Virus record (IMG/VR): IMGVR_UViG_3300023174_000364 | Location: 1-37,258 of that record | Origin: a virus | Length of the DNA stretch: 37,258 nucleotides | Direction: 5' to 3' (one strand) | Part shown: one piece after another, positions 1 through 37,258 of the stretch | Layout: the number at the start of each line of letters is the position of its first letter | Numbering within the stretch: the stretch's first letter is position 1 | The notes under the pieces: generated by a model | Database searches by the model: none | What the model was told of the DNA's origin: nothing | What the model saw: the letters and a program-made list of their open reading frames with translations, nothing else | Program-made: the position numbers and the translations under genes

Positions 1-38
1 CCCTTCTGATGGGAGTTCGATTCTCTCACGCCGGACCA
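1..38 (+). tRNA. partial tRNA (3' part only)
   Basis: Only the 3' part of a tRNA lies in the window. A T stem (11-15 with 23-27) encloses the loop TTCGATT, followed by the 3' acceptor strand 28-34, discriminator A35 and an encoded CCA at 36-38. The anticodon lies outside the window, so the amino acid cannot be named. It belongs to the same array as the two tRNAs that follow. Confidence 0.85.
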
Positions 39-62
39 ATTTAATAAAGCATTCAAATATTT

Positions 63-145
63 GCGCCTATGGTGAAATAGGTAGACACAGGAGACTTAAA
101 ATCTCCCGCTTCGGCGTGCTGGTTCAAATCCGGCTAGGCGCACCA
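63..145 (+). tRNA. tRNA-Leu (anticodon UAA)
   Basis: The acceptor stem GCGCCTA (63-69) pairs with TAGGCGC (135-141), followed by A142 and an encoded CCA (143-145). The anticodon loop CTTAAAA gives anticodon UAA. A long variable arm built around CCGCTTCGGC marks a class II tRNA, as expected for leucine. It would read UUA, a codon frequent in this AT-rich genome. Confidence 0.96.
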
Positions 146-150
146 AATAC

Positions 151-225
151 GGGCTGATAGCTTAATGGTAAAGCAGGCGACTCATAATCGCTCGAGTGTG
201 AGTTCGATTCTCTCTCAGCCCACCA
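151..225 (+). tRNA. tRNA with CAU anticodon, probably tRNA-Ile2
   Basis: Acceptor stem GGGCTGA (151-157) pairs with TCAGCCC (215-221), then A222 and CCA (223-225). The anticodon loop CTCATAA gives CAU. The anticodon arm GGCGACTCATAATCGCT is what I recall of E. coli ileX tRNA-Ile2 and differs from elongator tRNA-Met. I therefore infer an isoleucine tRNA needing TilS lysidine modification to read AUA. The CCA abuts the stop codon of the convergent gene at 226 with no spacer. Confidence 0.9.
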
Positions 226-1008
226 TTAACGACCAACATAGACTTGAGGTTGCGCCTCTAGTCTTCTTTGTTTTTCTGTTTTAGGAATCAAACCATCTCC
301 ATACTGTGGATATTTTTGTTGACGGTCATATGCGACCCACATAAACATTCCACCCATAAAAAATATAATAAAGATAACAAATACACCAACTATAAAATCA
401 TGTTTTAATTTTGCCATTTTCGCATCTCTTCTTTTTTTCTCTTGCGCTTCTCTTTTCATTTGTTTGGTAATAAGAACCTTTTGTTCTTGTCCCATTTGTT
501 TCATCATCTCTTCCACTTCGGTGTGTAATGCACCCAATTCTGGAGGACTTTGATACACCATTATCTCACGCAATTCGGTGCCCATTTGTTCTAATTGTTT
601 TCTCATTAGAACCCGCTGAAGCGCACGCTTACCTAAACTAGCATCACCGTGATATATTTCAGTCTTAGCACGCTTTTCTTCTTCTTCAAAAATCGCTATG
701 CACTTATAATAATTGTCATAATATTGACCAAGATACTCACCAATTTCAGTATAAATGCCTGTGTGTTCACCAGAATTAGCTTTCTTGTTTAATTCTATTA
801 CACGATTTTTTTCCTGTATGAAAGCATTCTTTTGTGCTACAGTAGGAGGTTTTTCGGGTGGGTGTAATTTATGAAATTGGTCATCAAGGTCTTTAAGAAC
901 CTCTTTAACTTCTCCTGCGGCACCCTTTATGTCTTTGTAAAGCTTACAACCGGCCTTAACTGCCGAGACAGCGCCATTAGCAAGTGCAAATAGGGTGATT
1001 GGATCCAT
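226..1008 (-). CDS. membrane-anchored coiled-coil protein, unknown function
   Basis: This 260-residue protein is not one I recognise. Most of it is charged and helix-prone, with a Glu/Lys-rich stretch around residues 105-190. Near residues 203-225 is a strongly hydrophobic segment (FIVGVFVIFIIFFMGGMF) that should span the membrane, with a short polar C-terminal tail. The N-terminus has a hydrophobic patch (LFALANGAVSAVKAG). The ATG at 1008 has no good ribosome binding site; it follows the stop of the 57-residue gene by two in-frame codons, so reinitiation or readthrough may express it. It converges on the tRNA array. A role in the envelope (holin, superinfection exclusion) is only a guess. 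Confidence 0.8.
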   Translation of the reverse strand: MDPITLFALANGAVSAVKAGCKLYKDIKGAAGEVKEVLKDLDDQFHKLHPPEKPPTVAQKNAFIQEKNRVIELNKKANSGEHTGIYTEIGEYLGQYYDNYYKCIAIFEEEEKRAKTEIYHGDASLGKRALQRVLMRKQLEQMGTELREIMVYQSPPELGALHTEVEEMMKQMGQEQKVLITKQMKREAQEKKRRDAKMAKLKHDFIVGVFVIFIIFFMGGMFMWVAYDRQQKYPQYGDGLIPKTEKQRRLEAQPQVYVGR

Positions 1009-1014
1009 TTTTAG

Positions 1015-1188
1015 TTACTGTGCCAAAAGAATTTCCTCCTTTTGGTCTTCGTTAATTTTCAATTGTAAAATTTCAACTTTCTTTTCAAGTTCAGAAAGTC
1101 TTCTGTCTAATGAATTCACAATAGACATATCAAAAGAATATGAAATAATAACAACAAAAAGAAACACTTTAGGTAACTCTTTGAACAT
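1015..1188 (-). CDS. small membrane/coiled-coil protein (57 aa)
   Basis: This short gene has a strong Shine-Dalgarno (GGGGAG on the minus strand, about 1194-1199) six bases before its ATG at 1188. The product has an N-terminal hydrophobic segment (about residues 7-19, VFLFVVIISYSF) followed by a charged heptad-like helix (SLDRRLSELEKKVEILQLKI), i.e. a membrane-anchored coiled coil. Its TAA (1015-1017) is in the same frame as the downstream 260-residue gene, with two codons between. Gene order and topology suggest a two-gene membrane unit. No family was recognised. Confidence 0.7.
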   Translation of the reverse strand: MFKELPKVFLFVVIISYSFDMSIVNSLDRRLSELEKKVEILQLKINEDQKEEILLAQ

Positions 1189-1200
1189 AACTCTCCCCTA

Positions 1201-1245
1201 TTAATTGCCTGTCATAAAAATGACATTCCTTGATAATGCAATTAA
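1201..1245. repeat. nested inverted repeat in divergent intergenic region
   Basis: TTAATTGC (1201-1208) is repeated inverted as GCAATTAA (1238-1245), eight perfect pairs. Inside it TGTCAT (1210-1215) and ATGACA (1220-1225) form a six-pair hairpin with an AAAA loop. The element sits between the minus-strand gene starting at 1188 and the plus-strand promoter at 1291, so it could be an operator or a structured minus-strand 5' leader. Confidence 0.6.
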
Positions 1246-1257
1246 TGTGCAAGGAGA

Positions 1258-1273
1258 GTTGTTGCCACACAAC
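1258..1273. promoter_or_regulatory. GTTG-N8-CAAC dyad upstream of promoter P1
   Basis: GTTG (1258-1261) and CAAC (1270-1273) are separated by eight bases, and the arms extend by one pair (GTTGT/ACAAC). The dyad ends 17 bases before the -35 box at 1291. The same spacing of half-sites recurs upstream of three other promoters in this window, so I read it as a regulator binding site. Confidence 0.6.
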
Positions 1274-1290
1274 ACAATATGAAATAAGGC

Positions 1291-1319
1291 TTGACAACTA
1301 TGCCTATTTATGTTAAGCT
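1291..1319 (+). promoter_or_regulatory. sigma70-type promoter P1
   Basis: A perfect -35 TTGACA (1291-1296) is followed after 17 bases by TAAGCT (1314-1319), a weak -10 preceded by TG in the extended -10 position. The spacer contains GCCTATTT, close to the spacers of the promoters at 8788 and 9871. It would drive the operon beginning at 1353. Confidence 0.65.
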
Positions 1320-1352
1320 GATAAAAGACTAAAAAAGGTTATACATAAGACC

Positions 1353-1646
1353 ATGAGTGGAATTTACATATTACAAACAAAAGACGGATACCGAGTTTCC
1401 CATACCCACAGGTATGAGGAACTAATTGGTATGGATGCCGACATTAATTACTATGTTGTCGGTGATATTGCTAAAGTCCTCTTTTCAGGATGTTTTTGTT
1501 ATGATACACTAGACGAAGCAACTGAGCATGCTAAGGTTATTTCACAAATGTATATTGAAACAGATGATGGCATTTGTGTGATAAACTATGCTAAGAATTT
1601 AACTTTTAGAGAATTGATTAAAGATGGCAAGAATACTAGACGCTAA
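1353..1646 (+). CDS. hypothetical protein (97 aa)
   Basis: First gene of the operon behind P1. The 97-residue product begins MSGIYILQTKDGYRV, which looks like a short beta-strand start, and has an acidic, aromatic-rich body. No motif or family was recognised and no membrane segment or signal peptide is visible. It overlaps the next gene by 23 bases, which argues for translational coupling. The ATG at 1353 is 14 bases after a weak AAAGG, so the initiation signal is not strong. Confidence 0.75.
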   Translation: MSGIYILQTKDGYRVSHTHRYEELIGMDADINYYVVGDIAKVLFSGCFCYDTLDEATEHAKVISQMYIETDDGICVINYAKNLTFRELIKDGKNTRR

Positions 1647-2706
1647 TGTAGTTTTTTCGGGACAAGAACCGAAGTTTAGCATTGAATTGTCCAAAATGCA
1701 AATGATTTGGGCTTTGAATTGGTACTCACAAAACAGAACCAATAAAGATGCAGAAAAATACATTACTGATTATTTTAAGAAAAAATTAAAATTGGATGTT
1801 GGTTCATTGGCAAAAGATTGCACTTCAACCTTTGCTTACTTGTGTCGTATTGTTTACAATGGTGGTTCGTTAAATGTAAAAGACCAAATTTGGTTTGATA
1901 ACGAAGTCAAACAAATACAAGATAAACTAAAAGTTAAGAAAGTTAAAGTTGTTGAAGTTGCCGCCATTGGTAATGTGATTTCAATTCAGGATAGAATCCG
2001 TGAGAAAGCACAGGAATGTATCGGAGAGTTGGAAGGTCAATTAGATGACTACATTACTTCAGATTATAAAATTGATGCGTCTCCGTATGGTGTAATGCAT
2101 ACCATGAACATTAAGAGTGTGCATGTAAATCGTATCGTGGATGTGTTTAAGAAACGAAGAATTGAATTTGATGATGTATTACATACCGATGATAAAGAAC
2201 TAAAAGAAGGTTATAGTAACTTTAGTAAACCACAGTTGAAGAAAGTTATTGCCTGGTGTGACCAAGTTATTTTGGATTGCCAGAAGGTAACGGGTTCAGC
2301 TGCACAAAATCGTAAACCAAGAAAACGCAAGGTGAAGTCACCTGAAGAATTGGTTGCAAAAGTCAAAGTATTAGATAAGTTTGAAGAATTGAAACTTGAA
2401 TCGGTACCGACAAAAGAGATTATTGGTGCAATGCAACTTTGGGTATATAATGTAAAAACCAGAAAGTTAGGATGTTATCATGCCGAAGATGCAGGTGGTT
2501 TATCAGTAAAGGGTACATCGTTGGAGAATTTCAATGAAAGTAAATCGGTACATAAGAAATTAAGAAAACCTGAGGTAAGTTTGCCTGAGGTAATGAAAGC
2601 AGGAAAAGTGTTGTTACGGAACTACATGGATGGCATTCGTGCCGTTGAATCGGCCTTGACAGGACGCTTAAATGCTGATACAATACTATTGAGGAGTTTG
2701 AAGTGA
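1624..2706 (+). CDS. conserved phage hypothetical (360 aa)
   Basis: A 360-residue soluble, lysine-rich protein. The N-terminal 90 residues are predicted mostly helical (FSIELSKMQMIWALNWYSQN). A basic linker NRKPRKRKVKSPEEL lies near residues 231-245 and could contact nucleic acid. The C-terminal part contains a beta-like stretch (MQLWVYNVKTRKLGCYHAED). I believe similar proteins occur in other T4-like marine phages, but I cannot name a function. Its stop overlaps the GTG start of the next gene. The basic linker and its place upstream of DNA-metabolism genes fit a DNA transaction role, which is inference only. Confidence 0.82.
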   Translation: MARILDANVVFSGQEPKFSIELSKMQMIWALNWYSQNRTNKDAEKYITDYFKKKLKLDVGSLAKDCTSTFAYLCRIVYNGGSLNVKDQIWFDNEVKQIQDKLKVKKVKVVEVAAIGNVISIQDRIREKAQECIGELEGQLDDYITSDYKIDASPYGVMHTMNIKSVHVNRIVDVFKKRRIEFDDVLHTDDKELKEGYSNFSKPQLKKVIAWCDQVILDCQKVTGSAAQNRKPRKRKVKSPEELVAKVKVLDKFEELKLESVPTKEIIGAMQLWVYNVKTRKLGCYHAEDAGGLSVKGTSLENFNESKSVHKKLRKPEVSLPEVMKAGKVLLRNYMDGIRAVESALTGRLNADTILLRSLK

Positions 2707-2966
2707 GTTATAGTAGATGGAGTTTTTCGGTATGGTATAGTTTTTGGAATGGTTCTAGTAGTGGCAAACAAAAAGACGACCAAGTGTTGAGTTTATGGTA
2801 TTCTTTAGATAAAACTATTGATTGGACATATGCAGACTTGGAAGACATTACCGCTCAAGATATCCAAAGACGATATAATTGTGAACTTGAAGATGCAGAA
2901 GAAGGAATGACCTATGTGAATAGGTTCATTAAAGATGTAAACGAAGAATTTGAAAGTGTAAAATGA
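2703..2966 (+). CDS. hypothetical aromatic-rich small protein (87 aa)
   Basis: It starts with GTG at 2703 overlapping the previous TGA (GTGA), a classic coupling arrangement. The first 20 residues are unusually rich in Trp, Tyr and Ser (YSRWSFSVWYSFWNGSSSG) and the remainder is acidic and helical. It overlaps the phosphoesterase start by four bases (ATGA). No family was recognised. Confidence 0.72.
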   Translation: MSYSRWSFSVWYSFWNGSSSGKQKDDQVLSLWYSLDKTIDWTYADLEDITAQDIQRRYNCELEDAEEGMTYVNRFIKDVNEEFESVK

Positions 2967-3907
2967 AAATTGCAATTTGTAGTGACCTTCACCTAGAGTT
3001 TGGTGATATTAATTTGCAGAATACAGAAAATGCCGATGTATTGATACTCGGTGGAGATATCTGTGTTGCCGCTGATATTGGTAAACCAGACCCAAACAAT
3101 TTTATGGAAGGCGCCCGTAGTAATCGTATTACTGATTTCTTCAAGCGTTGTTCTTTCCAGTTTCCGCATGTAATCTATGTTATGGGTAACCATGAACATT
3201 ATCATGGCGACTTTGCGACAAGTGGAAATAAAATTAAATCATTGCTAGAATCTAATATGTTGAGTAATGTTTATTTGCTCGACAAAGAATCTAAAAAGAT
3301 TGATGATGTTACATTTGTCGGTGGTACATTGTGGACAGATATGAACAATGATAATGAAATGACCAAGTTTCATGTTACTCGTAGAATGAATGATTTTCAA
3401 TGTGTTCAGAATTCTACTCGTATGGTTACTCGTACCGTTCCATTATACGAATTGAATCCCAATTATACACCTGATGGTAAGAACGGTGGTAAGTATCTTC
3501 AGAATGAAGCGGGTTTTCATATCAAAATTGGCGAAAAGAAGAAACAAGAACCTTCTACTTTTTCACCACAAGATGCATTTGATGACCACAAAAAAATGTT
3601 GCAATACATTCAGTCCGTGATTGAAGGTAAGTTTGATGAAAAGTTTGTTGTTGTTGGTCATCACGCACCAAGCAAGTTATCAACTCACCCTAGATATAAG
3701 CATGATACTTTGATGAATGGTGCATATAGTTCTTCATTGGATGAATATATTCTTGAACATCCACAAATCAAATTGTGGACTCATGGACATACACATGAGG
3801 ACTTTGATTATATGTTGGGTTCTACTAGAGTTGTTTGTAATCCTCGTGGTTATATTAACTATGAGGGTAGAGCTGATTCTTTCGAACTTAAATATGTGGA
3901 GATTTAA
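2963..3907 (+). CDS. calcineurin-like metallophosphoesterase
   Basis: The 314-residue protein carries the full metal-binding motif series of the calcineurin-like phosphoesterase superfamily in order: SDLHLEF (D8, H10), GGDIC (D32), GNHEHYH (N76, H77), VVGHHAPS, and HGHTHEDF near the C-terminus. These bind two metal ions and hydrolyse phosphomono- or diesters. The substrate cannot be read from sequence; nucleotide or RNA/DNA ends are possible. The insert between the third and fourth motifs is long. It is coupled to the gene before (ATGA overlap) and abuts the next, and such enzymes are common accessory genes in T4-like aquatic phages. Confidence 0.93.
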   Translation: MKIAICSDLHLEFGDINLQNTENADVLILGGDICVAADIGKPDPNNFMEGARSNRITDFFKRCSFQFPHVIYVMGNHEHYHGDFATSGNKIKSLLESNMLSNVYLLDKESKKIDDVTFVGGTLWTDMNNDNEMTKFHVTRRMNDFQCVQNSTRMVTRTVPLYELNPNYTPDGKNGGKYLQNEAGFHIKIGEKKKQEPSTFSPQDAFDDHKKMLQYIQSVIEGKFDEKFVVVGHHAPSKLSTHPRYKHDTLMNGAYSSSLDEYILEHPQIKLWTHGHTHEDFDYMLGSTRVVCNPRGYINYEGRADSFELKYVEI

Positions 3908-4426
3908 ATGGAATACGATTACGCCCGTTTTGATAAGATTGTAACTTTGATGCTTGAAGGCAGTTGGAGGGATCCTGAAGATTTAGAAATTGGTAGGGAT
4001 ATCTCTGATTTGCCTGAAGTTAAAATCATGTTCGATGGTTATGGTGACCTAGAAGAAGAAATTGATGGCGAATACAAGTATACAGAAGGCGGTAATAAGA
4101 AAATGGAATCTTATGCCGTCTTCATCCATAAAGATGCATTGGTTGAAGATTTCATTTTCCCTGAACATGAAAGTTATGCCTTTACATTTGGTTCAATGAT
4201 TGCACACCGACCAAAAGAAGAAGTTTGTTTGTTTGCGTGGTATGATGTTGAAAACAATGTATGGGATATTCTACCACTTGAAGACCGAATTGATTCGGAT
4301 AATGCCATGGATGAGGAAGATGTTATGAAGATTTTAGAAGGTCTTTATGAATTGTATTTCAAACCATGGGAAGGCAAGTTTACAACAGACCCAATTACAG
4401 GACTACCGAATTGGCCATTCAAATAA
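3908..4426 (+). CDS. hypothetical acidic protein (172 aa)
   Basis: The ATG directly follows the phosphoesterase stop, so it belongs to the same operon. The 172-residue product is strongly acidic in its first 60 residues and ends with a Pro/Trp-containing tail (DPITGLPNWPFK). A central beta-like stretch (SYAFTFGSMIAHRPKEEVCLFAWYD) suggests a compact fold. No family was recognised. It is the last gene before the gap at 4427-4473. Confidence 0.75.
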   Translation: MEYDYARFDKIVTLMLEGSWRDPEDLEIGRDISDLPEVKIMFDGYGDLEEEIDGEYKYTEGGNKKMESYAVFIHKDALVEDFIFPEHESYAFTFGSMIAHRPKEEVCLFAWYDVENNVWDILPLEDRIDSDNAMDEEDVMKILEGLYELYFKPWEGKFTTDPITGLPNWPFK

Positions 4427-4473
4427 CATTATTGCCTCATTAGAGGTGATAACTGTTATATAATAACTATATT

Positions 4474-5322
4474 ATGATAATTTTCGACTACAATCAAGTT
4501 GCCATCTCTAATCTGATGGAACAAATCGGCTCTTCAAAGGCATCGGTTGATGAAACATTGGTTCGCCATATGATTCTGAATACCATTCGTACCTATGTGA
4601 AGAAATATAAAGAATCTCATGGACCTGAGGTCGTTATTGCTTGCGATAACCGACACTACTGGCGCCGTGAAATTTTCCCACACTACAAAGCAGGTCGCAA
4701 AAAATCCCGTGAATCATCTGGTCACGATTGGTCTTCTATCTTTGATTGTTTGGGTAAAATCAAACAAGAGTTGAAAGATAGTTCACCATACAAAGTGATT
4801 GATGTTGATACATGTGAAGCTGATGATATCATTGCTGTTTTGGCAATGAAGTTTTCTTCTACGCAAAAAATAATGATTCTATCTTCTGATAAAGACTTTG
4901 CACAATTGCAAAAGTTCCCTAATGTTGAACAGTATTCACCTATTTTGAAAAAAAATATCAAAGAACCTTTACCTGCGGCTCAATTGAAACAGTTGATTAT
5001 TCGTGGTGATAAAGGTGATGGCATTCCAAACATTTTAAGTAGAGATGATACCTTTGTTGAAGGTGCAAGACAGAAACCTATCACAGAGGCAAAGATTATT
5101 AATTGGATGAATCAATCACCAGAAGAATTTTGTAATGATGAAATGTTGCGTAATTTTAAACGCAATGAAATGTTGATTGACTTGACCAAGATTCCTGATA
5201 ATCTTAAAACTGCTATACTAGATACATATGAGAACGCAAAAGGTAAAACTAAGCAAGAGTTTATGAATTATATGATTGCGAACCGTCTTAAAAACCTACT
5301 TGAAGTGATTGATGAATTTTAA
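4474..5322 (+). CDS. rnh: T4-type RNase H (5'-3' exonuclease, FEN-1 family)
   Basis: This 282-residue protein matches phage T4 RNase H, which removes RNA primers and nearby DNA from Okazaki fragments with gp32 and the clamp. Acidic metal-site motifs of the FEN-1 family are present: FDYNQ at the N-terminus (D5), RREIFPHYKAGRKK, CEADDIIAV, SSDKDFAQL and GDKGDGIPN. T4 Rnh is about 305 residues, so it is full length. A short AT-rich gap with TGTTATATAAT at about 4454 precedes it and may hold an extended -10 promoter. Its stop overlaps the next ATG (TAATG). Confidence 0.94.
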   Translation: MIIFDYNQVAISNLMEQIGSSKASVDETLVRHMILNTIRTYVKKYKESHGPEVVIACDNRHYWRREIFPHYKAGRKKSRESSGHDWSSIFDCLGKIKQELKDSSPYKVIDVDTCEADDIIAVLAMKFSSTQKIMILSSDKDFAQLQKFPNVEQYSPILKKNIKEPLPAAQLKQLIIRGDKGDGIPNILSRDDTFVEGARQKPITEAKIINWMNQSPEEFCNDEMLRNFKRNEMLIDLTKIPDNLKTAILDTYENAKGKTKQEFMNYMIANRLKNLLEVIDEF

Positions 5323-5756
5323 TGGAAGCTAAACTATACTCAGAAATTTTGGCAGAGTTTGATAATGCACCTACCCGTGCAGATAAAATTGCCGTATTAC
5401 GAAAGAACGACCATCCAAGATTTAGAGCATTCTTGGCAATCGTTTATAATCCAATGTTTAAATTTGATGTGGAAGTTCCCACATATCGACCTGCGGTTGA
5501 ACCTGCGGGATTAAATTATACATATCTGGACATTGAAGTGCCACGATTGTATCGTTTCATACCTGGTCATCCAAAACTTGAAGGTGCGGTACTAGATGCA
5601 AAGAGAAAAAAATCATTGTTGACAACAACATTGGAATCTTTGCATAAAGATGAAGCTGAACTTCTAGTTAAAGCGATTACCAAAAAAGACCTTGATGTGA
5701 AATACCTCACACCAAGAATTATTAAAGAAGCATATCCTGATATTAATATACCATGA
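5322..5756 (+). CDS. small protein resembling the N-terminal domain of phage DNA ligase
   Basis: The first 50 residues (ILAEFDNAPTRADKIAVLRK, then a run ending FRAFLAIVYNPMFKFDV) resemble the N-terminal DNA-binding helical domain of T4-type ATP-dependent ligases, which has the pattern I-x-n-K-x-AIL-x-KN and a following helix. The remaining 90 residues contain no ligase KxDG site, so this is not an active ligase. I recall stand-alone proteins of this kind beside rnh in T4-like cyanophages, annotated only as a DUF. It overlaps rnh by one base and the next gene by four. A fork-associated DNA-binding role is inference. Confidence 0.75.
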   Translation: MEAKLYSEILAEFDNAPTRADKIAVLRKNDHPRFRAFLAIVYNPMFKFDVEVPTYRPAVEPAGLNYTYLDIEVPRLYRFIPGHPKLEGAVLDAKRKKSLLTTTLESLHKDEAELLVKAITKKDLDVKYLTPRIIKEAYPDINIP

Positions 5757-6499
5757 AAGTTGCTGTTGTTACTCCAACGATTGCATCAGAACATTTACAA
5801 AAATGTATTGATTCGGTCGACAAACAAACATATAAAGACCTCACACACTATATCTTCATTGATGGTTGTCAGTATGAACCTAAGGCAAGAGAGATTCTAG
5901 TCGGTTCATCTAGGACCAGAATGATTGAATTGGAAGAGAATGTTGGTAAAGGTTGGTATGGACATAGAGTCTATGCTGCCTGTTCATTCTTGGTCAATGC
6001 AGACGTTATCTGTTATTTGGATGAAGATAACTTTTTAGAACCGTGCCATGTTGAGAAGATGGTGAAAAAACTGGAGGAAGGTAATGATTGGGTTTATTCA
6101 CTTAGAAGAATTGTTGACAAAAATGGAGAATATCTTTTTGATGATAATTGCGAAAGTTTGGGAAAATGGCCTGCGTATTTTAATGATGAAGTATTTCACA
6201 TTGATACATCATGCTTTGCCATACGCCGTGATGTTGCTGTTCGGATTGGTCATGCTTGGTACGGCCAATGGGGCGCCGATAGACAATTCTTTACAAACTT
6301 AAAACAACATTTTACTAAGTTTGCTTGCACTGGTAATTATACTTTGAACTACAGACTTGATGGTAACGAAAACTCCGTTAGTCCCGATTTCTTCAAAGAA
6401 GGTAATGAATTGAATTTTAACAAATATAATGGAATTTTCCCATGGAAAAACGAACAGCGCTCATTACAGGTTGCGCCGGGTATCTCGGTTCTCATCTAG
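5753..6499 (+). CDS. family 2 (GT-A) glycosyltransferase
   Basis: A 248-residue GT-A fold glycosyltransferase. It opens MKVAVVTPTIASEHLQKCID with the QTYKDLTHYIFIDG pattern of family 2 enzymes. The acidic metal site YLDEDNFLEP lies near residues 89-98, and a WGADRQF motif further on may be the acceptor-side acidic motif. It would transfer a sugar from a nucleotide donor to glycan, protein or modified DNA; the acceptor is unknown. No membrane segment is seen. Its last 58 bases overlap the epimerase gene, making the pair a coupled sugar module. Confidence 0.9.
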   Translation: MKVAVVTPTIASEHLQKCIDSVDKQTYKDLTHYIFIDGCQYEPKAREILVGSSRTRMIELEENVGKGWYGHRVYAACSFLVNADVICYLDEDNFLEPCHVEKMVKKLEEGNDWVYSLRRIVDKNGEYLFDDNCESLGKWPAYFNDEVFHIDTSCFAIRRDVAVRIGHAWYGQWGADRQFFTNLKQHFTKFACTGNYTLNYRLDGNENSVSPDFFKEGNELNFNKYNGIFPWKNEQRSLQVAPGISVLI

Positions 6500-7386
6500 C
6501 CAAATCACTCAAACAGTCAGGTTGGAAAGTTGTAGGACTTGATTACAAAAAACACACATTAAATCCATATGTGGATATCATGCACTATGCAGATATTCGT
6601 AACCTTGATGAATTGAATGATTTGTTTTCTCGTATTCAATTTGATACAGTTTTTCATCTTGCTGGTAGAATTGAAGTTGGTCTTTCGTTTGAAGAACCAA
6701 CCGAATTCTATTCTGTAAACACTGGTGGTACCTGTAACATTTTAAATGCAATGGCAAACCATGGTGTGAAAAATATTGTTTATTCTTCAACTGCTAATGT
6801 ATATCAAGCATCAAATAAACCAATCAAAGAAATCAATGTTATCACCAATAATTCACCATATGGTAACAGTAAATATTTTGCAGAAAAATCAATCATTGCT
6901 TCTGGTTTGAATTATGTAATTTTTAGATATTTCAATTTGTCTGGTGCAGATGTTGATGGAGAATTTGGTGAAGAACACGATCCAGAAACACACTTGATTC
7001 CGAGGTTGATTGAAAATCTAAATAATTTTACAATTAACGGATCCAACTATAACACGCCCGATGGAACTTGTATTAGGGATTATGTGCATGTCGCAGATGT
7101 TGCAGAAGCGCATAACTTGGCTGCGAATTATTTAAAGTCCAACAAATCAATTATATTGAATCTTGGCACAGGCAAAGGCCACTCTATTTTAGAAATCGTA
7201 AACGAATTAGAAAAAATCACAGGCAATAAAATTAACTATACTTTCGGTGAAAGACGACCTGGTGATGCCGATACTTTAGTTGCCGATATTAGTCTTGCCG
7301 AACAAGTATTGCAATACCGACCTAAGCATGATATAATTTCTATCTTAACAACTGCTTATAAATGGTATAATAAAAATGACGAATAA
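6442..7386 (+). CDS. galE: NAD-dependent sugar epimerase, GalE-like
   Basis: An extended short-chain dehydrogenase/reductase of 314 residues with the UDP-glucose 4-epimerase layout. It has the NAD-binding ITGCAGYLGSH, the catalytic SSTANVY and YGNSK (YxxxK), and the GalE signatures FRYFNLSGAD, HLIPRL, CIRDYVHVADVAEAH and RRPGDAD. It should interconvert UDP-glucose and UDP-galactose or the N-acetyl forms. The start at 6442 is set by the Rossmann strand at residues 5-10, despite the 58-base overlap with the glycosyltransferase. It probably supplies donor sugar to that enzyme. Length is slightly below bacterial GalE (about 338). Confidence 0.92.
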   Translation: MEKRTALITGCAGYLGSHLAKSLKQSGWKVVGLDYKKHTLNPYVDIMHYADIRNLDELNDLFSRIQFDTVFHLAGRIEVGLSFEEPTEFYSVNTGGTCNILNAMANHGVKNIVYSSTANVYQASNKPIKEINVITNNSPYGNSKYFAEKSIIASGLNYVIFRYFNLSGADVDGEFGEEHDPETHLIPRLIENLNNFTINGSNYNTPDGTCIRDYVHVADVAEAHNLAANYLKSNKSIILNLGTGKGHSILEIVNELEKITGNKINYTFGERRPGDADTLVADISLAEQVLQYRPKHDIISILTTAYKWYNKNDE

Positions 7387-7954
7387 GAAAGACTTGGATT
7401 TAGATGTAAGTGCAACAGAGAAAATTGGTCTTGAGTTACTTAAAAATCATGTTCATTTTTTAACTGGTGATATTGAAGAAGAAAACATAGAAGCTGCAAT
7501 CAAGTGGATTGTTTATGAGAACCTTGTATGTGGTTCTAATCCAAAAATGTTAACCATGTATATCAATTCAACAGGTGGTGACTTAAATGCCGCCTTTGCT
7601 TTGATTGACACAATGAGACAATCAAATTGTCCCGTTCGTGTTATTGGTATGGGTTCAATTTGTTCGGCTGCGTTTATGATTTTTTCTTCTGGTTTCAAAG
7701 GTGAAAGATTTATCGCAAAGAATACAAGTATCATGTGTCACCAATATAGTGATTCATATGAAGGTAAACACCATGATATCAAGTCACACTTTAAAGAATC
7801 AGAATTAACAAACACAAGAATGATAGAAGTGTTGAAAGAAAATACTGGTTTGGACACCAGAACAATTAAAGCTAAGTTGTTGTGCCCAACTGATGTTTGG
7901 TTGACAGCAGATGAATTAATTGAGTTGGGTGTCGCTGACAATTTTTTAGAGTAG
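7376..7954 (+). CDS. clpP: ClpP-like serine protease
   Basis: A 192-residue ClpP-family peptidase. The strand MLTMYINSTGGDLNAAFALID matches the ClpP oligomer core. The nucleophile serine lies in GMGSICSAAF (S97), the histidine in IMCHQYS (H122), and D173 in PTDVWLTADE is the nearest candidate for the third residue. I could not prove it aligns exactly with the catalytic Asp. ClpP needs a Clp ATPase partner, and none is encoded here, so it would have to use host ClpX/ClpA, or work on capsid proteins alone. It overlaps galE by 11 bases. The phage tmRNA at 14620 makes a link to tagged-protein degradation worth testing. Confidence 0.9.
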   Translation: MTNKKDLDLDVSATEKIGLELLKNHVHFLTGDIEEENIEAAIKWIVYENLVCGSNPKMLTMYINSTGGDLNAAFALIDTMRQSNCPVRVIGMGSICSAAFMIFSSGFKGERFIAKNTSIMCHQYSDSYEGKHHDIKSHFKESELTNTRMIEVLKENTGLDTRTIKAKLLCPTDVWLTADELIELGVADNFLE

Positions 7955-7972
7955 GAGGCTAATTTTCTAAAA

Positions 7973-8125
7973 ATGTTATCTGGCGGTAAAAAATATCAGA
8001 AGCCTATGAAAAAGAGGCTTAGAGAGAATGAAGATTTGGAAGTTCCAAAGAATAAGAAAAAACACCATGACAAGACAACATGGCGTTTATTCAGAAGTGA
8101 ACAGAAAGACAAATATGGCGTATAA
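7973..8125 (+). CDS. small basic protein (50 aa)
   Basis: A 50-codon frame beginning ATG at 7973, 14 bases after AGGAGG (7953-7958) at the end of clpP. The product is very basic (MLSGGKKYQKPMKKRLREN, then PKNKKKHHDKTTW) and may bind nucleic acid or acidic partners. Its last 11 bases overlap the following gene. The overlapping +1 frame starting at 8028 is the competing interpretation; the strong SD and tight clpP spacing favour this frame. Confidence 0.6.
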   Translation: MLSGGKKYQKPMKKRLRENEDLEVPKNKKKHHDKTTWRLFRSEQKDKYGV

Positions 8126-8282
8126 AGATTATTTGAAACAGAAAATCAAGGAATTGGAAGAAAAGATTGCTTCCTCTACCGAAGAAAAAAATGCAATCCA
8201 AGAAGAATTGAATCGGTTGCGTTTATCTGAATTTGAAGAGGATATGAGAGAAGAATCCTCGCAACAATTATTAAAAGGATAA
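8115..8282 (+). CDS. small coiled-coil protein (55 aa)
   Basis: From ATG 8115 the product is a 55-residue helix (YLKQKIKELEEKIASSTEEK and onward) with clear heptad spacing, i.e. a coiled coil. An upstream in-frame ATG at 8028 would add 29 residues, but that extension is basic and looks like the out-of-frame image of the 50-residue gene, so I chose 8115. Function unknown. Confidence 0.65.
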   Translation: MAYKDYLKQKIKELEEKIASSTEEKNAIQEELNRLRLSEFEEDMREESSQQLLKG

Positions 8283-8350
8283 TTGACCTCATAGGAACAA
8301 AAATGCATGAAAACATCGTTTTTTGTGTGATTTTGACCTTATAAGGACAA
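8283..8350 (+). repeat. two imperfect 18-bp direct repeats
   Basis: TTGACCTCATAGGAACAA (8283-8300) and TTGACCTTATAAGGACAA (8333-8350) match at 15 of 18 positions and start exactly 50 bp apart. The second contains the perfect palindrome CCTTATAAGG (8337-8346). No gene lies here. They precede the dyad at 8350 and promoter P2, so operator function is plausible but unproven. Confidence 0.55.
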
Positions 8351-8369
8351 TGTTGTAAAAAAACAACAT
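8350..8369. promoter_or_regulatory. GTTG-N8-CAAC dyad upstream of promoter P2
   Basis: ATGTTGT (8350-8356) and ACAACAT (8363-8369) form a seven-pair inverted repeat around six A residues. The GTTG and CAAC cores are eight bases apart and the core ends 7 bases before the -35 box at 8375. It has no T-tract, so it is more likely a protein site than a terminator. Confidence 0.65.
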
Positions 8370-8374
8370 GCTGG

Positions 8375-8403
8375 TTGACAGGCAGGCCTACCTGTGTTAC
8401 ACT
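8375..8403 (+). promoter_or_regulatory. sigma70-type promoter P2
   Basis: TTGACA (8375-8380), 17-base spacer, TACACT (8398-8403) with TG in the extended -10 position. The expected transcription start is around 8410, which is the A of the SWIM-protein ATG, so this transcript may be leaderless. Confidence 0.75.
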
Positions 8404-8409
8404 ACCAGT

Positions 8410-8784
8410 ATGTTAGAAATTCTTAAAGAAACCACAGTTTGGTCCGATGGGTCAAACGCAAATCATACTTATTTACTTGACGGAAGTAAAATTGTCGCCT
8501 ATGCAAAATGTAGCGATAATAGCGTCCAAGTATTAAAGACACAAATCAAAATTGATAAAAGGTACCGCACCTTTATTAAGACCAAACATTCTGGTCTTGA
8601 AAGAATTATCAAATCCACCCCCACCGAAAGTAATACTAGAGTATTCAAAGTTAAAAGCAAAGAAAAAGAATACTTTGTAGAACTTTCTGATTACAATTAT
8701 ACCTGCACCTGCACGGGTTTTAATTTTCGTGGAAAATGTAAACATATTGATGCTGTTGCAAAAAAACAACAGTCTGCCAATTAG
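8410..8784 (+). CDS. SWIM-type zinc-finger protein
   Basis: From ATG 8410 the product is 124 residues. Near the C-terminus YTCTCTGFNFRGKCKHIDAV fits the SWIM zinc-finger pattern CxC...CxH (C99, C101, C110, H112), a zinc-binding module that contacts DNA or proteins. The N-terminal 90 residues are a mixed basic domain without a recognised motif. A longer in-frame start at 8368 would begin upstream of the promoter -35 box, so I chose 8410. Partner and target are unknown; binding of nucleic acid or a regulatory role is inferred from the finger alone. Confidence 0.85.
   Translation: MLEILKETTVWSDGSNANHTYLLDGSKIVAYAKCSDNSVQVLKTQIKIDKRYRTFIKTKHSGLERIIKSTPTESNTRVFKVKSKEKEYFVELSDYNYTCTCTGFNFRGKCKHIDAVAKKQQSAN
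8753..8772. promoter_or_regulatory. GTTG-N8-CAAC dyad upstream of promoter P3
   Basis: CTGTTG (8753-8758) and CAACAG (8767-8772) flank eight bases (C followed by seven A). It overlaps the last codons of the SWIM gene and its core ends 17 bases before the -35 of P3, the same distance as at P1. Confidence 0.65.
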
Positions 8785-8787
8785 CGC

Positions 8788-8815
8788 TTGACATTCCTAC
8801 CCATTTCTGTATAAT
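8788..8815 (+). promoter_or_regulatory. consensus sigma70-type promoter P3
   Basis: Perfect TTGACA (8788-8793) and perfect TATAAT (8810-8815) are separated by 16 bases. The spacer TTCCTACCCATTTCTG nearly repeats that of P4. It drives the gene at 8847 and probably those to 9811. Confidence 0.9.
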
Positions 8816-8846
8816 GATACCTATGTTGTTGAGAAAAGGTTAAAAA

Positions 8847-9131
8847 ATGTCGATTGAATCATTGTTGTTGGATACTGGAAAATCATTGGAGAATACTATG
8901 ACTGATTTTGAAAAAAATTGTTACGGCATGTCTGAAGCAGATATTCGTGAGCAATATATGAATGGCATTACTGCTCGTTTTTCTGGTCTTGAAATGGTTG
9001 TGATGGGTATTTTGTCTGATGTTCAGGAAATGCAACAAATGGAATATTTCACTAAAGACCATATTCGTAAACAATTGAATATTGCTAAATTTATTTTGTC
9101 TGAAATAATGGAAGAAAAACAAACCGCTTAA
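8847..9131 (+). CDS. hypothetical helical protein (94 aa)
   Basis: First full gene behind P3, with a GAGAAAAGG Shine-Dalgarno ten bases upstream. The 94-residue product is predicted almost wholly helical and acidic, with a Met-rich middle (EMVVMGILSDVQEMQQMEYF). No motif or family was recognised. Its 5' leader contains a six-codon open frame (8823-8843, MLLRKG) similar in sequence and position to one downstream of P4. Confidence 0.8.
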   Translation: MSIESLLLDTGKSLENTMTDFEKNCYGMSEADIREQYMNGITARFSGLEMVVMGILSDVQEMQQMEYFTKDHIRKQLNIAKFILSEIMEEKQTA

Positions 9132-9143
9132 TTTGGAGAAATT

Positions 9144-9467
9144 ATGAAATTACATATCACCACACAATACATGGAAAACTATGGCGCCCACGATTGGGAT
9201 GGAGTTGGTGAATGTCCACAATATTGGAAGTTTAAAGGTGGTGAAGATTATTTTTACCCCCTTGGTCCTACTCTCCGTAATGCTGATACACTAGCGGAGT
9301 TGGTAGAATTTTTCCGCAAGGATGTAGAGTGGGACGATATTGGTTCACGCTCTTACATCGTTGGTTATGCGGTCGTAGAGGATGATTTTATGACCGATTT
9401 TGAAAAGTCACAATTAGAGTATGATGGCGAGATTCGCTATCCTGCCAAAGTGTTGGAATTATGTTAA
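9144..9467 (+). CDS. conserved phage hypothetical (107 aa)
   Basis: A clear Shine-Dalgarno (TTTGGAGAAATT) precedes ATG 9144. The 107-residue product starts MKLHITTQYMENYGAHDWDG and is acidic and rich in Trp and Tyr, with a helix LAELVEFFRKDVEWDDI. I recall similar small proteins in other phages of aquatic bacteria but know no function. It overlaps the next gene by seven bases. Confidence 0.8.
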   Translation: MKLHITTQYMENYGAHDWDGVGECPQYWKFKGGEDYFYPLGPTLRNADTLAELVEFFRKDVEWDDIGSRSYIVGYAVVEDDFMTDFEKSQLEYDGEIRYPAKVLELC

Positions 9468-9811
9468 TTTATACTTACCAAAAATCCAAGAAAAAACGCA
9501 AGACCAAAAAGGAAATTGCGGAGTATCAGGCTTGGCTTGATAATATCAACAAGCAAAAAACAAATTTTTCTAAAACACCTATGCGTAAAGTTTTTAATAC
9601 ATCAACCGTGCCAAAATTGACTACACCGCCTGGTCGTGAAACTGTGCATTATCCTAGCAAAGTGACACCTGGTGGTTCTGGTACAAAACCAATTCTTGGT
9701 AAAGTATATACGGGAACCGCAATGAAAGGTATCGGCACTTTGCATAAAAGTAACGCTGTTCCTATCTTTACGGATGAAGAAGCAAGAGACCAAGCAAACA
9801 TGCGGAGATGA
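9461..9811 (+). CDS. conserved phage hypothetical, basic (116 aa)
   Basis: A 116-residue, strongly basic protein: KSKKKRKTKKEIAEYQAWLD opens with a Lys/Arg cluster and a helix, then a Pro/Gly/Ser-rich middle, and a conserved-looking end (VYTGTAMKGIGTLHKSNAVP followed by IFTDEEARDQA). I recall this layout from many unrelated tailed phages, always annotated as hypothetical. The basic start suggests nucleic acid or ribosome contact, which is inference. It is the last gene before the P4 control region. Confidence 0.82.
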   Translation: MLIYTYQKSKKKRKTKKEIAEYQAWLDNINKQKTNFSKTPMRKVFNTSTVPKLTTPPGRETVHYPSKVTPGGSGTKPILGKVYTGTAMKGIGTLHKSNAVPIFTDEEARDQANMRR

Positions 9812-9824
9812 GAACTTTAGTATT

Positions 9825-9860
9825 ATGTTGCAGGAAAACAACATGTTGCAAAAATACAAC
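9825..9860. promoter_or_regulatory. two adjacent GTTG-N8-CAAC dyads upstream of promoter P4
   Basis: ATGTTG/CAACAT arms (9825-9830 and 9839-9844) and a second GTTG/CAAC pair (9845-9848 and 9857-9860) each have an eight-base gap. Their cores end 28 and 10 bases before the -35 of P4. A doubled site suggests cooperative binding. Confidence 0.65.
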
Positions 9861-9870
9861 AAAAAAACGC

Positions 9871-9898
9871 TTGACATTCCTGCCTATTGTGTTATAAT
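9871..9898 (+). promoter_or_regulatory. consensus sigma70-type promoter P4
   Basis: Perfect TTGACA (9871-9876), 16-base spacer TTCCTGCCTATTGTGT, perfect TATAAT (9893-9898) with an upstream TG. It drives the gene at 9931 and probably the operon to 11410. Confidence 0.92.
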
Positions 9899-9930
9899 TC
9901 TTCCATGATGTTGAGAAAGGCACTTAAAAA

Positions 9931-10668
9931 ATGAAGTTATTATCTACTGGCAATCCCAAGATTCTAAAAGGTTTAAAACAAGGTTTTAATACTTACATTT
10001 TGCACCTTGCCCCCGCCAACTTATCTGGTTATGAAACCTGTGCAAAACGCACCGCTGGTTGCACCAGTGCTTGTTTGAATACTGCTGGTCGTGGCGGTAT
10101 GTTCAAAAAAGGTGAGACAACCAATGCTATTCAAAATGCTCGTATTCGTAAAACCAAAATGTTTTTCGAACAGCGTCAAGATTTTATGCTTGCTCTGAAA
10201 AAAGATATTGAATTAGGTATTAAACAATCCAAAAAACTTGGTTTGATTCCTGTTTTTCGTTTGAATGGTACTTCTGATTTGGCATGGGAAAAATATGATA
10301 TGATTCCTGGTCAAAATGTTTTTGGATGTTTTCCTGATATCCAATTCTATGACTACACCAAAATTCTTGGTCGCAAGGTCAAAGGAATTGCAAATTATCA
10401 CCTAACATTTTCTGCTGCTGATGGTAATGATGCCGATGTTTATCGTGCTATCGCAGAAGGTTACAATGTCGCTACTGTGTTTGGTTTGAAGAAAACTGAA
10501 CCGATGCCAGAAACCTATTTGGGTCGTACCGTGTTTAATGGTGATGATTCTGATTTGCGTTTCTTGGATCCAAAAGGCGTTATTGTTGGTTTGTATGCCA
10601 AAGGTAAAGCGAAAAAAGATACCTCTGGTTTTGTGAAATATCCTACTTTTATGATGAAGGCTGCTTAA
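9931..10668 (+). CDS. conserved phage protein with Cys cluster (gp88-like)
   Basis: A 245-residue protein I recall as a widespread phage family related to proteins annotated 'gene product 88', of unknown function. The diagnostic part is LSGYETCAKRTAGCTSACLN followed by TAGRGG (C37, C44, C48), a cysteine cluster that could bind a metal or Fe-S centre. Further conserved-looking pieces are RLNGTSDLAWEKY, FYDYTK, ANYHLTFS and GYNVATVFG, suggesting an alpha/beta barrel-like enzyme. It has its own near-consensus promoter, so it is probably made early and in quantity. An enzymatic role is inference. Confidence 0.85.
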   Translation: MKLLSTGNPKILKGLKQGFNTYILHLAPANLSGYETCAKRTAGCTSACLNTAGRGGMFKKGETTNAIQNARIRKTKMFFEQRQDFMLALKKDIELGIKQSKKLGLIPVFRLNGTSDLAWEKYDMIPGQNVFGCFPDIQFYDYTKILGRKVKGIANYHLTFSAADGNDADVYRAIAEGYNVATVFGLKKTEPMPETYLGRTVFNGDDSDLRFLDPKGVIVGLYAKGKAKKDTSGFVKYPTFMMKAA

Positions 10669-10669
10669 T

Positions 10670-10735
10670 ATGTGGATTTACGATGAAGAATTTGATGAAT
10701 ATGTTTATATACCAACCGCGGAGGAATTGCAATAA
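10670..10735 (+). CDS. micro-ORF (21 aa) coupling the flanking genes
   Basis: ATG 10670 opens a 21-codon acidic frame (MWIYDEEFDEYVYIPTAEEL plus Gln) whose TAA overlaps the next ATG (TAATG, 10733-10737). Its last codons hold the GGAGGAA Shine-Dalgarno of that gene. It may be a real micropeptide or only a coupling device; nothing else supports a product. Confidence 0.4.
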   Translation: MWIYDEEFDEYVYIPTAEELQ

Positions 10736-11154
10736 TGGGAACTCGTAGTTTAACTTATGTGTATGAAGGTGAAACTCCTATCATGTGTATGTACCGTCAA
10801 TTCGATGGTTATCCCGAAGGTCATGGTCAAGAATTGGCCAACTTTCTAAATGAATTGACCATTGGTAATGGCATTTCTGGTAAACCAGATTTGTTTAGTT
10901 TTGCAAATGGTATGGGTTGTCTTGCTGCTCAAATGATTGTGTGGTTTAAGAAAACACCTGGTGGATTCTATATTCATCCAGTTGACTTGAACCAAGATTG
11001 TTGGCAAGATTATGAATACCATGTTTATGAAAAACATGTGGTTGTTAAAAATCCTAATGAAGTGATTTTCGATGGTTACTGGAGTGACTTCTTGTCATGG
11101 ACTACAGAAGAAGAAAAAGATAATATCGAATCTAAAGCTGTGTATGGTACTTAA
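10735..11154 (+). CDS. conserved hypothetical, MGTRSLT family (139 aa)
   Basis: The 139-residue product begins MGTRSLTYVYEGETPIMCMY and then RQFDGYPEGHGQELANFL, a pattern I recall from a common family in phages and bacteria with no assigned function. The rest is rich in Trp and Tyr with an acidic end. Initiation is by the GGAGGAA within the preceding micro-ORF. It sits in the accessory operon driven by P4. Confidence 0.85.
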   Translation: MGTRSLTYVYEGETPIMCMYRQFDGYPEGHGQELANFLNELTIGNGISGKPDLFSFANGMGCLAAQMIVWFKKTPGGFYIHPVDLNQDCWQDYEYHVYEKHVVVKNPNEVIFDGYWSDFLSWTTEEEKDNIESKAVYGT

Positions 11155-11167
11155 TGAAGGAAATTTT

Positions 11168-11410
11168 ATGACTACCAAATTGAAAGATTTTCGGTCTCCT
11201 CCTTGGGAGACTTCCTTGTTCAAAGGCATTCCAATGGACAAGTATACACCTGAAAAGATTCGGGTGATTAGAGAAATTGTGGGTAGACCCCTCAAAATCC
11301 GTTTTCGTGGACCTAGAAATACGGCAGCGGATAATGGACGCACTTCACACACAAGGCAATCAAGTTGCCTAAAAGTGAATGCTAAAACTTTTACCGTGTA
11401 TTGTCGGTAG
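11168..11410 (+). CDS. conserved phage hypothetical, basic (80 aa)
   Basis: ATG 11168 follows AAGGAAATTTT, a good ribosome binding site, and starts MTTKLKDFRSPPWETSLFKG. An upstream in-frame ATG at 11072 would run through the previous gene and is rejected. The C-terminal half (GRPLKIRFRGPRNTAADNGR, then ending in FTVYCR) is basic and looks like the conserved part. Codons near the end form the inverted repeat AGGCAA/TTGCCT (11355-11371). Function unknown. Confidence 0.75.
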   Translation: MTTKLKDFRSPPWETSLFKGIPMDKYTPEKIRVIREIVGRPLKIRFRGPRNTAADNGRTSHTRQSSCLKVNAKTFTVYCR

Positions 11411-11425
11411 ACATGGTTAAAAGGC

Positions 11426-11454
11426 TTGACAAATCAACCGATGTGTGTTATACT
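11426..11454 (+). promoter_or_regulatory. sigma70-type promoter P5
   Basis: TTGACA (11426-11431), 17-base spacer, TATACT (11449-11454) with TG in the extended -10 position. Unlike P1-P4 there is no GTTG-N8-CAAC dyad; instead TACCG/CGGTA and AGGCAA/TTGCCT inverted repeats lie upstream. It drives the genes at 11487 and 11904. Confidence 0.85.
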
Positions 11455-11486
11455 GAATGTTCTTAAATTGAATTGGAGATTATATT

Positions 11487-11894
11487 ATGGCTCGTGGAAA
11501 ATCTGATAAACTCGCCCCGTTTCAAAAGTTGTTGACCATCATGGTCTCGGGCAAACCCGTAACGATTGATGAGATTGATGCCACTCTTGGCAAAGAAATC
11601 CATATGTATCGTTTGTCCACTTATATGTGGCACATTAAGACCAATGCCAATGGCGTGGTCAAGGTAATCAAAGAAGGTCGTAAGGCGGTTGCTTACCAAA
11701 TTATGAACCCTGATGAGATTAAAAAATATCTCAACCTAACAGGTGTTACAAAGTCTGGTTTTACACCAGGCAAAACAACCAAAGTGACGAAAGTTACTAA
11801 GTTGGCAGACCTAAATGCAACACCAGTTGTTGCAGAAGTAGAAGCAGAAGTTGATTCTGATGAACTTGAGATAACAGAAATTACTAACGCTTAA
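11487..11894 (+). CDS. possible winged-helix DNA-binding protein (135 aa)
   Basis: A GGAG site precedes the ATG by about ten bases. Residues 10-75 have a plausible winged-helix pattern: helix (PFQKLLTIMVSGK), helix (TIDEIDATLG), helix with basic face (MYRLSTYMWHIKTN), then a two-strand wing (GVVKVIKEGRKAVAYQIM). The C-terminal 50 residues are a Thr/Lys then Glu/Asp-rich low-complexity tail. It could be a transcription regulator made from its own promoter; the fold call is my reading of the pattern, not a family match. Confidence 0.75.
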   Translation: MARGKSDKLAPFQKLLTIMVSGKPVTIDEIDATLGKEIHMYRLSTYMWHIKTNANGVVKVIKEGRKAVAYQIMNPDEIKKYLNLTGVTKSGFTPGKTTKVTKVTKLADLNATPVVAEVEAEVDSDELEITEITNA

Positions 11895-11903
11895 GGAATG
11901 AAG

Positions 11904-12164
11904 ATGACTAAATTTAAATTTTCTAAAACATTTAAAATGAGTCCTTCATCTCTGAAAGACCTTTCTGCTCGTGGCAATCCTAATACACCTTATGCCAAAA
12001 CTTTAAATCTTAAAGTTGGTGAAGCATTTGTGATTTATGGTAAAACTGTTGAAGACGTTTATTTACCATACAGTCGTGCTAAGAAAATGGGAATGAAATT
12101 CATCACAAAATCGAATTATCGTTTGGGTGAGAAAAAAGGTCTTTTGATAACAAGAGTTTCTTAA
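11904..12164 (+). CDS. hypothetical basic protein (86 aa)
   Basis: I chose the second ATG (11904) because AAGGA at 11893-11897 lies six bases before it and is too close to the ATG at 11898. The product is basic (MTKFKFSKTFKMSPSSLKDL, then a Lys-rich body) and ends in a short beta-like stretch. It follows the winged-helix-like gene by a few bases and shares its promoter. No family recognised. Confidence 0.75.
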   Translation: MTKFKFSKTFKMSPSSLKDLSARGNPNTPYAKTLNLKVGEAFVIYGKTVEDVYLPYSRAKKMGMKFITKSNYRLGEKKGLLITRVS

Positions 12165-12169
12165 TCTTT

Positions 12170-12326
12170 TTATAATGGGGGAGTTGCGATACTCTATGCG
12201 AGCAGTTAGTCAGATGCCGGGTGTTAAAACCTTAAAAATGGATCGTGCAGTTAGTCTTATATGGCAGAGTCCGCTCATTCTTAAACAACAGCGACTGTCG
12301 GGAGACAGCCAGCGTGCCCCTTATAA
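12170..12326 (+). other. candidate structured RNA element, unknown class
   Basis: This stretch is visibly richer in G and C than its neighbours. Its ends can pair: TTATAA (12170-12175) with TTATAA (12321-12326) and GGGG (12177-12180) with CCCC (12317-12320), one T bulged, about ten pairs closing the domain. Inside are the hairpin CTGTC-GGGA-GACAG (12295-12308, a GNRA-type loop) and two copies of GCAGTTAGTC (12202-12211 and 12247-12256). ACTCT (12191-12195) can pair with AGAGT (12266-12270). TATAAT at 12171 could be a -10 box. The class is unknown to me, and an open frame also runs through it. Confidence 0.45.
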
Positions 12327-12342
12327 CCTTGGATTAAAATGA
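12175..12342 (+). CDS. possible small ORF (up to 55 aa) overlapping the MazG-like gene
   Basis: An open frame runs from ATG 12175 (internal ATGs at 12196, 12214 and 12238) to a TGA that overlaps the next gene start as ATGA. GGGGGAG at 12177-12183 could serve the ATG at 12196 with long spacing. The product would contain two RAVS repeats and a basic C-terminal part (LILKQQRLSGDSQRAPYNLG). Codon use differs from neighbouring genes, so it may only be a chance frame through a structured RNA. The ATGA overlap is the main support. Confidence 0.35.
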   Translation: MGELRYSMRAVSQMPGVKTLKMDRAVSLIWQSPLILKQQRLSGDSQRAPYNLGLK

Positions 12343-12623
12343 ATAAATCACAAAAAGAAATTTTGTTAATTGCACAGGAAGAATGTGCAGAAGTTACACA
12401 AGCAATCAGTAAAGTGTTTAGGTTTGGACTTGATGCCTCGCATTTAGATAAAACTAACCTTGAACGATTGACGGAAGAAGTTGGTGATTTGCATTGTATG
12501 ATTGAACTAATGGTTGAATCTGGTCTTATTGACAGGTTGCAATTGTTTAATGCATCTGGCATCAAACGACAAAAACTCTTAAAGTGGTCTAATATCTTTG
12601 ATAAGGAAACCGAAAATGATTGA
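12339..12623 (+). CDS. MazG-like NTP pyrophosphohydrolase
   Basis: A 94-residue all-helical protein with the MazG/dUTPase-type metal motifs: QEECAEVTQAISKVFRFG (E14, E15, E18) and ERLTEEVGDLHCMI (E46, E47, D50). Such enzymes hydrolyse (d)NTPs to monophosphates and pyrophosphate, cleaning nucleotide pools or lowering alarmone levels. One motif set at this length fits a small single-domain phage form. The ATG has only a weak GGA upstream and may be coupled to the small frame ending ATGA. It overlaps the next gene by eight bases. Confidence 0.85.
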   Translation: MNKSQKEILLIAQEECAEVTQAISKVFRFGLDASHLDKTNLERLTEEVGDLHCMIELMVESGLIDRLQLFNASGIKRQKLLKWSNIFDKETEND

Positions 12624-12798
12624 TTACCTCAAATACAGCGGAGTATCTGTTATACTCAGTTTAAATCCTTTTCATTGGTTTTTCATTCCTAAAATCAGGA
12701 ATGAAAGTAACTCTGAATGGGGTGCTCCCGAAAAAACATATAGTTTTGTGTTTTTGTTTTTAACTATTAGATTTTGGATTGATAACGGAGATTGGTGA
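12616..12798 (+). CDS. small membrane protein (60 aa)
   Basis: ATG 12616 has AAGGA (12603-12607) eight bases upstream; the in-frame ATG at 12598 lacks such a site. The product has two hydrophobic stretches (SVILSLNPFHWFFIP and YSFVFLFLTIRFWI), so probably two membrane passes, and ends IDNGDW. I recall similar short phage proteins but no function. It overlaps its neighbours on both sides. Confidence 0.72.
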   Translation: MIDYLKYSGVSVILSLNPFHWFFIPKIRNESNSEWGAPEKTYSFVFLFLTIRFWIDNGDW

Positions 12799-13100
12799 TG
12801 AAATACTGGACAGAATTAAATAATTTAGAATCACAAATTATTCGCCTTGAAACAATGCGGTCTTTGTTTAGTGTGATGGCATCTGGTGCAGAAGAAAGTA
12901 GTCCAGATGATATTCGTAATGCCTTGTGGTATGTTGAAGGTTCTTTGAATGATATCCACGCAAATTTGCGAAGTGAATTTAATGAGTTGTGGGAAGTTGT
13001 TTGTAATGATGACACCAAAGAATTGGTTGAAAAGGTTAAAGACAAACACAAAGGCGGTATGAAGAAGAAAAAACAAATGACAGACCGTGAACTACCATGA
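12798..13100 (+). CDS. hypothetical helical protein (100 aa)
   Basis: The ATG at 12798 overlaps the upstream TGA (TGATG), with CGGAG upstream, so it is translationally coupled. The product is helical with heptad-like leucines (WTELNNLESQIIRLETMRSL) and a Lys-rich C-terminus (KHKGGMKKKKQM). No family recognised. It overlaps the next gene by four bases (ATGA). Confidence 0.75.
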   Translation: MKYWTELNNLESQIIRLETMRSLFSVMASGAEESSPDDIRNALWYVEGSLNDIHANLRSEFNELWEVVCNDDTKELVEKVKDKHKGGMKKKKQMTDRELP

Positions 13101-13648
13101 ATATTTTTTACCTTGACCATGATGTGAAGAAGTGTGCAGAAATGCACAATGACAAACATGTGGTTAAAATGATTTTAGAATATGCTCAATTGCTTTCTAC
13201 TGCTCATCGTGTTCTTGATGGTACTATCGTTGTTGGCCTCTCTAAAACTGGTCGCAAACAAAGTAGATATGTTCTTTCTGACAACCGTGAGCCTTTGCTC
13301 TATAGTGCTACTCATCTCAACCATCCTTCAGCAGTATGGGTGAGACAGTCTAAAGAAAATTATATTTGGCTTGCAAACATGTTACTTGCATTGTGTGAAG
13401 AATATACCTATCGTTATGGTAAAACACACAAAGTAGAAAGAGATGGTCTTTGTTTTGTATTACTCAAAAATATTCCTAATAATATTGCTAATCGTGACTT
13501 TACACAACCTACTCCTGCAATGCCTGATGAGGTGAAGATTTCTGGTGATTCTATCAAGTCTTATCGTAACTACTATATAAACAACAAGACGCATTTGGCG
13601 AATTGGAAAAAACGAACAACACCGGAGTGGTATATTGCCAACGTATAA
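13097..13648 (+). CDS. conserved phage protein, unknown function (183 aa)
   Basis: I recall this family from many phage genomes. It starts MNIFYLDHDVKKCAEMHNDK, continues with HVVKMILEYAQLLSTAHRVL, and ends with PTPAMPDEVK and SYRNYYINNKTHLANWK. The His/Lys/Glu-rich first helices and the conserved YRNYY suggest an enzyme or nucleic acid binding protein, but no function is established that I know of. It is coupled to the preceding gene (ATGA) and overlaps the next by 14 bases. Confidence 0.85.
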   Translation: MNIFYLDHDVKKCAEMHNDKHVVKMILEYAQLLSTAHRVLDGTIVVGLSKTGRKQSRYVLSDNREPLLYSATHLNHPSAVWVRQSKENYIWLANMLLALCEEYTYRYGKTHKVERDGLCFVLLKNIPNNIANRDFTQPTPAMPDEVKISGDSIKSYRNYYINNKTHLANWKKRTTPEWYIANV

Positions 13649-13940
13649 TTTTATTGATACAGAAACAAATGAAGAATTTGAAGTCTTTATGAAAATTTCT
13701 GAGCGTGAAGAATTTCTAAAAGAAAATCCTCAAGTGCAACCAATTGTAACTGCACCCGCAATCATTGGTGGTATGGGAACATATCAAAAAGTACCAGATG
13801 GTTTCAAAGAAGTTTTAGCGAAGGTTGGTGAGAATCATCCTGATAGTAAATTGGGTAGAGAATACGGTAATAAAACAATTGCACAAGTGAAGGCTCGTGA
13901 CATTGTTGATAAGTATCGTAATAAAAGTAGAAACAGATGA
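13635..13940 (+). CDS. T4-like aquatic phage protein resembling FmdB without cysteines
   Basis: It starts with TTG at 13635, eight bases after GGAG. The product opens MPTYNFIDTETNEEFEVFMK, like the FmdB zinc-ribbon family, but the cysteine pairs of that family are absent, so no zinc site is expected. The C-terminal part (VPDGFKEVLAKVGENHPDSK, then a Lys/Arg-rich tail) is one I recall from T4-like cyanophage and pelagiphage proteins of unknown function. It overlaps the exonuclease gene by four bases (ATGA). Confidence 0.8.
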   Translation: MPTYNFIDTETNEEFEVFMKISEREEFLKENPQVQPIVTAPAIIGGMGTYQKVPDGFKEVLAKVGENHPDSKLGREYGNKTIAQVKARDIVDKYRNKSRNR

Positions 13941-14614
13941 CATTTAACTTTATAAAACTACCTGAATTAGATTTTGATTTAAAAACAGAGACAACCGAAG
14001 AAGGCAGACGATATGTAACACCAGAAGGACAAAAGTATCCTTCTGTTACTACTGTTTTGTCCTCTTACAATAAGAAAGCCATTTACGAATGGCGTCAGCG
14101 TGTTGGTAACGAAGAAGCAAATAAAATTGCAGGTCGTGCTTCTCGCCGTGGTACGCAATTGCATACCTTGTGTGAGAAATATATTCTTGGTGAATTAACC
14201 GAGATGAAAAGACAGTCACTAATGCCTTTGGATAAAATGATGTTTGGCCAATTGCGACCAATATTAGATGACCATGTTGGTGATGTATACTGCCTTGAAC
14301 AGGCATTGTATAGTGATAGTTTGAAATTGGCTGGTCGTGTTGACTTGATTGCTGAGTGGGATGGTGAGTTATCAGTTATTGACTTCAAATCTTCTACAAA
14401 GGAAAAGAAAGAAGAAAACATTCGTAATTACTTTATGCAATGTTCAGCGTATGCTGAGATGTTTGGAGAAATTACAAAACGACCAATTAATAAGATTGTG
14501 GTTGTAATAGCTACTGAAGAAGAAGTACCTCAGGTATTTGTGAAAGATAAGGAAGAGTATTTGCCTGAATTAAATCAATTCATTGATAAATACTGGAGTG
14601 ATATTGCTGTATGA
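13937..14614 (+). CDS. PD-(D/E)XK exonuclease
   Basis: A 225-residue RecB/MGME1-like nuclease. The motif series is visible: SVTTVLSSYNKKAIYEWRQR, RRGTQLHTLCEKYIL, then the catalytic core LAGRVDLIAEWDGELSVIDF with KSSTK (D in GRVDLIA, DxK in VIDFKSS), and QCSAYAEMFGEIT. Such enzymes degrade DNA ends in recombination or host genome breakdown. It is coupled to the gene before. GATAAATAC within its last codons (14585-14593) matches the T4-type late promoter core and could serve the tmRNA gene that follows. Confidence 0.92.
   Translation: MTFNFIKLPELDFDLKTETTEEGRRYVTPEGQKYPSVTTVLSSYNKKAIYEWRQRVGNEEANKIAGRASRRGTQLHTLCEKYILGELTEMKRQSLMPLDKMMFGQLRPILDDHVGDVYCLEQALYSDSLKLAGRVDLIAEWDGELSVIDFKSSTKEKKEENIRNYFMQCSAYAEMFGEITKRPINKIVVVIATEEEVPQVFVKDKEEYLPELNQFIDKYWSDIAV
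14585..14593 (+). promoter_or_regulatory. possible late promoter element upstream of tmRNA
   Basis: GATAAATAC matches the NATAAATA core I recall for late promoters of T4-like cyanophages and resembles T4 TATAAATA. A start about six bases downstream would sit roughly 20 bases before the tmRNA acceptor piece. The element also encodes the residues DKY of the exonuclease, so chance is a real alternative. Confidence 0.3.
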
Positions 14615-14619
14615 AGCAA

Positions 14620-14906
14620 AGAGAAAAGTGTTCTGGACGAGGGTGCGAATCCCTCCAGGTCCACCAAAAACATATTGTGCGTGGTAGTAATCTTCTTAAA
14701 AGAAGTAGGCGAGTCCATTAGTATAGTATGTTTTTGCTGGGCCTGCATAGTTTCGACAGGGCAAAGAGTAACAGAGTGGACAGCACGACACAGATAGTCG
14801 TAAAAAGTAAAACAAAAATAAATGCAAATGACGAAAGTTACCGCATTGCTGCCTAATTAAGGCACTAGGGTTTCGGTTGGTTCACCTCGTAACAGAAGAA
14901 CCAACC
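14620..14906 (+). ncRNA. ssrA: circularly permuted (two-piece) tmRNA
   Basis: The tRNA-like 3' part comes first: T stem GAGGG/CCCTC (14639-14643, 14651-14655), acceptor strand CAGGTCC (14656-14662), A14663 and CCA (14664-14666). After a removable spacer, the 5' part begins GGGCCTG (14739-14745), which pairs with that acceptor strand over seven positions with one G-U. The tmRNA signature TTTCGACAGGG follows. CAGGGC (14757-14762) pairs with GTTCTG (14630-14635) as helix P2a. The tag frame GCA (14824) to TAA (14854-14856) encodes ANDESYRIAA, and the stop lies in the TGCC/GGCA hairpin loop. A 9-pair hairpin (14875-14883 with 14898-14906) closes the gene. It rescues stalled ribosomes and tags nascent proteins. 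The T loop reads TGCGAAT instead of TTCGAAT. Exact 5' and 3' ends are inferred. Confidence 0.93.
14667..14738 (+). other. intervening segment of permuted tmRNA precursor
   Basis: This spacer joins the CCA end to the 5' end of the coding piece and should be cut out during maturation. AAAAACATA (14667-14675) pairs with TATGTTTTT (14727-14735), extending the acceptor stem into a hairpin. CTTCT and AGAAG make a second small stem around 14692-14705. Confidence 0.8.
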
Positions 14907-14931
14907 ACTATTAACAACAAGGAGTTTTATT

Positions 14932-15381
14932 TTGAAAAAAGTTTTATTTGCAACATTGGCCACTTTGGCTTTATCTGCATCAGCAATTGAAGTTGGTGTA
15001 AATGGTACACGGGATTACTCTGGCACTTCTGACCGCACAGGTTATGGTTTCACATTAGGTGAAAAGTTCGGTGCAGTTGGTGTTGAAGGTGGTTACAATC
15101 GTTTCACACAAGGTGCTAACGACCAAGACCGTTATTCTTTAGTAGGTTCATATGATGTTACCAAAATTGGTCCTGTTACACTCGCAGTTAAAGCAGGTGT
15201 TGCATATTTGAACAATCAAACTGGTTCTAATGGTTATGCCGTTACTGCTGGTGTTGGTGCATCTGTTCCAGTTTACAAAAGCTTGGCAGCAACAGTTGAC
15301 TATCGCCGTCAAGAAGGTCAGAATCGTGTAAGCGCATTTGATGGTAATCAAGTCGCAGTTGGTTTGAAATACGCATTTTAA
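14932..15381 (+). CDS. small outer-membrane beta-barrel protein
   Basis: The start is TTG at 14932, seven bases after AAGGAG (14919-14924). The 149-residue precursor has a signal peptide (MKKVLFATLATLALSASA, cleavage after the second Ala of ASA). The mature part shows alternating polar/hydrophobic strands, many Gly, Tyr and Thr, and a terminal aromatic strand VAVGLKYAF ending in Phe, the BAM recognition signature. It resembles host OmpA/OmpW-type barrels of eight strands. No promoter separates it from the tmRNA, so co-transcription is likely. It may change the host surface (superinfection exclusion or host-derived moron); this is inference. Confidence 0.9.
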   Translation: MKKVLFATLATLALSASAIEVGVNGTRDYSGTSDRTGYGFTLGEKFGAVGVEGGYNRFTQGANDQDRYSLVGSYDVTKIGPVTLAVKAGVAYLNNQTGSNGYAVTAGVGASVPVYKSLAATVDYRRQEGQNRVSAFDGNQVAVGLKYAF

Positions 15382-15394
15382 AGACCAGAGTTTG

Positions 15395-15419
15395 GTGGGT
15401 TCTCAATAAAAACCCCCAC
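15395..15419 (+). terminator. possible weak terminator after outer-membrane protein gene
   Basis: GTGGGTT (15395-15401) can pair with AACCCCCAC (15411-15419) leaving two bulged C residues. Only TTTAATTT follows, so termination would be partial at best. Confidence 0.4.
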
Positions 15420-15436
15420 TTTAATTTGGAGTAATT

Positions 15437-16108
15437 GTGAAGATTTATAGAAGTAATTATCGTCATCATTGGGTATCACCTTACACTATTCTCAAGGTAG
15501 TTTGCTTTTGGGAAAAAGATGATAGTGTATTCTACAACCATGAAGATGTGCCTGGTCACAAATACGACAAGTGGGTTGATTTTCTAACTCCATTTTGTGT
15601 TGCATGGCAAAAGTTCTTAGACTTTGTTCATCCAGAAATTAAATATGTAAAAATTGACCGATGGGATACTTGGTCAATGGACCACACTTTAGCAGATATC
15701 ATTCTGCCAATGTTGAAACAGTTGAATGAAAAGAAACAAGGTGCACCTTATGTTGACGATGAGGATGTGCCAGAAGAATTGAAGTCTACATCAGCACCAG
15801 CAAAAGAAAATGAATGGGACACCGATGATAATTTTTTCAAACGTTGGGATTGGGTCATGGGTGAAATGATTTTTGCATTTGAATGTAAGGTCGATGATTC
15901 ATGGAAAGATAAATTCAGTTCTGGTGAAATTGATAAGAAAACAGTTGCTTGTAAGTGGGATGAAAACGGCAAAGCAACAATGTATCAATGGCTCGATGGA
16001 CCAAATCACACATACGAATGTGATTATGAAGGTATACAAGAGGTACAAAAAAGAATCACTAATGGATTCCGTTTATTTGGTAAATACTATGAAGGTCTTT
16101 GGGATTAA
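15437..16108 (+). CDS. conserved phage protein, unknown function (223 aa)
   Basis: Start is GTG at 15437, preceded by GGAG. The product has the pattern RHHWVSPYTILKVVCFWEKD, then FCVAWQKFLDFVHPEIKYVK and IDRWDTWSMDHTLADIILPM, which I recall from a family found in many phages and annotated hypothetical. A conserved acidic patch (VDDEDVPEEL) precedes a Trp-rich RWDWVMGEMIFAFE. No catalytic motif is evident. It overlaps the next gene by 20 bases. Confidence 0.85.
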   Translation: MKIYRSNYRHHWVSPYTILKVVCFWEKDDSVFYNHEDVPGHKYDKWVDFLTPFCVAWQKFLDFVHPEIKYVKIDRWDTWSMDHTLADIILPMLKQLNEKKQGAPYVDDEDVPEELKSTSAPAKENEWDTDDNFFKRWDWVMGEMIFAFECKVDDSWKDKFSSGEIDKKTVACKWDENGKATMYQWLDGPNHTYECDYEGIQEVQKRITNGFRLFGKYYEGLWD

Positions 16109-16265
16109 ACTTTGGAGACTTTGGGCCAAAGCATTAGGTGAGAAAGCATCAACGAATGACAATGAAGCAGATAAGATTGCTATTGTCCGTTCGATAATTG
16201 TTTTAATTTATATCATAACTAATTTTTTTATTATCGCCGGTGTTTTGCGACATTGGAATGACTAA
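16089..16265 (+). CDS. small inner-membrane protein (58 aa)
   Basis: ATG 16089 lies inside the end of the previous gene. The product has a basic amphipathic start (MKVFGIKLWRLWAKALGEKA) and a C-terminal membrane segment (IVRSIIVLIYIITNFFIIAG) ending VLRHWND. I recall closely similar small proteins in T4-like cyanophages, which supports this frame despite the overlap. A longer frame starting at 15873 is just the continuation of the reading frame inside the upstream gene. Function unknown. Confidence 0.75.
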   Translation: MKVFGIKLWRLWAKALGEKASTNDNEADKIAIVRSIIVLIYIITNFFIIAGVLRHWND

Positions 16266-16325
16266 ATAATTAACACACCACACATCACACACACTATTTT
16301 TTTAATCAATTAATAGGAGATGTAG

Positions 16326-16868
16326 ATGTTAAATGAATATTTAATATATTGGATTCATAATGAATCTGAAACTGACATAGAAACACAAGGTTATGTTGGT
16401 ATAACTAAAGATTTGAAAAGAAGAATTCGTGAACATTCTTCTAAATTAAATTTTTTAGAGGATAGAACAGTAGATATTTTCTTAATAGGAGAAAAAGAAT
16501 ATTGTAAAGGAATTGAATACCAATTAAGACCAAAAAAATATATTGGTCTTAATATTGCATCTGGAGGTGGAATGCCACCGGATGTAACAGGTATTAAAAG
16601 AAGTGAGAAGACAAAACTTCTTATGTCTCAAAATAATGTTGGTATGAAAGGTAAAAAACATACCGATGAGACAAAAAGAAAAATGTCTGAATCACGCAAA
16701 GGTTTTGGTATGCCTCATACAGAGGAAACCAAAAAGAAACTTTCTGAAATTGCAAAACAGAGGAAAGTTAATTCAATGTTTGGTCGTAAACATAGTGAAT
16801 CAACCAAACAACTCATTTCAACAAAAATGAAAATGAGAAACACACACACAAAAGGAGAAAAATTATGA
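16326..16868 (+). mobile_element. free-standing GIY-YIG homing endonuclease gene
   Basis: A 180-residue Seg-like homing endonuclease. The GIY-YIG core is YLIYWI followed by GYVGITKDLKRRIREHSSK, with the catalytic Arg in the latter. Behind it come three NUMOD3-type DNA-binding repeats (GKKHTDETKRKMSESRK, GMPHTEETKKKLSEIAK, GRKHSESTKQLIS). AGGAGAT precedes the ATG. It separates two genes that look like ordinary members of the T4-like backbone, and its last codons supply the AAAAGGAG site and ATGA overlap for the next gene. CA-repeat tracts flank it on both sides (about 16275-16294 and 16841-16850). Confidence 0.92.
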
Positions 16869-17131
16869 ATGCTTTTCAATTACGCTTGGAATTACTGAAG
16901 ATGGCTAAAGATATGCTTGAATCAGATTATTTTGGCAAAAGAGAAATAATAGCCAATCAGTTCGCAATGGACTGTGACGATGCTAAATCAAAAGGTGAAG
17001 CAACACCTAAGCATCCTGGTTATCCAAACTACCCAGCAGAATCAGAAATTATAGCAAAAGCCACAAGTTTAAATACTTTTTTGTCTATGACTTCCGATCC
17101 AATTAAAACTACGACCAAAAAGTCTGTTTAA
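16865..17131 (+). CDS. conserved T4-like phage hypothetical (88 aa)
   Basis: The ATG overlaps the endonuclease stop, with AAAAGGAG upstream. The product begins MNAFQLRLELLKMAKDMLES, a helical start I recall from T4-like cyanophage proteins of unknown function, followed by a Pro-rich stretch (KHPGYPNYPAESEII). The gene ends just before a strong terminator, making it the last gene of its unit. Confidence 0.8.
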   Translation: MNAFQLRLELLKMAKDMLESDYFGKREIIANQFAMDCDDAKSKGEATPKHPGYPNYPAESEIIAKATSLNTFLSMTSDPIKTTTKKSV

Positions 17132-17138
17132 TGGGTGA

Positions 17139-17166
17139 CAGCACTCCTTTCTGGAGTGCTGTTTTT
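17139..17166 (+). terminator. Rho-independent terminator
   Basis: CAGCACTCC (17139-17147) pairs perfectly with GGAGTGCTG (17153-17161) around a five-base loop and is followed by TTTTT. It closes the unit ending at 17131. Confidence 0.95.
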
Positions 17167-17185
17167 AACACACACAAGGAGCAAA

Positions 17186-17743
17186 ATGCGAAGTAAACTT
17201 ATAATTTCTAGCATCTTTTTTTCGTTATCAATTTTATTTTTGTCTTTAATCAGCATAGACACTTATAATATTCTGCCTATCAAATCAACATTCAACAACC
17301 TGACTGTTGAAGCACAAAAACAAGTAACCTGCTTAGCTGAAAATATTTACTTTGAAGCAGGCCACGAACCACTAGACGGAAAGAAAGCAGTAGCCTTTGT
17401 CACTTTGAATAGATTACAATCAGGTTATGCCGACAGTATTTGTGAAGTGGTACAACAAAAGAAAGGGCATGTTTGCCAATTCTCATGGTATTGTGACAAT
17501 ACATTTACCTCTAGACGCTTGACAATCAAACAGACTTCATTGTATAATGATATCTTACAGTTGTCTACGAATGTATTTTTAAATTTTGAACGAATGGATG
17601 ATGTGACCAATGGTGCAACCTATTATCATGCTGATTATGTAAAACCTAACTGGACAAGATTACAAAAGGAGACACAAATTGGGAGACATATTTTCTACAA
17701 AAGCAAAATCGACCAAATCGACCGAAACAGAGGAATTATTTAA
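17186..17743 (+). CDS. SleB-type cell wall hydrolase (endolysin candidate)
   Basis: From ATG 17186 (AAGGAG upstream) the product is 185 residues. Residues 4-22 form a hydrophobic signal-anchor (LIISSIFFSLSILFLSLIS), so it should be exported or held at the inner membrane. The catalytic domain matches the Hydrolase_2/SleB family: CLAENIYFEAGHEPLDGKKA, VAFVTLNRLQSGYADSICEV, CQFSWYCD and GATYYHADYVKPNW. The Glu of NIYFEA is the likely catalytic acid. It cleaves peptidoglycan, probably at lysis. The upstream frame from 17135 crosses the terminator and is not used. Confidence 0.92.
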   Translation: MRSKLIISSIFFSLSILFLSLISIDTYNILPIKSTFNNLTVEAQKQVTCLAENIYFEAGHEPLDGKKAVAFVTLNRLQSGYADSICEVVQQKKGHVCQFSWYCDNTFTSRRLTIKQTSLYNDILQLSTNVFLNFERMDDVTNGATYYHADYVKPNWTRLQKETQIGRHIFYKSKIDQIDRNRGII

Positions 17744-17744
17744 T

Positions 17745-17963
17745 ATGAATAAAGATATCTTAACTATTGCAATATCGGCAGTAATTGTATTATGTACCGC
17801 AATAATTGGTGCAATCGTGTATAATGTTAATGATAGAAACAATATGGCGAGAAACATCGAGGCCGCAATCGCTAAAGGTGTTGACCCATTATCCGTGAAG
17901 TGTGCATATGAAACAAATTCTAATCCAATCTGTATAACATACGCCGCTACAACCAAGAAATAA
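17745..17963 (+). CDS. small inner-membrane protein next to wall hydrolase
   Basis: The product from ATG 17745 is 72 residues with one membrane segment at the N-terminus (ILTIAISAVIVLCTAIIGAIVY) and a C-terminal domain NNMARNIEAAIAKGVDPLSVK followed by CAYETNSNPICIT. A TTG at 17679, seven bases after AAGGAG, would add 22 residues and is a real alternative start. I recall close relatives in T4-like cyanophages, function unknown. Adjacent to the wall hydrolase, a lysis role (holin or spanin-like) is possible but unproven. Confidence 0.8.
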   Translation: MNKDILTIAISAVIVLCTAIIGAIVYNVNDRNNMARNIEAAIAKGVDPLSVKCAYETNSNPICITYAATTKK

Positions 17964-17978
17964 TTTTAGGAGTATATT

Positions 17979-18251
17979 ATGGCTATTCAGCAAGTGAGTG
18001 TTAATCAAATTTCAAACCCAGCAGACCGTGAAAAGTTGCTGAAGGTTATCCGTGAGGTGTCTGATTCAATGGCACGGGCACAAGGTGAACAAGAATATAT
18101 CCGTGAAGCAATTACGGATATTAGTAAAGAATTGCAGTTACCTAAAAAGATAGTTGCAAAAATGGCGAAGGTCTATTTTAAACAGAACTATGATGAAGAA
18201 GTTGCTGTGCAAGACCAATTTGAAACTCTTTATGAAACGATTGTAAAATGA
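17979..18251 (+). CDS. dsbA: DsbA-like late-promoter dsDNA-binding protein
   Basis: The 90-residue product is the length of T4 DsbA (about 89). Its second half (YIREAITDISKELQLPKKIV, then VYFKQNYDEEVAVQDQFETLY) follows the T4 pattern of a helical domain ending EE-V-LYD/E. T4 DsbA binds DNA near late promoters and aids gp33/gp55 transcription. Placement two genes before gp33 fits the T4 order dsbA-33-59-32. TAGGAG precedes the ATG and it overlaps the next gene by four bases. Confidence 0.82.
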   Translation: MAIQQVSVNQISNPADREKLLKVIREVSDSMARAQGEQEYIREAITDISKELQLPKKIVAKMAKVYFKQNYDEEVAVQDQFETLYETIVK

Positions 18252-18736
18252 AATATATTTTTAAACAAATAGATGATATCTCTGGTGCAAATGCAGTCAC
18301 CACAGTTGAATTTAATGCAGATACAATACCAACTATTCTCGAACATTTTGAAATGTTTCTCCGTGGTTCAGGTTTTCATCCATCAGGTGTGTTAGATTTT
18401 GTAGATGAAGAAGAATATGTAGATGAAGAAGAATATTGTCCTAAATTTGAACCTGCTGAAGAAGATTATGAGGAAGAGGAAGAATCGGCCGCAACTGCAC
18501 AATGGCCATTCCCTCTAACACGACCTACTGAAGCTATTCAACAAGAATCAATTTATGATGGTGACTTAAATTCACCTAGTGCAGGTTCTGGTCCTGCGGT
18601 AATGGATTGGACTGCGGCACAACTAATTAAAAATGCAAAAAAAGATTATTGTGAAATCTGTGGTATTAATTTAGATGTAATGGCAAATCAAAAATGTTGG
18701 GATAAAAACTGTCCAAAAGGACCAGATGCCAACTAA
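18248..18736 (+). CDS. conserved T4-like protein with C-terminal zinc ribbon
   Basis: The 162-residue product has an N-terminal domain with TIPTILEHFEMFLRGSGFHP, a very acidic repeat region (DEEEYVDEEEYCPKFEPAEE) and a C-terminal cysteine set CEICGINLDVMANQKCWDKN followed by CP that looks like a zinc ribbon. I recall the family from T4-like cyanophages without a function. It sits between dsbA and gene 33, overlapping both, so a role in late transcription or replication is a reasonable guess. Confidence 0.82.
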   Translation: MKYIFKQIDDISGANAVTTVEFNADTIPTILEHFEMFLRGSGFHPSGVLDFVDEEEYVDEEEYCPKFEPAEEDYEEEEESAATAQWPFPLTRPTEAIQQESIYDGDLNSPSAGSGPAVMDWTAAQLIKNAKKDYCEICGINLDVMANQKCWDKNCPKGPDAN

Positions 18737-18950
18737 AGACGAAATGGCAAAATTTGCCAGGTCCATAGAAGAATATGTTGCAAATACGAACTACAATTAC
18801 ATTGAAGCGATTGTAGAGTATTGTAAAACAACTGGACTTGAAATTGAAGTGGCAGCTACATTAATCAATTCTAATCTAAAATCAAAGATTGAGAATGTAG
18901 CATTAGACAATAACATGCTAAAAGAAAAAGGTGCTCGGTTACCAATATGA
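18726..18950 (+). CDS. 33: gp33 late transcription coactivator
   Basis: The 74-residue product matches the short gp33 of T4-like aquatic phages: NYIEAIVEYCKTTGLEIEVA, then a basic/acidic helix and the terminal KGARLPI. In T4, gp33 bridges RNA polymerase and the sliding clamp at late promoters with sigma gp55. T4 gp33 is longer (112 residues) with a disordered N-terminus missing here. It overlaps both neighbours and lies directly before gene 59 as expected. Confidence 0.88.
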   Translation: MPTKDEMAKFARSIEEYVANTNYNYIEAIVEYCKTTGLEIEVAATLINSNLKSKIENVALDNNMLKEKGARLPI

Positions 18951-19552
18951 TATCAGGTTATGAAGCTTTTGGACTTTATCAGTCTCTAAAACTTCACTTC
19001 ACAACCGACTCATACGATTACTTCAAATACAATGGCAAAACTAGTATTAGTATTACATCTTTTGAAAATCGTAAAGACAAATATCACTTCTACAAATTGT
19101 CTCGTAAGTATACCAACAAAGATGATTTAATAAATTTCATTGTTGCTAATTTTGTAGAAGATGAAAAGTCTTGGGTCGGTACTTTGTTGCAAGAAGAGGC
19201 CGATATGAATTTCCGTAAACGACAAAAAGTAATCCAGTCACTATCGTATACCTTTGAAAATGATTGTAAAGTTATTTTTGAAGATTGTAAAGTTAATCCC
19301 AATCAGGCATTAATTACAGATGGTGACTATCCATTACTATTGACCAAGACTTTGAGAAAAGAAATACAAATTGAATCTTTGTGTTTACTTAATCAGATTC
19401 TTGGATTCTTCCCAATGTGGACAAGTAAAATCAATGACACTATTCGATGGCCTGCATATAGGCAGAAGTGTATCAAGTATGCCACTTTTCTACCACAAGA
19501 TAGTGTAAAATACAAGTTGATTTTGAAAAAGGTGTTGAATGAAAATCTCTAA
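18947..19552 (+). CDS. 59: gp59 helicase loader
   Basis: The 201-residue helical protein matches T4 gp59 (217 residues): GYEAFGLYQSLKLHF, ENRKDKYHFYKLSRKY, LINFIVANFVEDEKSWVGTL and the C-terminal YRQKCIKYATFLPQDSVKYK. gp59 binds forks and gp32-coated DNA and loads the gp41 helicase. It overlaps gene 33 by four bases and the nucleotidase gene by 14, part of the replication/late transcription block. Confidence 0.92.
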   Translation: MISGYEAFGLYQSLKLHFTTDSYDYFKYNGKTSISITSFENRKDKYHFYKLSRKYTNKDDLINFIVANFVEDEKSWVGTLLQEEADMNFRKRQKVIQSLSYTFENDCKVIFEDCKVNPNQALITDGDYPLLLTKTLRKEIQIESLCLLNQILGFFPMWTSKINDTIRWPAYRQKCIKYATFLPQDSVKYKLILKKVLNENL

Positions 19553-20057
19553 GATTTATTTGGATATGGACGGTGTTCTTTGTAATTTTGAACGCCGTTA
19601 TTTTGAACGATACAATGAGTTACCCGGTTCAATGCGTGACCGAAAGGACTTTAATATACATTGGGACGATTTCATTCTAAATTATCAGTTTGAAACTTTA
19701 GACTGGTGGCCTGGTGGTCAAGACCTGCTGACCTATGTTAATTTTCTACATAATGAACATGGGATTGAGGTCGAAATGCTAACTTCTTCTGGTGGACAAA
19801 AACATCATACAGAAGTGGCAAAGCAGAAGCAAGTATGGTTGGATTCTAAAGGTATTCTTTTTAAGGCGAATGTCGTTGCAGGTCGGAAAACAAAAGCCGA
19901 ATATGCAAAACCAGACACAATCCTTATTGATGATACACCTGATGTAATTCAATCATTCAATGCGGCAGGTGGTATAGGTATTCTGCATAAAGAGGTCGGT
20001 AACACTTTGTTGAAACTGAAATCTCTGGTTACAGAAGACATATATAATCTGATATAA
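19539..20057 (+). CDS. HAD-family 5'(3')-deoxyribonucleotidase-like phosphatase
   Basis: A 172-residue haloacid dehalogenase-fold protein. Motif I is IYLDMDGVLCNF (nucleophile D9, acid D11), motif II EMLTSSGG, a basic residue in the GRKTKAEYA region as motif III, and motif IV ILIDDTPDVIQSF. The layout is that of 5'-nucleotidases of the NT5C type, which remove phosphate from deoxynucleotides. It lies between 59 and 32, so nucleotide-pool balancing during replication is likely. The substrate is not proven by sequence. Confidence 0.88.
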   Translation: MKISKIYLDMDGVLCNFERRYFERYNELPGSMRDRKDFNIHWDDFILNYQFETLDWWPGGQDLLTYVNFLHNEHGIEVEMLTSSGGQKHHTEVAKQKQVWLDSKGILFKANVVAGRKTKAEYAKPDTILIDDTPDVIQSFNAAGGIGILHKEVGNTLLKLKSLVTEDIYNLI

Positions 20058-20058
20058 T
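20050..20058 (+). promoter_or_regulatory. extended -10 promoter for gene 32
   Basis: TGATATAAT (20050-20058) is an extended -10 element with a perfect TATAAT; no good -35 is seen. It would give a leader of roughly 50 bases before gene 32. The leader is AT-rich and ends with AAGGAAAA, the kind of unstructured leader used for gp32 self-regulation in T4, though no T4-like pseudoknot is evident. Confidence 0.6.
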
Positions 20059-20113
20059 GCATAATGTGGATAAGAAACTATACTAACATAAAATTTATAC
20101 AAGGAAAATACAT

Positions 20114-20995
20114 ATGAGTTCATTTGCTAATCTTAAGCGCAATCGTAGTGATATCAAAACACTAACCAGAGCGATTGAAGCAACCTCTCAACCTGCTGAA
20201 GCAGGATCCAAAGATGACACACGTTTCTGGCAACCAGAAGTAGACAAAGCAGGTAATGGCATGGCCGTTATTCGTTTTCTTCCTGCTCCTGCGGTTGATG
20301 GTGACGATGCTCTTCCATGGGTTCGCACATTCAGTCATGGTTTTCAAGGACCTGGTGGTTGGTTCATTGATAACTGTCTCACAACTCTTAATGAGAAGTG
20401 TCCAGTTTGTGAACATAACAATACACTATGGAATTCTGGCATCGAAGCCAATAAAGATATTGCTCGTAAACAAAAACGCAAGTTGACTTACGTTGCAAAC
20501 ATTCTGGTCGTATCAGACCCAAGTAATCCATCTAACGAAGGTGAAATTCGTTTATACAAATTCGGTAAGAAAATCTTTGATAAGATTACTGAAGCAATGA
20601 ATCCTGAGTTTGCGGATGAAACACCTGTTAACCCATTTGACTTGTGGGAAGGTGCTAACTTCAAGTTGAAGATTCGTAATGTTGAAGGTTATCGCAATTA
20701 TGATAAATCTGAATTCGCCACACCAGGTGCATTACTTGATGGTGATGATGTTAAACTTGAAGAATTGTGGAAGAAAGAATATTCTCTGAAAGATTTTACA
20801 GAGAAGAAACAATTCAAACCTTATGACCAACTCAAGTCTCGCCTTGATAAAGTTCTAGGTTTTGAAGGTGCAGCACCTGTATCTAAGGCAGATACTGCCG
20901 TAGTAAGCAAGTTTAATGATGATGATATTTCTGTGATTGATAAACCAGTTACAGAAGATGAAGATTTGGATTACTTCAAATCACTTGCACAATAA
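20114..20995 (+). CDS. 32: gp32 single-stranded DNA-binding protein
   Basis: A 293-residue gp32 (T4: 301). The basic LAST-type motif LKRNRS is near the N-terminus. The zinc site is H75, C88, C96, C99 in HGFQGPGGWFIDNC and NEKCPVCEHN, the same spacing as in T4 gp32. The OB-fold core contains VANILVVSDPSNPSNEGEIR. The C-terminus is acidic (DEDLDYFKSLAQ), as needed to bind partner proteins. It coats single-stranded DNA and organises replication and recombination. It has a good AAGGAAAA site and a strong terminator directly after it. Confidence 0.97.
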   Translation: MSSFANLKRNRSDIKTLTRAIEATSQPAEAGSKDDTRFWQPEVDKAGNGMAVIRFLPAPAVDGDDALPWVRTFSHGFQGPGGWFIDNCLTTLNEKCPVCEHNNTLWNSGIEANKDIARKQKRKLTYVANILVVSDPSNPSNEGEIRLYKFGKKIFDKITEAMNPEFADETPVNPFDLWEGANFKLKIRNVEGYRNYDKSEFATPGALLDGDDVKLEELWKKEYSLKDFTEKKQFKPYDQLKSRLDKVLGFEGAAPVSKADTAVVSKFNDDDISVIDKPVTEDEDLDYFKSLAQ

Positions 20996-21015
20996 ACAAA
21001 TAAAACTTTGTTTGA

Positions 21016-21038
21016 CCCTGCTTCGGCAGGGTTTTTTT
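21016..21038 (+). terminator. Rho-independent terminator with UUCG loop
   Basis: CCCTGC (21016-21021) and GCAGGG (21026-21031) close a TTCG tetraloop and are followed by seven T residues. It ends the gene 32 transcript and overlaps the stop codon of the convergent minus-strand gene at 21037. On the minus strand there is no T-tract after the stem, so it works mainly in the plus direction. Confidence 0.97.
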
Positions 21039-23124
21039 ATGCCGATACGGATTGTAAACCAACTAATGTTTGAAACAATTCGTTATCATAAGCAGTGCTA
21101 GCTTTACCACTAGAAGATGGTGTATTAGATGCTACATTAGTTGGTTTGTTAGTTACATTTGTATTTCCACCAGTTGGTGTCATTGCCGCCATTTTTGCAT
21201 CTGCAACAGAAGTGGATGTTGATGCAACAGCAGTACCACTTGATGGTGATGAAGGTGCAACAGAAGGAGAACCAGATGAAGCAAATAAAGCACCTTCATG
21301 TTGTCTTCTTTTAACAAGAGTTGCATTTTCAACTCCACCAGCAGTTCTAATTCCTTTTTGAGAAATTATATTTCCTGCTTTAGAAAAATCACCTGCCATA
21401 ATTGCATCTTTAAGTCCTTGTTTAACTAAAGATGCTGTTCCACCTGTATTATATGCGTAAGAAATTAATGATGCTTTTTGTTCATCATTAAGTTTACTCC
21501 ATGCTTCACCTAAAGGTGCAGCTGCAGCTTTTTCATATTTTGGTAAATCCATTTCTAATAATTTTTGAGATTGAGTTTTACTTAAAACTGTATCAATGCC
21601 TCTTTCACCAGAGATTGGAATTGATTCATTTCCTGCTTGAATAAAACCACTATTATATTCAGAGTCTTTAATTTGATGACCATATCCTATGGATACTAAC
21701 TTTTTTTGGCCAGGAGGATCAAAATATGCTTTTCCACCTTTAGGAAGACCTTCTTCTTTTACAATCATTTCTGATGCTTTTTGTATATAAGAAGATGTGC
21801 TTCCACCAGATGCACCACTTGGTATTGATTTTGGTGATGTTCCACTAGAAGTTGCAGTAGATGACATTGGTGAAGGTGTTGTTGATGCCTCACCTGAAGT
21901 TACATAACCACCAGAACCTGTCATTATCGGTGCACCAGAACCACTTCTGATTACATTTGATGGTACTGGTGTTGCACCCTTTTCATCAACTCCATATCCT
22001 TCTGTTGTTTGTGAAGTTGATGAAACATTTTCTGGATTTACAAGGCCTCTTCCTGCGCCGGCCGGTGAGGCTGGCAAAACAGTTGGTGTTGGTGCTGGTG
22101 GTGCTGATGGCATATTGACCGCCAGAATTTTCTGATATTCTTCTTTTAATTTTGGATCACAAACATTTAAAATAGTTTGTAAAGTTATTTCTGGATTTTT
22201 TGGATAATATTCTCTGATAAAATTTTCAGCAGAAATTCCAAACATTTTTTCTTTTATTAATGTTTTAATAATTCCATCAGCATCACCTTGTGTAAGAGAA
22301 CCCGCTCTTGCTTCTGCCGCATTTCTTGCACCAGCGGTTTTATTTGTTGTGCCTTCTGTTGCAGCTCTGTTTGATGGAACATTTTTATATTTTTCTGGAT
22401 TGGATGCAAGTTCATCATCTCTTAATTTTTTAGCAAGAGCAACTGTTGCTAAGACTCCAGCTGAAGCCAAAAATAAAGGACTGGTAACTACAGATGATGC
22501 CACAGTTACAAGTCTTGTTAAAGTAGCAGACTTACCCATAGATTCTACAATACCACCAATTAAACTAGTCTCATCACCAGCAGTTCCACCAGTAACAAAC
22601 AAGGCACTTTCTGGTGATTGACCATCACGATTTTGTTTTCCAACAAAAGCTGATTTGGCCATTTTACCAATCATACCTTTACCCGCAATTTTTCCTATAG
22701 TGTTTTCGTAAGCAGTTTCTCTATCCTTTGCATTTTTAAAAAAAATGTCTGTTTTACCAGTATTTGCTGAACCACCTTGTAATTTGACTAACTTAAAAAT
22801 ATTCAATTTCATCAAATTCATATCTCTTGCCATCATAGGCAAAGTCATAGTATTTTTTGCAGTTAAACTTGATGTTGCAGCTAGAGTATTCAATACACTA
22901 TTGTCGATTCCTCCACCCACATTACTAGAAACTTTTTCGGCAACTCCTTTACCTCTAGTCGCATTAAATGATTTTAAAGAAGGAAACATAGAAACAAGAA
23001 GACCCGATTGGTCAAGCATTTGTCGTGGGTCTATTTTTTCTTTTAAACTTTTACCAATAGAAGAAGCTAGACCACCACCGGTCTTTTTTTCACTTCTATA
23101 GATTTCTGCGAGTCTTGATGCCAT
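21037..23124 (-). CDS. large baseplate hub-associated protein with phage lysozyme domain
   Basis: A 695-residue protein. Residues 1-350 are helical and include a small hydrophobic region (TLTRLVTVASSVVTSPLFLA). A Pro/Ser/Thr/Gly-rich linker follows (about 360-445). Then comes a GH24 (T4-lysozyme-like) domain of roughly 445-620 with SEMIVKEEGLPKGGKAYFDP, SIGYGHQI, LNDEQKASLISYAYNTGG and a terminal KRRQHEGALF. The catalytic Glu is in KEEG, the Asp in YFDP, and Ser takes the place of the usual Thr before GYGH. A low-complexity tail ends the protein. It probably digests peptidoglycan during injection. It is followed on the minus-strand operon side by gp51 and gp26, supporting a baseplate hub location. 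Confidence 0.88.
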   Translation of the reverse strand: MASRLAEIYRSEKKTGGGLASSIGKSLKEKIDPRQMLDQSGLLVSMFPSLKSFNATRGKGVAEKVSSNVGGGIDNSVLNTLAATSSLTAKNTMTLPMMARDMNLMKLNIFKLVKLQGGSANTGKTDIFFKNAKDRETAYENTIGKIAGKGMIGKMAKSAFVGKQNRDGQSPESALFVTGGTAGDETSLIGGIVESMGKSATLTRLVTVASSVVTSPLFLASAGVLATVALAKKLRDDELASNPEKYKNVPSNRAATEGTTNKTAGARNAAEARAGSLTQGDADGIIKTLIKEKMFGISAENFIREYYPKNPEITLQTILNVCDPKLKEEYQKILAVNMPSAPPAPTPTVLPASPAGAGRGLVNPENVSSTSQTTEGYGVDEKGATPVPSNVIRSGSGAPIMTGSGGYVTSGEASTTPSPMSSTATSSGTSPKSIPSGASGGSTSSYIQKASEMIVKEEGLPKGGKAYFDPPGQKKLVSIGYGHQIKDSEYNSGFIQAGNESIPISGERGIDTVLSKTQSQKLLEMDLPKYEKAAAAPLGEAWSKLNDEQKASLISYAYNTGGTASLVKQGLKDAIMAGDFSKAGNIISQKGIRTAGGVENATLVKRRQHEGALFASSGSPSVAPSSPSSGTAVASTSTSVADAKMAAMTPTGGNTNVTNKPTNVASNTPSSSGKASTAYDNELFQTLVGLQSVSA

Positions 23125-23126
23125 GT

Positions 23127-23321
23127 TTATCTCTTAGCTAGTTTTTGTTGTTTTAATTTTTCGTTTTCTTCTTCCAAATACTGAATCAATAATCCTAAAT
23201 AAATTTCTCTTTCCCACGGTAACATATTTTCTAATTCAGTCAAACTATATTTGTGGTGTTGCATAAGTGCAAAGTTTGTGTGATAATAGTTACCTAAATT
23301 TTCGTGAGAAAGAGCTATATG
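23127..23321 (-). CDS. 51: gp51-like baseplate hub assembly protein, probably made by -1 frameshift from gene 26
   Basis: The minus-strand frame -1 to gene 26 encodes HIALSHENLGNYYHTNFALM, then QHHKYSLTELENMLPWEREI and a coiled-coil end YLEEENEKLKQQKLAKR. This is the pattern I recall as the conserved C-terminal part of gp51 in T4-like phages, a factor for baseplate hub assembly. No start codon precedes the conserved part; the only ATG (23264) lies inside it without a Shine-Dalgarno, leaving 45 residues. The frame joins gene 26 exactly at the slippery run at 23321-23327, giving a 64-residue extension. The stop is two bases before the next ATG. Confidence 0.75.
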   Translation of the reverse strand, partial: HIALSHENLGNYYHTNFALMQHHKYSLTELENMLPWEREIYLGLLIQYLEEENEKLKQQKLAKR

Positions 23322-24049
23322 AAAAAACTTTGAAGTCCTTCAACAGGAATCTTTTCTTCATATTTACATTTCTTACACTTAAATTCAATTGTGTGTTTTA
23401 TTTTAGGTGCAGTTTCAAAGAAATTTTGTATTTTTTCTAAATCTTTTTGTTGCATACTATCAATAAATTCAATAATTTCTTCTCTTGGAGTATCTTTTGC
23501 TTTGTAAATATTATCTGCATCATACACATAGTCAACACAATTAATCAGTAACTCCATTAAAATTTCATCTTCTGATTTGCCATCTAATTTTGTAATCATT
23601 TCAAAAGTTGGATACTTCATAACAATGCCCATCTTCTCACTTAACTTTATAGTGTTATTGTGACTTTCACCTTTTGTAGGCTTTATGTCTAATAGTTTTA
23701 TCTCAAATTTCTCAAGTGAATCACATTGCTTATCTTCACCCTTTTCATCTTTGACTATATTATTACATTTGTACCTAAGTTCAACAATTTCATTAACAGA
23801 CCTTGCTCTTAAATTTAAGAACAAATATTCCAAATCAAATGTTGGAAGGTCATCAACATTGATATCATCCACAACACAATTTTTCAGTATTTGTTTTACA
23901 ACATTAACTGTTTCATCATTATTGTCTTCTCCTTGAGATATCATCAGTAAAAGTTTTTGTTCTTTTACAAGAAAAGGTCTAAACCTAATTTTCTTTCCAG
24001 ATGATATAAGTGTCAATTCATAAATTGGTACATCTAATTTTGGTAACAT
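23315..24049 (-). CDS. 26: gp26 baseplate hub assembly chaperone
   Basis: A 244-residue protein with the gp26 signature at the N-terminus: LPKLDVPIYELTLISSGKKI, then RFRPFLVKEQKLLLMISQ. T4 gp26 is about 208 residues and is needed to assemble the baseplate hub without staying in the virion. A CxxC pair (CKKC) near the C-terminus may bind zinc. It ends SFFI before TAG at 23317-23315, three bases after the slippery TTTTTTC, so a fraction of ribosomes may read on into gp51. The gene lies in the minus-strand hub operon. Confidence 0.9.
   Translation of the reverse strand: MLPKLDVPIYELTLISSGKKIRFRPFLVKEQKLLLMISQGEDNNDETVNVVKQILKNCVVDDINVDDLPTFDLEYLFLNLRARSVNEIVELRYKCNNIVKDEKGEDKQCDSLEKFEIKLLDIKPTKGESHNNTIKLSEKMGIVMKYPTFEMITKLDGKSEDEILMELLINCVDYVYDADNIYKAKDTPREEIIEFIDSMQQKDLEKIQNFFETAPKIKHTIEFKCKKCKYEEKIPVEGLQSFFI
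23321..23340 (-). promoter_or_regulatory. -1 ribosomal frameshift site in gene 26
   Basis: On the minus strand the zero-frame codons AGT TTT TTC contain the heptamer T TTT TTC (23327-23321), a perfect X XXY YYZ slippery site. AAGGA (about 23340-23336) lies eight bases upstream, an SD-like stimulator like the one in E. coli dnaX. A -1 slip enters the gp51 frame at CAT (23321-23319). I see no strong downstream hairpin. Confidence 0.65.
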
Positions 24050-24070
24050 AATAACCTCGCTTTTAAATAA

Positions 24071-24829
24071 TTAAAGTGCTTTTCCAAAAGGCAACAATCT
24101 TGAACCTGCAGAACCAAACAATGCAGCTGCTGCAGCACCAACGTCATAAGTGCCTTCGTAAATTGTTTTATATTTTTGATATGCAAATTGAACTTGTAGT
24201 CTATGAAATGAATCATCAGCCCAACTAACTGCTTGTGATGCAACTCCAATTGGAAATGCATCAATCAATTCTACTGCATAAATTTGTTTAATGAAATCAT
24301 CATATTGAATGATTTTAACATTAGTCATATACCTTGATTTATTTCCTTTTGGAAATCTCAAGTTATTTGTATCTGTTGGGTGAATTGCTTCCATCCAACG
24401 GTCGAATAATTTTCTCTCATAAAATTCATTGGTACATAAAAATGTCAATGATGTGTCACCGTATTGTGTTTGATAAGGAATTTTGAATGTTGGGCCATAA
24501 ATTTTAGCATCGGCTGTTACTAATGTTTTACCAGGCAATTCGGCAGATTCACATTGTAAGGCCAAGTTTCTTGATAGTGATGCATTAGATGTTCTGGAAT
24601 AACCATTTGAATCTTCTTGAGCACCAGGTCTATCTAAAGCAGAATTGATTGCATCCGATACATTACCAAAAATTGAATTTGGAAAATTTAAAATCTTTTC
24701 AAGAATAGAATTTCCAACAAAAGAATTGATGTATGGAGGAATAGGAAGAATAACTTCAAATCGTGAAGTCTTTGCTGGGCCATCTTTAGACCTAATATTA
24801 GATAGAAATAAATTTGGTGAAAACGACAT
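24071..24829 (-). CDS. 54: tail-tube-like baseplate protein, gp54 (tube initiator) candidate
   Basis: A 252-residue protein with the tail-tube fold pattern: ALQCESAELPGKTLVTADAK, then YGPTFKIPYQTQYGDTSLTF, FYERKLFDRWMEAIHPTDTN, and YAVELIDAFPIGVASQAVSW with HRLQVQFAYQKY. This is the strand order of gp19/gp54 tube proteins. Its place beside hub genes and near gp48 suggests gp54, the tube initiator that sits on the hub, although T4 gp54 is longer (320). A minor tube or hub protein is the alternative. It overlaps the next upstream gene by one base. Confidence 0.75.
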   Translation of the reverse strand: MSFSPNLFLSNIRSKDGPAKTSRFEVILPIPPYINSFVGNSILEKILNFPNSIFGNVSDAINSALDRPGAQEDSNGYSRTSNASLSRNLALQCESAELPGKTLVTADAKIYGPTFKIPYQTQYGDTSLTFLCTNEFYERKLFDRWMEAIHPTDTNNLRFPKGNKSRYMTNVKIIQYDDFIKQIYAVELIDAFPIGVASQAVSWADDSFHRLQVQFAYQKYKTIYEGTYDVGAAAAALFGSAGSRLLPFGKAL

Positions 24830-25410
24830 TAGAATTTTTTCCTTGAGTCTGCGTAAACTTTACTTGTGCTGGCACCAACAAATGATTCTACAGGTAACAA
24901 TGCAGCAATATCCCATTCATCCGCAGATATTTCTAAAAAACGTGATTCAATTTGAGTAAATAAATATCTTTTGATACAAGGTGTTGCCTCAAATATTTTT
25001 GATGCGGCCGACAAATATCTGTAGTTAATTTTTAGTTTTGTTTTATCATCATAAGTATTATTACTAGCCGTGTCACTCAATTTATCCAATAAAATCATCC
25101 GATGTTTAGGATGAATGTAGTGTAGATTTAATCCTAAGAAACCGTCAGGGTATCTTTCAATTGGAATTACCAATGGAAAACGGTCATAATAAGGCATCGT
25201 GTCTTTTGTCTTTGGGTCATAGAAATAGAAATACATTCTTCCAATCATTGAATGATTTTTAAGTCTATTCCTGTCGTTCATCAAAGCAGTTGAAGTTGGT
25301 TTCAAGTCATTGACTTTTGCTCGTAACCATGTCCTAGATGCATTGGTTCTAGGAGTCAAACCTTCTTTTGCGAGTGACGTTTTAATTCTATCAAGTAATT
25401 TTGCCATCAT
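24829..25410 (-). CDS. conserved structural-region protein (193 aa)
   Basis: A basic 193-residue protein starting MMAKLLDRIKTSLAKEGLTP. The most distinctive part is YDRFPLVIPIERYPDGFLGL followed by NLHYIHPKHRMILLDKL, which I recall from T4-like aquatic phages next to gene 4 and baseplate genes. No function is known to me; a virion or baseplate assembly role follows from context. GATAAATAG (25419-25411, minus strand) sits directly before its start, between it and gene 4. Confidence 0.78.
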   Translation of the reverse strand: MMAKLLDRIKTSLAKEGLTPRTNASRTWLRAKVNDLKPTSTALMNDRNRLKNHSMIGRMYFYFYDPKTKDTMPYYDRFPLVIPIERYPDGFLGLNLHYIHPKHRMILLDKLSDTASNNTYDDKTKLKINYRYLSAASKIFEATPCIKRYLFTQIESRFLEISADEWDIAALLPVESFVGASTSKVYADSRKKF

Positions 25411-25419
25411 CTATTTATC

Positions 25420-25854
25420 TTAAATGCCAAGGTCTTTTTCAGTTAACACTTTGAATTGCCAACCATGTTCTTTACAGAATAAATCGGCAGCTCTCCATTT
25501 TTCCTGATTAACGGCATATGTTGCCGACTCTTGGATGAACCGTGCCGTTTTACGTCTCCGCACTGGTTGTTTTGTTTGTGACTCTGGCTTTACTTCCAGC
25601 ACCATTGTTGTCTTCTGACCATCTTTCCGTTGGATCCTAACGATGAAGTCTGGAAAATAACGATGCACTTTTTGGTCGATAGGAGACTTATAAGGTATGG
25701 CAATTTCCTCAGATGCCCACCAAATAACTTTTGGGTTATCATCTAACCACTTCATTACCTTAAATTCCCATGAAGAACGGTAAACAATATTACCTGCTTT
25801 TCCATTATACTTTTTTGGGTTTTTAGGATTGAAAATTCCTTTTTTATAAGACAT
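25420..25854 (-). CDS. 4: gp4 head completion protein
   Basis: A 144-residue protein (T4 gp4 about 150). It has the pattern KAGNIVYRSSWEFKVMKWLD, then WWASEEIAIPYKSP, HRYFPDFIVRIQRKDG and TTMVLEVKPESQTKQP, which is the gp4 family and also a PD-(D/E)XK nuclease-like layout (PDF...EVK). T4 gp4 acts at the end of head filling, before tail joining. It is the first gene of the minus-strand structural operon. It lacks a close Shine-Dalgarno: AGGAG lies 17 bases upstream of the ATG at 25854. Confidence 0.93.
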   Translation of the reverse strand: MSYKKGIFNPKNPKKYNGKAGNIVYRSSWEFKVMKWLDDNPKVIWWASEEIAIPYKSPIDQKVHRYFPDFIVRIQRKDGQKTTMVLEVKPESQTKQPVRRRKTARFIQESATYAVNQEKWRAADLFCKEHGWQFKVLTEKDLGI

Positions 25855-25868
25855 AAATACTATCTATA
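25852..25868. promoter_or_regulatory. divergent T4-type late promoter elements
   Basis: CATAAATA (25852-25859) on the plus strand and TATAGATA (25868-25861) on the minus strand each differ from T4 TATAAATA at one position. They lie in the 31-base gap between divergent gp4 and gp48 and could start both structural operons. On the plus side a 26-base leader with AGGA (25877-25880) reaches gp48; on the minus side the gp4 ATG is only six bases away. Confidence 0.5.
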
Positions 25869-25885
25869 ACTCCTATAGGACAATC

Positions 25886-27184
25886 ATGGCACTTTTTGGA
25901 TTTTCAGACATATCATTCAATAAGAATGAAAGAGGACCTCTTTCCAGTCTTTATAAAAATGAGTTCAGCGCTAATACATATAGATACCCATTAGATATTG
26001 GTAGTGCTGATAAAGGTCACTATATGATGATTTATATCAGACAACAAAAAGATAGTGCATTTAAATCTGCAACTATGGATGAATCAGTTTTAAACGCTAA
26101 TGGCAGTATTACAGAAAAAGATGTTGTAAATATTTCCCAAGGCAAATCAGCAGTTTCTTTTGCAAATGAACTTATATCAAAAGTTAACGGTGGACTAAAT
26201 CAAATAAATCAATCTACTAATGGTGTTTTAAGTGGATTGACTTCCTCATTATCTAAAGGTATTGGTGATGCAGCCAAAGGTTTAGAGGGTGGAATTAATA
26301 ATCTTTTTGGTCAAGCGACCACATCTTTCACTGGCGATTCTGGTGCAACAAAAGCAATTATTGATACTCGTCTTAAAAATATTACTGATAAAAGATTTAG
26401 TATAACAAAGAAAACCGAGTTAACTACCGATGCTATTGCATTGTATATGCCAGATACATTAAATTATGTTTACTCACAGGGATATAGTGATTTAGCACCA
26501 GGAAAATCAGCACTAGCGCAAGCAATAGTTGCTGGAGCAGCAGGTTATGAAGCATATCAAAAGAATACTGGCATTGATGCATTAACAAATAGTGGAAGTC
26601 AAATTTTAAAATCTTTGGCCGCATTAGCAATAACCAAAGGCGCAGAGAAAAAATTAAATCCCGAAATTGCAGCTCTAGGTGCTTTTGCTGCCACTGGTGT
26701 TGTTTTAAACCCAATGATGGAATTATTATACACAGGCCAAAGTCAATTTAGAACATTTCAATTTGATTTTTTCTTTTATCCTAGAGATGAAAGAGAAGCT
26801 CTTGAGGTACAAAAAATAATTGAAAGGTTAAGATTTCATCAAGCTCCAGAAATATCTGGAACATTTAAAGATGGATTTTTAATTCCTCCATCTGAATTTG
26901 ATATTCGGTTTTATTATAATGGTGCTCAAAATCCAAATATACCACCAATCGGAACTTGTGTTTTAGATAACATAAACATCAATTATGCACCAAATGGTTT
27001 TAGTGCATATGAAGTTCCAGAAGAAACTTTTCCCTCTTTAGGTAGAACAGGTATGCCTGTTGCGATTCAATTAACTTTAGGATTCAAAGAAGTTAGTTAT
27101 CTCACAAAAGATGATTTCAATTCTGGATCAAGTGCTAATTTAGGTCCTATGGAATATAGAGGCGGAGATGGTGGATTTGCTTGA
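25886..27184 (+). CDS. 48: gp48 baseplate tail tube cap
   Basis: A 432-residue protein (T4 gp48 364). The C-terminal part carries the gp48 signature: LNPMMELLYTGQSQFRTFQF, DFFFYPRDEREALEVQKIIE, RLRFHQAPEI, FLIPPSEFDIRF and TCVLDNININYAPNGFSAYE. The longer N-terminal half is Ser/Gly/Asn-rich with helical segments (QIINQSTNG-type turns and LTSSLSKGIGDAAKGLEGGI) and probably explains the extra length. gp48 caps the hub and starts tail tube growth with gp54. It heads the plus-strand structural operon. Confidence 0.9.
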   Translation: MALFGFSDISFNKNERGPLSSLYKNEFSANTYRYPLDIGSADKGHYMMIYIRQQKDSAFKSATMDESVLNANGSITEKDVVNISQGKSAVSFANELISKVNGGLNQINQSTNGVLSGLTSSLSKGIGDAAKGLEGGINNLFGQATTSFTGDSGATKAIIDTRLKNITDKRFSITKKTELTTDAIALYMPDTLNYVYSQGYSDLAPGKSALAQAIVAGAAGYEAYQKNTGIDALTNSGSQILKSLAALAITKGAEKKLNPEIAALGAFAATGVVLNPMMELLYTGQSQFRTFQFDFFFYPRDEREALEVQKIIERLRFHQAPEISGTFKDGFLIPPSEFDIRFYYNGAQNPNIPPIGTCVLDNININYAPNGFSAYEVPEETFPSLGRTGMPVAIQLTLGFKEVSYLTKDDFNSGSSANLGPMEYRGGDGGFA

Positions 27185-27216
27185 TTATTAAAAAACACTA
27201 AGGATCTTAAAAATTT

Positions 27217-27867
27217 ATGGCAAAATATTTTAATTACTTTCCAAAAACATTTTATAGTAATGATAATACATCTACTGGTTTAGATTCTGTAACAAACATT
27301 ATTGCGAGGTTTGGATTTGAACAATCGTTGAAAAATAATTCATCGGCATTTTACAAGTACCAAATACAAGAATCAGATACACCAGAAATCATTGCACACA
27401 AATATTATGGTAGCGCAGAAAGACATTGGATTGTTCTATTGTTTAATGATATCATTGACCCACAATTTGATTGGCCATTAAAATATGATATTTTAATTAA
27501 TTTTGTGGATGCGAAATATACTGCAAATGGTGCGGCAAACACAACAGTTCAAACTGGACTTGCATGGGCAATGAGTACCAATAATATTCAAGCATATTAT
27601 AAAATTGTAACTAAGACAGATATTGATAATGTAACTCTAATTGAAAAAATTCAAGTTGATGCAAACACATATGCAAATGTATCTACATCATCAACAACAA
27701 TTACATTACAAAGTGGTGATGTAATTACTCAAGCCGTTACTAAAGAAAAGAAAACTTATTATGATTATGAAATGGAAGAAAATGAATCTAAAAGAGAGAT
27801 TACATTGATAAAAAGTGATTTTGTTAAAGAGATTGAAAAAGAATTTAAAAAAGTGATTAAATCATAA
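27217..27867 (+). CDS. 53: gp53 baseplate wedge protein
   Basis: A 216-residue protein (T4 gp53 196). The core matches gp53: FYKYQIQESDTPEIIAHKYY, GSAERHWIVLLFNDIIDPQF and DWPLKYDILINF, a LysM-like fold that joins wedges in the baseplate. The C-terminal 60 residues are a charged helix (EMEENESKREITLIKSDFVK). It overlaps gene 27 by one base, a normal order in this phage group. Confidence 0.93.
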   Translation: MAKYFNYFPKTFYSNDNTSTGLDSVTNIIARFGFEQSLKNNSSAFYKYQIQESDTPEIIAHKYYGSAERHWIVLLFNDIIDPQFDWPLKYDILINFVDAKYTANGAANTTVQTGLAWAMSTNNIQAYYKIVTKTDIDNVTLIEKIQVDANTYANVSTSSTTITLQSGDVITQAVTKEKKTYYDYEMEENESKREITLIKSDFVKEIEKEFKKVIKS

Positions 27868-29195
27868 TGGACATTAATAATTCAAGCCAATTTAAAGTAA
27901 ATGAATTGGTGATTGTTACCAAAGCAGGTAAGATTGATATAACTGCAATATATGAAGAAATCAATATTTTTGATTCGCTTCTTATGCCTGTTATGAGTGG
28001 TAATGTATTAGTTAGAGATGCAATTGGATTATCAGCTGCACTACTCTTCGATGGGTCTGAGTCTTTACTGATGGATATATCAAAATCAGTTAATTCAGAT
28101 GTTGCATCGTTTAAGAAAGCTTTCAGGATTTATAAACAATCAGATAGAAATATTATTAATCCGAATAGTGAAGCATATGTTTTGCATTTTGTTTCAGATG
28201 AATTATTTTATTCAGACCAACAAAAAATTAATCAATCGTATGAAGAATCTTATTCTGAAATAATTAAAAAAATACTTTCTGATTATTTGAAAGTTTCAAA
28301 AAATAATTTAAATGGAATTTATGCCGACTCTTCCGGTATAAGAAATATTGTTATACCTAATTTATCACCAATTGATGCAATTCAATGGTGTACCAAAAGA
28401 GCTTTGGATGTTGAACAATCTCCAAATTATATGTTTTTTCAAAATATTACAGGATATAATTTTGTTTCACTTTCAGAATTATTAACTCAACAAGAAGTTT
28501 TAGATATTAAATTTCAAACTAAAAATTTATCAGGAACTTCTCCATTAGAAGAAATAAGTGGTGCAAAAAGTTTTGAAGTTATTTCAATGACTAATTTAAT
28601 TGAGAGAACTCGTTCAGGTGTTAATGCAGGAACTTTTATTGGGTTTGATCCAATTACAAGAACAATTTCTTCAAGGCAAATCGGGTATTCTGACCATTAC
28701 AAAGACATGAAGCATGGTAATGATACACCAAATTTTACACCAATTTTAAATAGAGATGGTAAAGAAAATTCACAAAATTTCAATTCAAGAAAATCATTAT
28801 CTATTTTTGGAACAGCTAGAAAACTTAGTGAATATATTAAAAGAAATGATCCAACTTCTATTTCAACAAACGAAACAACCGAAGATTTTATATTCCATAG
28901 AAAAGCAATTATTAATAATTTAATGTCTAAAAGATTGAAAATTGTTATGCCTGGTAACTTTCAATTATCTTCCGGTTTCAATGTTAATGTTGATGCTCCA
29001 ATTTTTGGCCAAAAAGAAAAAAAGAGTGATGAAGAAGATAAGAGTTTAAGTGGTAAGTATATAATCATTGCTTCAAGACATGTTATTGGTTTTGAAAAAC
29101 ACGAAACAATTATTGAAGTTGCATCATCATCATCAGGAAATGATTTTATACCATCAAGCAATTTTGATGAAGTCCAAGAAATAATGGAATATTGA
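27867..29195 (+). CDS. 27: gp27-like baseplate hub protein
   Basis: A 442-residue hub protein (T4 gp27 391). It starts with a beta-rich domain (FKVNELVIVTKAGKIDITAI, then YEEINIFDSLLMPVMSGNVL), has a helix-rich centre (SYEESYSEIIKKILSDYL) with SPIDAIQWCTKRALD, and ends with the typical hub strand SGKYIIIASRHVIGFEKHET. gp27 forms the trimeric ring under the tube that holds the gp5 spike. The gene directly precedes gene 5, as expected for the hub pair. Confidence 0.9.
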   Translation: MDINNSSQFKVNELVIVTKAGKIDITAIYEEINIFDSLLMPVMSGNVLVRDAIGLSAALLFDGSESLLMDISKSVNSDVASFKKAFRIYKQSDRNIINPNSEAYVLHFVSDELFYSDQQKINQSYEESYSEIIKKILSDYLKVSKNNLNGIYADSSGIRNIVIPNLSPIDAIQWCTKRALDVEQSPNYMFFQNITGYNFVSLSELLTQQEVLDIKFQTKNLSGTSPLEEISGAKSFEVISMTNLIERTRSGVNAGTFIGFDPITRTISSRQIGYSDHYKDMKHGNDTPNFTPILNRDGKENSQNFNSRKSLSIFGTARKLSEYIKRNDPTSISTNETTEDFIFHRKAIINNLMSKRLKIVMPGNFQLSSGFNVNVDAPIFGQKEKKSDEEDKSLSGKYIIIASRHVIGFEKHETIIEVASSSSGNDFIPSSNFDEVQEIMEY

Positions 29196-29196
29196 T

Positions 29197-30273
29197 ATGC
29201 AAAGAAAAACTGATTCGAATGATTTTGCTGGCAAAGCAGGATTTATTTGGTGGGTTGGTGTTGTTGAGGACAGACAAGACCCAATCAAATTAGGTAGGTG
29301 TAAAGTTAGATGCGTTGGTTGGCACTCAGAAAATAAAATGGATTTGCCAACTGAAAATCTTCCTTGGGCAACTCCTATTATGCCATTGAATAATGCACAC
29401 ACATATACGCCAAAAGAAGGTGATATGGTTATGGGATTTTTTGCAGATGGGGACAATGCACAAGAGCCAATTATGTTTGGTGTGTTTCCTGGTATTCCTT
29501 TAAAAGCGGCCAATTCACAAGAAGCATTTTGTGATCCAAGAACTACAACTGAATTAGCTTCTGCACCGAAAACACCAGATAGTAAAGAATATAATACTGA
29601 TGGTTCTGGTATAGTAATCACAGAAAAAAGTCAAGCTGATAGTTATCCCAAATTTTTAGATGAACCGACAACTTCTCGTATTGCAAGAAATGATCCTGAA
29701 TCAATAACAGAAACTTTTATACAAGAACGAAAAGATAATCTTGTAACTGGAGTTGAAACTGTAAGTGATTCATGGGATGAACCAGAAACACTTTATAATA
29801 CAGTTTATCCATATAATAATGTTGTTGAGACTGAATCTGGTCATCTATTAGAATTTGATGATACTCCAGAAGCAGAAAGAATTCATTTAGCACACAGAAA
29901 TGGTTCTTTTCAAGAATGGTTTCCAGATGGCGATAAAGTAGAGAAAGTTACTAAAGATAATTATCAGATTGTAATGGGTGATGACAAAGTTTACATTATG
30001 GGTAAATGTCAAGTCACAATTCAAGGTGATGCAGAATTATATGTTCAAGGTAACTTTGATATGAATGTAGATGGAACTTGTAATATTCGTTCTACTGGAA
30101 ATATGAAACTTAATGCACCACTAATAGATTTGAATGATGGTACAAACGGCGCAGCTCGTATAGGTGATACGGCTGATACTGGAGACCAAGGAACAGGCGG
30201 ACCTAATGATACTAATCTTGCAGGAACTAACATAATTGAAACCGGTTCTGGAACAGTTGTTATCGGTGGATGA
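29197..30273 (+). CDS. 5: gp5 baseplate central spike, lacking the lysozyme domain
   Basis: A 358-residue protein (T4 gp5 575). Residues 15-100 form the OB fold (FIWWVGVVEDRQDPIKLGRC, then WHSENKMDLP, LPWATPIMPL and GDMVMGFFADGDNAQEPIMF). The C-terminal part is the beta-helix spike with repeating short strands (MGKCQVTIQGDAELYVQGNF, NVDGTCNIRSTGNMKLNAP) ending in a Gly-rich tip. The lysozyme domain that T4 gp5 carries between them is missing; the middle is a linker. The activity is probably supplied by the minus-strand protein at 21037-23124. Confidence 0.92.
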   Translation: MQRKTDSNDFAGKAGFIWWVGVVEDRQDPIKLGRCKVRCVGWHSENKMDLPTENLPWATPIMPLNNAHTYTPKEGDMVMGFFADGDNAQEPIMFGVFPGIPLKAANSQEAFCDPRTTTELASAPKTPDSKEYNTDGSGIVITEKSQADSYPKFLDEPTTSRIARNDPESITETFIQERKDNLVTGVETVSDSWDEPETLYNTVYPYNNVVETESGHLLEFDDTPEAERIHLAHRNGSFQEWFPDGDKVEKVTKDNYQIVMGDDKVYIMGKCQVTIQGDAELYVQGNFDMNVDGTCNIRSTGNMKLNAPLIDLNDGTNGAARIGDTADTGDQGTGGPNDTNLAGTNIIETGSGTVVIGG

Positions 30274-30285
30274 GATAAATAGAAA

Positions 30286-30690
30286 ATGGCAACAGTAAAT
30301 ATAGATTCCACACGAAATTTTGTAGACTTGGATTTGAATTTTGCAATTCATCCGATACGCAAAGATGTAAACACATATAAAGCAGAGTATGCAGTAATCA
30401 ATTCAGTCAAAAATTTGGTTTTGACTAATCACTATGAGAAGCCTTTTAGACCACAAGTTGGAAGTAATATTCGCCGACTTTTATTTGAAAATATAGATTC
30501 CATCATTGCTGCACAAATAGAACGAGCAGTTACCGAAACTATAGAAAATTTTGAGCCAAGAGTTAGTGTATCAAGTATTACTGCAATACCAGATCCAGAC
30601 AAAAATAGATATAATTTAAGATTAGAATTTTTTGTAATTAATCAAACATCACCAATTACAATAAATTTCTTTTTAGAAAGAATTAGATAA
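30286..30690 (+). CDS. 25: gp25 baseplate wedge protein
   Basis: A 134-residue protein (T4 gp25 132) with the family pattern DLDLNFAIHPIRKDV, VINSVKNLVLTNHYEKPFRP and SNIRRLLFENIDS, and the conserved EPR in IENFEPRVSVSSI. It is the sheath-initiating wedge component shared by all contractile injection systems. GATAAATA (30274-30281) lies four bases before its ATG; as a promoter it would give almost no leader, so I do not count it. Confidence 0.96.
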   Translation: MATVNIDSTRNFVDLDLNFAIHPIRKDVNTYKAEYAVINSVKNLVLTNHYEKPFRPQVGSNIRRLLFENIDSIIAAQIERAVTETIENFEPRVSVSSITAIPDPDKNRYNLRLEFFVINQTSPITINFFLERIR

Positions 30691-30691
30691 T

Positions 30692-32749
30692 ATGGCAGAC
30701 CGCTTAAGAGTAACAGAACTTGATTTTGATACAATCAAATCAAATTTAAAAACATTTTTAAATCAACAATCTTCTTTCACAGATTATGATTTTGAAGGGT
30801 CAGGGTTAAGCGTATTGCTTGATATTTTGGCATATAACACACATTATAATGCCTACTATTTAAACATGGTTGCCAATGAGTCTTTTTTAGATACCGCATT
30901 ACTCCGTGATTCAGTAGTTTCTCACGCAAAGAGTTTGAATTATGTGCCACACTCAATGAAGGCACCAATTGCAACAATTAACTTTACTGCCGAATCCACA
31001 AATGCTACAACTTCAATATTAACGATTCCTTCAGGATATTCTTTTCTTTCAAATAAAATTGATGGTAAATCTTATAACTTTGTTGTATTACAAGAAGTAA
31101 CGGCAACGAAAGCAAATAGTTCTTTCTATTTTGAGAATTTAGACATTTATGAAGGTCAATTGATTACATATAGTTTTGCACACAATCAGGCCGCAAATCC
31201 AAAACAAACATTTACGTTACCCAATGCAAACATAGACACCACTACAATTAGAGTGGGTGTGTCTCCTTCTTCGGTTAATACAAGTATTAGTGTTTACACA
31301 AACGTAACTGATATTTCAGATGTTACAACAACATCCGAAGTTTATTACCTACAAGAAAATAAAGGTGGAAAATACCAAATTTATTTTGGTAACGGTATTG
31401 TAGGCAAAGCTTTGCCTGATGGTGCAGTAGTTACTGTATCATATCTATTAACAAACGGAACTTCAGCAAACAAAGCAAATAACTTTGTGGCGGCTTTAAC
31501 TTTATCAGATTCATTAAACGAAACACTTACTAACTTTACAGTTACTCCTGTTTCTGCTGCATCTGGTGGTTCTGAACGTGAAGGTGTTGATGATATTAAA
31601 TTTGGTGCTGCTGCACAATTCACAACACAAAATCGTTTAATTACCACTAATGATTATCAAGCATTTTTAAAGAGAAGCTATCCAGCATTAGATTCTCTAT
31701 CCGTTTGGGGTGGTGAAGAAGAAACTGTGCCTGTTTATGGAACAGTTTATGTATCATTGAAACCAAAAACAAATTACTATATTTCCGAGACTGAAAAACA
31801 AAGAATCATTGATGACTTAATCAAACCAAAAGCAATTGTTGCTGTTAATACCGTTATTCGTGACCCCGAGTATTTGTATTTGTTGGTTGAGAGTTATGTG
31901 CAATACAATAAAACAAAAACAACTCAAACTGCCGAAGCAATTAAAACGTCAATTAGAAATTCTATTTTGTTATATAATGAAACTTATTTGAATAAATTTG
32001 GTGCAACAATGGTTCTGTCTAGGATGCAAGATGCGGTTGATTCAGTTGACTTAAATGCAATCGTTGGTTCTGAAATGACATTAAGATTGCAAAAACGATT
32101 TGAACCTAGTTTAGGTGTGTCATCAACTTATGCGATTAATTTTAATGCCGAATTGCATAGAGGTACTGTAAGTAATAAAATGACTTCCACACAATTTACT
32201 GTGTATGATAGTAATGGTGTTATTAGAACGGCACAAATTGAAGAAATACCAGAATCATATACTGGAGTTTCATCTATTGAAGTTACAAATGGTGGTTCTG
32301 GATATACAACAACACCAACAATAACAATTGCAGGTGATGGTTCTGGTGCAACTGCAATACCAATTATTGTAAATGGAAAAATACAAAGTATTGAAATCTT
32401 GACCCGTGGCTCAGATTATAGTCGTGCAACGGCAACTATAAGTGGTGGTAATGGTTATGGTGCAACTTGTTCCGTTTTGTTAGATGCAAAATATGGAACA
32501 TTAAGAACAGTTTATTTTAATGAAATGGCTGAAAGACAAGTTATTGATTCTACTGCAGGAACAATTAATTATTCCACTGGTTTGGTTATGTTAAATGATT
32601 TGACAGTTTTGACAAACCTTTCTAATGATGGGTTAATTAGATTAACGATTGAATCAGAAAAAGGAATTATTTCTTCTTATAGAAATAACATTATCACAAT
32701 TGATGGAGATGATTCTTCAGCAATTTCAACTGAATTAGTTACAACTTAA
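30692..32749 (+). CDS. 6: gp6 baseplate wedge protein
   Basis: A 685-residue protein (T4 gp6 660). The N-terminus has the gp6/gpJ pattern LDFDTIKSNLKTFLNQQ, GSGLSVLLDILAYNTHYNAY, YLNMVANESFLDTALLRDSV and YVPHSMKAP. Two gp6 form the wedge clamp that makes the inner baseplate ring. Around residues 525-600 an inserted beta-rich module appears, with NGGSGYTTTPTITIAGDGSG and ISGGNGYGATCSV repeats, like those in the next gene. It overlaps that gene by one base. Confidence 0.93.
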   Translation: MADRLRVTELDFDTIKSNLKTFLNQQSSFTDYDFEGSGLSVLLDILAYNTHYNAYYLNMVANESFLDTALLRDSVVSHAKSLNYVPHSMKAPIATINFTAESTNATTSILTIPSGYSFLSNKIDGKSYNFVVLQEVTATKANSSFYFENLDIYEGQLITYSFAHNQAANPKQTFTLPNANIDTTTIRVGVSPSSVNTSISVYTNVTDISDVTTTSEVYYLQENKGGKYQIYFGNGIVGKALPDGAVVTVSYLLTNGTSANKANNFVAALTLSDSLNETLTNFTVTPVSAASGGSEREGVDDIKFGAAAQFTTQNRLITTNDYQAFLKRSYPALDSLSVWGGEEETVPVYGTVYVSLKPKTNYYISETEKQRIIDDLIKPKAIVAVNTVIRDPEYLYLLVESYVQYNKTKTTQTAEAIKTSIRNSILLYNETYLNKFGATMVLSRMQDAVDSVDLNAIVGSEMTLRLQKRFEPSLGVSSTYAINFNAELHRGTVSNKMTSTQFTVYDSNGVIRTAQIEEIPESYTGVSSIEVTNGGSGYTTTPTITIAGDGSGATAIPIIVNGKIQSIEILTRGSDYSRATATISGGNGYGATCSVLLDAKYGTLRTVYFNEMAERQVIDSTAGTINYSTGLVMLNDLTVLTNLSNDGLIRLTIESEKGIISSYRNNIITIDGDDSSAISTELVTT

Positions 32750-35358
32750 TGTCTGACCAAAAAATATCATTATTAATTAATAGACAAGTTCCTGAATTTG
32801 TTCGGGAAGAATATCCTTTATTCATTACATTTTTGGAAGCCTATTATGAGTACCTTGAAACGAAACAAGGTACTCAATTAAATGATTTGGTCAAAAAATC
32901 CAAAGATTTAAAATATCTAAACGATGTTGATTATTCAATTGATGATTTTGAACAACAATTTTTTAATACATTTGCTTCTTTAGTTCCTAGAGATGTTGCG
33001 GCCGATAAAAATGTATTAATCAAAAAAATATTACCTCTATACCTTTCAAAAGGTTCTGAGGCATCATTCAAATTACTTTATAGACTTTTGTTTGGCCAAG
33101 AACTTGAAATTACATATCCAGGCAATGAAATTTTAATTGCTTCTGATGGTAAATGGGTAGTTGAAAATGTTTTAAAAGTATCTGCAACTATTGCATCATA
33201 TTATACAGGAAATGGTTCAACAAAAGAATTTAAAATTCTACAAGAAGTTGATGATATTACAGTTTATGTAAATGATGTTTTACAAACTAATTATTACATC
33301 AAAAAAGAATTAAAAAAATTAACATTTAATACCGCACCTGCAAATGGTGCAACAATTAAAGTTTATTACAATACTTTAGATTATACGAAGTTTGTTAACC
33401 GCAAAGTTACTGGTTTAACATCTGGTGCAACGGCACTTGTTGAAAAAACTTCAAGTAGGTATATCAACAGTAGAAAAATTGTTGAATTGTTTATCAATAG
33501 CAAAACACTTATTGGTGAATTTACTATTGGTGAAAAAGTTACTGCCACTTATATTGATTCAGATGATGTTTTAATTAATATATTATTTTCTGGTGTTTCA
33601 TCTCTACAGACCATTAACATCATAGATGGTGGTTCAAATTACAATGTTGGAGATCCAGTTGCAATTAGCACAGGATTCTCGGATGAAAATGCATCGGCAA
33701 CTATCTCAAAGATTTTTAAAGGTGTAATTAATAAAGTAACAATCAATAATGGTGGTGCAGGATTTAAACCACCATCAAGAATTGCAGCCGTTGGATATGC
33801 AAATACAGAATTAGATTTTGCTATCTCTCAAGTAGACACATCGGGTGCAAATACTGCAAATGTGTTTACTATTTTTTCAGATATTATTTCTGATATAGGC
33901 TCTACTTTAATTTCTGCCGCAAACTATGGAACTGCCGGTGGTACTATTGCATTACCAAATGTAAACACACGATTGGTAGATGCATTTGGTAATGTATCAT
34001 ATACTGCGATTGGGTCAATTTCTAATGTTGCAATTATATCTGCTAATGTGGCAGTTTCAATAATGCCAACATTAAATGCTGAGCCTGCAATCTATACCAT
34101 TCCTGCTAGAGGTGCAACACCATCTTCTACAGATATTAAAATTGATACCTTTGGTTCTATTGGAAGAATAGATATTAACAATGGCGGTTCAAATTATGCT
34201 ATTGGTGATGAATTAATATTCACTAATCAACCAATGACTTTTGGTTCTGGTGCTGCAGCTGAAGTTTCAAATGTAAGTTCTTCAGGTGTAATTACTGCCG
34301 TAAAAATATTACCAAGTAAAATTTCAGGTAATGTTTCTGTAACTTCATCATCAAATGTGATGGTTCAGGGATATGGAACTGTATTTGATACCGAATTACA
34401 AGTTGGTGATAGAGTATTAATTCAAGGTCAAGGTAAAACAATTACTGTAATTGCTTCTGCAACATCATTGAATGTTAATACATCATTTACTTCCGCATTT
34501 ACGAACAAACCAATTAGGCACATTGATAGATACTTAATTGGTGGTCAAGGATATTCACAAGATAGTTTACCAACAATAACAGTTACATCTACCGCAGGTT
34601 CTGGTGCAAACCTTTCTGTTCATAGTATTATGGGTGATGGTGAAAACTTATCACCAAAAGGAACTAAGAGAATTGGTGAGATTGAAGAAATTATTGTTGT
34701 CGATCCAGGTAGTGGATATACCGCAATTCCTTTAATTGATTTGACTTCTAAAGGTGATGGAAATGCAACTGCAAATGCCACACTAAATCCAACATATGAA
34801 GTATTGGATGGAAGATGGACTTCTGCTGATGGTATTCTTTCTTCTATTGATAGAAAGATACAAGGTAAAAATTACTATGTTAAGTATTCATATCTCACAT
34901 CTTCTGAAACAGAATTTGCAAAATACAAACAAGTATTTAAAGAGTTGTTGCATCCTGCAGGTTTCAAAGCATATGCACAATTAGTTAAAACAAACACCAT
35001 AACTTTGGATCAAGTTCCAGTTGCAACAAGTGTAGACCCAAATACAATAAGGTCAGTTTCTGGTACAGTAAACGTAGGCAATACGAGCATTTATGTAACT
35101 GGAACAGGAACACTATTTAATATTGCCAACTCATTAGGAATAATTTCAGTTGGTGCTTATATTGCTGTTAATTCTCAAATAAGAGTCATATCAAGTATTA
35201 TAAGTAATACCAACTTAGCTGTAACTAGTGCATTTACGATTACTGCAAATAATGAGGAAATGGTTGTTATGAATACCGTATACGATGCGGTTGTCACAGA
35301 GACACTACTAGAAGAAATTATAACAGAAACAGGAATTTCTTTGACTACAGAAGTATAA
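32749..35358 (+). CDS. baseplate wedge protein in the gp7 position
   Basis: An 869-residue protein directly after gp6, where T4 has gp7 (1032). Its N-terminus (QVPEFVREEYPLFITFLEAY, then a helical region with LPLYLSKGSEASFKLLYRLL) is typical of wedge-associated proteins of T4-like aquatic phages. The remainder is a chain of beta modules: GGSNYNVGDP, NNGGAGFKPP, NNGGSNYAIGDELIF and PGSGYTAIPLIDLT repeats, and two copies of a domain of the form GxGTxF...GxxIxI...L.VT.AFT (about 540-595 and 770-830). I am sure it is structural; identity with gp7 rests on order only. Confidence 0.8.
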   Translation: MSDQKISLLINRQVPEFVREEYPLFITFLEAYYEYLETKQGTQLNDLVKKSKDLKYLNDVDYSIDDFEQQFFNTFASLVPRDVAADKNVLIKKILPLYLSKGSEASFKLLYRLLFGQELEITYPGNEILIASDGKWVVENVLKVSATIASYYTGNGSTKEFKILQEVDDITVYVNDVLQTNYYIKKELKKLTFNTAPANGATIKVYYNTLDYTKFVNRKVTGLTSGATALVEKTSSRYINSRKIVELFINSKTLIGEFTIGEKVTATYIDSDDVLINILFSGVSSLQTINIIDGGSNYNVGDPVAISTGFSDENASATISKIFKGVINKVTINNGGAGFKPPSRIAAVGYANTELDFAISQVDTSGANTANVFTIFSDIISDIGSTLISAANYGTAGGTIALPNVNTRLVDAFGNVSYTAIGSISNVAIISANVAVSIMPTLNAEPAIYTIPARGATPSSTDIKIDTFGSIGRIDINNGGSNYAIGDELIFTNQPMTFGSGAAAEVSNVSSSGVITAVKILPSKISGNVSVTSSSNVMVQGYGTVFDTELQVGDRVLIQGQGKTITVIASATSLNVNTSFTSAFTNKPIRHIDRYLIGGQGYSQDSLPTITVTSTAGSGANLSVHSIMGDGENLSPKGTKRIGEIEEIIVVDPGSGYTAIPLIDLTSKGDGNATANATLNPTYEVLDGRWTSADGILSSIDRKIQGKNYYVKYSYLTSSETEFAKYKQVFKELLHPAGFKAYAQLVKTNTITLDQVPVATSVDPNTIRSVSGTVNVGNTSIYVTGTGTLFNIANSLGIISVGAYIAVNSQIRVISSIISNTNLAVTSAFTITANNEEMVVMNTVYDAVVTETLLEEIITETGISLTTEV

Positions 35359-35370
35359 ACAGGATAGAAA

Positions 35371-37258
35371 ATGTCATCAACAAAAATAACAAGTTTACCA
35401 GAATTATCGTCACCAAGTGCAAACGGCGCAAATACCGTTTTCGTTGTTGTTGATAAAAGTAGTGGAACATTTACAACCAAACAACTTACATTGGGTAATT
35501 TGGACATTGCTATTGATAATGTGGCAAGTTTTGCATATACTCAAGCAAATAATGCATATACTCAAGCAAATTCTGCAAACATTTTAGCACAAGCATCATT
35601 TACTTTTGCAAACACAATTAATGTTAAAGTAGATTCGGTATATGCATTTGCAAATATTGCCAATATCAAAGTTGATTCTGTTTATGCTTTTGCTAATATT
35701 GCCAATATCAAAGTTGATTCTGCATACGCTTTTGCTAACACAATTAATATTAAAACAGATGCGGCTTTTACTCGAGCAAATACCGCAAACGTAACTGCAC
35801 AAGCTGGATGGGACAAAGCCAATTCTGCCAACGTGATTGCACAAGGTGGATATAATTTAGCAAACTCTGCCAACATATTAGCTCAAGCTTCATTTACACA
35901 AGCAAATAGTGCAAACATATTGGCACAGGCTGCATTTACTCAGGCTAACTCAGCAAATATATTAGCACAAGCATCTTTTACTCAAGCCAATACCGCAAAT
36001 ACTTTAGCACAAGCAGGTTTCAACCAAGCAAACTCCGCTAACGTCTTAGCACAGGCTGCCTTTAATGCCGCAAATACTGCTAATGCACCTTTTGCTCAAG
36101 CTGCATTTAATCAAGCTAATTCTGCTAATATTTTGGCACAATCTGCATTTACACAAGCAAACTTAGATATAACAAATATATCTACAACTGCAGGTGTGTA
36201 TGGTAACGCAACTCATGTTGCCATAATTACAATAACTGCGAATGGTCGTGTATCGTCTATCACTAATACTGCCATTTCAACTGCAACCGAAACGGCCGCA
36301 TTTACACAAGCTAATACTGCAAACATACTGGCACAGGCTGCGTTCTCACAAGCAAATTCTGCAAATGTTTTAGCACAGGCTGCGTTTAACCAAGCAAACA
36401 CAAGTGCTTCTGGTTATATGACTTCTGCATACGCAAAAGCCAACTCTGCAAATGTCTTGGCACAATCTGCATTTGATAACAGTAACTCTGCTTTCAATCA
36501 AGCAAATACAGGACTTTCTTTATCTGCAACTGCATTTAATATGGCAAATACTGCCAACATAACTGCATTTGCCTCTTACGCAAAAGCAAATACTGCCAAT
36601 GTGACTGCACAGGCCGCTTTTGATACTGCTAACTCCGCAACTATAACGGCTGCGATAGTTTCTTCCGCATTTGGCCAAGCAAACTCTGCATACAATAAAG
36701 CAAATAGTGCCAATGTAATTGCACAATCTGCATTTGATACCGCAAACAATGCGGCTGCAGGATATAATCAAGCAAATACCGCTAACGTGACAGCACAGGC
36801 CGCATTTAATTTAGCAAACACAGTTAATACTGTTGCACTATATGCAAGCACTAAAGCAAATTCTGCATCTGATACTGCCAATTCTGCATTAGCACTTGCA
36901 GCTATAGCAGTTAACTATGATAACTTTGCAAACGCAGCTTTTGATGCCGCCAACTCTGCAACAACTTTGGCGCAGGCTGCATTTGGACAAGCAAATACTG
37001 GATTCAGTAAAGCCAATTCTGCAAACGTATTGGCACAAGCCGCATTTGATACGGGTAATACAACTTTATCAACTGTTCAAATTGCGATGTTCCCGTATTT
37101 GAATTCTGCGTTCTCACAGGCAAATGCCGCTTACAATCAAGCAAATACAGAAACTATTGGTACTAATGCATATGCTTTTGCTAATACAGTAAATGTTAAA
37201 GTCGATTCTGCATATGCTTTTGCTAATACAGTAAATGTTAAAGTCGATTCTGCATATG
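35371..37258 (+). CDS. repetitive tail-fibre-like structural protein, 3' end outside window
   Basis: The frame starts at ATG 35371 (AGGA upstream) and stays open through the window end, 629 codons so far. Residues 1-50 hold a conserved phage structural start (SSTKITSLPELSSPSANGAN, then TVFVVVDKSSGTFTTKQLTL). Then follow dozens of 14-residue units of the type FTQANSANILAQAA, Ala/Asn-rich and probably a long trimeric coil or fibre shaft. One unit is interrupted by VYGNATHVAIITITANGRVS, a small domain I recall from tail fibres of aquatic phages. Its position after the wedge genes fits a proximal fibre or neck-to-baseplate fibre. Confidence 0.85.
   Translation, partial: MSSTKITSLPELSSPSANGANTVFVVVDKSSGTFTTKQLTLGNLDIAIDNVASFAYTQANNAYTQANSANILAQASFTFANTINVKVDSVYAFANIANIKVDSVYAFANIANIKVDSAYAFANTINIKTDAAFTRANTANVTAQAGWDKANSANVIAQGGYNLANSANILAQASFTQANSANILAQAAFTQANSANILAQASFTQANTANTLAQAGFNQANSANVLAQAAFNAANTANAPFAQAAFNQANSANILAQSAFTQANLDITNISTTAGVYGNATHVAIITITANGRVSSITNTAISTATETAAFTQANTANILAQAAFSQANSANVLAQAAFNQANTSASGYMTSAYAKANSANVLAQSAFDNSNSAFNQANTGLSLSATAFNMANTANITAFASYAKANTANVTAQAAFDTANSATITAAIVSSAFGQANSAYNKANSANVIAQSAFDTANNAAAGYNQANTANVTAQAAFNLANTVNTVALYASTKANSASDTANSALALAAIAVNYDNFANAAFDAANSATTLAQAAFGQANTGFSKANSANVLAQAAFDTGNTTLSTVQIAMFPYLNSAFSQANAAYNQANTETIGTNAYAFANTVNVKVDSAYAFANTVNVKVDSAY
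37168..37258 (+). repeat. perfect 42-bp tandem repeat in fibre gene
   Basis: 37168-37209 and 37210-37251 are identical 42-bp units, and a third begins at 37252 and is cut by the window end. Each encodes AYAFANTVNVKVDS. A less perfect version of the same unit occurs at about 35640-35750. Confidence 0.95.

Follow-up and report, generated by a model that had tools for sequence, protein, structure and literature searches.

A two-piece tmRNA gene with its own tag and a coupled elbow change in a T4-like phage of aquatic bacteria

The window, a virus record of 37,258 bases, is a fragment of the genome of a T4-like myovirus, a virus of aquatic bacteria, and its positions 14605-14906 (+ strand) hold a complete circularly permuted (two-piece) tmRNA gene, on which ARAGORN and Rfam concur. 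ARAGORN calls a permuted tmRNA with the tag ANDESYRIAA; among the Rfam covariance models, RF04321 (tmRNA_permuted) scores 124.4 bits against a cut-off of 47 (E 4e-24), and RF01850 (beta_tmRNA), the top model within its clan, scores 97.1 bits against a cut-off of 84. A chance origin of the locus is excluded. The first-pass annotation had placed a complete permuted tmRNA with its own tag at 14620-14906 and had named covariance models as the check; scores above both cut-offs and the ARAGORN call bear this out, and the span stands except for its 5' edge, which now lies at ~14605. The body and the tag DNA agree with those of cellular betaproteobacterial (beta) permuted tmRNAs (L336-L361); on its sequence, we file the window gene under beta-like variants rather than among the plain betaproteobacterial permuted tmRNAs, because its elbow, with A18 and G55, is found in 0/26 cellular beta members. 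We think it likely that the locus makes a working two-piece tmRNA of the phage, which would use host SmpB and serve ribosome rescue late in infection.

The 3' (acceptor) piece comes first on the + strand (~14605..14666) and comprises a P2a strand, the T arm, the acceptor 3' strand and an encoded CCA; it is matched by both RF04321 and RF01850, and TGCTGTATGAAGC...TTCTGGAC is kept in relatives. Its T arm (14639..14655) has the stem GAGGG/CCCTC and the loop UGCGAAU, in which G55 is position 14645, and leads into the acceptor 3' strand CAGGTCC and then ACCA (14656..14666; U70 is 14660). A spacer (14667..14738), which would be cut from the precursor, lengthens the acceptor stem through its paired ends, AAAACAUA...UAUGUUUU. 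The 5' (messenger) piece (14739..~14906, the 3' end being approximate) carries the acceptor 5' strand, the D region, the pseudoknot region, the tag and a closing hairpin. The acceptor 5' strand GGGCCTG (14739-14745, G3 at 14741) and the D region CATAGTTTCGAC (A18 at 14749, G19 at 14750) together span 14739..14757, the tag frame ANDESYRIAA with its UAA stop spans 14824..14856, and the closing hairpin GGTTGGTTCACCTCGTAACAGAAGAACCAACC (14875..14906) keeps a run of 8-9 bp in 17/17 same-locus sequences. The tag frame had been described as ending in a stop within a hairpin loop; it runs open from the resume codon to its UAA, closing with small or hydrophobic residues, and the centroid fold puts the stop at the junction of a GCCU/AGGC hairpin (14851-14863).

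The CCA-bearing acceptor part does precede the 5' part, and the acceptor strands pair over seven positions, as first noticed: GGGCCUG and CAGGUCC form 7/7 pairs, including the wobble pair G3:U70 (G14741:U14660). When the precursor is folded without guidance, the minimum-energy structure includes the T arm, the P2a pairing that had also been reported, and the seven-pair acceptor stem extended by the spacer ends; its z score is -5.38, and 0/100 shuffles fold equally well. Spacer ends pair over at least 6 bp in 192/203 phage spacers, versus 78 with shuffled arms. Pairing was followed across 17 same-locus sequences, namely the window and the closest relatives of its exonuclease gene, which were not picked for pairing. 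These contain four different acceptor stems, all fully paired (119/119 cells), with compensatory swaps of CG/GC at pairs 4 and 5 and of TA/AT at pair 6, and their T stems are paired 5/5 in every case. The alanine identity pair G3:U70 is present in 17/17 of them and in 154/154 members of a larger phage tmRNA set; some 5' acceptor strands of the large set were picked by having at least 6/7 pairs, so that only the 17-sequence set is an unselected test of pairing.

A tmRNA is found in 66/80 relatives of the adjoining exonuclease gene, within the stretch fetched. As judged by comparative evidence, this presence, the compensatory stem changes, the invariant G3:U70, the coupled elbow switches and the promoter-like motifs of its own (both described below) show the locus to be under selection as a tmRNA. 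They also bear on the idea that a host tmRNA gene was acquired by chance and is now decaying as a passenger. The likeness of body and tag to cellular beta permuted tmRNAs is what such a passenger would display, but the compensatory changes refute the simple form of this idea, and the same invariant pair, elbow switches, motifs and wide presence leave it hardly credible.

The window T loop has UGC at positions 54-56 in place of the canonical UUC (U54, U55, C56). The first-pass annotation had remarked on a G where TPsiC is expected; that G is there, as G55, and it does not read as a defect, being coupled to A18 and being the alphaproteobacterial state. The usual tRNA elbow is built on the pairs G18-U55 and G19-C56 (PMC7912444), so that A18/G55 is a concerted replacement of the 18-55 contact. 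Across distinct phage tmRNA genes, U55 is accompanied by GG in 102 genes of permuted and 21 of standard form, and G55 by AG (before TTTCGAC) in 96 of permuted and 7 of standard form; nearly all remaining phage tmRNAs have the same dinucleotide shifted, with one extra base after it. A separate scan, in which genes were selected by the T loop alone and the D loop was free, gave the same 18/55 coupling. On the tree of the linked exonuclease the elbow state changes at least six times, at least four of them on supported branches, and positions 18 and 55 switched together every time; a sign test on the supported branches has four pairs only (p 0.125), a number with which significance is unreachable. 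The odd T loop is thus explained by a coupled D-loop change carried on the other RNA piece. Positions 18 and 55 lie on different molecules in the mature RNA, and their coupling would therefore imply that the phage pieces assemble together; it indicates, through covariation, that the phage acceptor and messenger pieces work together. It also offers a simple double-mutant test of the cohesion of a two-piece tmRNA.

In the beta/gamma sample, the D loop could be read in 134 cellular tmRNAs, and all of them (134/134) have U55 with GG, and a search of 399 Burkholderiales genomes for the G55 T-arm pattern returned one match (G352, L366), which was dropped because its T stem does not pair. Cellular tmRNAs of alphaproteobacterial type carry G55, and every D region that was read in them has AG. 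Their G55, together with a printed record of 2005 that notes G55 for Caulobacter and, for the Reclinomonas mitochondrion, GG (PMC1168896), rules out G55 as a phage-only novelty. The absence of UUC is a departure from the usual but not from anything defining for a tmRNA, since alphaproteobacterial tmRNAs are also without U55. Within the window the change is confined to the tmRNA, since the tRNA-Leu(UAA) and tRNA-Met(CAU) genes (63-225) keep ordinary TTC T loops. The window T loop and T stem are not copied from alphaproteobacterial ones; the alphaproteobacterial elbow on a betaproteobacterial-type body may have arisen through convergence or through exchange of short stretches. We found no report of an A18-G55 pair in the freely accessible literature searched.

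Besides the window, 18 viral contigs carry the tag ANDESYRIAA, against 0 of 84,980 cellular species genomes, and the RIAA end had been rightly singled out as unusual. RIAA stands in place of ALAA in 18/232 distinct phage permuted tmRNAs, with ALAA in 154/232; nearly all end in AA, and tags across phages hold the plan ANDxxx...AA. Cellular beta permuted tmRNAs mostly encode ANDESYALAA, and the first 22 bases of their tag DNA are identical in the window. ANDESY is thus the ordinary tag start of that group, and the earlier suggestion that it mimics the ANDENY start is needless. Set side by side, ALAA (GCA TTA GCA GCC) and RIAA (CGC ATT GCN GCC) differ by a base gained before GCATT and a base lost after it, with the frame kept, and the change from AL to RI can be read as a one-base insertion coupled to a one-base deletion; two relatives, L140 and L141, differ by this step as well, with ANDSQFALAA versus ANDSQFRIAA. 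ANDESYRIAA is found on both elbow types and on several acceptor stems, and therefore the tag and the tRNA-like part move separately. We regard ANDESYRIAA as a phage allele of the ordinary tag, not as an ANDENY mimic. A scan of related tags for the host gave mostly standard-form tmRNAs, including that of Candidatus Methylopumilus; with ANDESYRIAA lacking a cellular match and related tags being mostly of standard form, the naming of a host from the tag was dropped.

The window also encodes a Clp protease proteolytic subunit, ClpP (7376..7954, + strand; PF00574, 110.7 bits against a cut-off of 20.2). Its Ser, His and Asp line up with the catalytic residues in ClpPs of solved structure, and its gene is not placed among capsid genes; the phage ClpP is a possible partner of the tmRNA tag. 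Retagging by the phage, in which RIAA would alter the choice of protease or its speed and the proteins would be spared, slowed or routed to the phage ClpP, is an unlikely reading, though one kept in view by an unusual tag end and an equally unusual phage ClpP. The share of RIAA among phage permuted tmRNAs, its tag's absence from the cellular genomes and the retained catalytic residues of the ClpP all speak for it. On the other hand, the terminal AA and the N-terminal part of the tag are unaltered, RLAA tags are common in Alphaproteobacteria and are presumably degraded, and RIAA sits on both elbow types, spreading as a module in the manner of a neutral allele. A phage-only tag end and a phage ClpP make the question of what a phage tmRNA is for a testable one. 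Among viral contigs, 79 hold relatives of the phage ClpP, and in 13 of these the fetched stretch includes a permuted tmRNA. PF00574 matches were found in 14/38 tmRNA records and permuted tmRNAs in 12/20 ClpP records of at least 50 kb; no enrichment is claimed, as tmRNA is common anyway in this phage group and capsid proteases are picked up by PF00574 too.

The tmRNA lies between an upstream exonuclease gene (phrog_298; 13937..14614, + strand), whose 3' end overlaps the tmRNA start by ~10 bases and whose product has 90-97% amino acid identity in the 15 closest relatives, and, directly downstream, a gene for a YfaZ-like outer-membrane protein (PF07437; 14932-15381). The YfaZ-like neighbour is the same in some relatives and is replaced by other genes in others. 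Further on lie the gp59 loader (18947-19552), gp32 (20114-20995) and the baseplate and tail genes (23315-35358). The gp32 and the exonuclease are closest to those of cyanophages (47-58%), and BLASTN against named phages gave two weak partial matches only. Upstream of the tmRNA, GATAAATA (14585..14592, + strand; predicted start ~14598) is a T4-late-type promoter motif (NATAAATA), which we take to fit the T4-like late promoter TATAAATA. The motif sits inside the exonuclease coding sequence, where coding constraint is a confounder, and is accordingly weaker evidence in the window. Such motifs are rare in the window, occurring at six places over both strands, several of them just ahead of structural genes. 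Directly upstream of phage tmRNAs, NATAAATA is found in 59/205 cases and a sigma70-like motif in 58/205, with both in 23, compared with at most 5 and at most 7 in the control windows. A search of the window and of 14 other tmRNA-phage records, large and mostly incomplete ones, gave no SmpB; host SmpB is implied because these 15 records yielded no phage copy.

We propose the following course of events for a working phage tmRNA. The precursor is probably transcribed from the late-type promoter motif at 14585-14592, and the pairing of its acceptor strands and spacer ends would fold it into a tRNA-like body. Host tRNA-processing enzymes would then excise the spacer of 72 bases. The resulting acceptor and messenger pieces would stay joined through the acceptor stem, P2a and the elbow contacts A18/G55 and G19-C56. 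Host alanyl-tRNA synthetase would charge the tmRNA through G3:U70, and host SmpB, with EF-Tu also being the host's, would deliver it to ribosomes stalled on broken mRNA. These ribosomes would switch to the tag frame and set free proteins whose last residues are ANDESYRIAA and which host ClpXP or ClpAP, possibly with the phage ClpP, may degrade. From this course we infer the benefit, namely that ribosomes would be recovered late in infection while nucleases break mRNA. Alternatively, the phage RNA could act as a competitor, occupying SmpB, EF-Tu or stalled ribosomes and so dampening host trans-translation. An RNA of phage DS6A provides the precedent (PMC11915505), and other phage contigs carry tag-less, tRNA-like pieces of 70-97 bases (L381:995-1064; L404:420-489; L420:187-266, - strand; L440:6963-7059, - strand). 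The window gene, however, still has its tag frame in full, together with the resume region and the closing hairpin, and the tag plan preserved across phages would be needless for an inhibitor, which makes this alternative improbable. The tag-less domains consist of an acceptor, an AG D region, a G55 T arm and CCA, and resemble the inhibitory RNA of DS6A.

Further phage loci met in the course of the comparison depart from the plan of the window. Other phages' permuted tmRNAs have protein genes of 59-152 amino acids within the spacer that separates their two pieces (L143:3313-3495, +; L412:2268-2726, -; L417:6881-7186; L023:2964-3224, -; L073:9750-10010; L070:329-550; L014:1266-1463; L084:436-615). 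Several of them have a ribosome-binding-like AAGGA just past the CCA, within the arm that closes the precursor; of the encoded proteins, one matches PF03692 and one PF14083, both over the cut-off, and one is HNH-like. From this arrangement, the spacer, though discarded, appears to double as an mRNA or a landing site, and we found no report of spacer use in permuted tmRNAs in the freely accessible literature searched. One contig (L138:1351-1845, - strand) has acceptor and 5' pieces twice over, in tandem, with G55 in one set and U55 in the other, and its layout suggests a recombination intermediate or a duplicate in decay. The Xanthomonas phages X1 (L002) and Rb1 (L003) contain unannotated permuted tmRNAs above the RF04321 cut-off; the tmRNA of Xanthomonas itself is of standard form.

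A wider picture is also conceivable, in which aquatic T4-like phages possess a partly self-contained tag-and-degrade circuit, with a two-piece tmRNA insulated by its own acceptor stem and swapped elbow, a phage-specific tag and a phage ClpP, and in which the locus is a modular cassette that swaps elbow, tag and spacer (with protein genes inside it in relatives) between phages; we regard this as speculative and rather doubtful. The window acceptor stem would pair only 4-5/7 with the pieces of cellular beta tmRNAs. Insulation from host pieces as a general rule was dropped, since this pairing ranges from 3 to 7 across phages.

Permuted tmRNAs in phages are already known. A tmRNA was reported in 402/18,146 phage genomes, and 53/133 distinct phage tmRNA structures were two-piece, with 50 of those 53 cases marine or aquatic (PMC9004378). 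Those 53 cases, the more than 200 phage permuted tmRNAs met in the present analysis and the frequency of tmRNA among the exonuclease relatives temper the initial impression that a full phage copy is rare. The literature searched holds no report of a coupled elbow switch on a beta-type body, of a phage-only RIAA tag or of spacer protein genes. The cellular beta permuted tmRNAs (RF01850; 26 genomes found around Advenella) have the body, P2a and closing hairpin in common with the window, but 26/26 have U55 with G18G19 where the window has A18/G55, their acceptor stems are GGGGACG or GGGGGCG rather than GGGCCTG, and their tags end in LAA rather than RIAA. Alphaproteobacterial permuted tmRNAs (RF01849) have G55 with A18, as in the window, and commonly an Arg before the last three residues of the tag (RLAA, compared with RIAA in the window); most of them, unlike the window, have the T loop GGCGGTA or GGCAGTA, the T stem CCGGG/CCCGG and tags starting with ANDN. 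The nearest parallels are Methylophilales phage Melnitz and the Pelagibacter phages HTVC008M and Mosig, which, like the window, have a permuted tmRNA with a tag frame in a T4-like aquatic phage (PMC9004378). The Melnitz tmRNA was described as alphaproteobacterial-type, whereas the window body is of betaproteobacterial type, and with a glutamine riboswitch upstream of it (PMC9004378), whereas the window has none at the Rfam cut-off. In these phages ARAGORN calls the tags ANDNYVPVDYALAA, GEDNFALAA and ANFNEYALAA, in place of the ANDESYRIAA of the window. Their baseplate proteins are the closest to that of the window (37-39% identity), and all three share with it an elbow of the A18/G55 type.
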